Source: Mesostigma viride (lineage: Eukaryota; Streptophyta; Mesostigmatophyceae; Mesostigmatales; Mesostigmataceae). Taken from it: 64,000 nucleotides of DNA. The stretch spans positions 109,267-173,266 of the forward strand of contig RPFO01000144.1 in NCBI GenBank assembly GCA_009746045.1, in the 5' to 3' direction. The notes beneath the pieces were generated by a model, which had not been told where the DNA came from, did no database searches, and worked only from the letters and a program-made list of their open reading frames with translations. The position numbers were made by a program, and so were the translations under genes. Each line of letters starts with the position of its first letter. Position 1 is the stretch's first letter. Positions 1 through 64,000 of this stretch are shown here, piece by piece.

Positions 1-2700
1 TGCTACGACAAGCTGCTAGCGTGGAAACACCTGCGCCCCTACTATGACGGGCTGGGGCCGCCAGACCCACCCGCTGAGGAAGGTGTTAGGGACCCCAGTG
101 TGCAGGCTGGGGGTGAGGCGGGGGATCCCGGGGCTGCAGGGGGGGTGAGGGAGGGGGGTGGGCCTGATCAACCTACTCGCTCCCTTTCGCCGGAAGCTGG
201 GTTGCCACCTTCCAAGGGCGGTCCCGCTAGCGTGGGGTCGGGCGGTTCGGGGGTTGCCCCAGCCGTTGACGACCAGGAGAAGCAGCGCGCCGCGGTACTA
301 GCCCGCCTAGTGGAGCGCCTGCAGGAAGCTCGACGCGCTGCCACGGTGGGCGAGCAGCGGCAGTTGGGGGGCAACATCTCGCGGGCCGGCAAGGAGCGGG
401 TGGCCGAAGGTGGGATGGTACCACGGTCCGGTGAGGCGGGTGAGCCAGCCGAAGGTGGGGTTGCACGGGCCGGCGATGCTGGGGCATTGACCGCAGGTGC
501 GGGGCAGCAGGCTGGTGGCGTTGGCGGGTTGGCCGACGCGGGGCCTATATTGCCGAGTGAGGGCGACAGCCCCATGGACGACAGCGAGGCTGTCGAGGAG
601 AGAGGTGAGCCAGGTGAGCTGGTGGCTGCGGTCTCTAAGCTTGCCAACTGGTATTCGGACGGGCTGGGTAGTTGTCGATTGGAAGTGGACACTGACGCGG
701 TGGTGTGCTTGCTGGGTGAGGGAGTAGCCAGGCATCTGCCGTGCACTGCGTCCAGGTGGAGGTATGTGGAGGACTTCTCCGGGTTAGTGAGGATGCCGGT
801 GCGGGGTGAGGTAATGCTGACGATCTTGGGGAGAGAGACGCCGTTTTGCGTGCTCGAGGGGTATGATGGACCCGCCATTTTGGGACTTCCTTTCCTGGAC
901 CATCCTGATGTGCGGATTCAGAGCTCATTGCTAACCCGAGTAGGTCACGGGTCGATAGAGCTACAGTCTTACAAGTCAGTCGAGCCTCTCAGTCGCATTT
1001 GCAGCACAGTGGCTAGGCTAGCAGCACTGTCGGGTACGGAGGGTGTAGCGTGGGGCGCTGATCTCCCGCCAGCTGCTGACCTGGTTATGCCTGCATTACT
1101 GCATCCCAACAGCCTAGGAATCACTGAGAGGGACATAGCCGCACATTCCCCGATCACATTCCCTGAGCTTGTACTGCAGATGTCAACGCCTAGTGGGTTC
1201 TCGAGCTGGTGGTGTGCATTCCGTAAGGCACTTGAGGAGTGGCAGGGCTACGGGGTGTATGAACCGCTTGACACGGTGCCGAAGGGGGCTAGGGTGCTTC
1301 CGCTGAAGATGGTGCTGTCCCACAAGGTGAAGGCAGGTGTGGAGATCTGCTACGTGAGGCCGGTATCACAAGAGTTTGCAGGTACTAGCCCGCTGGCCAA
1401 GGAGGAGCTCTACACCCCAGGGATGGCATGGGACACGTTCAGGATGGTTAGCATGATTTTTCTTAGCTTTCTGGACGAAGGCAAGGACTACGCGTGTGCG
1501 TCCATTGATGTCAAGCGCGCATTCCCTAACTCTAGCGAGGAAGTGGCGCAAGAGGTGTGGGAGGGTACTCCGCCTCTAGTGGTGCAGACGCCGCCGTTCT
1601 GGAAGGAGGTGGTCACGTCTGAGTTCATGGGTCTGTGCAAGGCTATAGAGGGTCTGCAGAGCGCGTCGATTGTTTGGAGGATAACCCTCATGCGTGCGTT
1701 GGGTGAGATCGCAGAGTTTGAGGTATCTCCCTACGACCCATCGTTGTTCGTGGCGCGGATGCCGTCTGGTCCTATGTTTGTACAACTGCATGGGGATGAC
1801 CTGCGTGTCATTGCTTCGCGGTCAGCCTTGCATGCATTCTATGCTGACATTGGGCGGCGGTTCCCAGTGGGTGAGTTGCAGCAATTGGGGCCGCAGACGC
1901 CACGGGTGTTTTGCGGGGTGGTGCAAACCCTGCGGGTGGTGTCGGGTAAGCACCGGATGCACTTGGGTATTCCTGACAAGTACAGGGAGGAGCTCATGCG
2001 CGATGTGGAGGAGTTGTGCGCCAAGGGTTTGTGGAGCAGATTGCGTGGCAAGCTCGGCTGGATGGCAGCGGTGTGTGGGCCTGACCTGCTGGTGTTAAGT
2101 AGGACTGTGGATGAGGTGTTGGCTCTCGTTTCTCCGTCTGTGATCAAGCAGTATGTTGCTGAGAGCCAGGGTGTAGTACTTTCTGGTTTGTCTCTTTCTC
2201 AGCCGATTGTGTTGCATTGCTTTGCTGACACGTCTGGCGAGGGCAGGGAGCTCACCAAGACGAGAGCTCGCATGGGCGGCTTGTTTGTGCTCTCCAACCC
2301 CAAGGGCAATGGTTCGCTCTGTGGGTGGTACTCTAGGTTGTGCCGCAGGGTGGCAGTTGGATCGGATACCAATGAGTGTCGCGGGGTGTGTGAGTGCATC
2401 AAGGCGTCCCTGTATCTAGAGCAATTTCTGCGCTGGATGGGCAAGTGGCTGGATGCTCGTTTGGTACTGACCACGACTGTGCATACCGACAGTCAGCCGC
2501 TTGTGAGTTTCATTCTCAACAGCCTGTCCAGGACGCGCGACCTGGATTTCCTACTACTCAAGGAGCTGTCATACGCAGTGAGCGTGCTTCATCTACCTGG
2601 GAAGCTCAACCCGGCTGATGCGCTGACCAAGCTGTTCGCTGGGGCGCGCGACCAGTATCGCCTCCTGCGGATGGTCATGGGGGGCTCTCAGTTACGTTAA
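1..2700 (+). CDS. Element A pol, 3' part: integrase C-terminus, aspartic protease, reverse transcriptase, RNase H
   Basis: The frame is open from base 1 and its true start lies outside the window. Domains in order: the end of the integrase SH3-like tail; a 170-residue Gly/Ala-rich linker; a retropepsin-like protease with LEVDTDAVV (Asp at 688) and AILGLPFL (about 874-897); a Copia-type RT (RVT_2) with IDVKRAF (1504-1524) and HGDD (1789-1800) where YxDD is expected; and an RNase H with Asp residues near 2227 and 2488 and the ADALTKLF end typical of Copia. Protease therefore lies after integrase. The stop TAA (2698-2700) is supplied by the inserted palindrome. Removing the insert and one CTCTC repeat keeps the frame open to TAG at 3551, so the natural protein was about 12 residues longer past the break. 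The RT replicates the element's RNA in cytoplasmic particles in known relatives; whether this copy is active is unknown. Confidence 0.9.
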   Translation, partial: CYDKLLAWKHLRPYYDGLGPPDPPAEEGVRDPSVQAGGEAGDPGAAGGVREGGGPDQPTRSLSPEAGLPPSKGGPASVGSGGSGVAPAVDDQEKQRAAVLARLVERLQEARRAATVGEQRQLGGNISRAGKERVAEGGMVPRSGEAGEPAEGGVARAGDAGALTAGAGQQAGGVGGLADAGPILPSEGDSPMDDSEAVEERGEPGELVAAVSKLANWYSDGLGSCRLEVDTDAVVCLLGEGVARHLPCTASRWRYVEDFSGLVRMPVRGEVMLTILGRETPFCVLEGYDGPAILGLPFLDHPDVRIQSSLLTRVGHGSIELQSYKSVEPLSRICSTVARLAALSGTEGVAWGADLPPAADLVMPALLHPNSLGITERDIAAHSPITFPELVLQMSTPSGFSSWWCAFRKALEEWQGYGVYEPLDTVPKGARVLPLKMVLSHKVKAGVEICYVRPVSQEFAGTSPLAKEELYTPGMAWDTFRMVSMIFLSFLDEGKDYACASIDVKRAFPNSSEEVAQEVWEGTPPLVVQTPPFWKEVVTSEFMGLCKAIEGLQSASIVWRITLMRALGEIAEFEVSPYDPSLFVARMPSGPMFVQLHGDDLRVIASRSALHAFYADIGRRFPVGELQQLGPQTPRVFCGVVQTLRVVSGKHRMHLGIPDKYREELMRDVEELCAKGLWSRLRGKLGWMAAVCGPDLLVLSRTVDEVLALVSPSVIKQYVAESQGVVLSGLSLSQPIVLHCFADTSGEGRELTKTRARMGGLFVLSNPKGNGSLCGWYSRLCRRVAVGSDTNECRGVCECIKASLYLEQFLRWMGKWLDARLVLTTTVHTDSQPLVSFILNSLSRTRDLDFLLLKELSYAVSVLHLPGKLNPADALTKLFAGARDQYRLLRMVMGGSQLR

Positions 2701-3510
2701 ATAGTGCCGGAACCTTTTGCCGCCTGAGGCAAATCGGTCCGTAACACTATTTTGCCCGGAATAACCACTTCCGAGCACCCAAGTTAATTCGGCCGAATTA
2801 ACTTGGGTGCTCGGAAGTGGTTATTCCGGGCAAAATAGTGTTACGGACCGATTTGCCTCAGGCGGCAAAAGGTTCCGGCACTATTTAACGTAACTAAAAC
2901 CTGGCCTCGTGGAGGGGGGACGAAGAGCCCGAGACATCCGCCTAGGCCGCTGAGCACGCACCACTAAATGCGCCGGAGCTGCCTCAGTGAGGATTCGAAC
3001 CCCTGACCTCCAAGGTGCACAGGTTTTAGTTACGTTAAATAGTGACGGAACCTTTCCGAGCACCCAAGTTAATTCGGCCGAATTAACTTGGGTGCTCGGA
3101 AGTGGTTATTCCGGGCAAAATAGTGTTCCGGCCCGATTTGCCTCAGTGGGCAAAAGGTTCCGGCACTGTTTAACCTAACTAAAACCTGTGCAACTTGGAG
3201 GTCAGGGGTTCGGATCCGGACAGCTCCGGCGCATTTAGTGGTGCGTGCTCAGTGGCCTAGGCGGATGTCTCATATTCAACCCACCCTCCACGAGGCCAGG
3301 TTTTAGTTAGGTTAAACAGTGCCGGAACCTTTTGCCCACTGAGGCAAATCGGGCCGGAACACTATTTTGCCCGGAATAACCACTTCCGAGCACCCAAGTT
3401 AATTCGGCCGAATTAACTTGGGTGCTCGGAAGTGGTTATTCCGGGCAAAATAGTGTTCCGGCCCGATTTGCCTCAGTGGGCAAAAGGTTCCGGCACTGTT
3501 TAACCTAACT
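2690..3510. mobile_element. Palindromic element, block 1 (P-S2-P'-S1'-P)
   Basis: Three palindromes, 2690-2895 (206 bp, perfect), 3028-3180 (left arm partly deleted) and 3305-3510 (206 bp, perfect), are separated by two oppositely oriented spacers of about 125-130 bp (2896-3027 and 3181-3304). The ends are AGTTACG...CCTAACT. The block is flanked by CTCTC at 2685-2689 and 3511-3515, a 5-bp target duplication. It interrupts the last codons of element A pol. There is no coding capacity, so the element must be moved in trans. Confidence 0.9.
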
Positions 3511-4027
3511 CTCTCTCGGGGATCTGCAAGGACTGCTGGAGGGTTTGATGTAGATCTGGGCAATGGACCATGTGGCATGAGAATTTCAGGCTGGCAGGCG
3601 TTGGGACGCATTACATGTGGGCTGGGAATGACCCCTGGATCGAGCCCATCTCAGGATGACCCAGTACGGTTGGATAACTCTATCTTGGTGGGGATGTACC
3701 TGATGGGATGGTCCTGGGTTGAGGACCTGATCGGAGGCGGGGACTGTGGTTGGTGATGTGTGAAAGTCCGTGGGTTCAGGGTGTGGTTGGTGTTGGAGCC
3801 GAGGGTGGTCTTTTGATCAGTCTTGTATTCTCGCTTGCTTACTTGACTTACTGACAGATGCTGGTTGTACTACCAGGGCGTGAATGGGCGCCAAGTGAGG
3901 GGTGCGGACTCCCCTAGTACATAGCGTCCTGTGTTAGTGCTTCCTGGTGAGGTGTCTGTCGGTTACTCTCGAGCTGAGTGAGATAATGATTGGTGGGATG
4001 TGTGACTGCTCGGGAAAAAGCGGCTGG
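3511..4027 (+). other. Element A 3' untranslated region
   Basis: It holds the displaced original pol end (in-frame TAG at 3551-3553 once the palindrome is removed) and about 470 bp of noncoding sequence, ending in a purine-rich tract just before the LTR. No other gene was seen. Confidence 0.7.
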
Positions 4028-4610
4028 TGTTATATTATAGGTTTCAGCTCGCAGTCACATGGAAATAATTAATGATTGTGTGCCGGTACTTAGCCATTTT
4101 GTGGTTCGAGGCGTTCGGGTTAATTCGGCGCATTGGGACTTAGCCGTTTTGAGGTTCGGCTGAATTTTGGCTTGTGTGATCCACAACGATTTAAGTTACG
4201 CTGTGTGCGTTATGCCTCGTGAGTTACGCCCTAGACTTTGGCTGTGAGGCACTGGTCCGGTACTGAGGTGCGGACTAGGATTCTGGGTACTGCCGGCTGG
4301 CGTGACAAGTGGCGAGATACTGGTGTGTGTCGATTGGTCGGTACTCGGCTGGTGTGTTGTAACGGAGATGTGTAACGGAGATGCGTTCCCAGGCTTGCGT
4401 CGGTGCCTAGCGCTGCAGGCTAGCCTAGCCGCCTGACAGACGATGATGATCCAAAAGCCAGCATTGTGTTGCGGCGGTCCAACGGTTGTTGCTGCTATGC
4501 TGGCAATGGCTATGGTTGCGCTGGTAAATTAAGCTGGGGGCTTGGCTCTGAGTTTGTAACCTGATTACCGTAAAATTATCATTTAATAAAATTCGAACTC
4601 GATTTTAACA
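4028..4610 (+). repeat. Element A 3' LTR (583 bp)
   Basis: It starts TGTTATATTATAGG and ends CTCGATTTTAACA. By eye it is the same as the 5' LTR at 49811-50393, so the insertion is recent. An AATAAA-like stretch (TTTAATAAAATTC) near the end could be the poly(A) signal. Confidence 0.95.
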
Positions 4611-6719
4611 GCGGCTGCACACACACGTACACACACCGCGCACGCAAGGGACGGCTGCACACACACGTACATACACCGCGCACGCAAGGGGCAACGGCAC
4701 TCACATGTACATACACCATGCACGCAAGGGGCGGCTGCACACACACGTACACACACCATGCACGCAAGGAGCGACTTCACGCACAGGTACACACACCATG
4801 CACGCAAGGTTCGGCTGCACACACATGTACATCCACCGCGCACGCAAGGGGCGAGTGCAAACACATGTACATACACCATGCACGCAAGGGGCGGCTGCAC
4901 ACACATGTACATCCACCGCGCACGCAAGGGGCGAGTGCACACACACGTACACACACCGCGCACGCAAGGGGCGGCTGCACACACACGTACACACACCATG
5001 CACGCAATTGCCGGCATGCACACACACGTACATCCACCGCGCACGCAAGGGGCAACTGCACACACATGTACACACACCGCGCACGCTTGGGGCAGCTGCA
5101 CTCACATGTACACACACCGCGCACGCAAGGGCCGGCTGCACACACACGTACATACACCGCGCACGCAAGGGGCAACTGCACACACATGTACACACACCGC
5201 GCACGCAAGGGGCAACTGCACACACACGTACACACACCGCGCACGCTTGGGGCGGCTGCACACACACGTACCTACACCGCGCACGCAAGGGGCGGCTGCA
5301 CACACACGTACATCCACCGCGCACGCAAGGGGCAACTGCACACACATGTACACACACCGCGCACGCTTGGGGCAGCTGCACTCACATGTACACACACCGC
5401 GCACGCAAGGGCCGGCTGCACACACACGTACATCCACCGCGCACGCAAGGGGCAACTGCACACACACCTACATACACCGCGCACGCAAGGGGCGGCTTCA
5501 CACACACGTACACACACCGCGCACGCAAGGGGCAACTGCACACACATGTACACACACCGCGCACGCTTGGGGCGGCTGCACACACACGTACCTACACCGC
5601 GCACGCAAGGGGCGGCTGCACACACACGTACATACACCGCGCACGCAAGGGGCAACTGCACACACATGTACATACACCGCGCAACCACGGGGCGGCTGCA
5701 CACACACGTACATACACCGCGCACGCAAGGGGCGGCTGCACACATACGTACCTACACCGCGCACCCAAGGGGCGACTGCACACACATGTACATCCACCGC
5801 GCACGCAAGGGCCGGCTGCACACACACGTACACACACCATGCACGCAAGGGCCGGCTGCACACACACGTACATACACCGCGCACGCAAGGGGCGGCTGCA
5901 CACACACGTACACACACCGCGCACGCAAGGGGCGGCTGCACACACACGTACATACACCATGCACGCAAGGGGCTGCACACACACTTACACACACCATGCA
6001 CGCAAGGGCCGGCATGCACACACACTGGCATACACCGCGCACGCAAGGGGCGGCTGCACCCACATGTACATACACCATGCACGCAAGGACAAGGATTCAC
6101 ACACACGTACACACACCGCGCACGCAAGGGGCGGCTGCACACACACGTACACACACCATGCACGCAATTGCCGGCATGCACACACACGTACATCCACCGC
6201 GCACGCAAGGGGCAACTGCACACACATGTACACACGCTTGGGGCGGCTGCACTCACATGTACACACACCGCGCACGCAAGGGCCGGCTGCACACACACTG
6301 GCATACACCGCGCACGCAAGGGGCGGCTGCACACACACTTACACACACAATGCACGCAATTAGGGGCGACGGCACTCACATGTACATACTGTTGGGCGGC
6401 TGCACTCACATGTACATACACCGCGCATGCAAGGGGCAACTGCACACACACGTACACACACCATGCACGCAAGGGCCGGCATGCACACACACGTACATAC
6501 ACTGCGCACGCAAGGGGCAACTGCACACACACGTACACACACCATGCACGGAAGGGACGGCTGCACTCACATGTACACACACCATGCACGCAAGGGCCGG
6601 CTGCACACACACGTACATACACCATGCACGCAAGGGCCGGCATGCACACACACGTACATACACTGCGCACGCAAGGGGCAACTGCACACACACGTACACA
6701 CACCATGCACGGAAGGGAC
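4611..6719. repeat. 40-bp minisatellite array 1 (about 53 units)
   Basis: Head-to-tail 40-bp units, made from a small set of interchangeable blocks: GCGGCTGC, GCAACTGC, CCGGCTGC, GCGAGTGC or CCGGCATGC; then CACACACGTACAT/CAC variants; then CCGCGCACGC or CCATGCACGC; then AAGGG. The unit has no stop codon in any of six frames, which explains overlapping long ORFs on both strands. These are not genes. Confidence 0.97.
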
Positions 6720-7593
6720 AGTTACGTTAAATAGTGCCGGAACCTTTTGCCGCCTGAGGCAAATCGGGCCGGAACACTATTTTGCCCGGAATAACCACTT
6801 CCGAGCACCCAAGTTAATTCGGCCGAATTAACTTGGGTGCTCGGAAGTGGTTATTCCGGGCAAAATAGTGTTCCGGCCCGATTTGCCTCAGGCGGCAAAA
6901 GGTTCCGGCACTATTTAACGTAACTAAAACCTGGCCTCGTGGAGGGTGGGTTGAATATGAGACATCCGCCTAGGCCACTGAGCACGCACCACTAAATGCG
7001 CCGGAGCTGTCCGGATTCGAACCCCTGACCTCCAAGGTGCACAGGTTTTAGTTACGTTAAATAGTGCCGGAACCTTTTGCCGCCTGAGGCAAATCGGGCC
7101 GGAACACTATTTTACCCGGAATAACCACTTCCGAGCACCCAAGTTAATTCGGCCGAATTAACTTGGGTGCTCGGAAGTGGTTATTCCGGGCAAAATAGTG
7201 TTCCGGCCCGATTTGCCTCAGGCGGCAAAAGGTTCCGGCACTATTTAACGTAACTAAAACCCGTGCACCTTGGAGGTCAGAGGTTCGAATCCTCACTGAG
7301 GCAGCTCCGGCGCATTTAGTGGTGCGTGCTCAGCGGCCTAGGCGGATGTCTCGGGCTCTTCGTCCCCCCTCCACGAGGCCAGGTTTTAGTTACGTTAAAT
7401 AGTGTCGGAACCTTTTGCCGCCTGAGGCAAATCGGTCCGTAACACTATTTTGCCCGGAATAACCACTTCCGAGCACCCAAGTTAATTCGGCCGAATTAAC
7501 TTGGGTGCTCGGAAGTGGTTATTCCGGGCAAAATAGTGTTACGGACCGATTTGCCTCAGGCGGCAAAAGGTTCCGACACTATTTAACGTAACT
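6720..7593. mobile_element. Palindromic element, block 2 (P-S1-P-S2'-P)
   Basis: 206-bp palindromes lie at 6720-6925 (perfect), 7050-7255 (one arm mismatch, TTTACCC against GGGCAAA) and 7388-7593 (perfect). Spacer S1 (6926-7049) and inverted spacer S2' (7256-7387) lie between them. The flanking 5-bp direct repeat is GGGAC at 6715-6719 and 7594-7598. The paralogous array at about 10261-10285 has the unoccupied site with one GGGAC (10269-10273), which confirms insertion and target duplication. Confidence 0.93.
7257..7300 (+). other. tRNA 3'-half-like segment inside the palindromic element spacer
   Basis: The spacer contains GAGGTTCGAATCCTC, a perfect T-arm (7-base loop) and a match to the RNA polymerase III B-box consensus, followed by ACTGAGGCA like an acceptor-stem 3' strand. 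No matching 5' half or A-box was found upstream. The same segment recurs in inverted orientation in the other spacers, for example 8460-8495 on the minus strand. It may be a tRNA-derived relic or a pol III promoter fragment. Confidence 0.5.
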
Positions 7594-8158
7594 GGGACGG
7601 CTGCACTCACATGTACATCCACCGCGCAACCACGGGGCGGCTGCACTCACATGTACATACACCGCGCACGAAAGGGGTGGCTGCACACACACGTACATCC
7701 ACCGCGCACGCAAGGGGCGGCTGCACACACACATACATACACCATGCACGCAAGGGGCGAGTGCAAAAACATGTACATACACCGCGCACGCAAGGGGCAA
7801 CTGCCCACACATGGACATTCACTGCGCACGCAAGGGGAGGCTGCATTAACACGTACATACACCGCGCACGCAAGGGACGGCTGCACACACACGTACACAC
7901 ACCATGCACGCAAGGGCCGGCTGCACACACACGTACATACACCGCGCACGCAAGGGGCGGCTGCACACACACGTACATACACCATGCACGCAAGGGCCGG
8001 CTGCACACACATGTACATCCACCGCGCACGCAAGGGGCGAGTGCACACACACGTACACACACCGCGCACGCAAGGGCCGGCTGCACACACACGTACATCC
8101 ACCGCGCACGCAAGGGGCAACTGCACACACACGTACATACACCGCGCACGCAAGGGGC
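7594..8158. repeat. 40-bp minisatellite array 2 (about 14 units)
   Basis: Same 40-bp family. Its variant order matches 10269-10555 continued at 21058-21314, so it keeps the unoccupied site of element C: one GACGG at 7876-7880. Confidence 0.95.
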
Positions 8159-9042
8159 AGTTACGTTAAATAGTGCCGGAACCTTTTTGCCGCCTGAGGC
8201 AAATCGGGCCGGAACACTATTTTGCCCGGAATAACCACTTCCGAGCACCCAAGTTAATTCGGCCGAATTAACTTGGGTGCTCGGAAGTGGTTATTCCGGG
8301 CAAAATAGTGTTCCGGCCCGATTTGCCTCAGGCGGCAAAAAGGTTCCGGCACTATTTAACGTAACTAAAACCTGGCCTCGTGGAGGGGGGACGAAGAGCC
8401 CGAGACATCCGCCTAGGCCGCTGAGCACGCACCACTAAATGCGCCGGAGCTGCCTCAGTGAGGATTCGAACCCCTGACCTCCAAGGTGCACAGGTTTTAG
8501 TTACGTTAAATAGTGCCGGAACCTTTTGCCGCCTGAGGCAAATCGGGCCGGAACACTATTTTGCCCGGAATAACCACTTCCGAGCACCCAAGTTAATTCG
8601 GCCGAATTAACTTGGGTGCTCGGAAGTGGTTATTCCGGGCAAAATAGTGTTCCGGCCCGATTTGCCTCAGGCGGCAAAAGGTTCCGGCACTATTTAACGT
8701 AACTAAAACCTGTGCACCTTGGAGGTCAGGGGTTCGAATCCTCACTGAGGCAGCTCCGGCGCATTTAGTGGTGCGTGCTCAGCGGCCTAGGCGGATGTCT
8801 CGGGCTCTTCGTCCCCCCTCCACGAGGCCAGGTTTTAGTTACGTTAAATAGTGCCGGAACCTTTTGCCGCCTGAGGCAAATCGGGCCGGAACACTATTTT
8901 GCCCGGAATAACCACTTCCGAGCACCCAAGTTAATTCGGCCGAATTAACTTGGGTGCTCGGAAGTGGTTATTCCGGGCAAAATAGTGTTCCGGCCCGATT
9001 TGCCTCAGGCGGCAAAAGGTTCCGGCACTATTTAACGTAACT
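8159..9042. mobile_element. Palindromic element, block 3 (P-S2-P-S2'-P)
   Basis: Palindromes lie at 8159-8366 (208 bp), 8499-8704 and 8837-9042 (206 bp each), with S2 between the first two and its inverse between the last two, so nearly the whole 884 bp is one palindrome. The first palindrome has one extra T in the left arm and the matching extra A in the right arm. The flanks are GGGGC at 8154-8158 and 9043-9047, a 5-bp target duplication. Confidence 0.93.
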
Positions 9043-10555
9043 GGGGCGGCTGCACACACACGTACATACACCGCGCACGCAAGGGGCAACTGCACACACA
9101 TGTACACACACCGCGCACGCTTGGGGCGGCTGCACACACACGTACCTACACCGCGCACGCAAGGGGCGGCTGCACACACACGTACATACACCGCGCACGC
9201 AAGGGGCAACTGCACACACATGTACATACACCGCGCAACCACTGGGCGGCTGCACACACACGTACATACACCGCGCACGCAAGGGGCGGCTGCACACATA
9301 CGTACCTACACCGCGCACCCAAGGGGCGACTGCACACACATGTACATCCACCGCGCACGCAAGGGACGGCTGCACACACACGTACACACACCATGCACGC
9401 AAGGGCCGGCTGCACACACACGTACATACACCGCGCACGCAAGGGGCGGCTGCACACACACGTACACACACCGCGCACGCAAGGGGCGGCTGCACACACA
9501 CGTTCATACACCATGCACGCAAGGGGCTGCACACACACTTACACACACCATGCACGCAAGGGCCGGCATGCACACACACTGGCATACACCGCGCACGCAA
9601 GGGGCGGCTGCACCCACATGTACATACACCATGCACGCAAGGACAAGGATTCACACACACGTACACACACCGCGCACGCAAGGGGCGGCTGCACACACAC
9701 GTACACACACCATGCACGCAATTGCCGGCATGCACACACACGTACATCCACCGCGCACGCAAGGGGCAACTGCACACACATGTACACACGCTTGGGGCGG
9801 CTGCACTCACATGTACACACACCGCGCACGCAAGGGCCGGCTGCACACACACTGGCATACACCGCGCACGCAAGGGGCGGCTGCACACACACTTACACAC
9901 ACAATGCACGCAATTAGGGGCGACGGCACTCACATGTACATACTGTTGGGCGGCTGCACTCACATGTACATACACCGCGCATGCAAGGGGCAACTGCACA
10001 CACACGTACACACAGCATGCACGCAAGGGCCGGCATGCACACACACGTACATACACTGCGCACGCAAGGGGCAACTGCACACACACGTACACACACCATG
10101 CACGGAAGGGACGGCTGCACTCACATGTACACACACCATGCACGCAAGGGCCGGCTGCACACACACGTACATACACCATGCACGCAAGGGCCGGCATGCA
10201 CACACACGTACATACACTGCGCACACAAGGGGCAACTGCACACACACGTACACACACCATGCACGGAAGGGACGGCTGCACTCACATGTACATCCACCGC
10301 GCAACCACGGGGCGGCTGCACTCACATGTACATACACCGCGCACGAAAGGGGTGGCTGCACACACACGTACATCCACCGCGCACGCAAGGGGCGGCTGCA
10401 CACACACATACATACACCATGCACGCAAGGGGCGAGTGCAAAAACATGTACATACACCGCGCACGCAAGGGGCAACTGCCCACACATGGACATTCACTGC
10501 GCACGCAAGGGGAGGCTGCATTAACACGTACATACACCGCGCACGCAAGGGACGG
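9043..10555. repeat. 40-bp minisatellite array 3 (about 38 units)
   Basis: From about 9080 to 10270 its rare variants follow the same order as about 5520-6715 of array 1 (for example the short unit near 9912 matches 6357), then it follows array 2. It is a paralogous copy of arrays 1+2 without block 2. It ends with GACGG (10551-10555), the left target duplication of element C. Confidence 0.93.
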
Positions 10556-11172
10556 AGTTGTGAGGGTGAGAATGCCACGAATTCCGCCATGGTTCTTGCA
10601 GGAAGTTGCCTTTATTAATAACAAGGAAACACAGACGTAAGTCACGTCACTTCCAAGACTGCACGCAGCACAGACGACAGGGTCGCAGTGCCAAGAGAAC
10701 GTGCACGCAAGAACTAGCGTCCCGGTGTGACCAAGTCACTCATATAGCTTGCTAGGGACGCGTCCAAGTATTCAGCTGCACTGTCACAGCTGAACTGTCA
10801 ATCAATTGATTACACAGACTCTGGCACGCCTTTGGCGCGCAGATCTATCAATTGTCCATACGGCTAGTCCTGTGGACCTATCCGTACACTAGTCAGCATC
10901 AATTGTCTCATAGGTCCTGGCGCGCTACAGCACGCCTACCTATCAATTGACCATCAAGTCCTGTACAAGTCCTGTCAACGTCCTGCGGACTATCAAAGTG
11001 ACACTTGTACATCCTGTGTCCGTACGCGCCCACAGTGGCGCGCCGGGTACTGTCGGCACAGCCTAGGAAACGTCATAACTTTTACGTTCCTTAACCAAAT
11101 GAGGCGTTCAAGGTGCCGCTGGAAAGAGCGTAACAATCTCTATCCATCTAACGTAAATCCTTTACGTTAACT
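10556..11172 (-). repeat. Element C 3' LTR (617 bp)
   Basis: Direct repeat of 20441-21057. On the minus strand an AATAAA lies about 50 bp before the end (plus-strand TTTATTAATAAC near 10611). The same LTR reappears, with indels, at 63374-63988. Confidence 0.93.
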
Positions 11173-12121
11173 CCAATCCCTTCTTTTCTTTAGGGATTAC
11201 ATCCCCTGCCAGGGACCCTTGAAGTAGCTTGAAATGTCCTTCACTCCAGCTTGAAGCTTGAACAGATGTCTTTAATGGCCAATGCCATTCCCCCAGCCCT
11301 TTCTTTTAAGGAACTGGAAAAGAAACAGATCTGCCACAGGGAAAACCATTCCATGAGAAATGGATAAAACCTATGGAAGTGGCATTACAGAGTACCACCA
11401 GATATTAGAAGCACACAAAATTAAATACATACAGGTTAATTCTATGAGGTCTTCTCCAGGAATTAATCCCATCACCTCGGTAGAGCCTCCAGTACAATGA
11501 CCTTCTGGCGGTGAGTTACATTAATCCCAGATACTAATCCCATAAAACCCAGTACATATTCAATATAAGTACAATAAATCCATGACAATTAAAATACCAC
11601 TTGACAAAGTAAGGCGTATTACAATAGTTTGCCTGTCATTCTCTCAACAGGGGTCTATTGGCGCCCGTCTTACGGCGCCCGTCTACTTGCCAGATGGTAA
11701 ACTGCCACAGCAAACAAATGACAAAATGAAAACACATAGGCAACAATTAAATCCTGCCCTGGGGAACTAGGGAAGTCTGAACAGGCAAACACCTGAACAG
11801 GCCAGCTTGTAGAAACATAATACCAGGGAATCGAACCCCGCCCTATAAACCCCAGAATAAAGGTTCCCAGACCATTGTGAGAAGTATGTACAAATATACA
11901 TTTCTTTTAAAATAGAATACATGGTCTGTAATGGACCTGTCAACCTTGTGTAGTCAACAGCATGAACCCCAGCCAAAACCTGGCTGTACCTGATTAAAAT
12001 CAGAGTGAGTGTACCATGGTCCATGAGCCTTAGTACAGACTAAGATACAGGTATTATGCCAGTCACAATGCTGACACTACCACACAATCTGCTCTCCAAT
12101 GCCCTATAACCAGGCCCCAGC
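11173..12121 (-). other. Element C 3' untranslated region with polypurine tract
   Basis: On the minus strand the bases just before the 3' LTR read AAAGAAAAGAAGGGATTGG (rc of about 11173-11191), a good polypurine tract. Element D has a near-identical tract before its LTR. The remaining 930 bp, between the pol stop and the tract, shows no gene. Confidence 0.75.
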
Positions 12122-12541
12122 TTAGACAGCTTGCTGAGATGGGTCCATCAGAGACTGAAGAACCTTGTATTGCACTGCTGCCTTCTGCACTAGCTTGGTC
12201 AAAGCATCAGCAGGATTGTCAACCCCAGGGATATGCTCAATATTGGCCAAGGAGGACAATTCCTTAAGAAGGAGATAATCCAAGTCCCTACTTCTGGCCA
12301 TCTGCCTGTGCACAAACTGCACCATCCCCATGGAGTCTGTTTTTAGAAGAGTGGTAACCTGAAGTGGCCAAGGAGTGTTAGAAGTCATCTGATGAAGCAA
12401 CTCCTTCAGATAAAGGCTTGTGTGAATGCCTTCACAAATAGCCCTGCATTCTGCCACATCACTGCTGACAGCCACCCGTTTGTGCAGGCGACTAAACCAG
12501 CTCACCAAACTCCCCAGGCCTTCCTGTCTGAGCACAAAGAG

Positions 12542-13053
12542 TGTTAAAGGGCATGGGGTTATTATTATGGGGACTTAAATTAATAATTCGTAGGTGGTGA
12601 ATCATTGCCGACTTAAGCGTCAGGAGCCAGGAAAATTATTTATTACGTCCATTTGGTGTGGCTTTCCATGGCTACCTCAAGGTAGCGTGAACATTGGTAA
12701 TTATGGTAGGTGAGTGGTGGCGGCGGCCCTGGTATGCGCATGGGCCGACAATGGGTCGATAACGACAGCTGGTATGTTGGAACATGGTGCATGCGCATGC
12801 ATGACTCGGTACGGCATGGTATGACATGCACATGACACAATACTATAATCTGGTGAAGATAGTGACCAATGGTCCTAGTGCCATTGTACAACTTGGCACA
12901 TAGTCATAGTCTCCGTTCACGTAGGACAAATCCCACTTAGGTACTACTATCCGAGCATATCTATTTGTTAATTAGGGCTCGAATACAGTTGCCCGTATTA
13001 TAGATTTCTGCACGGTCAGCATAATGGGCATATTCAAGACAGGATTCTTGACA
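12542..13053 (-). repeat. Element N 3' LTR
   Basis: 512 bp, direct repeat of 14702-15213; TG...CA ends in either reading. Confidence 0.93.
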
Positions 13054-14701
13054 CCCTCCTTGCACATGATGCTGTCTATAAATACAAATGCTAGATCCTG
13101 GGCGAGGGTAGTCGGGTACCTAAGTGGATTCCCTCCTTACACGACACCCTGGTCTTGATATAAAACAGCAAGAAAAATGAGGGCAAGGTTGTGTAGCCCC
13201 ATATTGTCACATGGAGTGCGCCACACGAGGGTGGAGCCAAACTGGAAACAGGCTCTTAAACTGGAAAGACTGGTTGCTCAGTGTTGAGGCTGGATGCAGA
13301 CTGTAGCCGGTACTGGTTGATGCCAGGGTTGCAGCTCGAAACGTTGGGAACTGGTAGCGGCTGGTAAACCGGTGACGTCAGCTGTTGTGTGTGCACACAC
13401 GATCTATGCTGTGTGTGGGTACAGTTTCTTGTGTGGTGCTGGTAGTGCTACTTTGACTTGTTTGCCAACAGGTTTTGATGCAACTTACTGCAACTACTAC
13501 AAGGTGAACTGTGACGTGAGGATGTAGAGCTGGTTGCTGGACTGCTACTTGCTAGCTAGACAAGTGCGTGCAGCTGACTGCAGCTACTATCTACTCTACG
13601 CCTGTGGTGGAGAGTCATGCATGTGCTGCTGGGTGCTACTACTTCTCCTTGCTGGCTAGGCAAGTGTGGGTAGCTGCCTGCATGGACTATGCAGTGTACT
13701 CTGTTCCTGCTGGTGTTGCCTGCTGTGCTTGTTGATGCCAGTGTGATGGTGCTGATGGGACTGTGCTGTTACTGCTGCTTACATTATGGGGCAACTGGTT
13801 GCTAGTGGGTGTCTAGTGCTGGCACGTGATAATGCAACTAGCTGTTACTGCTGCTAGTGGTGCCTGCAACTAGTTAAATGTGTCTGAATTATAAAACTGC
13901 AACTAGTGCTGAAAACAACGTGGGGGTTAGTGAGCACCCTCCTTAGTGTGGTGTGCAGCTGTGTCAGCAGGCTGGCCTTGAGAGCAGGACCCAGGGAATG
14001 TTCCCCTTTTTCTTGGAAACTTGGAGCATGGCAGGCTCTGGGCTCTTGAAGTGATGACCGTTTAAAAAGAATTCCGGTTTAAAAGAATGCGCCCAAAAGA
14101 ATGTTGATGCCACGCGAAATGGTGCCGGTACAAAAGAAAGACCGGTTCTCATGAAAAATTCTTGAGGTAAACAGCTCCGCCGATTTCTCGTCGATGCTCA
14201 CAGCTCGCGCGGCTCAGTGGGAGCCCGTCAGTGACCCCGCGCCGATTGAACGCACTGCACTCGGCCAAAAAATGTGCTGCCAGGTAAAAAATCACTGGCG
14301 CTGCCTGGAACCAGAGCCGGCACCTTTTGAGTGCCAGGCTTCAGTGCCGACGTCCCCATCACCGAAATGTTGGCGTTTGATCAGTTTCGGGCATATATAA
14401 GTATAAAAGCGTAGATCTGGCCTGCGCACCGGAGCTTGGGAAATTCTTGACGGATTTTAGCGACGGTAGGTGTCACCCCGAATATTTGGTGTTACCACAC
14501 ATTGAAGTAAGTCGATTGAAAGCCTTGAATTTCACGGTAGCATCTGCGCCATAATCATGGTCGTATCAAGTACAAGAATTCGACCAAGCTGCTCCGTATA
14601 TGAAAATATAAACTATGATCAAGGCGCTCAATAAAATGTGAGCTGCCGCTTAGAGGTTGGTTAATTCCGTTGAAAGATCTTGCCCCGGACCTCCGATGCC
14701 A
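13054..14701 (-). other. Element N internal region, noncoding
   Basis: 1648 bp. No open frame longer than about 70 codons and no retroviral motif was seen. About 13380-13900 is rich in repeated CTGCTAGTG and GCAACTAG-like words. Only the primer site and polypurine tract are recognisable. Confidence 0.75.
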
Positions 14702-15213
14702 TGTTAAAGGGCATGGGGTTATTATTATGGGGACTTAAATTAATAATTCGTAGGTGGTGAATCATTGCCGACTTAAGCGTCAGGAGCCAGGAAAATTATT
14801 TATTACGTCCATTTGGTGTGGCTTTCCATGGCTACCTCAAGGTAGCGTGAACATTGGTAATTATGGTGGGTGAGTGGTGGCGGCGGCCCTGGTATGCGCA
14901 TGGGCCGACAATGGGTCGATAACGACAGCTGGTATGTTGGAACATGGTGCATGCGCATGCATGACTCGGTACGGCATGGTATGACATGCACATGACACAA
15001 TACTATAATCTGGTGAAGATAGTGACCAATGGTCCTAGTGCCATTGTACAACTTGGCACATAGTCATAGTGTCCGTTCACGTAGGACAAATCCCACTTAG
15101 GTACTACTATCCGAGCATATCTATTTGTTAATTAGGGCTCGAATACAGTTGCCCGTATTATAGATTTCTGCACGGTCAGCATAATGGGCATATTCAAGAC
15201 AGGATTCTTGACA
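14702..15213 (-). repeat. Element N 5' LTR
   Basis: 512 bp, direct repeat of 12542-13053; followed on the minus strand by the primer binding site. Confidence 0.93.
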
Positions 15214-18200
15214 AAGAGCCCTGCAGCCCTGCCCCTGACCTTGGAGACCTGCCTGCTGTCCATTGAGCTATCCACATACAGCTCCATGCAAATGGGTTGT
15301 GATAAATCCACTGCAGACAACAGAATGCCAGATGAAGCCCTGACCTGATCAGCCACCTTGGCAGACCCTAGCTCCACCAGCATGTCATCAGGCAACCTGG
15401 CTATGACCATAAGATCTGGCCTGGAAATGCCTGCCACCCAAGCAACCATGCCCCTCACCATGGGACACAGTGCCTGTGTGATGGTTGGAGGAAGCTTGCT
15501 AATGAGGGTCTCTTGATAATCATTGCCCCCCACCAGCAGCATACGCCACTCCCCCCCTTCTTCACCAGTGTGGCCTCCATGCCCACAAACAGCAGAGGCT
15601 CATTCTCCACCTGCCATTGCTCCCTACCCAGAGGAAACTTGGACTTAATGATGGAGATCAGCTCCTTAAGCCACGACGTGGGAGCTATCAGATGTAGGTC
15701 ATCCCCGTGCAGCGAAGCATACACTGGCAGGCCTTCCCATTGCCCCAGAAACAGACAGGGGTCTACAGGAGAGACCTTCAAGTTGCAATGTTCCTTCAGG
15801 AAACGGTTGAGAGTCTCCCTCCAGATTATTGGACTTGACCTCAGGCCCTCCAGGCCCTTGAGGATTTTAAGGAACTCCGTGTGGATGTCCCTTTTCCATA
15901 CAGCAGGCACCCTAACATAGAAAGGCGTCTTGCCCTCCCACTTTTCCTGTGCCACATCTGCATCCCCTCTAGAAATGCCCTCTTGAAGTCTACCACCACT
16001 GAGCCATAGTCCAAGCCCTTGTTGAGAAGGCCTAGAAATACACACAGCAGCAGCCTCCAAGTATCATGCAACATGCCAGGGGTATACAACTCCTCAGCAG
16101 TGCACTCACCAGTACCCTTGAACTCATTCAGCACTGGCCTGACATGTGGTACCTTGACCCCGTCCACCTCCTTCATCTTGATGACAAACTTGAGCTTGAG
16201 TAGACGTCGTGCAGGAGGCAGGTCATTGACAGGTTCCACGCATTTCTTGGAGATCCAGTCCTCCCCAGATTTAATCAAACCCAGTGTGACCTGGGGACAC
16301 ATAATGGGAGAGGACATGAGCTTCACCAGGCCTTGGTAGTTGATAGGGCTGTGTCCAGCAAGTGAGTGAGGACCAATGCCCAAACTGCTTGGATGACTAG
16401 CAGCTGGCAATATGAGGTCATCAACCAAGGGCTCCTGCCCCTGGCACACTTGCACACGCTTAACCGACCTGGTTACTGCACGTGATAGGTGAGTGGTCCT
16501 GAAATTAATCAGTGGGACCTGACCAGCCCCTTCCTTAGTCAGGAGAGAGGACGTGATCACTACTCCATCCTGGCATAGGAAATTCTGCCCCAGAAGAGCA
16601 GGTCCTTGATAGCCCTCCAAGACACAAAAAGCAGTGTCCTGTCCAAGGATAGGAATGAATACCTCACCCAGTACCTTCACGTGTACCCCGCCACTGAAGT
16701 CAGACACAAACTGATAGCTGGGTTCAGACATGCTGTACCCTGCTGCAGCCCTGGTCCCAATGATGGAAACCTGAGAATTAGTGTCTACCTCTAAGGCAGT
16801 GTCCAGCCCCAGATTGCCATGCCACCTGAGCTTGGCTACCTTGGGCTGCTTCTTGGCCCTTTGTAGAGCCCCAATCAATCCAGCCAAACTTGTCCCCCTG
16901 GGCTTGGTTAGTGCCTTGGGCTTGACAGTTGACTCCCCAGCTGTTGACCTTGCAGCCTGTTCAACAAGTACCTCTGCAACCTGGCCAGGGCTGACAGATT
17001 CCCCTGCAACAGATGTGGTCGTTGCGTCAGTGATGTCACCTGGGACCTGAAAATCCTGCAGATCCTGTGAGCCTTGTGCCTGACTGCCCTCATTCATCAG
17101 GTTAGGCTTGACATATGACCAACTCAGCCGGTGCACATGCTTTGGTTCGTCCTCCATGCTGACCAAGCATGCGTGGCTAGCTTCATCAACCTGGGTAACC
17201 ACCCCAGGACTCCAGCTACCACGTTTGCCATAAAGGCTAGGTTCCTTCCAAGCTAGGACCTTCTGACCCACTTGTGGCTCCAGCATCTTCCAACCCCGGT
17301 CCTTCTCCCTCAGCTTGGCAAAGGTGACATGTGCAGCATGTTTCCAGCCCTCCAGCACATGTGGTGGGCACAGGCCATGATATAGACCCATTGGGCTGAC
17401 AGCAACTCCATCATAGTAGAAGTTAACCCTGCTGTTCAGCTGCTGCTCCACGTTCCTCAGCCATGCACTCCTGACAAGTGCAGGTGCAGACAAGGGTACC
17501 CAGTCTTCAGAGATGATCAATTTCTTGACCTCCTGGATTGCCCTCTCGATAGCACCCTGCTGCCCATGAGCCTCCCTAGGTGTAACCAGCAACTCAGGAA
17601 GGGTAGGATCACCCTTGAGATGCTGAAACTGCATGTCCACCTGGATCCTTGTGGTAGGAAACTTGGCTCTTACATTCTGCAGGGCAGCCAGCAAGTACCT
17701 GTTCTTCATAGAAGGTAAATGCTCCAGCACCTTGTATTTCGTGTACCTGTCCACGCACACCAACAGTTGCATGCCCCTGATGTGTTGGATATCACACTGC
17801 AGATCACCAATGCTCTGAGGTAGAGCTTTGGCATGTGATTTCCTGGGCTTGTTGGAGGACAACTGGCACTTACACCGTGAGGCAGCTTGCTGACACGCCT
17901 TAAGAAGGGGTGCCCTGCCCATACGGAAGGCAAAGTTGTTTGACAGAGAAGTGGCATGCCCAAACATGTTGTGGATTCGGGCACCCAACTCCTGGTACAC
18001 AGAGGAAGCAGTCCCTGGCACAGTCAGGACTGTGCTGTCAGGTTGTCCAGCATCACCATGCTGACTTCCATCCTGTTCTGACTCAGAGCCTGAGTCACCC
18101 TGCTCATGCCCAACACCTGGACCGCCAGCAGGGACCACATGCATACCACCAGAGGCCTTCACACCCCTCTGTGGTTGTACATTGGTTTCTCTCAAAATGA

Positions 18201-18420
18201 GAGGTCCACCCTCGTGCCCAGCACGAGGATGCATGGGGTCAGACATTCTTACAGCTGCACCAGCTGTCAAGGACGTCTTCATAGGAACCTGTACCTCTCC
18301 AGGTGACCTGGGGCCACACTGAACCTGGAGATCACCCTCTTGTTGCCCAGATATAAAATCTGCATTGGAGCACCTGGCCTCCCCCTTGGGTGAATTAAGG
18401 TGTGTAGGGGTTGCCTCAGA

Positions 18421-18426
18421 CAGTCA
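18421..18426 (-). promoter_or_regulatory. Putative stop-codon readthrough signal UGA-CUG between gag and pol (element C)
   Basis: The gag stop TGA (18426-18424) is followed by CTG. Pol continues in the same frame with no other stop before the integrase. Elements A and D have UGA-CUA at the same place. UGA followed by CUA is a known leaky context in viral readthrough; use here is inferred. Confidence 0.7.
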
Positions 18427-19537
18427 CTGCTCCTTGTTGTCTTCTTGCTGACTGCCCTTTGAAGGCTGGCCTGCCTGGGACTTGTTGTTGTTCTTCTTGT
18501 TGTTGTTGTTATTCTTGTTGCTGCCCTGGCCCTGGGACTTCTTGAAGCTGGGACACTCCTTCTTGATGTGCCCCCACCCCTTGCACAGGTAGCATTGTAT
18601 CTTGGACTTGCCCTGGCCACTGCCCCCATTGTCAGACGCGTTGCCCTGCTTGGGCTGACCACCCACCCGCCTGAACACCGACTTGGAGTGTGACCTCCTG
18701 TCAGAATCAGGTGAATGATCTCCCTTGCGCTTGTTATGGTTGCCCCTACGCCCTCCTTGGCTTCGGTCAGCCTCAGACGTCTTGGAGCCACCCTGGGTAC
18801 GCCCGCCTGCCTGGGTAGCCTTCACTGCTGGCACTCCACCCTCAAACAGCTCCTCTGCCTCGAGTGCTTGTTTAATGATGACCTTGTAGGCCTTCAGGGT
18901 AGAGTGTGGGGCACACATGACTTTTAAGGAGCCACGTGTCGCCTTATCCAGCCCAGAAACCTTGAGCCAGTTGGTTAGGGCTATGTTATCAGCGACATTA
19001 AAGCCGTGAGCCCTGCCCTCCTCAACCATCTTACAATAGTTGAGAAAGTTCTGGATCAGGTCCCCCTTGACCTCCCACCCTTGATACTTGTCCTGCCAAT
19101 GGATGCCGACCTTCTTGCGTTGGTCTTCCAGCAGCTCCTTCAGCTCAGCCACGTACAGTGCCCAGGCCTTATTGGCCTTTTGCACTCCCTGGTTAGGTCC
19201 TTAATCTGGTCAGTACACTTGCCAAAAGTGCTACTTCCTATCCAGATTTGATAGTAATTTGTACCACCGTACAAGCTAGGGAACCCTTCCAATCCTCCAC
19301 AAACTCTTCAGCCTGCTTAGGCTTGGAGTCTGAGGTTACAGGCTGCAGCTGATTGACAATTAAAAGACCCTGTGTGGTGAGATCAAAGCCATGAACAGCT
19401 TGTGCATTATTATTATTGTGAGGAAGGTTGGTAATCTCTCCGGTAAGCCCCACGTCATCTACGTGAGCGGTTCCACTACCAGCACCCCCATTATTATTCC
19501 CACTGGCTGGACCCTTGCTACGGCGTCCCTCAGCCAT
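18424..19537 (-). pseudogene. Element C gag (capsid and CCHC nucleocapsid), with two small frameshifts
   Basis: It starts at ATG 19537 (MAEGRRSK), runs open to 19238, needs frame changes near 19240 and 19190, and then runs to the TGA at 18424. The middle matches the element D gag (both share an SST...K stretch before the conserved helical part). Near the end there is one zinc knuckle, CYLCKGWGHIKKEC (C-x2-C-x4-H-x4-C), in a Gln/Asn/Gly/Lys-rich tail. Gag forms the particle and binds element RNA in known relatives. The breaks may be consensus errors, since other homopolymer errors are likely in this element. Confidence 0.8.
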
Positions 19538-19705
19538 CCTGCACTACAAGCTATTCAAAGAACACCTTAGCAAAGCAGCAGAAAATATGTACAAAATTTG
19601 TGTCGTCACTGCCGCCTGCGCCGGTGTCGCTGCCGCCCCCGCGAATTGCCGCTGAAAATTCGACAAAAAAATGTCGACGAGTACTGCAAAAGAAAATTAG
19701 GCCGA

Positions 19706-20416
19706 CTAGTAGTCAAGGCCCCTGAAGTCGCAGTACGTGTATACGAACTCACGATCCTCCATATCCAGCTCCGGACCTGCACCGGTATGTATTAAAACCG
19801 GTGTGCTCCCCGCCGCGTAAGTTGCGACGCGCCGACGCGCGACGAGGCGCAGAGGATGTGTAAAGATCGTCAACAATTCCCACCCCGCGGGAATCCACTC
19901 TCGCACAGATGCGAGAAATGCCACCAGGTTAATTAAAACCTGGCGCTCACGACTGCGTACGCCGCGAGTGAGCAGCGATAGCAGCGCAAGATCTTGAAAC
20001 AAATTTGTTGACACCGCCGGCGCGCCCCCCGTGCGTAGCGATGCCCAGTTTTGCAGGTTTCTCTGGTAACCGGTGAGTGAAGAGAGGACGTTGTCCAACT
20101 CCTCAATGGCAGTCGTGACTTCGGTCACCGACCGCAAACCTCCCCGCACCTGGACCGTAAATGTCGATAAAATGTTTCGAATCTGGTCCAACAGGTTGCG
20201 GATTGCCGGCACCAGTGCTGGCAAATCGGGGTCCTCGGGGTTATCCCCGAGCAATGGATGAGCTGCGCGCTGTTGACGATGAAGCTCGTCGAGCGAGATC
20301 GTAACTTCGTCGAGCAATTGCTGCCACGACGGCGCAGTCGGTCTTGACGAAGGACCAGCCGGCGGAGCGGCTATTTCCTCGTCATCGGGAATCCGGAATT
20401 CTTCAGAATTTGGCAT
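19706..20416 (-). CDS. Element C ORF upstream of gag, unknown function (236 aa)
   Basis: ATG at 20416 lies 25 bases after the 5' LTR end, and the stop is at 19706. The protein is acidic at the N-terminus (MPNSEEFRIPDDEE), then largely helical by composition, with a leucine-rich centre and a C-terminal EFVYTYCDF. I do not recognise a domain. Element D has an ORF of similar length in the same place (35945-36865) with a similar C-terminal pattern (an IT/LTIF-like stretch, then an acidic stretch before F/Y-Y-D-F), so the two may be homologous. Ty1/Copia elements normally begin with gag. A spliced or regulatory gag leader is one possibility. Confidence 0.65.
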   Translation of the reverse strand: MPNSEEFRIPDDEEIAAPPAGPSSRPTAPSWQQLLDEVTISLDELHRQQRAAHPLLGDNPEDPDLPALVPAIRNLLDQIRNILSTFTVQVRGGLRSVTEVTTAIEELDNVLSSLTGYQRNLQNWASLRTGGAPAVSTNLFQDLALLSLLTRGVRSRERQVLINLVAFLASVREWIPAGWELLTIFTHPLRLVARRRVATYAAGSTPVLIHTGAGPELDMEDREFVYTYCDFRGLDY

Positions 20417-20440
20417 CTTTTTAACAGAGCGTGTAATACG

Positions 20441-21057
20441 AGTTGTGAGGGTGAGAATGCCACGAATTCCGCCATGGTTCTTGCAGGAAGTTGCCTTTAT
20501 TAATAACAAGGAAACACAGACGTAAGTCACGTCACTTCCAAGACTGCACGCAGCACAGACGACAGGGTCGCAGTGCCAAGAGAACGTGCACGCAAGAACT
20601 AGCGTCCCGGTGTGACCAAGTCACTCATATAGCTTGCTAGGGACGCGTCCAAGTATTCAGCTGCACTGTCACAGCTGAACTGTCAATCAATTGATTACAC
20701 AGACTCTGGCACGCCTTTGGCGCGCAGATCTATCAATTGTCCATACGGCTAGTCCTGTGGACCTATCCGTACACTAGTCAGCATCAATTGTCTCATAGGT
20801 CCTGGCGCGCTACAGCACGCCTACCTATCAATTGACCATCAAGTCCTGTACAAGTCCTGTCAACGTCCTGCGGACTATCAAAGTGACACTTGTACATCCT
20901 GTGTCCGTACGCGCCCACAGTGGCGCGCCGGGTACTGTCGGCACAGCCTAGGAAACGTCATAACTTTTACGTTCCTTAACCAAATGAGGCGTTCAAGGTG
21001 CCGTTGGAAAGAGCGTAACAATCTCTATCCATCTAACGTAAATCCTTTACGTTAACT
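20441..21057 (-). repeat. Element C 5' LTR (617 bp)
   Basis: Direct repeat of 10556-11172 with a T/C difference near 21004. The base after it on the minus strand opens CGTATTACACGCTCTG, the likely primer site, which does not resemble the tRNA-Met site of elements B and N. Confidence 0.93.
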
Positions 21058-21314
21058 GACGGCTGCACACACACGTACACACACCATGCACGCAAGGGCC
21101 GGCTGCACACACACGTACATACACCGCGCACGCAAGGGGCGGCTGCACACACACGTACATACACCATGCACGCAAGGGGCGGCTGCACACACATGTACAT
21201 CCACCGCGCACGCAAGGGGCGAGTGCACACACACGTACACACACCGCGCACGCAAGGGCCGGCTGCACACACACGTACATCCACCGCGCACGCAAGGGGC
21301 AACTGCACACACAC
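21058..21314. repeat. 40-bp minisatellite array 4 (about 6 units)
   Basis: It begins with GACGG, the right target duplication of element C, and continues the variant order of array 2 from 7876. It ends in CTGCACACACAC and is resumed at 23321 after element E1. Confidence 0.95.
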
Positions 21315-23320
21315 ATCCAATTGCTGCTTTAGTTCCATTGGAGTGAGGGGCTGCCAGAGAAACATGTTTATTACAAATACGTGTTAGGCACACGTCCAAG
21401 CCATTAGCTAACCTAAGAATCTGCAGTTTCTAAGCTAACTAGGCCACACAACAGGGGCCGAAACATCACACCAGTCATAAGGACCTGGGCCAGTCAAGAG
21501 GACCTGGGCTTTGTAACATCCTCATGGCAGCAAGGGTGGGTGGGTGGGAGCTGCAAAGAGGAGTGGTTGTTGCCCCGCCACAACCCTAACTATCCACCGT
21601 CTACCTAGTCGTAGGTGGGGTGGCGGACGCCAGCCCACTGACCAACAGGCCAGTGGCGCCGCGCCGCCCCCGGTCCACAGGACTGCCCCCGGTCCACAAA
21701 ACTGGACCCGGTCCACAGTACCGTCCCCGGTACCCCCCCCCCCACAACACCGTACCCCCCCCCCTAGTACTGGCTACCAAGTCAGACCTGTCTACTGCGG
21801 CCTCCCCTCCCCCTTTGAGACTTCCGCAGGTCATAGATAGAACGAGCGTGAGCTCACAAAATCCAATTGCTGCTTTAGTTCCATTGGAGTGAGGGGCTGC
21901 CAGAGAAACATGTTTATTACAAATACGTGTTAGGCACACGTCCAAGCCATTAGCTAACCTAAGAATCTGCAGTTTCTAAGCTAACTAGGCCACACAACAG
22001 GGGCCGAAACATCACACCAGTCATAAGGACCTGGGCCAGTCAAGAGGACCTGGGCTTTGTAACATCCCGTACCCACTACCTGGCCACTTGGCCGCAAGCT
22101 GTCGTATGGCCCAGACTTCTCGTCGCCCCCCTTGTCCCCTGCCGCTACCAGTGCTTCCATTAAACCAGGCGGCAATACAAGGGGGAAGCCAAAAGTATCC
22201 CCGTAGGGACCCCCACTACGGGGGGTTCTCACCCATGTGGGCACTGCCCTCGGCAGCACCCCTGAAGGTTCGGCAATTCTTTGTACACCTTTCTTCACAG
22301 GCATAGCACCCCCGGCACCCCAATGACGCAGCTGCGTCTGGGATCCGCTATCGCCCCGCCCTACCATCCTTCCCCTTCCCCGCTGTGCACCGTCAGTCCC
22401 AACAACTCGTCCCCGCTTAAATTACGCGGCACCGACCCCGCCATTCCGCCCTGGCCGCCGGCCGCTGTCGCCTCACTTGACACGAGGAAATGTTAGGCTG
22501 TTTAGGGTGCTGCCCCCCCTGGCGCTGGGGCTGCAGCCACCCCGCTCCTGTGCTGGCCTGGGGGCTCGATTCCCCCTTCTTCCCATGCTCGTATAGCGCC
22601 CTCATGCACTATTCTTAACGATATTCATTAGCCAGGCCCAGCGCATTCGATACACAACGAACTTGCCTGCGGCGTATTCCCCCTCCGCCTGTAACTGTTG
22701 CCACCCAAGCACCACGACTGCCCCGCTTTAGTTGTCCGATCAAGAGTCACTCCCGCGTCTATCCAGACCCCTCCCGCGAGCTCGGGGTGGCGAGTACAAC
22801 GGGCGAGAAGAAATAAAACAATCTGGCACTGGCAGCTACCGCCTGCACTTCGAACGGCAAGTTCTTGGGGTGCTGCCGACCCCCGTCGCGCAGCCGTCAT
22901 AACCTTAAATAAACCAGGCCCCCGAATAGTAATTCGGAGGCCGGTAGCTGTGATTTACATTCGGCACCGCCATAGCAGTGCATACACGCCATCAGTGGGC
23001 CGTCGACACAGCTGCAAAGAGGAGTGGTTGTTGCCCCGCCACAACCCTAACTATCCACCGTCTACCTAGTCGTAGGTGGGGTGGCGGACGCCAGCCCACT
23101 GACCAACAGGCCAGTGGCGCCGCGCCGCCCCCGGTCCACAGGACTGCCCCCGGTCCACAAAACTGGACCCGGTCCACAGTACCGTCCCCGGTACCCCCCC
23201 CCCACAACACCGTACCCCCCCCCCTAGTACTGGCTACCAAGTCAGACCTGTCTACTGCGGCCTCCCCTCCCCCTTTGAGACTTCCGCAGGTCATAGATAG
23301 AACGAGCGTGAGCTCACAAA
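21315..23320 (-). mobile_element. Element E1, split-direct-repeat element (PAT/TOC1-like, non-autonomous)
   Basis: On the minus strand the order is A1 (23320-23012), internal Y (23011-22068), B1 (22067-21862), A2 (21861-21551), linker (21550-21522), B2 (21521-21315). A1 and A2 are about 310-bp direct repeats and B1 and B2 are 206-bp direct repeats. This A-body-B-A-B arrangement is the split direct repeat pattern of tyrosine-recombinase retrotransposons such as PAT and the algal TOC1 and Kangaroo. The minisatellite joins perfectly across the element (CACACAC then GTACATAC) with no target duplication, as expected for that class. The body codes for nothing I recognise. B carries AATAAA. Confidence 0.72.
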
Positions 23321-24965
23321 GTACATACACCGCGCACGCAAGGGGCGGCTGCACACACACGTACACACACCGCGCACGCAAGGGGCAACTGCACACACAT
23401 GTACACACACCGCGCACGCTTGGGGCGGCTGCACACACACGTACCTACACCGCGCACGCAAGGGGCGGCTGCACACACACGTACATACACCGCGCACGCA
23501 AGGGGCAACTGCACACACATGTACATACACCGCGCAACCACGGGGCGGCTGCACACACACGTACATACACCGCGCACGCAAGGGGCGGCTGCACACATAC
23601 GTACCTACACCGCGCACCCAAGGGGCGACTGCACACACATGTACATCCACCGCGCACGCAAGGGCCGGCTGCACACACACGTACACACACCATGCACGCA
23701 AGGGCCGGCTGCACACACACGTACATACACCGCGCACGCAAGGGGCGGCTGCACACACACGTTCATACACCGCGCACGCAAGGGCCGGCATGCACACACA
23801 CGTACATACACCGCGCACGCAAGGGGCAACTGCACACACATGTACACACACCGCGCATGCAAGGGCCGGCTGCACACACACGTACATACACCGCGCACGC
23901 AATTAAGGGGAAACTGCCCACACATGGACATACTGTACACTGCACACGCAAGGGGCGGCTGCATTAACACGTACATACACCGCGCACGCAAGGGGCGGCT
24001 GCACACACACGTACATACACCATGCACGCAAGGGGCGGCTGCACACACATGTACATCCACCGCGCACGCAAGGGGCGAGTGCACACACACGTACACACAC
24101 CGCGCACGCAAGGGGCGGCTGCACACACACGTACACACACCATGCACGCAATTGCCGGCATGCACACACACGTACATCCACCGCGCACGCAAGGGGCAAC
24201 TGCACACACATGTACACACACCGCGCACGCTTGGGGCAGCTGCACTCACATGTACGCACACCGCGCACGCAAGGGCCGGCTGCACACACACGTACATACA
24301 CCGCGCACGCAAGGGGCAACTGCACACACATGTACACACACCGCGCACGCAAGGGCCGGCTGCACACACACGTACATACACCGCGCACGCAAGGGGAAAC
24401 TGCCCACACATGGACATACACTGCGCACGCAAGGGGCGGCTGCATTAACACGTACATACGCCGCGCACGCAAGGGCCGGCATGCACACACACGTACATAC
24501 ACCGCCCATGTAAGGGGCGGCTGCACACACACGTACACACACCATGCACGCAAGGGCCGGCATGCACACACAGTACACACACCGCGCACGCAAGGGGCGG
24601 CTGCACACACACGTACATACACTGCGCACGCAAGGGGCTGCTGCACACACACTTACACTCACCATGCACGCAAGGGGCGGCTGCACACACACGTACATAC
24701 ACCGCGCACGCAAGGGACGGCTGCACACACACGTACATACACCGCGCACGCAAGGGGCAACTGCCCGCACATGTACATCCACCGCGCACGCAAGGGCCGG
24801 CTGCACACACATGTACATACACCATGCACGCAAGGACAAGGATGCACACACATGTACACACACCATGCACGCAAGGGGCGGCTGCACACACACGTACATA
24901 CACAATGCACGGTTGGGGCGACGGCACTCACATGTACATACACCATGCACGCAAGGACAAGGATG
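23321..24965. repeat. 40-bp minisatellite array 5 (about 41 units)
   Basis: Same unit. Its first part follows the variant order of array 1 near 5490-5890. It ends in GGATG (24961-24965), the left target duplication of element B. Confidence 0.95.
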
Positions 24966-25805
24966 TGTTAGGGATATTATATCCACCTGGCCACAATATA
25001 TCCCAGCCTGATTTATTTCTTGTTGGATTTATTCCATATGGACTGGGAATTTGATAGCTATGATGAGCTAGATGGAACAGGCTCAATGAGCTGATCAATA
25101 TTCATGTGCCATAGTCCTATACTTGGACATGGATGACTTGTACCCTGAGTCAGCCTAGTAGCATCACGTATTTGATTGACAAGTGGTGCTATGGCCTATT
25201 GGACAAGTGTTTGGTCCATGAGCTGACAAGTGTTGGAAGCTCATGATGACACATGTTATGACTTACATGATGACAAGTGGGTAGACTCATTGCATGACAC
25301 TTGTCACTCCAAGGAGAAGAGATGTGTCACTTTATTAATCATGTTATGTGGCACATTATTACGTAGACACTTGGCATCTAGCTATTATGCCAGCTCATTG
25401 GATCATGTCTAGAATGTTCTAGGAATGTTCTAAGAATATGCCAGGAATATTCCTGGAATATACTGAGAATATGCTGGGAATATGCTAGGAATATGCTAGG
25501 ATGTTTCTACAAGCTTCTGTGATGATGTCATTGCTGATGTCATCCTTCCTAGCCTAAAAGTTATAAAAGGAAACTGCCCCCTAAGGGCAGGTACCTCCAT
25601 TCTACCTCCATTCGACCTCCATTCGACCTCCATTCAACCTCCATTCAAGCTCTTCTCCAACTATTATATTCTAATAAAGCCATTTATTCTTCCACGTAAA
25701 TTGTCTTCAACCTCTCTTTCTTTCAGCACCTGCAAGGTGTGTGGGTAGCAAGGCCAAGCACAAGGCATTGTGTAAAACCCATTAGTCTCCTCTCCTTTTC
25801 CAACA
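24966..25805 (+). repeat. Element B 5' LTR (840 bp)
   Basis: It matches 29057-29898 except for the last 20 or so bases. It contains a TATA-like TTATAAAAGG near 25560 and, downstream, five tandem copies of a 10-bp word like ACCTCCATTC (25591-25645), then AATAAA at about 25672. Confidence 0.95.
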
Positions 25806-25824
25806 TGGTATCGGAGGATTGTTC

Positions 25825-27603
25825 ATGAGCTCCAAGAAGACCACCAAGAAACCCAGCCCAGTTACAAGCTCCATGGCAAGCGAGGTGGACTACACTCCTA
25901 TGCTGAATGTGTGCTCCAAGATGGTGCTGAAATTTGACGGCACAAGTTTACGTGGCTGGGAGGAGACCAAGACATCCCTTGAGGGCTTCTGTCGCTTCTA
26001 CGGGGTTAAGGATGTTCTGCTTGGCACCAAGGAGGACCCCAAGGCTGACATGGCTGTCGGCCTTGTCATCTCAGCTGCACTTGTTGGAGAAGCGAGGCGC
26101 ATCCTATCGCTCGTGCCAGACCAATCTGGCAGCAAGCTCTACAAGACGCTGAGGGAGGTCTACGAGCAGCAAAAGCTCACCAAGAGCCACCGGATGGACC
26201 TCAGGGTCCAGCTGCACAGGCTGCAAATGAAGCCAGGGGAGACCATGGGGCAGTATATCCTAAGGGGACTGCTGCTGCTGGCGGAGTACCGTGCTGTGGG
26301 GGGAGTCATGAGTGACCAAGACTTCGCAGCCATTCTCAAGAGCGGCCTGCCAGACAAATATCGCCCTGCGCTGATATCGGTGCATTTCAAGGAGGAGGAC
26401 AACTTGGAGGAGGTCAAGGCTGCGCTGCTGGAGGCGGAGGACATGCTGATGGGAGGGCGTTCTGCTGAAGCAAAGAAGGAGAGCTCATCGGACGGCCAGG
26501 CTTTCCACACTACTACCAAGAAAAGTGGAGGAAAGCGGTGCTATCACTGCAAGAAGCTCGGGCACGTGGAGGCCCAGTGCTGGGAGAAGCATCCGGAGCT
26601 GAAGCAAGAACGCAAGAACCAGGCGACGCGACGGAACCACGCGACATCAGCGGCGAGAAAGGGGCACTCACCAGGTGCCAGCGAGGCGCACATCACCCAG
26701 GAGGCTGCAGAGCTGCCGTCCGGCTTCGTCTTCGCCACCATCGCCGAGTCGCCATCGCCGTCGGACACTGCTGCACTCACGCAATATGAAAAGAAGGCGC
26801 CGACCAGCTGGGTGCTGGATTCTGCAGCGAGCTGTCACATGACGCCATGCCCGTCGGATTTCGTGTGCCTGCACCCTCACAACAGGGAAATCGCCGGCTC
26901 AGGCGGCAAACTGAAGGCGACAGCCATCGGGACTGTCAAGCTGAAGCTGCCGGGCCAGGAGGCAGACGTGCACCTCCAAAACGCGCTGCTCGTTCCAAAG
27001 CTGAGCACCCGACTTTTATCTGTCGGCCAGCTCGTCAAGGATGGCCACAACGTCGACCTCGCCAAGCGGGTTGCTGTGCTGGACAGCAGGCCCTGCAGCA
27101 TCGTGACGAGGAACAACACCTACTTTTTGCCCGCGCGCGGTGCGGACGCAGCGATGGACGCCATCCCAGAGCTGAAATCTTCGGCGACGAGCTTCAAGGA
27201 CGTCGACGCTGCCTGTCAAGGGCAGAAAATGGCGAGCAGCGAGCGCAGCATCTCACGTGCCTCGGGACACGCGGCGGAGTGGCTGGCCGTGGGCCTAACG
27301 GTCATACTGGCCATGCTTGCCCGTGTATGCGGGATCGGGGGCGGCCTACTGGGCATTACTCGCACACTGCGTGGCTTTATATACTCTGCGCCGGCCCAGT
27401 GGAAGTTCACGCCAATTCGAGAAGTTTCCAGCGCAATGGAGAAGTCCGTGTCAGACGCTGAAGTACTTCCAGAAACCGCGGTCCAGAACAGCCCAGTGCA
27501 GGCGGAGCGCGTTGTCGCCGCCAGCATACCAGGTGATACTGGTGCTAGTAACCAAGTCCGGCGACCAGACCAAAGGCGCGGCGCTCGAACGCTGCCAGCC
27601 TAA
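25825..27603 (+). CDS. Element B Gag-protease polyprotein (592 aa)
   Basis: I chose ATG 25825, 20 bases after the LTR and just past the primer site; another in-frame ATG is at 25873. Residues about 20-220 resemble the Copia gag domain (UBN2/retrotran_gag type). A zinc knuckle CYHCKKLGHVEAQC lies near 26540-26580. A Copia protease follows with WVLDSAASCHMTP near 26810; the usual DSG is DSA here, so activity is doubtful. The start of a gag-pre-integrase-like region (RNNTYFLPARG) follows near 27110. The integrase itself is missing. The C-terminus has a hydrophobic segment of about 25 residues (EWLAVGLTVILAMLARVCGI, about 27275-27340) that could be membrane spanning and is foreign to Gag proteins, then a low-complexity tail. 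Confidence 0.85.
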   Translation: MSSKKTTKKPSPVTSSMASEVDYTPMLNVCSKMVLKFDGTSLRGWEETKTSLEGFCRFYGVKDVLLGTKEDPKADMAVGLVISAALVGEARRILSLVPDQSGSKLYKTLREVYEQQKLTKSHRMDLRVQLHRLQMKPGETMGQYILRGLLLLAEYRAVGGVMSDQDFAAILKSGLPDKYRPALISVHFKEEDNLEEVKAALLEAEDMLMGGRSAEAKKESSSDGQAFHTTTKKSGGKRCYHCKKLGHVEAQCWEKHPELKQERKNQATRRNHATSAARKGHSPGASEAHITQEAAELPSGFVFATIAESPSPSDTAALTQYEKKAPTSWVLDSAASCHMTPCPSDFVCLHPHNREIAGSGGKLKATAIGTVKLKLPGQEADVHLQNALLVPKLSTRLLSVGQLVKDGHNVDLAKRVAVLDSRPCSIVTRNNTYFLPARGADAAMDAIPELKSSATSFKDVDAACQGQKMASSERSISRASGHAAEWLAVGLTVILAMLARVCGIGGGLLGITRTLRGFIYSAPAQWKFTPIREVSSAMEKSVSDAEVLPETAVQNSPVQAERVVAASIPGDTGASNQVRRPDQRRGARTLPA

Positions 27604-29056
27604 CTGAGGGGGAACAAATTCGTGGCGCGAGGGCGAAATCGACCAAGCTGCCAAAATTTTCCAAGTCCTGGACTGCCAAGTCCGGTGCTGGCGCGAGGCC
27701 TCGAGCGAGCCGACAACGACGTGGACAGCGACCTGTCAGCCACAGTGCTGTCAAGCACCAACGGTCAACTCAGGTGCAAAATGCTGCCAAGGTATCACGT
27801 CGGTCAGTTTACGGTGTTCGGCCAGGCCATGGCATTTGCAACTGCGCTAACTGCAACGACCCTTGGAAATTGTCGCCCAGGATGCACAGACCCCACTTCT
27901 CAAGGTTGCCCTAATGTTTTGTCTGTGGGAAATGAACTTGTATGTTGACTTTTGTGTCGTGTTTGCTGGAAATTGTGAGGCGCCGTAAGCGTGCGTTTTC
28001 TGGTTCTTTCTTTGTGTTCTTCCAGCAGTTATGTGTTTATTTTGCCATCAGTGGCAATGGCCCACGCATTTTGGTATTGTTCCCACGAGACGTTTTCTAC
28101 GTACCTGGAGTGTATATCCAGAGTTTTTGCACGCTATTTGTGGCACTGGTCTGCGGCGTAGTGAAGCGCCGTTATATCGTCGTCTACGACTTGTTTTCGT
28201 AAGTTAAAGTGCCTGTGACGCGTGTGTTATTTTGTTTTGTGCTGAGAGCATTGCTTGTATGCAAATGCTTACGTCCTTTGTGTCGAATTCGGCTGTGCAC
28301 TTCGGCATAGCCTGTAATGTCGGACGTAATGTTTACTCTCGGGCACTGATTTGTGAATCGTGACCAAGTATCGTTACTTGTGTTCGCCTTTGTGGCGGTA
28401 ATGTCTTGCACGTCCTGTTTTCTTTGCTATGAAGCGTGTTTATCTGTTATGGCCACTGTGTTTTGTGTTGAAGGTTGTATTGTACCTTGTTTGTGTGGCA
28501 TTTGTTGCCAATATGTTTGTTTGCTCACCCCGTTTATTTGGCGTAAAACGTGATGTTGGTGTCATTTATTGTGTGAGATGGCGTATGTTATGTTGCTCCG
28601 TGTGTGTACAGCACGTATTGTTGCCGTTGCCCTACCTCTATACCGTTTGGGTTAGCTCATAGGGACTTTCTTTGTTGGCATGTGTTGCCGTATTATATGT
28701 GTGGGACTGTGTGCCCCTATTGTGTCCATGGGCAGCCGCTTTGAGTGAGGGGGGAATGTAGCATCTAGAGCACTTTTTCCAACTAAGGGTTGGGTATCAG
28801 CCATCCAGGATGGGCAGCTAGTGCGTTGCTGCTATGGTAGGACACTCATTCGCGTTGCCGGGGGGGACGGATCAGTGGCGGTAGTGCGGCTCATGACCGC
28901 ATGTTGGAGCTTCAAGCGTTTCACGAGGACGGCATCTTCATTTTCAGTTGCACCATGCTAGCAACTGGACGGCATGCTACGAGCATGTGGTTAAGGGGGG
29001 TGTTGAGATTCCACCTACCCACATCTTTTGCATTGTGCCCATGTGGCTAAGGGGGG
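27604..29056 (+). other. Element B internal noncoding region
   Basis: About 1.45 kb, T-rich from about 27940, with no recognisable domain. Possible polypurine tracts are GAGTGAGGGGGGAATG (about 28743), TTAAGGGGGG (about 28991) and CTAAGGGGGG before the 3' LTR. The last two sit in a duplicated 60-bp stretch (28978-29060). Confidence 0.7.
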
Positions 29057-29898
29057 TGTTAGGGATATTATATCCACCTGGCCACAATATATCCCAGCCT
29101 GATTTATTTCTTGTTGGATTTATTCCATATGGACTGGGAATTTGATAGCTATGATGAGCTAGATGGAACAGGCTCAATGAGCTGATCAATATTCATGTGC
29201 CATAGTCCTATACTTGGACATGGATGACTTGTACCCTGAGTCAGCCTAGTAGCATCACGTATTTGATTGACAAGTGGTGCTATGGCCTATTGGACAAGTG
29301 TTTGGTCCATGAGCTGACAAGTGTTGGAAGCTCATGATGACACATGTTATGACTTACATGATGACAAGTGGGTAGACTCATTGCATGACACTTGTCACTC
29401 CAAGGAGAAGAGATGTGTCACTTTATTAATCATGTTATGTGGCACATTATTACGTAGACACTTGGCATCTAGCTATTATGCCAGCTCATTGGATCATGTC
29501 TAGAATGTTCTAGGAATGTTCTAAGAATATGCCAGGAATATTCCTGGAATATACTGAGAATATGCTGGGAATATGCTAGGAATATGCTAGGATGTTTCTA
29601 CAAGCTTCTGTGATGATGTCATTGCTGATGTCATCCTTCCTAGCCTAAAAGTTATAAAAGGAAACTGCCCCCTAAGGGCAGGTACCTCCATTCTACCTCC
29701 ATTCGACCTCCATTCGACCTCCATTCAACCTCCATTCAAGCTCTTCTCCAACTATTATATTCTAATAAAGCCATTTATTCTTCCACGTAAATTGTCTTCA
29801 ACCTCTCTTTCTTTCAGCACCTGCAAGGTGTGTGGGTAGCAAGGCCAAGCACAAGGCATTGTGTAAAACCCATTAGCTTCCTCTACCTAATCCAAACA
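29057..29898 (+). repeat. Element B 3' LTR (842 bp)
   Basis: Matches 24966-25805; only the last 25 or so bases differ (CTTCCTCTACCTAATCCAAACA against TCTCCTCTCCTTTTCCAACA). Confidence 0.95.
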
Positions 29899-30564
29899 GG
29901 ATGCACACACATGTAGATACACCGCGCACGCAAGGGGCGGCTGCACACACACGTACATACACCGCGCACGCAAGGGGCGAGTGCGCACACACGTACATCC
30001 ACCGCGCACGCAAGGGGCGGCTGCACACACACGTACATACACCGCGCACGCAAGGGGAGAGTGCAAACACATGTACATACACCATGCACGCAAGGGGCGG
30101 CTGCACACACACGTACACACACCATGCACGCAAGGGGCGGCTGCACACACATGTACATCCACCGCGCACGCAAGGGGCGACTGACATACACCATGCACGC
30201 AAGGACAAGGATGCACACACATGTACATACACCGCGCACGCAAGGGGCGGCTGCACACACACGTACATACACCGCGCACGCAAGGGGGGAGTGCGCACAC
30301 ACGTACATCCACCGCGCACGCAAGGGGCGGCTGCACACACACGTACATACACCGCGCACGCAAGGGGCCAGTGCAAGCACATGTACATACACCATGCACG
30401 CAAGGGCCGGCATGCACAGAAACATACATACACCGCGCACGCAAGGGGCAACTGCACACACACGTACACACACCATGCACGCACGGGGCGACTGCACACA
30501 CATGTACATACACCATGCACGCAAGGGGCGGCCGCATTAACACGTACATACACCGCGCAACCAC
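29899..30564. repeat. 40-bp minisatellite array 6 (about 16 units)
   Basis: Continues the array interrupted by element B; begins with GGATG and ends in GCGCAACCAC at the edge of element F. One unit near 30181 is shortened. Confidence 0.95.
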
Positions 30565-32220
30565 ATTGCATTACCGAAAGCCAAGCCTTGACCCCCAAGA
30601 CGTCCGGCTTTCAAGTTGGAGTGTACCCCCGCGGCATCTAGCAATGCCGACTAGTTTCAAGTGCGCACCAGTCAAAGTAGTTACCCTTCGCACAAACTCC
30701 AGCCACACATTTTCGTAACCGCCCTTTTGGCACCGCAGGAACTATTCTGTCTGATTCGGCCAGATTTCATCCAAGGAATCGGAAAGGAAAAACGGTGGAA
30801 TCAGAAAAGGAAAACGGTGGAATCATTTTCAGCCTGACCTAGTACAACACTATCGTCCGTTCAAGTCCGGCCTCACGGCCCATGCGACGCCATGTCGACC
30901 CGCCCATGCTTAGCCTTTTTTGCGCTAGACTAAAGAAAAATGGTCCCGTTCTTGCCTAAGCAAAAAAATGCACCTCAGCACCTGCTAGCCATGGTATATT
31001 TGCTAGCGATGGCAGTCTGGGAAACTTACAAACCAAACGGCAAATCAATCCAATCTCACGTTCAAAATGCCGCTTCCGTAGACATGTGTCGACTACTTTG
31101 TTTATGCGTGTGATTCAAACAAGCCAATTGTGAATTCCAGATTAGGAGTTAAGGTTTATGGCTGGCAGGACTGATATATTGCATGACGACACACCCTTTT
31201 TTGGCTTGAGACAGAAAGCTGTACATAAATTTCTTACATGAGATGTTTGTCATGTTCATTTTGATTTTAACGCACAGCCCCCCATTCAGCATGTCGAATG
31301 GCATGCGCATGTGCTGGCCGGCAGCCACTGCCATGTCGCCGGATCAGACTGGCGTACAAACCACACAATCTTCTTGTTCACGCATGCTAACCACAACCAT
31401 CGGTAAGCCGACGTTGTGCAGGAATTTTTTTTCATATGCCTTGGTTTAATAGTGGACGCTGCATCCCTGATTCGGCCGTGAAGCTTGTTGTCAGCTAGAC
31501 GTTAGCAGCTGAGTGCCGGGCCGCCCTATGTGGAATAACTTTCACATTGTCCATCGGCATTAACAGTTGAAAATTCCCTCCGATCGACCATGCCATAACA
31601 GGAAAATGCCATCATCTGTTGCAGTCCAGGCTTATATTTGCCACGATGTGGTGTGTGCCAGTTGTGCCACCTGTAATTTACATTACTAGGCTTGGTGTTC
31701 CTAGGGATTCCATTCATGGTGTTCCACTTAGTAGCCATACCAGCATGCCTTGCAGTTTTCACAATAGATTGCCTGCAGGCCATATCAAACCCAACTCCCA
31801 AGTTGTCCAGTAATGCATGTGGTACCAATGAACCTTACCTTGTACAGTAAAATAAGTTATGATATTGGTTGATGTTGTGCGCCCGTGCTTTCAATTTGTT
31901 TCATAATCCATGTGCCGTTCAGGCATGCACGTGTGAAACATCCAGGTATGCCTGTCATCTTCCCCCCCCGTATGATTCAATATCTCAGAGCCCAGATTGT
32001 TGTGGCACTGCGATAATGCATTATATAGCGTTGAAGAAAATGTGGGGCAGGTATTTGTGCAATTAACGCGCCATACGAACATTCCGGACGGTACATTCCG
32101 GTGATGTCGGGCAGTTGGGGGGTTCGCTTGGTCCCTTGGTTGCTTCCTCGCTTGGCTGCCACTGCGGGGGTGTAAGGACAGGTGCTCAAATGGAGAGACA
32201 CTAGACGTGCATGCATGTTT

Positions 32221-32667
32221 GATGGATGGGTGGGTGGGTGGGTGGGTGGGTGGGTGGGTGGGTGGGTGGGTGGGTGGGTGGGTGGGTGGGTGGGTGCAGG
32301 TGGGTGGGTGGGTGCAGGTGGGTGGGTGGGTGCAGGTGGGTGGGTGGGTGCAGGTGGGTGGGTGGGTGGGTGGGTGGGTGGGTGGGCGGGCGGGCGGGCG
32401 GGCGGGCGGGCGGGTGGGTGGGTGGGTGGGTGGGTGGGTGGGTGCAGGTGGGTGGGTGGGTGCAGGTGGGTGGGTGGGTGCAGGTGGGTGGGTGGGTGGG
32501 TGGGTGGGTGGGTGGGTGGGTGGGTGGGTGGGTGGGTGGGTGGGCGGGCGGCGGGCGGGCGGGTGGGTGGGTGGGTGGGTGGGTGGGTGGGTGGGTGGGT
32601 GGGTGGTGGGTGGGTGGGTGGGTGGGTGGGTGGGTGGGTGGGTGGGTGGGTGGGTGGGTGGGTGGGG
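32221..32667. repeat. (TGGG)n microsatellite with CAGG and CGGG interruptions
   Basis: About 445 bp of TGGG repeats with seven evenly placed TGCAGG interruptions and two CGGG runs. The G-rich plus strand could form G-quadruplexes. Stop-free Gly/Val/Trp and Pro/Thr/His ORFs here are by-products. Confidence 0.95.
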
Positions 32668-32755
<88 letters not shown>

Positions 32756-32757
32756 GA
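32668..32757. repeat. (GA)n microsatellite
   Basis: About 80 bp of GA dinucleotides directly after the TGGG tract, then a short GT-rich tail. Confidence 0.95.
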
Positions 32758-34190
32758 CATGTGTGTGTGTCTGGCTGTCTGGGTGGGTGGGTGTGCGTGC
32801 TTGGGTGCGTGGGACAGTGTGGATGTGGGTGTGCTTGCTTGCGTGGGTGCGTGAGGGAGGGAGTGGCTGGGTGAGCGAGTCAAGCATGCACGTGTCAAAC
32901 AGCCAGGTAGAATTGTCATCCTTTCCCCCCATCATGACAAATCATTGGCATGGATTGTTGTGGCACTGCCATCATGCACTACAGCGCTGAAGAAAACGAC
33001 GATGGGCAAATATATGTGAAAGTGACACAACATAGCCCATGGCGGTGGCTGCTATCAACAAGCAGCTCTTGCCTCCATGCACAGTCAAACACCTGCATCT
33101 TCTTCAATGCAGATTATTGACATCTCTTTTGTATATTATGTACAGATTATTTGCATTTGTAATATTATTTGTATACCACTGCAGTTTGCAACATGTAACC
33201 AGTGTTGCTAGTAATCTGGTAATGTGAGCCGTGTTGATATCAAAGTGCTGCGATGCAAGTCATACATCAGAACTAAAGCGGCAACACTGGCTACGGACAC
33301 AAAGAGTCATACACACGCGCGCACACACACACACACACACCGTGCTTCGTGCATCGCGACCCAGGGCCTGACAAGCTGCGGCCGAGACCAATGCCGAACA
33401 CACCCATGCTCAGAGCACATTGCGGATGCCAGGCACACCGCGTTTGCCATGGAACACATGGGTAGACGCTTCGTAAACGTGACAACGAATGACCCGCTGA
33501 GATCCCCACACTTGCGCACGGGAAAGGCGGCACACTTACGTTTCATAGATTAGCCGGGGCGAGATAGTAGCTCGTTTGCCTAGCCGTCATTAAGCCTATA
33601 GGCGTTCCAAGAAACGCATGAAATTTCTCTACCACTACCGGTGGCGCACTATCGGTCTATGATCGCAGAAACTTCTCTTGAAGGGGCCTTACACTGTCGT
33701 GCATGTAACCACGGAGCTTGAATGGTGGCATGACAACGAAAGAAAGTTTTCCTTAAGCCCGACCTCCCCTCCCGCATTCCACTGGTGATATTACAGCTGT
33801 TATAACTCCTGGAGCTAAAAACATGCGGAAAACATGCTGGGCGAGTCCTGTCAAAATTAAAAACCAACAGACTTGATTGACAGCGCCGTTTAAACGACAG
33901 CAAGAGCTTCCATGCCATCGAACACTGCCCGAGGTTGGTCTAATTTAAAGACTAAGCCTGCCGTCTCAGAAAAAAATGTTCTATGCTCGGAGTCCACGGA
34001 ATCAGGAAGTCGGCCCGCAGGTGCCGTACAGATCCGGTAGTGACTCGTGAAGTGAAAGATTTGGGCAGATTTGGGCAGATCGGGTTTGGTCGATCCGGTC
34101 CTGGATCAGTCCGTACGCTGAAATTTGCGCGCCGTCCGTTGTACTTGAATTTTCAAGGGAAACGAATGTTGCCTCTTTCGGTAATGCAAT

Positions 34191-35707
34191 GACGGGGCGG
34201 CTGCACACACACGTACATACACCATGCACGCAAGGGGCTCACTGCACACACACTTACACACACAATGCACACTTGGGGCGACGGCACTTACATGTACATA
34301 CACCGCGCACGCAAGGGGCGGCTGCACACACACGTACATCCACTGCGCACGCACGGTGCGACTGCACACACATGTACATAAACCATGCACGCAAGGGGCG
34401 GCTGCACACACATGTACATCCACCGCGCACGCAAGGGGCGAGTGCAAACACATGTACATACACCGCGCACGCAAGGGGCAACTGCCCACACATGTACATC
34501 CACCGCGCACGCAAGGGCCGGCTGCACTCACATGTACATACACCGCGCATGCAAGGGGCGCCTGCACACACACGTACACACACCATGCACGCAATTGCCG
34601 GCATGCACACACACGTACATACACTGCGCACGCACGGGGCGACTGCACACACATGTACATACACCATGCACGCAAGGGGCGGCTGCACACACATGTACAT
34701 ACACCGCGCACGCAAGGGGCTGCTGCACACACACTTACACACACAATGCACACTTGGGGCGACGGCACTTACATGTACATACACCGCGCACGCAAGGGGC
34801 GGCTGCACACACACGTACATCCACTGCGCACGCACGGGGCGACTGCACACACATGTACATAAACCATGCACGCAAGGGGCGGCTGCACACACATGTACAT
34901 CCACCGCGCACGCAAGGGGCGAGTGCAAACACATGTACATCCACCGCGCACGCAAGGGGCAACTGCCCACACATGTACATCCACCGCGCACGCAAGGGGC
35001 GGCTGCACTCACATGTACATACACCGCGCATGCAAGGGGCGCCTGCACACACACGTACACACACCATGCACGCAAGGACAAGGATGCACACACATGTACA
35101 TACACCGCGCACGCAAGGGGCGGCTGCACACACACGTACATACACCGCGCACGCAAGGGGCGAGTGCGCACACACGTACATCCACCGCGCACGCAAGGGG
35201 CGGCTGCACACACACGTACATACACCGCGCACGCAAGGGGAGAGTGCAAACACATGTACATACACCATGCACGCAAGGGGCGGCTGCACACACACGTACA
35301 TACACAATGCACGGTTGGGGCGACGGCACTCACATGTACATACACCATGCACGCAAGGACAAGGATGCACACACATGTACATACACCGCGCACGCAAGGG
35401 GCGGCTGCACACACACGTACATACACCGCGCACGCAAGGGGCGAGTGCGCACACACGTACATCCACCGCGGACGCAAGGGGCGGCTGCACACACACGTAC
35501 ATACACCGCGCACGCAATGGGCGAGTGCAAACACATGTACATACACCGCGCACGCAAGGGGCGGCTGCACACACACGTACACACACCATGCACGCAAGGG
35601 CCGGCATGCACACACACGTACATACACCGCGCACGCAAGGGGCGGCTGCACAGAAACGTACACACACCGCGCACGCAAGGGCCGGCTGCACACACATGTA
35701 CATACAC
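34191..35707. repeat. 40-bp minisatellite array 7 (about 38 units)
   Basis: Same unit. 34240-34560 is nearly repeated at 34725-35040, so a block of about 480 bp was itself duplicated. Confidence 0.95.
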
Positions 35708-35866
35708 CTTATACACGTACAACACACAACACACACACAACAAAAAATTATATACACACACACACGCACACGCACACGCACACGCACACGCACACGCACA
35801 CGCACACGCACACGCACAACACACACAACACACACACGCACACGTGAACAACACACACACACAACA
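35708..35866. repeat. AC-rich and (CGCACA)n microsatellite
   Basis: The minisatellite passes into CA-rich sequence with about ten tandem CGCACA hexamers (35762-35816) and more AC repeats. It marks the left edge of element D. Confidence 0.9.
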
Positions 35867-35944
35867 ATTATAATATTAGTGTAGTATATCAAACAAAATA
35901 GTAATAAAGTATTTGCAAGCGTACTTCGTGTGAATTATGTGTAG

Positions 35945-36865
35945 ACGAGAATAGAAGCTAAACAAAACTCTAATGGAGAAAGAGGGCACGAGGACTCGGG
36001 GGAAGTGCGCCGAAATATTCGTGCGGTGTCGGCACCGGGCGAGTACGTCCGAGGAGCAGCCGAGCAGCTGCTGAGATTTCGCGAGGACCTCGCGGAAATC
36101 ATCAGAAGGCTGCCAGCGTCTTGGCGGGCTGGCCACACAAACGCATTCGCGTTTGAGCAGGTGGTCACTCTGCTTTTGCAGATAATTGCCATAAGCCTCG
36201 GGGGTGCCCGAGAGATAAACGACCTTGTCGCCAATCTCCGCCTTGGGGACGACTACACCGGCGTGCCAAACGTGGTGCAGGTCGCCCGGGACAGGCGGGA
36301 GGCCATCGTTCGTGGCAGTACGCAGGCGTTGGTGGCAGAGTGCCAGAATCTGGCGCACTCTGTCTTAGAGTTGACCAGAGGCGCTGCTGATCGTGTCTTC
36401 ATTACTCTTAATCCCTTCTCCATCTACACTAGTCGGGATACTCCACATTCTCGCCGAGAGTTAAACCAGCTAAGTTTGACTGTCGACGTGGTTGGCGGTC
36501 GAGAGGTCTCAGCCGACGACGCCTTCTACGACTTCGTAGATCAGCCAGCAGGGGCGGTAGTACAGCCGGCCCAGAGGCGTCACGAGGGCGACGGCTCTCA
36601 GGAGGGCCGTGAGCAGGCGCAGCGGGACGAGCTTAATCGCTACCACATTGACGACAACGTTGGTTTAGGTGAGGCCCATTTGTTGAGGTGGGGGCGTTCT
36701 CGCTGGATACGTGATTACGCGTATGGTTTGAGGCTTCCGGTGGTTATTAGGCCTGTGCCTACTCACGACGACCAGGGGCAGCCATTGAATCCGGTGGAGG
36801 GACCGTTCCACGAGCCAGCACCTGCACCGGTTGCAGGAGAAGCTTCGTCTGAAAACGAGGCTTGA
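35945..36865 (+). CDS. Element D ORF upstream of gag, unknown function
   Basis: The frame is open from 35945; no ATG opens it, and the first usable start is GTG at 36005 (286 codons), so the true start may have been lost with the 5' end. The protein is mostly helical by composition with a hydrophobic centre (VVTLLLQIIAISLGG), then a FITLNPFSIYTSRD stretch and an acidic, proline-rich C-terminus. I know no matching domain. Element C has an ORF in the same place and of similar size (19706-20416), and the pattern ITLNPFSIY may correspond to LTIFTHPLRLV there. Confidence 0.6.
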   Translation, partial: TRIEAKQNSNGERGHEDSGEVRRNIRAVSAPGEYVRGAAEQLLRFREDLAEIIRRLPASWRAGHTNAFAFEQVVTLLLQIIAISLGGAREINDLVANLRLGDDYTGVPNVVQVARDRREAIVRGSTQALVAECQNLAHSVLELTRGAADRVFITLNPFSIYTSRDTPHSRRELNQLSLTVDVVGGREVSADDAFYDFVDQPAGAVVQPAQRRHEGDGSQEGREQAQRDELNRYHIDDNVGLGEAHLLRWGRSRWIRDYAYGLRLPVVIRPVPTHDDQGQPLNPVEGPFHEPAPAPVAGEASSENEA

Positions 36866-36933
36866 GGGGGTGGAGGATAGGTGGAGAGTTTGCTGTTTTC
36901 TTGTTGCAAAGTTGGTCGCAGCCATTGTATATA

Positions 36934-38257
36934 ATGCCTAGGAGGGCAAGCCGGGGTGCGGCGACATTCGAGGAGCAACGGGAGCGAACGGCAGAGGAGG
37001 ACATCGCCAGAGAGGAAGGGGAGGCGATGGAGGAGAGGGGCGTGGAGGCGCCAGCTGGGCAACCTATCCCAGAGATGGACCCCAGGCCGGGAGAACACAC
37101 AAGCGGTGGCGTGATGGGCAAGCTGAGGCGGAGAAAGTCAAGCGTGCCAGGCGACCTACGGATGCAGTGGTGCTCACAACGCCTGGTGAGGAGGACGCCA
37201 TCGTCACCCCAGGTGTGCGTGCTGCAAAGCAAGCTGCTGTTCACGATAGGGTGTCTGGTATGTTGCCCGAGCGTTTGGAGGCTAGGATTGACCCTCCCCA
37301 GGCACCACCAGTGCGTGTGGGGAGTGTGTTGCCTGGCACCCGTCCATTTTCTGATGCTGTGACAGTCATGAATGGGCAGAAAGCGCTCAACCCTCCCTGA
37401 AGCAAGACAACCTGGATAAATGGCTTGATGACATGAAGCTAGTCGTGGGCTCTGTCGCAGCAGGTGTGGATATTGTCAGGGTGTTTCACTCTTCCACCGC
37501 AAACAAGGGGTAGTCTGAAAGGGTCAATGACATGGCTAGGCATGCTCTGAAAGAGGGGCACACTTGGCTACAGTTCCTGGATGACATCAAGGAGGAGTTT
37601 TCTGACAGGGTTCATAATCTCACCATGGAAAAGAAGAGAGAATTTGATGAGTTTGAGATCAAGGGTGAGGTGGCTGCAGAGCTGGCCAGGTTTGAGTTGA
37701 TCGTGGAGGCAGGCAAGAAGCAGGGCTTCAGTGTGACAGTCAGGGCAGCAGCAGACCACTTCTTTGATAAGATGGGCTTGTCAGAGGAAGGTAGGGCTAC
37801 TGCTAGGCAGCTCTGTGATCTCACTGATGGCACCTGGGGGGCTCTGAAGCGTGTGATACTAAACTTCAGGACCCGGGTCCCTACCTGCAAGGGTATCAGT
37901 TCTCAGGGAGGGTCAGCGTCTCAGGCTAGCCAGGGCAAGAACCGTACCCCATCTGGGACACGGTATGGTAGCAGGAGAAGGAAGCAGGCCCAGAAGGAGC
38001 AGAACCAGGGTGGTGGAGGAGGTCAGCAGGGGAACCAGAATCAGGGGAACCAGTCTGGCAACCGTAACAGCCATCAGCAGGGTAAGGGTGGTGGCCAGGG
38101 GCAGAATAACAATCAGGCCTCAGGCAACCAGAACAAGCAGGACAGCAAGGCCCCAGGGGGAGGGTCTGGCAAGAGCAAGTGTTTTGCTTGTGGCAAGGAA
38201 GGTCACTGGAAGAGGGATTGCCCAAACAAGAAGAAGGGGCAGTCTGATCAGAAGTGA
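36934..38257 (+). pseudogene. Element D gag, frameshifted
   Basis: It probably starts at ATG 36934 (MPRRASRGAATFEE), shifts frame between 37150 and 37200, stops at 37398 and near 37513, and is open again from 37515 to the TGA at 38255. The last 240 codons hold the conserved helical gag part, a Gln/Gly/Asn-rich tail and one zinc knuckle CFACGKEGHWKRDC. It aligns with element C gag through a shared SST...K stretch near 37490. At least two indels or stops are needed to explain it, so this copy is probably dead. Confidence 0.75.
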
Positions 38258-38260
38258 CTA
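38255..38260 (+). promoter_or_regulatory. Putative stop-codon readthrough signal UGA-CUA between gag and pol (element D)
   Basis: The gag TGA (38255-38257) is followed by CTAGTG, and pol continues in the same frame. This is the same arrangement as in elements A (51658) and C (18426). Confidence 0.75.
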
Positions 38261-41200
38261 GTGAAGCAGTCCCGTGTACATAGTGAGACACCCTGTGGGG
38301 ACACAGCTTCACATGTAAATAAATCTGGGCAGGGTGCCACCTCTGATCAGCACCAGGGGTGTACTGATGTTCTCATTCCACAAGATTGCATGCATGCTGC
38401 AGCACAACAATCCCCTCAACTGTCAACAGGTGGAGGGTCCCCAGACAGGGTTGGCTCTGGGAGCCTAGATGCTCTGCTGGGAGGGTCTGCTGGGTCCTCT
38501 GGATCCAAGATGCAGAAGGTGGATGTTGCGTCCTCACACGCAGGGCCCGTCCAGGCGTCTTCCCAGGTGCGTAATCTGGCTAGGCAACTGAGCTACACGG
38601 ATGCTGGACGCAGGCTGCACAATATCTTTGGTCACACAGCCATGGCTGAGATGTTTGGTTGGAAGATTGGAGATGAGCCACTGAGGGAAGCATGCAGGGC
38701 TGCAGCTGAGCAATGTGCCTTGTAAGGAGAATGCTGCCAAGAAGCCAAGGTCCCATGCTAGGGAGCCTGCCAGGGAGAAGGGGGACATCCAGGTAGACGT
38801 CCAGCATATCAGGGGCTTATACATTTTGGTGGCAGTGGACAGATTTAGCAGGTACAGGCTGCTCCAGATTCTGCCAGATATGAAGGGGAATACCCTGCTG
38901 CTGGGCTTGCAGACTCTCTTACCAGGCTTTGGGGTGTACAAGACAGTACAGGCTGATATTCAGTTTGAGTGCCTACTGTCACAGCAGGAGCAACTGCCAT
39001 GCAAGCTGCTGGTCACGCCCAGGGAGAGCCATGGACAGCAAGGTGCTGTGGAGAGATCCATCAGGGAGGTCAAGACCGTAGTGCTGGCAGAACCTAAGGT
39101 GCCACTGGTAGCATCTGCTTTGGAGAGGGCAGTGTGGACCAGGCAGGTGGAAGAACAGTTGAACCTCAGAATAAACTACTATTATGACGGGGTGGCTGTC
39201 AATCCTGTAGCACTGCAGTTTGGATGCTAGCCCAGGAAGTGGTCCAGGCATGCTTGAGGAAAGCAGACAGGGTGTTTGCTCAGTTGAGACGCAAGGATAG
39301 GGGCTGGAATGTGCTGAGGCCTCAGGTGGGGCTGAAGGTCAGAATGTGGAAGGAGCCATCAATGCAGGGCAAGAGGGGCAAGTGGCAGAACGGGGTGGTG
39401 ACCTGTGTGGAAGATGCCAATCGTTCCTGCCTTGTGGCCTTGGAGAGTAATCCCAGGCATGTTTACAGGTTGAGCTGGGCCAACGTCAAGGAACGCAAGC
39501 CACATGCAATCTGGCCTGCAGACGGGCCTGGACCCCAGTGTTGGCTGGAGGGCCAGGTTAAGGACCAGGTAGTTGATGTGCCTGTCACTGACGTGGGAGG
39601 TGGCTATCCCTCTGATGATGATGAGGTGCAGGAGGCAACTGCATCACCTGTGGTGGAGCCAACGGGGGCTGGGCCTGCACCAGGGTCCAAGAGGCCACTC
39701 ATGGCAGACATTGTCCGGTCGCTCATGTTCAACAAGCACAAGGATCCCAAGGTATCTAAGTTGACTGAATGGGGTTCTTGCTGGGCTGCTACCCTAGAAG
39801 TGGATACTAACTCAGAGGTGTCTATCATCAGGGTGGAGGATGCTCAGGGCCTGAAGGTGAATAAGGCTGGCTGCAGGGCAGTGAGTGACTTTACGGGCAC
39901 TGTAACAATGAAGATCCTAGGGGAAGTGACTGTGCCTATCCTGGGTGTCCCCACTGCGTTCTGTGTGGTGGAAGGGTACCAGGGGCCTGCCATTTTGGGC
40001 CAGAATTTCTTGTGCATGCCAGGAGTGACTCTGTCAGCAGATGAGCTTGCACTAGAAGGTCATGGCAGTTTGCCCCTCCAGAGATATCACTACTCCAAGG
40101 GTCTAGCTGTGGCAGTCAAGGCTGTGAAGGGGCAGCAGAGTGTGGGGCCTGAAGGCAAGGAGCCCATTGCTGAGGACTTGTTGATCATCCCAACCACCCT
40201 AGATCCACGGGACTTGGGGGTGCACAAGTACCAGATTGCTGGTCACAGTCCTATTTCCTGGCACCAGTTGGTAGAGTTGATGCAAAGCCCCAAGATGGCT
40301 AAGGCATGGATTCTAGGGTTTGTCTCCAGTGGGCATGACTGGATAGTGTCTAACTGTGCTGAGCCTGTGGATGAGTTGCCCAGGGAGCATCAGTTGCTAA
40401 GGCTCTTGTTTGTGCTCAAGCTGAAGGAGATAGACGGTGTGCAGGTGCCACATGTGAGGCCAGTTGTGACTGAGTACCATGGCACGGGGGAGCTGACAGA
40501 TGAGGAGTTGTATACGCCTGGGATGCTGCATGATACCTGGAGGATTGTTCTGTGTATATATCTGTCTTTCCTGGTCAAGGGCATTGCGTACAGCTCTGTG
40601 CTGATTGATTTCAAGAGGGCTTTTCTTAAAGGTGATGTGGAGCAGGCCAAGGAGACGTGGCGTGATATCCCTCCCTTCTTTGTAACAGTGCCCAAGGTGT
40701 GGAGAGCAGAGATCAAGTCAAAATATCTCAGAATACTCAAGGGTTTGGAGGGTCTCAGGTCCAGCCCTATCATCTGGAGAAAGAGCCTGGAAAAGTTTCT
40801 GAAAACTCACTGTGGCTTTACTGTGTCTCCAGTTGATCCTTGCTTGTTCCAGAGTACTCATGAAGGGTTGCCTGTGTTTGCATCTCTGCATGGAGATGAC
40901 CTGCACCTTCTAGGGCCTCCTGAGTGGGTGGATTCAGTACTGTCCAAGATCCAGAAGAGGTTTGAGTTAGGAAAGGTCCAGCACATGAAGCAGGATGAGC
41001 CCATGGTGTTTTGTGGAATGCAGGCCACGCTGATCAAGAGGGCAGGTACTTGGTTTATCAAGATGGAGGGTGGCAACAACTATCCTCAGCAGATCATTGA
41101 TGCCCTCCAGCAGCCCATTACCCAGGCCAGGTGTGCCACAATCAGGGGAATGTTGGCTTGGCTAGCTAGCATTTGTGCCCCAGATTTGTTGGTGCTGAGT

Positions 41201-41797
41201 AGGCTCACAGATGCTCAGCTGGTTGAGGTAGGGGCAGAGCAGGTGGTTGAGTCTGTCAGGAGCTCACCTCCACTCATACTGGCAGCTGTGGACTTGTACA
41301 AACCACTCAACATGGTGCTTTTTGTGGACAGTTCCATGGACAGCAGGAAGGTGACGGATGTCAGGGGTAGGGCAGCAGCACTCATTACACTACAACAGGA
41401 GCACACTTCTCTGGTCAGCTGGTACAGTAGGTTACAGAACAGGGTGACGCCCAGCAGTGACATTGCTGAGTGCAGGGCAATATGTGAGGGGCTACACACT
41501 GCTCTTTACCTCAGGGAGTTATTCTACCAGCTCTGTCAGGTAGCTTCCTGTAGCTTGCAGCTGCACACACTGGTCAAGACAGACAGCATGGGCATGGTGC
41601 AGTTTGTGCACAGACAGCTCGCCAGGAGCAGGGATCTGGATTATTTGTTGCTGAAGGAGATGTCTTACCTTGCTCATCTTGAACATGTGCCTGGTGTTGA
41701 CAACCCAGCAGACGCCCTCACCAAGCTGGAGAGCAAGGCTGAGCTACAATACCCTGTGCTCAAAGGGCTCATGGACCCCTTTTCTGGTGGGACTTGA
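38258..41797 (+). pseudogene. Element D pol (integrase, protease, RT, RNase H) with two compensating frameshifts
   Basis: Integrase begins in the gag frame (38258-38725) with a His-rich zinc site (IFGHT), moves to another frame for the catalytic core (38715-39230; Asp near 38796, Asp near 38953, Glu near 39050), and returns at 39224. From there 857 codons are open: SH3-like integrase tail, protease LEVDTNSEVSII (Asp at 39803) with AILGQNFL, RT with LIDFKRAF (near 40608) and HGDD (40889-40900), RNase H with VDSSMDS (near 41330), KTDSMG (near 41580) and ADALTKL, stop at 41795-41797. Protease again follows integrase. The protease-to-RNase H part looks intact. Confidence 0.88.
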
Positions 41798-42760
41798 AGT
41801 CCAGCCTTTGCCAGTTGGTGGCTGACCAGTGCTGTTGTCCCCAGGGGGGAGGGCAACAGGTAGCCTACCTGTCACCAAGCAGGTAGAAGGCTCAACAGGA
41901 GCAAGCTCTTCCTGTAAAGGATTAGCACAGTGGGATGCCTTTGGCCTCGGGCAGTTAGGCCATGACAGGGCAGGCCATGTTGAGAGTTCTTCCAGGTTGT
42001 TTGTATATATCTCTCTTGTTTAGTTTTCTTTAGCTGTGAATAAGTGACAACCTTGGATATTATGGTGTTGTAACCTGACAGTTGGGCCTTGCTGGTGCAG
42101 GCTGGTCCACTGGGAACACTCAACATTGGTTTTGGTGGATATTCTATAATAAACCATAATCATGTTGTATGCCAATCTCTCTTGTTGTCTGTCATGTGAC
42201 CAGGTTAAGTTTAACCTGGGGTTCTGGGGTAGGGTTCGATTCCCTAGTTGAGCCACAGCCTGGTATGTATGACTCCTGGGCTTTAACACCCAGTGATGAC
42301 ATGGGCTCCCCATCAAGCAGTGGCACAGTGGTGTTGAAGTGGTTTCCATTGGTGAACATTTGGATGGATGATGCCTGGAACGCTCGGGGCGGGCGCCATG
42401 AAACGGGCGCCAGTGATAACTGGGAAGACCAGGAACTCACTGTAATACGTTTCCTGTAGTCAGGGCCTCTCATTCAGATATCCAGGATATGTTGCCTAAG
42501 GAATATTCAACATCCTCCTTTAAGCCCAAGCCAAGGTACAGTTGCAAAAGAAAGGGTTGGGGATGACCTGCAGGTCAAGTTAATGATCAGATGGCAGGGT
42601 TGAACCATAGATCCCTAAGAAGGATACCATTAAGGTGGCAAAAGGGGTGCTCATGAGGCTTATTATAAGTCCAGGGTAACCAGTTGTCCATTTCACAAGG
42701 CAGCAAGGAATGGGTTGGTCATGGTGTGAAGCTTGCAGCTCCAAAACAAGAAAGGGTTGG
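41798..42760 (+). other. Element D 3' untranslated region and polypurine tract
   Basis: 960 bp without a gene. AAAACAAGAAAGGGTTGG (42743-42760) lies directly before the LTR and matches the element C tract; a second similar run is near 42548. Confidence 0.75.
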
Positions 42761-43381
42761 AGTTAGCATATTGGTGATGCAATATGCTAAGCATATCATA
42801 CCTGAAGTGGCCTTTCCAACGCCGTGCTAAACGCCTCATTTGGACAAGGAACTTGAGAGTTATCAAGTCCCGAAGTAATGCCGCCGGACGCTACAGCAGT
42901 ACCAGGACTAAGGACACGTGAGGGACAGGGCACGTGGCAGTGTTGGGTGAACCATCACACGTTACGTGTCACAGGACCGACTGTCACTAGGAGGTACTGT
43001 GGTCAATATTGGTTGATGGTACCAAGAATGTCACAGGACTTCAGGACTGGCAGTCCTGCAGGCCTGGGATGGACGGGTACTTGTCATGACGGATAAATCC
43101 AGAGCGTTACTGTCATTCATGGAAGGACAGACGTCCTGGATTGATGCAACCAAGGAAATTGACAGTGGCGGACCTGCCAAGGCGTGCAAGGCCTGGCAGC
43201 AATGGTGAGACCTAGAAAGGCTCGGACACAGCAGTGGCCAAGCGTCTTTTCCCAACACCGTCCGTGGGTGCTGCCGCCTCAGGCTAGTGACCACAGGGTA
43301 GTGAGGCAACTGTGGTAAAGGTTAAAAGCCGCTGGTTGAAACCATGGCTCCATTCATCACATCTTGGGAAGACCAGAAACT
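42761..43381 (+). repeat. Element D 3' LTR (621 bp, diverged)
   Basis: It starts AGTTAGCATATTGG and ends CAGAAACT. It aligns with the element C LTR, 617 bp (shared AACGCCTCATTTGG near 42828, and AACCATGGC with ATTC near the end). No partner LTR was found on the left. Confidence 0.7.
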
Positions 43382-43404
43382 CACTGATCCGCGTTCATCT
43401 AAAT

Positions 43405-46400
43405 ACTCCTCTTTGCAGCTGTGTCGACGGCCCACTGACGGCGTGTGTGCACTGCTATGGCGGTGCCGAATGTAAATCACAGCTACCGGCCTCCGAATTA
43501 TTATTCGGGGGCCTGGTTTATTTAAGGTTATGACTGCTGCGCGACGGGGGTCGGCAGCACCCCAAGAACTTGCCGTTCGAAGTGCAGGCGGTAGCTGCCA
43601 GTGCCAGATTGTTTTATTTTTGCTCGCCCGTTGTACTCGCCACCCCGAGCTCGCGGGAGGGGTCTGGATAGACGCGGGAGTGACTCTTGATCGGACAACT
43701 AAAGCGGGGCAGTCGTGGTGCTAGGGTGGCAACAGCTACAGGCGGAGGGGGAATACGCCGCAGGCAAGTTCGATGTGTATCGAATGCGCTGGGCCTGGTT
43801 AATGAATATCGTCAAGAATAGTGCATGAGCGCGCTATACGAGCATGGGAAGAAGGGGGAATCGAGCCCCCAGGCCAGCACAGGAGCGGGGTGGCTGCAGC
43901 CCCAGCGCCAGGGGGGGCAGCACCCTAAACAGCCTAGCATTTCCTCGTTTCAAGTGAGGCGACAGCGGCCGGCGGCCAGGTCGGAATGGCGGGGTCGGTG
44001 CCGCGTAATTTAAGCGGGGACGAGTTGTTGGGACTGACGGTGCACAGCGGGGAAGGGGAAGGATGTTAGGGCGGGGCGATAGCGGATCCCAGACGCAGCT
44101 GCGTCATTGGGGTGCCGGGGGTGCTATGCCTGTGAAGAAAGGTGTACAAAGAATTGCCGAACCTTCAGGGGTGCTGCCGAGGGCAGTGCCCATATGGGTG
44201 AGAACCCCCCCGTAGTGGGGGGTCCCTACGGGGATACTTTTGGCTTCCCCCTTGTATTGCCGCCTGGTTTAATGGAAGCACTGGTAGCGGCAGGGGACAA
44301 GGGGGGCAACGAGAAGTCTGGGCCATACGACAGCTTGCGGCCAAGTGGCCAGGTAGTGGGTACGGGATGTTACAAAGCCCAGGTCCTCTTGACTGGCCCA
44401 GGTCCTTATGACTGGTATGATGTTTCGGCCCCTGTTGTGTGGCCTAGTTAGCTTAGAAACTGCAGATTCTTAGGTTAGCTAATGGCTTGGACGTGTGCCT
44501 AACACGTATTTGTAATAAACATGTTTCTCTGGCAGCCCCTCACTCCAATGGAACTAAAGCAGCAATTGGATTTTGTGAGCTCACGCTCGTTCTATCTATG
44601 ACCTGCGGAAGTCTCAAAGGGGGAGGGGAGGCCGCAGTAGACAGGTCTGACTTGGTAGCCAGTACTAGGGGGGGGGGTACGGTGTTGTGGGGGGGGGGTA
44701 CCGGGGACGGTACTGTGGACCGGGTCCAGTTTTGTGGACCGGGGGCAGTCCTGTGGACCGGGGACGGCGCGGCGCCACTGGCCTGTTGGTCAGTGGGCTG
44801 GCGTCCGTCACCCCACCTACGACTAGGTAGACGGTGGATACTTAGGGTTGTGGCGGGGCAACAACCACTCCTCTTTGCAGCTGTGTCGACGGCCCACTGA
44901 CGGCGTGTGTGCACTGCTATGGCGGTGCCGAATGTAAATCACAGCTACCGGCCTCCGAATTATTATTCGGGGGCCTGGTTTATTTAAGGTTATGACTGCT
45001 GCGCGACGGGGGTCGGCAGCACCCCAAGAACTTGCCGTTCGAAGTGCAGGCGGTAGCTGCCAGTGCCAGATTGTTTTATTTTTGCTCGCCCGTTGTACTC
45101 GCCACCCCGAGCTCGCGGGAGGGGTCTGGATAGACGCGGGAGTGACTCTTGATCGGACAACTAAAGCGGGGCAGTCGTGGTGCTAGGGTGGCAACAGCTA
45201 CAGGCGGAGGGGGAATACGCCGCAGGCAAGTTCGATGTGTATCGAATGCGCTGGGCCTGGTTAATGAATATCGTCAAGAATAGTGCATGAGCGCGCTATA
45301 CGAGCATGGGAAGAAGGGGGAATCGAGCCCCCAGGCCAGCACAGGAGCGGGGTGGCTGCAGCCCCAGCGCCAGGGGGGCAGCACCCTAAACAGCCTAGCA
45401 TTTCCTCGTTTCAAGTGAGGCGACAGCGGCCGGCGGCCAGGTCGGAATGGCGGGGTCGGTGCCGCGTAATTTAAGCGGGGACGAGTTGTTGGGACTGACG
45501 GTGCACAGCGGGGAAGGGGAAGGATGTTAGGGCGGGGCGATAGCGGATCCCAGACGCAGCTGCGTCATTGGGGTGCCGGGGGTGCTATGCCTGTGAAGAA
45601 AGGTGTACAAAGAATTGCCGAACCTTCAGGGGTGCTGCCGAGGGCAGTGCCCATATGGGTGAGAACCCCCCGTAGTGGGGGGTCCCTACGGGGATACTTT
45701 TGGCTTCCCCCTTGTATTGCCGCCTGGTTTAATGGAAGCACTGGTAGCGGCAGGGGACAAGGGGGGCAACGAGAAGTCTGGGCCATACGACAGCTTGCGG
45801 CCAAGTGGCCAGGTAGTGGGTACGGGATGTTACAAAGCCCAGGTCCTCTTGACTGGCCCAGGTCCTTATGACTGGTATGATGTTTCGGCCCCTGTTGTGT
45901 GGCCTAGTTAGCTTAGAAACTGCAGATTCTTAGGTTAGCTAATGGCTTGGACGTGTGCCTAACACGTATTTGTAATAAACATGTTTCTCTGGCAGCCCCT
46001 CACTCCAATGGAACTAAAGCAGCAATTGGATTTTGTGAGCTCACGCTCGTTCTATCTATGACCTGCGGAAGTCTCAAAGGGGGAGGGGAGGCCGCAGTAG
46101 ACAGGTCTGACTTGGTAGCCAGTACTAGGGGGGGGGGTACGGTGTTGTGGGGGGGGGGTACCGGGGACGGTACTGTGGACCGGGTCCAGTTTTGTGGACC
46201 GGGGGCAGTCCTGTGGACCGGGGACGGCGCGGCGCCACTGGCCTGTTGGTCAGTGGGCTGGCGTCCGTCACCCCACCTACGACTAGGTAGACGGTGGATA
46301 CTTAGGGTTGTGGCGGGGCAACAACCACTCCTCTTTGCAGCTCCCACCCACCCACCCTTGCTGCCATGAGGATGTTACAAAGCCCAGGTCCTCTTGACTG

Positions 46401-46576
46401 GCCCAGGTCCTTATGACTGGTATGATGTTTCGGCCCCTGTTGTGTGGCCTAGTTAGCTTAGAAACTGCAGATTCTTAGGTTAGCTAATGGCTTGGACGTG
46501 TGCCTAACACGTATTTGTAATAAACATGTTTCTCTGGCAGCCCCTCACTCCAATGGAACTAAAGCAGCAATTGGAT
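43405..46576 (+). mobile_element. Element E2, split-direct-repeat element with an extra tandem unit
   Basis: Order: end of A (43405-43418), Y (43419-44364), B (44365-44570), A (44571-44880), Y (44881-45824), B (45825-46030), A (46031-46340), linker (46341-46369), B2 (46370-46576). The Y-B-A unit of about 1460 bp occurs twice where E1 has it once. The right end (GCAATTGGAT) is the same as in E1 and joins minisatellite directly. The left end is truncated against element D. No coding region recognised. Confidence 0.75.
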
Positions 46577-47193
46577 ACACACCATGCACACAATTGCCGG
46601 CATGCACACACACGTACATCCACCGCGCACGCAAGGGGCAACTGCACACACATGTACACACGCTTGGGGCGGCTGCACTCACATGTACACACACCGCGCA
46701 CGCAAGGGCCGGCTGCACACACACGTACATACACCGCGCACGCAAGGGGCAACTGCACACACACGTACACACACCATGCACGCAAGGGGCGGCTGCACAC
46801 ACACGTACACACACCATGCACGCAAGGAGCGACTTCACGCACAGGTACACACACCATGCACGCAAGGTTCGGCTGCACACACATGTACATCCACCGCGCA
46901 CGCAAGGGGCGAGTGCAAACACATGTACATACACCGCGCACGCAAGGGGCAACTGCACACACATGTACATCCACCGCGCACGCAAGGGCCGGCTGCACTC
47001 AATTGTACATACACCGCCCATGCAAGGGGCGGCTGCACACACACGTACACACACCATGCACGCAAGGGCCGGCATGCACACACAGTACACACACCGCGCA
47101 CGCAAGGGACGGCTGCACACACACGTACATACACCGCGCACGCAAGGGGCGGCTGCACTTACATGTACACACACCACGCACGCAAGGGGCGGC
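46577..47193. repeat. 40-bp minisatellite array 8 (about 15 units)
   Basis: Same unit; shares the variant run at 46800-46930 with array 1 at 4760-4870. Confidence 0.95.
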
Positions 47194-47725
47194 AGTTAGG
47201 TTAAATAGTGCCGGAACCTTTTGCCGCCTGAGGCAAATCGGGCCGGAACACTATTTTGCCCGGAATAACCACTTCCGAGCACCCAAGTTAATTCGGCCGA
47301 ATTAACTTGGGTGCTCGGAAGTGGTTATTCCGGGCAAAATAGTGTTCCGGCCCGATTTGCCTCAGGCGGCAAAAGGTTCCGGCACTATTTAACCTAACTA
47401 AAACCTGGCCTCGTGGAGGGTGGGTTGAATATGAGACATCCGCCTAGGCCACTGAGCACGCACCACTGAATGCGCCGGAGCTGTCCGGATTCGAACCCCT
47501 GACCTCCAAGGTGCACGGGTTTTAGTTAGGTTAAATAGTGCCGGAACCTTTTGCCGCCTGAGGAAAATCGGGCCGGAACACTATTTTGCCCGGAATAACC
47601 ACTTCCGAGCACCCAAGTTAATTCGGCCGAATTAACTTGGGTGCTCGGAAGTGGTTATTCCGGGCAAAATAGTGTTCCGGCCCGATTTTCCTCAGGCGGC
47701 AAAAGGTTCCGGCACTATTTAACCT
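47194..47725. mobile_element. Palindromic element, partial block 4 (P-S1-P)
   Basis: Palindrome 47194-47399 (206 bp, AGTTAGG...CCTAACT), spacer S1 (47400-47523) and palindrome 47524-47725, which lacks its last four bases and runs straight into the minisatellite. There is no target duplication, so the right part was lost by deletion. Its second palindrome has GAGGAAAATC mirrored as GATTTTCCTC. Confidence 0.88.
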
Positions 47726-47884
47726 GCACACACACGTACATACACCGCGCACGCAAGGACCGGCTCCACTCACATGTACATCCACCGCGCAACCACGGGG
47801 CGGCTGCACACACACGTACATACACCGCGCACGCAAGGGGCTGCTGCACACACACTTACACACAAAATGCACGCTTGGGGCGAC
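47726..47884. repeat. 40-bp minisatellite array 9, left part (4 units)
   Basis: Ends in CGAC (47881-47884), the left target duplication of the MITE; continued at 48378. Confidence 0.95.
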
Positions 47885-48377
47885 GGCCGGGCCCACTTCA
47901 AATGTTCCGCCGTCCAAGCCAAGTGTGTGACACTTTTTCGCTATTTTCGCAAAAAAAAAATAAAATTTCGCACGAGTTCGCGTGATTTTCGCGTGATTTT
48001 CGCAAAATTTTCACACATTTTCGCACGATTTCGCACGATTTCGCACAATTTTGCATGATTTCGCACAATTTCGCATGGATTTCAACCAAGGGTCGTTTTG
48101 GGGAGTGACGTTTGACAAAATTTCGCATGAATTCACACACGTTGTGCACATCAAAATTTTTTACCGTCGACATTTTTCACATGAAATTTCGCACAATTTC
48201 AGCAAATTTCGCACAAATTCGCACGATTTCAGCAAATTTCACACGATTTCAGCAAATTTCGCACAATTTCGCACGATTTCGCACGACGAATCACTCTGCA
48301 GAGTGACGATCGTCGAAAAAGTCAAAAAAACGACCAAAAGTGTCACACTTTTCGGAACATTTGAAGTGGGCCCGGCC
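47885..48377. mobile_element. 493-bp MITE with 25-bp terminal inverted repeats
   Basis: GGCCGGGCCCACTTCAAATG TTCCG at the left is inverted at the right end. CGAC flanks both sides (47881-47884 and 48378-48381). Removing the unit and one CGAC restores the minisatellite exactly. The AT-rich inside is made of irregular repeats of the word TTTCGCAC with CAGCAAA variants, and has no gene. Confidence 0.88.
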
Positions 48378-49810
48378 CGACGGCACTCACATGTACATAC
48401 ACCGCGCACGAAAGGGGTGGCTGCACACACACGTACATCCACCGCGCACGCAAGGGGCGGCTGCACACACACATACATACACCATGCACGCAAGGGGCGA
48501 GTGCAAAAACATGTACATACACCGCGCACGCAAGGGGCAACTGCCCACACATGGACATACACCATGCACGCAAGGGGCGGCTGCACACACATGTACATCC
48601 ACCGCGCACGCAAGGGGCGAGTGCACACACACGTACACACACCGCGCACGCAAGGGGCGGCTGCACACACACGTACACACACCATGCACGCAATTGCCGG
48701 CATGCACACACACGTACATCCACCGCGCACGCAAGGGGCAACTGCACACACATGTACACACACCGCGCACGCTTGGGGCAGCTGCACTCACATGTACACA
48801 CACCGCGCACGCTTGGGGCGGCTGCACACACACGTACCTACACCGCGCACGCAAGGGGCAGCTGCACACACACGTACATACACCGCGCACGCACGGGGCA
48901 ACTGCACACACATGTACATACACCGCGCAACCACGGGGCGGCTGCACACACACGTACATACACCGCGCACGCAAGGGGCGGCTGCACACATACGTACCTA
49001 CACCGCGCACGCAAGGGGCGACTGCACACACATGTACATCCACCGCGCACGCAAGGGCCGGCTGCACACACACGTACACACACCGCGCACGCAAGGGCCG
49101 GCTGCACACACACGTACATACACCGCGCACGCAAGGGGCGGCTGCACACACACGTACACACACCGCGCACGCAAGGGGCAGCTGCACACACACGTACATA
49201 CACCATGCACGCAAGGGGCTGCACACACACTTACACACACCATGCACGCAAGGGCCGGCATGCACACACACTGGCATACACCGCGCACGCAAGGGGCGGC
49301 TGCACACACGTACATACACCGCGCACGCAAGGGGCGAGTGCACACACACGTACACACACCGCGCACGCAAGGGGCGGTAGCACACACACGTACACACACC
49401 ATGCACGCAATTGCCGGCATGCACACACACGTACATCCACTGCGCACGCAAGGGGCAACTGCACACACATGTACACACGCTTGGGGCGGCTGCACTCACA
49501 TGTACACACACCGCGCACGCAAGGGCCGGCTGCACACACACGTACATACACCGCGCACGCAAGGGGCAACTGCACACACACGTACACACACCATGCACGC
49601 AAGGGCCGGCTGCACTCACATGTACACACACCATGCACGCAAGGGCCGGCTGCACACACACTTACACACACAATGCACGCTTGGGGCAACGGCACTCACA
49701 TGTACATACACCATGCACGCAAGGGGCGGCTGCACACACACGTACACACACCATGCACGCAAGGAGCGGCTTCACGCACAGGTACACTCACCATGCACGC
49801 AAGGGGCGGC
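48378..49810. repeat. 40-bp minisatellite array 9, right part (about 36 units)
   Basis: Same unit; begins like 7640-7830 of array 2 and then follows array 1. Ends in GCGGC (49806-49810), the left target duplication of element A. Confidence 0.95.
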
Positions 49811-50393
49811 TGTTATATTATAGGTTTCAGCTCGCAGTCACATGGAAATAATTAATGATTGTGTGCCGGTACTTAGCCATTTTGTGGTTCGAGGCGTTCG
49901 GGTTAATTCGGCGCATTGGGACTTAGCCGTTTTGAGGTTCGGCTGAATTTTGGCTTGTGTGATCCACAACGATTTAAGTTACGCTGTGTGCGTTATGCCT
50001 CGTGAGTTACGCCCTAGACTTTGGCTGTGAGGCACTGGTCCGGTACTGAGGTGCGGACTAGGATTCTGGGTACTGCCGGCTGGCGTGACAAGTGGCGAGA
50101 TACTGGTGTGTGTCGATTGGTCGGTACTCGGCTGGTGTGTTGTAACGGAGATGTGTAACGGAGATGCGTTCCCAGGCTTGCGTCGGTGCCTAGCGCTGCA
50201 GGCTAGCCTAGCCGCCTGACAGACGATGATGATCCAAAAGCCAGCATTGTGTTGCGGCGGTCCAACGGTTGTTGCTGCTATGCTGGCAATGGCTATGGTT
50301 GCGCTGGTAAATTAAGCTGGGGGCTTGGCTCTGAGTTTGTAACCTGATTACCGTAAAATTATCATTTAATAAAATTCGAACTCGATTTTAACA
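49811..50393 (+). repeat. Element A 5' LTR (583 bp)
   Basis: TGTTATATTATAGG to CTCGATTTTAACA. The following bases TGTACTAGGACGGGG are the expected primer site position but do not look like the tRNA-Met site seen in B and N. Confidence 0.95.
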
Positions 50394-50433
50394 TGTACTA
50401 GGACGGGGTTAATTAATAAGGAAAAACGTAGCA

Positions 50434-51407
50434 ATGTCGGATCAAGAACAAGAAGAGACGGATTCGAGAAAGCGTACTGGGTGGAAGGATTTAAGAAATG
50501 AGAAGAATTTGATAGAGCTGTGCAAAACACGAGTCGGGACAGTTCCTCTTGATGCGGCAGTGACATTGGTAGAGGATTTCTGTGACAGGTTTGAGGCGTT
50601 TGTGGCGGATCATGCAGATAAAACCGAGGATCTGTATGGGCTATTCCGGGATGCCGGAATGTTTAGAGCCGACAACGCCATTCTAGTAAATTGCCTGCGC
50701 TCCTGCCGTGACGAGAAAATCGAGGGCGCTGCAATTGGAGGTAGGTTGCGTGCAGCACTTCTTGAATCGAAAGCATCTGCCAAGTCTCGTCATGTTGGCA
50801 TTTATAATTGGGTGCCGAAGCGTCCCTACACACTCGACCTTCTCGCTTTGAGAAATGCGAGAAACGAGAGTGTAAAGGATGGCATTCCGGTGGTGGAACT
50901 GGCGGTGGTGGACCGTTATGTTCGCAATGCCAAGGACCTTAATTTCCAGAATGCCATGGCAGCTCTCAAGCGTGAGAAAGCCGAGGATGATCTCAATAAG
51001 GCGATTGAGGTTATCACGGGCATTGTCGAGGGTGAGGAGAGGGACATGGTGGCCCAACTGCGGGCCCAAGGTAAGCTCAATGAGCTGGGTCTGATTTCCC
51101 CTGCATTACCGCCTGTCGCTGTGAATTCCATTCCTTCTTCTGGTGGTGCCCAAGGTGGTGCTGCTAAAGCGCCGGATGGGGGCAAGGTGGCCGCCATTGC
51201 GGGCGGTGGTGGCTCTAGCGGCGCGGGGCCCAGCGGGCCTCGGGGCAATGGGGGCCCGATGCGTAGGGGCAATAAGGGCAGCTTCAGCCGAGCGCAGCGC
51301 ATGCCTGGGAAGCGATGGCAGCAAGGTAGACAGCAGCCATACCCGCAGCAGCAGCAGCATGCACAACAGCCTGCAGCTGCGTCGCCGTATCAGCAGCAAC
51401 AGCGCTC

Positions 51408-51448
<41 letters not shown>

Positions 51449-51660
51449 GTGCACAGCCGGCGGTGCATGGGGCATGCTTTGTGTGTGGGAAGTCGGGACA
51501 CATGGCAGCCAATTGCTATCACAGGCACAAGGACACTCTCCAGGCACGCAGCAACGCCAACTCGCAAGCACCAGCGGTGTGTCACAGGTGTGGGCAGCCA
51601 GGGCACTTTGCGAGGGACACTCACCTGTGCCCAGCGGCCCAGGGCGGTGGCCGTAGGTGA
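50434..51660 (+). CDS. Element A Gag with two zinc knuckles (408 aa)
   Basis: ATG 50434 is the first ATG after the LTR leader. Residues 1-220 form a helical capsid-like part that I do not match to a named family. A Gly/Ala-rich hinge follows, then a long Gln tract (near 51330-51450, CAG/CAA codons). The C-terminus has CFVCGKSGHMAANC, a standard knuckle, and a second, CHRCGQPGHFARDTHLC, whose last spacing is 7 in place of 4. The stop TGA (51658-51660) is in frame with pol. Gag packages the element RNA in known relatives. Confidence 0.9.
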
Positions 51661-51663
51661 CTA
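51658..51663 (+). promoter_or_regulatory. Putative stop-codon readthrough signal UGA-CUA between gag and pol (element A)
   Basis: TGA at 51658-51660 is followed by CTAGG. The next ATG (51676) is in the same frame, with no other stop between. UGA-CUA is a known leaky context in viruses that make fusion proteins by readthrough. Confidence 0.78.
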
Positions 51664-54600
51664 GGTGAGGTTGGCATGCGGGCTGGTGCAGGGGAGGCCA
51701 GCTCGACCCCCCAGGTGTACTCACCCTACCTGGGTGCTCAGGTGGCGGTGCTAGCAGGCACTAGGGAGAAGGGGGGCCACCTGGAGCATGGGACAGCTGC
51801 AGAAGGGGGAAGGGCAGTGTCTCAGGGGATGGGGAATGAGTGGGTTGGAGGCGCTGCAGGGGGGCACACCGCAGCGGGCGGGCCGCCGGTAGGTGGTACC
51901 TCACCAGACCCTAGTTCAGCACATGTGAATGGTGCGGCGTGCGGTGAGGCAGCCGGGTCGCTCAGTGTACTTAACATGGCCACACGGTTACACAAAGCAC
52001 TAGGGCATGGGCATGCGGGTGAGGAGTGGGCAGCCATGCTAGGGTTCACAGACTTAGTGGATATGTGCAAGCAGGTGTGGTTAAGGTGTCGCAAATGTCA
52101 GGAGCGGGCACCTAAACCGCACAAGTTCCATGCACGTAGGCCAGAGTTTGAGCGAGGTGTGGTGCAGTGTGATGTATTCATGTATGACGACAGAGACTAC
52201 GTGCTTGCAGTGGGCAGGTTCTCCAGGTACAAGGTCATGGTGCCACTTGAGCGCAAGCTGAAGGAGCACTTGTGTGATGCATTGCGTCTCCTCAGGTCCA
52301 AGTTTGGTGTGGCATCTGTGTTGGAGTGCGATCAGCAGTTTGAGTGCTGTGTGGGTGAGCCGGGTGTGGGGAAGATAGAACTTGCTGGGGTAGCTGACCA
52401 CGAGCACCAGGGTCTTGTCGAGCGCCACATACAGACATCGAAGCAGGTGATGGCATGCATGGAGAAGATGAGAACAGGCTCGTATCGTGAGAGGCTGGTG
52501 ATCTGCAATGAGATAGAGCAATGTCTCAACAACCGTGTAATGGTCAAGGTGTTGGGTGGGCAGGTGGCAGTCACGCCTAAGGGAGTGGAGATGGGCTTGT
52601 TGTCACCTGAGGCTGTGGAAGAGTACAGGGATTATTTGAGCGATCGTTACGTGCGCATGGTAAAGATGGACCTGCGACGTGGACAGGTTTATGTGCCGTG
52701 CGTGAACGCCAGGGTCTGGGCCTACGCGGAGGGCAGTCATGGAAAACGGGGCCTATGGAGAGGTCCCGGTGTGGTCAAGGAGATCGATCCTGATCACATG
52801 CTTGCTTCGGTAGCGCTAGAGGACAGTTGCTACGACAAGCTGCTAGCGTGGAAACACCTGCGCCCCTACTATGACGGGCTGGGGCCGCCAGACCCACCCG
52901 CTGAGGAAGGTGTTAGGGACCCCAGTGTGCAGGCTGGGGGTGAGGCGGGGGATCCCGGGGCTGCAGGGGGGGTGAGGGAGGGGGGTGGGCCTGATCAACC
53001 TACTCGCTCCCTTTCGCCGGAAGCTGGGTTGCCACCTTCCAAGGGCGGTCCCGCTAGCGTGGGGTCGGGCGGTTCGGGGGTTGCCCCAGCCGTTGACGAC
53101 CAGGAGAAGCAGCGCGCCGCGGTACTAGCCCGCCTAGTGGAGCGCCTGCAGGAAGCTCGACGCGCTGCCACGGTGGGCGAGCAGCGGCAGTTGGGGGGCA
53201 ACATCTCGCGGGCCGGCAAGGAGCGGGTGGCCGAAGGTGGGATGGTACCACGGTCCGGTGAGGCGGGTGAGCCAGCCGAAGGTGGGGTTGCACGGGCCGG
53301 CGATGCTGGGGCATTGACCGCAGGTGCGGGGCAGCAGGCTGGTGGCGTTGGCGGGTTGGCCGACGCGGGGCCTATATTGCCGAGTGAGGGCGACAGCCCC
53401 ATGGACGACAGCGAGGCTGTCGAGGAGAGAGGTGAGCCAGGTGAGCTGGTGGCTGCGGTCTCTAAGCTTGCCAACTGGTATTCGGACGGGCTGGGTAGTT
53501 GTCGATTGGAAGTGGACACTGACGCGGTGGTGTGCTTGCTGGGTGAGGGAGTAGCCAGGCATCTGCCGTGCACTGCGTCCAGGTGGAGGTATGTGGAGGA
53601 CTTCTCCGGGTTAGTGAGGATGCCGGTGCGGGGTGAGGTAATGCTGACGATCTTGGGGAGAGAGACGCCGTTTTGCGTGCTCGAGGGGTATGATGGACCC
53701 GCCATTTTGGGACTTCCTTTCCTGGACCATCCTGATGTGCGGATTCAGAGCTCATTGCTAACCCGAGTAGGTCACGGGTCGATAGAGCTACAGTCTTACA
53801 AGTCAGTCGAGCCTCTCAGTCGCATTTGCAGCACAGTGGCTAGGCTAGCAGCACTGTCGGGTACGGAGGGTGTAGCGTGGGGCGCTGATCTCCCGCCAGC
53901 TGCTGACCTGTTATGCCTGCATTACTGCATCCCAACAGCCTAGGAATCACTGAGAGGGACATAGCCGCACATTCCCCGATCACATTCCCTGAGCTTGTAC
54001 TGCAGATGTCAACGCCTAGTGGGTTCTCGAGCTGGTGGTGTGCATTCCGTAGGCACTTGAGGAGTGGCAGGGCTACGGGGTGTATGAACCGCTTGACACG
54101 GTGCCGAAGGGGGCTAGGGTGCTTCCGCTGAAGATGGTGCTGTCCCACAAGGTGAAGGCAGGTGTGGAGATCTGCTACGTGAGGCCGGTATCACAAGAGT
54201 TTGCAGGTACTAGCCCGCTGGCCAAGGAGGAGCTCTACACCCCAGGGATGGCATGGGACACGTTCAGGATGGTTAGCATGATTTTTCTTAGCTTTCTGGA
54301 CGAAGGCAAGGACTACGCGTGTGCGTCCATTGATGTCAAGCGCGCATTCCCTAACTCTAGCGAGGAAGTGGCGCAAGAGGTGTGGGAGGGTACTCCGCCT
54401 CTAGTGGTGCAGACGCCGCCGTTCTGGAAGGAGGTGGTCACGTCTGAGTTCATGGGTCTGTGCAAGGCTATAGAGGGTCTGCAGAGCGCGTCGATTGTTT
54501 GGAGGATAACCCTCATGCGTGCGTTGGGTGAGATCGCAGAGTTTGAGGTATCTCCCTACGACCCATCGTTGTTCGTGGCGCGGATGCCGTCTGGTCCTAT

Positions 54601-55524
54601 GTTTGTACAACTGCATGGGGATGACCTGCGTGTCATTGCTTCGCGGTCAGCCTTGCATGCATTCTATGCTGACATTGGGCGGCGGTTCCCAGTGGGTGAG
54701 TTGCAGCAATTGGGGCCGCAGACGCCACGGGTGTTTTGCGGGGTGGTGCAAACCCTGCGGGTGGTGTCGGGTAAGCACCGGATGCACTTGGGTATTCCTG
54801 ACAAGTACAGGGAGGAGCTCATGCGCGATGTGGAGGAGTTGTGCGCCAAGGGTTTGTGGAGCAGATTGCGTGGCAAGCTCGGCTGGATGGCAGCGGTGTG
54901 TGGGCCTGACCTGCTGGTGTTAAGTAGGACTGTGGATGAGGTGTTGGCTCTCGTTTCTCCGTCTGTGATCAAGCAGTATGTTGCTGAGAGCCAGGGTGTA
55001 GTACTTTCTGGTTTGTCTCTTTCTCAGCCGATTGTGTTGCATTGCTTTGCTGACACGTCTGGCGAGGGCAGGGAGCTCACCAAGACGAGAGCTCGCATGG
55101 GCGGCTTGTTTGTGCTCTCCAACCCCAAGGGCAATGGTTCGCTCTGTGGGTGGTACTCTAGGTTGTGCCGCAGGGTGGCAGTTGGATCGGATACCAATGA
55201 GTGTCGCGGGGTGTGTGAGTGCATCAAGGCGTCCCTGTATCTAGAGCAATTTCTGCGCTGGATGGGCAAGTGGCTGGATGCTCGTTTGGTACTGACCACG
55301 ACTGTGCATACCGACAGTCAGCCGCTTGTGAGTTTCATTCTCAACAGCCTGTCCAGGACGCGCGACCTGGATTTCCTACTACTCAAGGAGCTGTCATAAG
55401 CAGTGAGCGTGCTTCATCTACCTGGGAAGCTCAACCCGGCTGATGCGCTGACCAAGCTGTTCGCTGGGGCGCGCGACCAGTATCGCCTCCTGCGGATGGT
55501 CATGGGGGGCTCTCAGTTACGTTA
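51661..55524 (+). pseudogene. Element A pol, full length but broken in this copy
   Basis: After the readthrough stop there is a 100-residue linker, a zinc site (LHKALGH...CRKC), the integrase core (Asp near 52171, Asp near 52330, Glu near 52420), an SH3-like tail (near 52740-52870), a low-complexity linker, protease LEVDTDAVV (Asp at 53515) with AILGLPFL, RT with IDVKRAF and HGDD (54614-54625), and RNase H. Against the left copy (1-2700) it has single-base deletions near 53911 and 54052 and TAC changed to TAA at 55397-55399. The last bases are replaced by the palindromic insert. The left copy has an open frame over the shared region, so these breaks may be consensus errors. Confidence 0.88.
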
Positions 55525-56335
55525 AATAGTGCCGGAACCTTTTGCCGCCTGAGGCAAATCGGTCCGTAACACTATTTTGCCCGGAATAACCACTTCCGAG
55601 CACCCAAGTTAATTCGGCCGAATTAACTTGGGTGCTCGGAAGTGGTTATTCCGGGCAAAATAGTGTTACGGACCGATTTGCCTCAGGCGGCAAAAGGTTC
55701 CGGCACTATTTAACGTAACTAAAACCTGGCCTCGTGGAGGGGGGACGAAGAGCCCGAGACATCCGCCTAGGCCGCTGAGCACGCACCACTAAATGCGCCG
55801 GAGCTGCCTCAGTGAGGATTCGAACCCCTGACCTCCAAGGTGCACAGGTTTTAGTTACGTTAAATAGTGACGGAACCTTTCCGAGCACCCAAGTTAATTC
55901 GGCCGAATTAACTTGGGTGCTCGGAAGTGGTTATTCCGGGCAAAATAGTGTTCCGGCCCGATTTGCCTCAGTGGGCAAAAGGTTCCGGCACTGTTTAACC
56001 TAACTAAAACCTGTGCAACTTGGAGGTCAGGGGTTCGGATCCGGACAGCTCCGGCGCATTTAGTGGTGCGTGCTCAGTGGCCTAGGCGGATGTCTCATAT
56101 TCAACCCACCCTCCACGAGGCCAGGTTTTAGTTAGGTTAAACAGTGCCGGAACCTTTTGCCCACTGAGGCAAATCGGGCCGGAACACTATTTTGCCCGGA
56201 ATAACCACTTCCGAGCACCCAAGTTAATTCGGCCGAATTAACTTGGGTGCTCGGAAGTGGTTATTCCGGGCAAAATAGTGTTCCGGCCCGATTTGCCTCA
56301 GTGGGCAAAAGGTTCCGGCACTGTTTAACCTAACT
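55515..56335. mobile_element. Palindromic element, block 1 (right copy)
   Basis: Same as 2690-3510, including the CTCTC flanks. Confidence 0.93.
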
Positions 56336-56852
56336 CTCTCTCGGGGATCTGCAAGGACTGCTGGAGGGTTTGATGTAGATCTGGGCAATGGACCATGTGG
56401 CATGAGAATTTCAGGCTGGCAGGCGTTGGGACGCATTACATGTGGGCTGGGAATGACCCCTGGATCGAGCCCATCTCAGGATGACCCAGTACGGTTGGAT
56501 AACTCTATCTTGGTGGGGATGTACCTGATGGGATGGTCCTGGGTTGAGGACCTGATCGGAGGCGGGGACTGTGGTTGGTGATGTGTGAAAGTCCGTGGGT
56601 TCAGGGTGTGGTTGGTGTTGGAGCCGAGGGTGGTCTTTTGATCAGTCTTGTATTCTCGCTTGCTTACTTGACTTACTGACAGATGCTGGTTGTACTACCA
56701 GGGCGTGAATGGGCGCCAAGTGAGGGGTGCGGACTCCCCTAGTACATAGCGTCCTGTGTTAGTGCTTCCTGGTGAGGTGTCTGTCGGTTACTCTCGAGCT
56801 GAGTGAGATAATGATTGGTGGGATGTGTGACTGCTCGGGAAAAAGCGGCTGG

Positions 56853-57435
56853 TGTTATATTATAGGTTTCAGCTCGCAGTCACATGGAAATAATTAATGA
56901 TTGTGTGCCGGTACTTAGCCATTTTGTGGTTCGAGGCGTTCGGGTTAATTCGGCGCATTGGGACTTAGCCGTTTTGAGGTTCGGCTGAATTTTGGCTTGT
57001 GTGATCCACAACGATTTAAGTTACGCTGTGTGCGTTATGCCTCGTGAGTTACGCCCTAGACTTTGGCTGTGAGGCACTGGTCCGGTACTGAGGTGCGGAC
57101 TAGGATTCTGGGTACTGCCGGCTGGCGTGACAAGTGGCGAGATACTGGTGTGTGTCGATTGGTCGGTACTCGGCTGGTGTGTTGTAACGGAGATGTGTAA
57201 CGGAGATGCGTTCCCAGGCTTGCGTCGGTGCCTAGCGCTGCAGGCTAGCCTAGCCGCCTGACAGACGATGATGATCCAAAAGCCAGCATTGTGTTGCGGC
57301 GGTCCAACGGTTGTTGCTGCTATGCTGGCAATGGCTATGGTTGCGCTGGTAAATTAAGCTGGGGGCTTGGCTCTGAGTTTGTAACCTGATTACCGTAAAA
57401 TTATCATTTAATAAAATTCGAACTCGATTTTAACA
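56853..57435 (+). repeat. Element A 3' LTR (right copy)
   Basis: Partner of 49811-50393 and copy of 4028-4610; followed by GCGGC. Confidence 0.95.
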
Positions 57436-59544
57436 GCGGCTGCACACACACGTACACACACCGCGCACGCAAGGGACGGCTGCACACACACGTACATACA
57501 CCGCGCACGCAAGGGGCAACGGCACTCACATGTACATACACCATGCACGCAAGGGGCGGCTGCACACACACGTACACACACCATGCACGCAAGGAGCGAC
57601 TTCACGCACAGGTACACACACCATGCACGCAAGGTTCGGCTGCACACACATGTACATCCACCGCGCACGCAAGGGGCGAGTGCAAACACATGTACATACA
57701 CCATGCACGCAAGGGGCGGCTGCACACACATGTACATCCACCGCGCACGCAAGGGGCGAGTGCACACACACGTACACACACCGCGCACGCAAGGGGCGGC
57801 TGCACACACACGTACACACACCATGCACGCAATTGCCGGCATGCACACACACGTACATCCACCGCGCACGCAAGGGGCAACTGCACACACATGTACACAC
57901 ACCGCGCACGCTTGGGGCAGCTGCACTCACATGTACACACACCGCGCACGCAAGGGCCGGCTGCACACACACGTACATACACCGCGCACGCAAGGGGCAA
58001 CTGCACACACATGTACACACACCGCGCACGCAAGGGGCAACTGCACACACACGTACACACACCGCGCACGCTTGGGGCGGCTGCACACACACGTACCTAC
58101 ACCGCGCACGCAAGGGGCGGCTGCACACACACGTACATCCACCGCGCACGCAAGGGGCAACTGCACACACATGTACACACACCGCGCACGCTTGGGGCAG
58201 CTGCACTCACATGTACACACACCGCGCACGCAAGGGCCGGCTGCACACACACGTACATCCACCGCGCACGCAAGGGGCAACTGCACACACACCTACATAC
58301 ACCGCGCACGCAAGGGGCGGCTTCACACACACGTACACACACCGCGCACGCAAGGGGCAACTGCACACACATGTACACACACCGCGCACGCTTGGGGCGG
58401 CTGCACACACACGTACCTACACCGCGCACGCAAGGGGCGGCTGCACACACACGTACATACACCGCGCACGCAAGGGGCAACTGCACACACATGTACATAC
58501 ACCGCGCAACCACGGGGCGGCTGCACACACACGTACATACACCGCGCACGCAAGGGGCGGCTGCACACATACGTACCTACACCGCGCACCCAAGGGGCGA
58601 CTGCACACACATGTACATCCACCGCGCACGCAAGGGCCGGCTGCACACACACGTACACACACCATGCACGCAAGGGCCGGCTGCACACACACGTACATAC
58701 ACCGCGCACGCAAGGGGCGGCTGCACACACACGTACACACACCGCGCACGCAAGGGGCGGCTGCACACACACGTACATACACCATGCACGCAAGGGGCTG
58801 CACACACACTTACACACACCATGCACGCAAGGGCCGGCATGCACACACACTGGCATACACCGCGCACGCAAGGGGCGGCTGCACCCACATGTACATACAC
58901 CATGCACGCAAGGACAAGGATTCACACACACGTACACACACCGCGCACGCAAGGGGCGGCTGCACACACACGTACACACACCATGCACGCAATTGCCGGC
59001 ATGCACACACACGTACATCCACCGCGCACGCAAGGGGCAACTGCACACACATGTACACACGCTTGGGGCGGCTGCACTCACATGTACACACACCGCGCAC
59101 GCAAGGGCCGGCTGCACACACACTGGCATACACCGCGCACGCAAGGGGCGGCTGCACACACACTTACACACACAATGCACGCAATTAGGGGCGACGGCAC
59201 TCACATGTACATACTGTTGGGCGGCTGCACTCACATGTACATACACCGCGCATGCAAGGGGCAACTGCACACACACGTACACACACCATGCACGCAAGGG
59301 CCGGCATGCACACACACGTACATACACTGCGCACGCAAGGGGCAACTGCACACACACGTACACACACCATGCACGGAAGGGACGGCTGCACTCACATGTA
59401 CACACACCATGCACGCAAGGGCCGGCTGCACACACACGTACATACACCATGCACGCAAGGGCCGGCATGCACACACACGTACATACACTGCGCACGCAAG
59501 GGGCAACTGCACACACACGTACACACACCATGCACGGAAGGGAC
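57436..59544. repeat. 40-bp minisatellite array 1 (right copy)
   Basis: Copy of 4611-6719. Confidence 0.95.
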
Positions 59545-60418
59545 AGTTACGTTAAATAGTGCCGGAACCTTTTGCCGCCTGAGGCAAATCGGGCCGGAAC
59601 ACTATTTTGCCCGGAATAACCACTTCCGAGCACCCAAGTTAATTCGGCCGAATTAACTTGGGTGCTCGGAAGTGGTTATTCCGGGCAAAATAGTGTTCCG
59701 GCCCGATTTGCCTCAGGCGGCAAAAGGTTCCGGCACTATTTAACGTAACTAAAACCTGGCCTCGTGGAGGGTGGGTTGAATATGAGACATCCGCCTAGGC
59801 CACTGAGCACGCACCACTAAATGCGCCGGAGCTGTCCGGATTCGAACCCCTGACCTCCAAGGTGCACAGGTTTTAGTTACGTTAAATAGTGCCGGAACCT
59901 TTTGCCGCCTGAGGCAAATCGGGCCGGAACACTATTTTACCCGGAATAACCACTTCCGAGCACCCAAGTTAATTCGGCCGAATTAACTTGGGTGCTCGGA
60001 AGTGGTTATTCCGGGCAAAATAGTGTTCCGGCCCGATTTGCCTCAGGCGGCAAAAGGTTCCGGCACTATTTAACGTAACTAAAACCCGTGCACCTTGGAG
60101 GTCAGAGGTTCGAATCCTCACTGAGGCAGCTCCGGCGCATTTAGTGGTGCGTGCTCAGCGGCCTAGGCGGATGTCTCGGGCTCTTCGTCCCCCCTCCACG
60201 AGGCCAGGTTTTAGTTACGTTAAATAGTGTCGGAACCTTTTGCCGCCTGAGGCAAATCGGTCCGTAACACTATTTTGCCCGGAATAACCACTTCCGAGCA
60301 CCCAAGTTAATTCGGCCGAATTAACTTGGGTGCTCGGAAGTGGTTATTCCGGGCAAAATAGTGTTACGGACCGATTTGCCTCAGGCGGCAAAAGGTTCCG
60401 ACACTATTTAACGTAACT
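59545..60418. mobile_element. Palindromic element, block 2 (right copy)
   Basis: Copy of 6720-7593 with GGGAC flanks. Confidence 0.93.
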
Positions 60419-60983
60419 GGGACGGCTGCACTCACATGTACATCCACCGCGCAACCACGGGGCGGCTGCACTCACATGTACATACACCGCGCACGAAAGG
60501 GGTGGCTGCACACACACGTACATCCACCGCGCACGCAAGGGGCGGCTGCACACACACATACATACACCATGCACGCAAGGGGCGAGTGCAAAAACATGTA
60601 CATACACCGCGCACGCAAGGGGCAACTGCCCACACATGGACATTCACTGCGCACGCAAGGGGAGGCTGCATTAACACGTACATACACCGCGCACGCAAGG
60701 GACGGCTGCACACACACGTACACACACCATGCACGCAAGGGCCGGCTGCACACACACGTACATACACCGCGCACGCAAGGGGCGGCTGCACACACACGTA
60801 CATACACCATGCACGCAAGGGCCGGCTGCACACACATGTACATCCACCGCGCACGCAAGGGGCGAGTGCACACACACGTACACACACCGCGCACGCAAGG
60901 GCCGGCTGCACACACACGTACATCCACCGCGCACGCAAGGGGCAACTGCACACACACGTACATACACCGCGCACGCAAGGGGC
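60419..60983. repeat. 40-bp minisatellite array 2 (right copy)
   Basis: Copy of 7594-8158. Confidence 0.95.
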
Positions 60984-61866
60984 AGTTACGTTAAATAGTG
61001 CCGGAACCTTTTTGCCGCCTGAGGCAAATCGGGCCGGAACACTATTTTGCCCGGAATAACCACTTCCGAGCACCCAAGTTAATTCGGCCGAATTAACTTG
61101 GGTGCTCGGAAGTGGTTATTCCGGGCAAAATAGTGTTCCGGCCCGATTTGCCTCAGGCGGCAAAAAGGTTCCGGCACTATTTAACGTAACTAAAACCTGG
61201 CCTCGTGGAGGGGGGACGAAGAGCCCGAGACATCCGCCTAGGCCGCTGAGCACGCACCACTAAATGCGCCGGAGCTGCCTCAGTGAGGATTCGAACCCCT
61301 GACCTCCAAGGTGCACAGGTTTTAGTTACGTTAAATAGTGCCGGAACCTTTTGCCGCCTGAGGCAAATCGGGCCGGAACACTATTTTGCCCGGAATAACC
61401 ACTTCCGAGCACCCAAGTTAATTCGGCCGAATTAACTTGGGTGCTCGGAAGTGGTTATTCCGGGCAAAATAGTGTTCCGGCCCGATTTGCCTCAGGCGGC
61501 AAAAGGTTCCGGCACTATTTAACGTAACTAAAACCTGTGCACCTTGGAGGTCAGGGGTTCGAATCCTCACTGAGGCAGCTCCGGCGCATTTAGTGGTGCG
61601 TGCTCAGCGGCCTAGGCGGATGTCTCGGGCTCTTCGTCCCCCTCCACGAGGCCAGGTTTTAGTTACGTTAAATAGTGCCGGAACCTTTTGCCGCCTGAGG
61701 CAAATCGGGCCGGAACACTATTTTGCCCGGAATAACCACTTCCGAGCACCCAAGTTAATTCGGCCGAATTAACTTGGGTGCTCGGAAGTGGTTATTCCGG
61801 GCAAAATAGTGTTCCGGCCCGATTTGCCTCAGGCGGCAAAAGGTTCCGGCACTATTTAACGTAACT
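60984..61866. mobile_element. Palindromic element, block 3 (right copy)
   Basis: Copy of 8159-9042 with one base deleted in a C run near 61638; GGGGC flanks. Confidence 0.93.
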
Positions 61867-63373
61867 GGGGCGGCTGCACACACACGTACATACACCGCGC
61901 ACGCAAGGGGCAACTGCACACACATGTACACACACCGCGCACGCTTGGGGCGGCTGCACACACACGTACCTACACCGCGCACGCAAGGGGCGGCTGCACA
62001 CACACGTACATACACCGCGCACGCAAGGGGCAACTGCACACACATGTACATACACCGCGCAACCACTGGGCGGCTGCACACACACGTACATACACCGCGC
62101 ACGCAAGGGGCGGCTGCACACATACGTACCTACACCGCGCACCCAAGGGGCGACTGCACACACATGTACATCCACCGCGCACGCAAGGGACGGCTGCACA
62201 CACACGTACACACACCATGCACGCAAGGGCCGGCTGCACACACACGTACATACACCGCGCACGCAAGGGGCGGCTGCACACACACGTACACACACCGCGC
62301 ACGCAAGGGGCGGCTGCACACACACGTTCATACACCATGCACGCAAGGGGCTGCACACACACTTACACACACCATGCACGCAAGGGCCGGCATGCACACA
62401 CACTGGCATACACCGCACGCAAGGGGCGGCTGCACCCACATGTACATACACCATGCACGCAAGGACAAGGATTCACACACACGTACACACACCGCGCACG
62501 CAAGGGGCGGCTGCACACACACGTACACACACCATGCACGCAATTGCCGGCATGCACACACACGTACATCCACCGCGCACGCAAGGGGCAACTGCACACA
62601 CATGTACACACGCTTGGGGCGGCTGCACTCACATGTACACACACCGCGCACGCAAGGGCCGGCTGCACACACACTGGCATACACCGCGCACGCAAGGGGC
62701 GGCTGCACACACACTTACACACACAATGCACGCAATTAGGGGCGACGGCACTCACATGTACATACTGTTGGGCGGCTGCACTCACATGTACATACACCGC
62801 GCATGCAAGGGGCAACTGCACACACACGTACACACAGCATGCACGCAAGGGCCGGCATGCACACACGTACATACACTGCGCACGCAAGGGGCAACTGCAC
62901 ACACACGTACACCACATGCACGGAAGGGACGGCTGCACTCACATGTACACACACCATGCACGCAAGGGCCGGCTGCACACACACGTACATACACCATGCA
63001 CGCAAGGGCCGGCATGCACACACACGTACATACACTGCGCACACAAGGGGCAACTGCACACACACGTACACACACCATGCACGGAAGGGACGGCTGCACT
63101 CACATGTACATCCACCGCGCAACCACGGGGCGGCTGCACTCACATGTACATACACCGCGCACGAAAGGGGTGGCTGCACACACACGTACATCCACCGCGC
63201 ACGCAAGGGGCGGCTGCACACACACATACATACACATGCACGCAAGGGGCGAGTGCAAAAAACATGTACATACACCGCCACGCAAGGGGCAACTGCCCAC
63301 ACAATGGACATTTCACTGCGCACGCAAGGGGAGGCTGCATTAACACGTACATACACGCGCACGCAAGGGACGG
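61867..63373. repeat. 40-bp minisatellite array 3 (right copy, many indels)
   Basis: Copy of 9043-10555; from about 62416 small deletions and insertions break the 40-bp rhythm. Confidence 0.93.
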
Positions 63374-63988
63374 AGTTGTGAGGGTGAGAATGCCACGAAT
63401 TCCGCCATGGTTCTTGCAGGAAGTTGCCTTTATTAATAACAAGGAAACACAGACGTAAGTCACGTCACTTCCAAGACTGCACGCAGCACAGACGACAGGG
63501 TCGCAGTGCCAAGAGAACGTGCACGCAAGAACTAGCGTCCCGGTGTACCAAGTCACTCATATAGCTTGCTAGGGACGCGTCCAAGTATTCAGCTGCACTG
63601 TCACAGCTGAACTGTCAAATCAATTGATTACACAGACTCTGGCACGCCTTTGGCGCGCAGATCTATCAATTGTCCATACGGCTAGTCCTGTGGACCTATC
63701 CGTACACTAGTCAGCATCAATTGTCTCATAGGTCCTGGCGCGCTTAACAGCACGCCTACCTATCAATTGACCATCAAGTCCTGTACAAGTCCTGTCAACG
63801 TCCTGCGGACTATCAAGTGACACTTGTACATCCTGTGTCCGTACGCGCCCACAGTGGCGCGCCGGGTACTGTCGGCACAGCCTAGGAAACGTCATAACTT
63901 ACGTTCCTTAACCAAATGAGGCGTTCAAGGTGCCGCTGGAAAGAGCGTAACAATCTCTATCATCTAACGTAAATCCTTTACGTTAACT
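63374..63988 (-). repeat. Element C LTR (right copy, indels)
   Basis: Copy of 10556-11172 with several one- or two-base changes. The last 12 bases of the window begin the element C 3' UTR. Confidence 0.92.
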
Positions 63989-64000
63989 CCAATACCTTCT

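Follow-up and report, generated by a model that had tools for sequence, protein, structure and literature searches.

Domain order serves to define the superfamilies of LTR retrotransposons, and Ty3/Gypsy elements carry an RVT_1-type reverse transcriptase (RT) with the integrase (IN) in last place. In canonical Ty1/Copia elements, the protease (PR) lies between gag and the integrase, according to passages of PMC6317226. The DNA analysed here, a window of 64,000 nucleotides from Mesostigma viride, contains elements (A, C and D) in which a protease-like segment is found between integrase and RT. This raises the question whether they represent a lineage with a pol order of its own. Based on the evidence below, A, C and D very probably belong to a Copia-related LTR lineage with pol arranged as IN-PR-RT-RNase H, in which Gag-pol would be produced by UGA readthrough and a retropepsin would cut the polyprotein.

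Domain order of elements A, C and D

In each element, a CCHC gag is followed by an integrase with HHCC and DDE residues, a DT(N/D)...ILG segment, an RT with an HGDD box and RNase H. The order gag-IN-PR-RT-RNase H, as put forward in the preliminary description, is confirmed by the motif coordinates, with the RNase H of C only partly present. The integrase, protease and RT positions given there agree with those recomputed here. The features of A and of its duplicate B are:

49811..50393, +: A 5' LTR, 583 bp, TGTT...AACA, identical to the 3' LTR (0/583 mismatches)
56853..57435, +: A 3' LTR
49806-49810 and 57436-57440: A 5-bp target site duplication (TSD), GCGGC
50413..51660, +: A gag frame with two CCHC zinc knuckles (zf-CCHC 3.2e-9), ending in TGA then CTAG
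51991..52431, +: A integrase, HHCC and DDE core (motifs, alignment; profile matches retroviral integrases in PDB)
52690..52865 (approximate bounds), +: A SH3/Tudor-like C-terminal part of the integrase (profile match to PHD finger protein 1/19 chains)
53452..53799, +: A retropepsin-like protease, DTD, downstream of the integrase (motifs, alignment of the family, P0001 structure model)
54098..54691, +: A reverse transcriptase, Copia type, HGDD (RVT_2 8.6e-9)
55049..55396, +: A RNase H part (motif; alignment of the B copy with canonical Copia RNase H)
1..2697, +: B, duplicate of A, integrase cut by the window edge (RVT_2 3.6e-8)

In A, the integrase motifs lie at 52165-52179 (first D), 52324-52341 (second D) and 52414-52431 (E), those of the protease at 53506-53529 (DTD) and 53701-53724 (ILG) and those of the RT at 54329-54349 (DVKRAF) and 54614-54625 (HGDD). 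The pol of A is in two frames (51661-53943 and 54053-55399), and the B frame is unbroken from the integrase end through PR (625-972), RT (1273-1863) and RNase H. B is assigned to the same family as A because positions 1-11184 and 52828-64000 are a direct duplication, 99.8% identical, which holds both window ends. Long arrays of a 40-bp tandem repeat occupy 4611-6717, 7594-8158, 9043-10555, ~48380-49812 and 57436-59542; two of these arrays flank A, whose target duplication belongs to the repeat unit. Inverted-repeat units of ~330 bases (55511-56341, 2686-3516, 6714-7597 and 8159-9043) are located inside A downstream of RNase H, and between tandem arrays.

The features of C and D are:

18424..19200, -: C gag frame, single CCHC knuckle (zf-CCHC 0.0019, below cut-off), ending in TGA then CTGT
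17536..17973, -: C integrase, HHCC and DDE core (motifs; rve 0.027, below cut-off)
16501..16848, -: C retropepsin-like protease, DTN (motifs, family alignment)
15455..15993, -: C reverse transcriptase, over two frames (RVT_2 0.0013, below cut-off)
37514..38257, +: D gag frame, single CCHC knuckle (zf-CCHC 1.5e-7), ending in TGA then CTAG
38618..39062, +: D integrase, HHCC and DDE core (motifs; rve 0.0052, below cut-off)
39743..40087, +: D retropepsin-like protease, DTN (motifs, family alignment)
40373..40990, +: D reverse transcriptase, HGDD (RVT_2 5.1e-7; 30.0 bits, just under the 31.6 cut-off)
41324..41794, +: D RNase H part (motif; alignment of the family copy L049)

On the minus strand, the C motifs run from 17785-17799 to 17536-17553 (integrase), followed by 16768-16794 (protease), 15973-15993 and 15698-15709 (RT, the latter HGDD); those of D lie at 38790-38810 to 39045-39062 (integrase), 39794-39820 (protease) and 40604-40624 and 40889-40900 (RT). 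Both window copies have broken frames, long open frames of the two families being present elsewhere in the genome, and the search for LTR pairs in the window gave none for C or D. C is interrupted near 15213 by a unit (12542-15213) with 512-bp terminal repeats that are 99.6% identical. C (19706-20620, -) and D (35945-36865, +) each have an additional ORF of ~300 aa on the 5' side of gag, with no Pfam family over cut-off.

Of the profiles suggested earlier for checking the order, a Pfam scan of ten proteins recovered RVT_2 (A 8.6e-9, B 3.6e-8, D 5.1e-7, C 0.0013), with A (35.8 bits) and B (33.7) above the curated cut-off of 31.6 and D (30.0) and C (18.9) below it; the database protein P0001 (15.5) is below it as well. 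The integrase profile rve was matched weakly by C and D (0.027 and 0.0052, both below cut-off) and not by A, and RVP had no match among the ten proteins. Likewise, a PF00077 (RVP) search of the whole genome, a 439.9 Mb assembly of 2243 contigs, gave no match, with three candidates scored; the published genome is described in part of PMC6947507 as 441.8 Mb with 60,339 LTR retroelements. A phmmer search of C pol against PDB returned 12 matches at E 0.98-4.1, none relevant. A protein database search with D pol yielded P0001 and P0002 only, the latter a Mesvir1 gene model with 60% identity to D over 20% of the query. Residues 540-1214 of P0001 as protein query retrieved P0001 itself only, and a scan of viral contigs with P0001 found no relative.

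Integrase, protease and the gag-pol junction

Four aligned integrases (A, C, the D family and the L053 family) all keep the two His, the Cys pair and the D, D and E residues. The rve profile matches three of the four (best 0.003, below cut-off). When the integrase profile was compared to PDB, 9 of 20 rows were named integrase or Pol protein (best E 0.013), 9 were PHD finger protein 1 or 19, matched by the C-terminal part, and 2 were coatomer. Profile positions 265-305 match the PHD finger protein 1 and 19 chains at E 0.25-0.53, in a region which we take to be their Tudor domain. Because the catalytic residues are kept and the profile matches these PDB chains, the integrase seems to be whole and to finish in an SH3/Tudor-like end before the protease starts. 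Such an end (L049 3080-4099 and relatives) might be a chromatin-targeting module.

The absence of a protease between gag and integrase, also asserted in the preliminary description, holds for the spacers from gag to HHCC in A, C, the D family and the L053 family, in which Pfam detected none. The C spacer gave a single chance match, DUF1302 at 0.039. A scan for triplets that might mark a second upstream protease turned up a single DSG in C and a single DTA in the D family. Both lack an ILG partner and were rejected, and neither triplet occurs upstream of the integrase in A or P0001. For the D family (L049) against L053, this spacer has a dN/dS of 0.65 by NG86 and of 1.31 by YN00.

In all eight aligned members of the relocated protease, Asp and Thr are invariant and the Gly of DTG is replaced by N or D; the flap region and ILG are conserved as well. 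The active triad, initially read as DTN, is DTN in C and D and DTD in A. The segment thus departs from the retropepsin pattern D-[TS]-G, yet it has the retropepsin fold in the structure model built for P0001 from an alignment that included the window members, as had been proposed for the DTN/ILG segment. A first model (D, from five sequences, of poor quality) had no clear retropepsin match, and Pfam gave no match to the isolated segment of the B copy of A, of C or of D. Across eight segments, PF13975 was matched in four, and retroviral-type proteases were matched as well. By NG86, dN/dS between the D family (L049) and L053 is 0.10 for PR, 0.12 for IN, 0.056 for RT and 0.048 for RNase H, and 0.096 for PR between A and L057; YN00 agrees for RT (0.053) and RNase H (0.048), with dS near saturation and two PR pairs giving no dS. 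The relocated protease is conserved and under purifying selection.

A retropepsin fold that does not cut, acting as a structural or dimerisation module while maturation is left to a host protease or does not take place, appears unlikely. It would suit the DTN or DTD found instead of DTG in eight of eight members, as well as an A-related subfamily with 19 listed copies, which has spread in spite of a frame change inside the protease (the matches of all copies are split at one common position; the DNA of one of the 19, L065, was examined). However, the enzyme for the movement of this subfamily could have been provided in trans, and DTG is not strict among the canonical Copia proteases of this genome either (DSA in three of four aligned, DTG in one). 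Moreover, the conserved Asp, Thr, flap region and ILG together with a dN/dS of ~0.10 are as expected for a working enzyme.

In A, D, L049-L052 and L053, the gag frame closes with TGA-CTAG, and in C with TGA-CTGT; in all of these, pol continues in the same frame as gag. TGA-CTAG is present in 27 of 30 D loci, the remaining three being without a match to the search string. UGA-CUA is a leaky stop context. Gag would be translated from the first frame, and a fraction of ribosomes would read through the UGA in its UGA-CU(A/G) context to give Gag-IN-PR-RT-RH. The retropepsin, probably as a homodimer using the DT(N/D) loop, would then cut this polyprotein. Folding of the RNA 3' of the gag stop gave no consistent signal with a tool that does not model pseudoknots, and a tRNA scan found none.

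Abundance and recent spread

With the D protease as query, 126 of 150 scored rows (the best 150 of 4795 candidates) were at 100% protein identity, and 21 rows of a 79% family were among the matches listed. For the A query, 100% identity was reached by 37 of the 150 rows scored; the matches listed continue with families at 78% and 74% and end with C-family copies at 45-48%. All 150 rows scored for the C query were at ≥99% identity. These genome copy counts are lower bounds, obtained by scoring the best candidates, and the group with the relocated protease is very abundant in Mesostigma viride.

Thirty D loci from the top of the list of near-identical copies were surveyed for the order, as had been recommended: 28 show it in full and two from protease to RT only, and at least 13 have a single open frame from HHCC to HGDD. 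As near-identical recent copies, these loci do not count as independent events. Of eight longer loci, seven carry the motifs of IN, PR and RT in this order within a single frame, and the eighth, L056, has the protease frame only. In four loci chosen for a 1179-aa frame, the LTR stretches of 340-398 bases are 99.7-100% identical. The integrase-protease-RT elements have multiplied recently.

An assembly artefact or a single rearranged copy is scarcely conceivable as the source of the order. A and B do sit in a 99.8% duplication of the window, so that, of the three separate elements first described, A turns out to be one of a near-identical pair, the separation of A, C and D into families being upheld. 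Against an artefact, the order recurs at 28 of 30 separate loci and is common to three diverged families and P0001, which also bears out the earlier statement that it does not come from one rearranged copy.

Relation to Copia, Gypsy and canonical proteases

The elements do not fit Ty3/Gypsy, with RVT_1 unmatched at E 10 in the ten proteins scanned and IN preceding RT. In common with Ty1/Copia, they have an RVT_2-type RT (cut-off passed in A and B only), IN upstream of RT and, in A only, TG..CA LTRs with a 5-bp TSD. PR is found after IN, not between gag and IN. RVT_2 and an integrase ahead of RT thus support the earlier label of a Copia lineage, but PR does not take its canonical Copia place before IN; for this reason, the lineage is called Copia-related.

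Ten loci with strong RVT_2 from the same genome served as controls. In a motif scan, DTGA and HMTPH precede HLRLGH in four of them, and the DTGA-type pattern was not found in the other six. Four control pols, three of them from these six, were scanned with Pfam, and Pol_BBD (PF22936) precedes rve in 4/4; the lineage proteins scanned have no Pol_BBD match. RT/RNase H identity is 38-85% within the lineage (38-57% among A, the D family and P0001) and 20-26% when four of its members are set against nine canonical Copia copies from this genome; the relation is expressed as identities only, and some of the canonical pieces are truncated (L012, L013, L016 and L017). C was left out of this comparison because its RT is broken.

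The low identity to the nine canonical copies, an RVT_2 score below cut-off in C, D and P0001 and the non-canonical order would speak for a separate LTR retrotransposon superfamily outside Copia. This is quite improbable, since RVT_2 is above the curated cut-off in A and B with RVT_1 unmatched in ten proteins, IN precedes RT, A has a 5-bp TSD and TG..CA ends, and the RNase H end ADALTK aligns close to the Copia ending.

Within a Copia-related lineage, the protease may have reached its place in two ways. The canonical Copia protease could have shifted within pol by a domain shuffle, without being replaced by another retropepsin; this has somewhat less than an even chance. RT, RNase H and the IN-before-RT order, all otherwise Copia-like, agree with a shuffle. 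On the other hand, canonical proteases match Pol_BBD, whereas relocated ones match PF13975 (4/8 segments) and retroviral-type proteases. Profiles of the relocated and the four canonical proteases match with a probability of 0.3%, which is weak evidence because both are shallow (Neff ~2), and the canonical profile found no retropepsin in PDB (one chance hit). This profile difference is weakly compatible with replacement by a different retropepsin. As a tentative reading, the canonical Copia protease would have been lost and an unrelated DTN/DTD retropepsin captured between integrase and RT, giving a working Gag-IN-PR-RT via UGA readthrough; among the origins considered, this loss and insertion is the likely one. 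If the captured-retropepsin reading is true, the position of the protease in LTR retrotransposons is not fixed, and the Gly of DTG is replaceable in an active retropepsin.

Within open PMC, to which they were confined, phrase searches retrieved no published lineage with the IN-PR-RT order. The order was not found in the sections covered of PMC6317226, PMC2774666 and PMC12440569, and the words Copia and Gypsy are absent from the main text of the Mesostigma genome paper (PMC6947507). As the order is unseen in the described relatives checked, the usual domain order may be less fixed than assumed. Where a detection pipeline relies on PR preceding IN, such elements may be missed or misclassified; in a large plant survey, elements with unexpected order were removed as likely mispredictions, as stated in part of PMC6317226. 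Two questions become directly testable, namely what the position of the protease means for polyprotein maturation and whether a DTN/DTD site cuts.

Compared to known systems, the lineage resembles Ty1/Copia (Pseudoviridae) in its RVT_2-type RT, IN before RT, RNase H in last place and, in A, TG..CA LTRs with a 5-bp TSD. It differs in that PR follows IN and is not of the Pol_BBD type, the RT catalytic box is HGDD and RT/RNase H is 20-26% identical to canonical copies. Ddi1-type and retroviral proteases share the model fold, the Asp-Thr loop, the flap region and ILG, but here the third triad residue is Asn or Asp and the position is between IN and RT. As in Tca2 of Candida albicans, gag and pol are separated by a single UGA; Tca2 has a potential 3' pseudoknot, according to passages of PMC2194720, whereas no consistent structure is predicted here. 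Troyka retains the Gypsy order, as far as described in parts of PMC12440569. A published case of altered pol domain order is the Gmr1 lineage of Ty3/Gypsy, with the integrase in a Copia-like position (Goodwin and Poulter 2002, as cited in part of PMC2774666). There, the integrase is displaced in a Gypsy element, while here PR is displaced relative to IN in a Copia-type pol.
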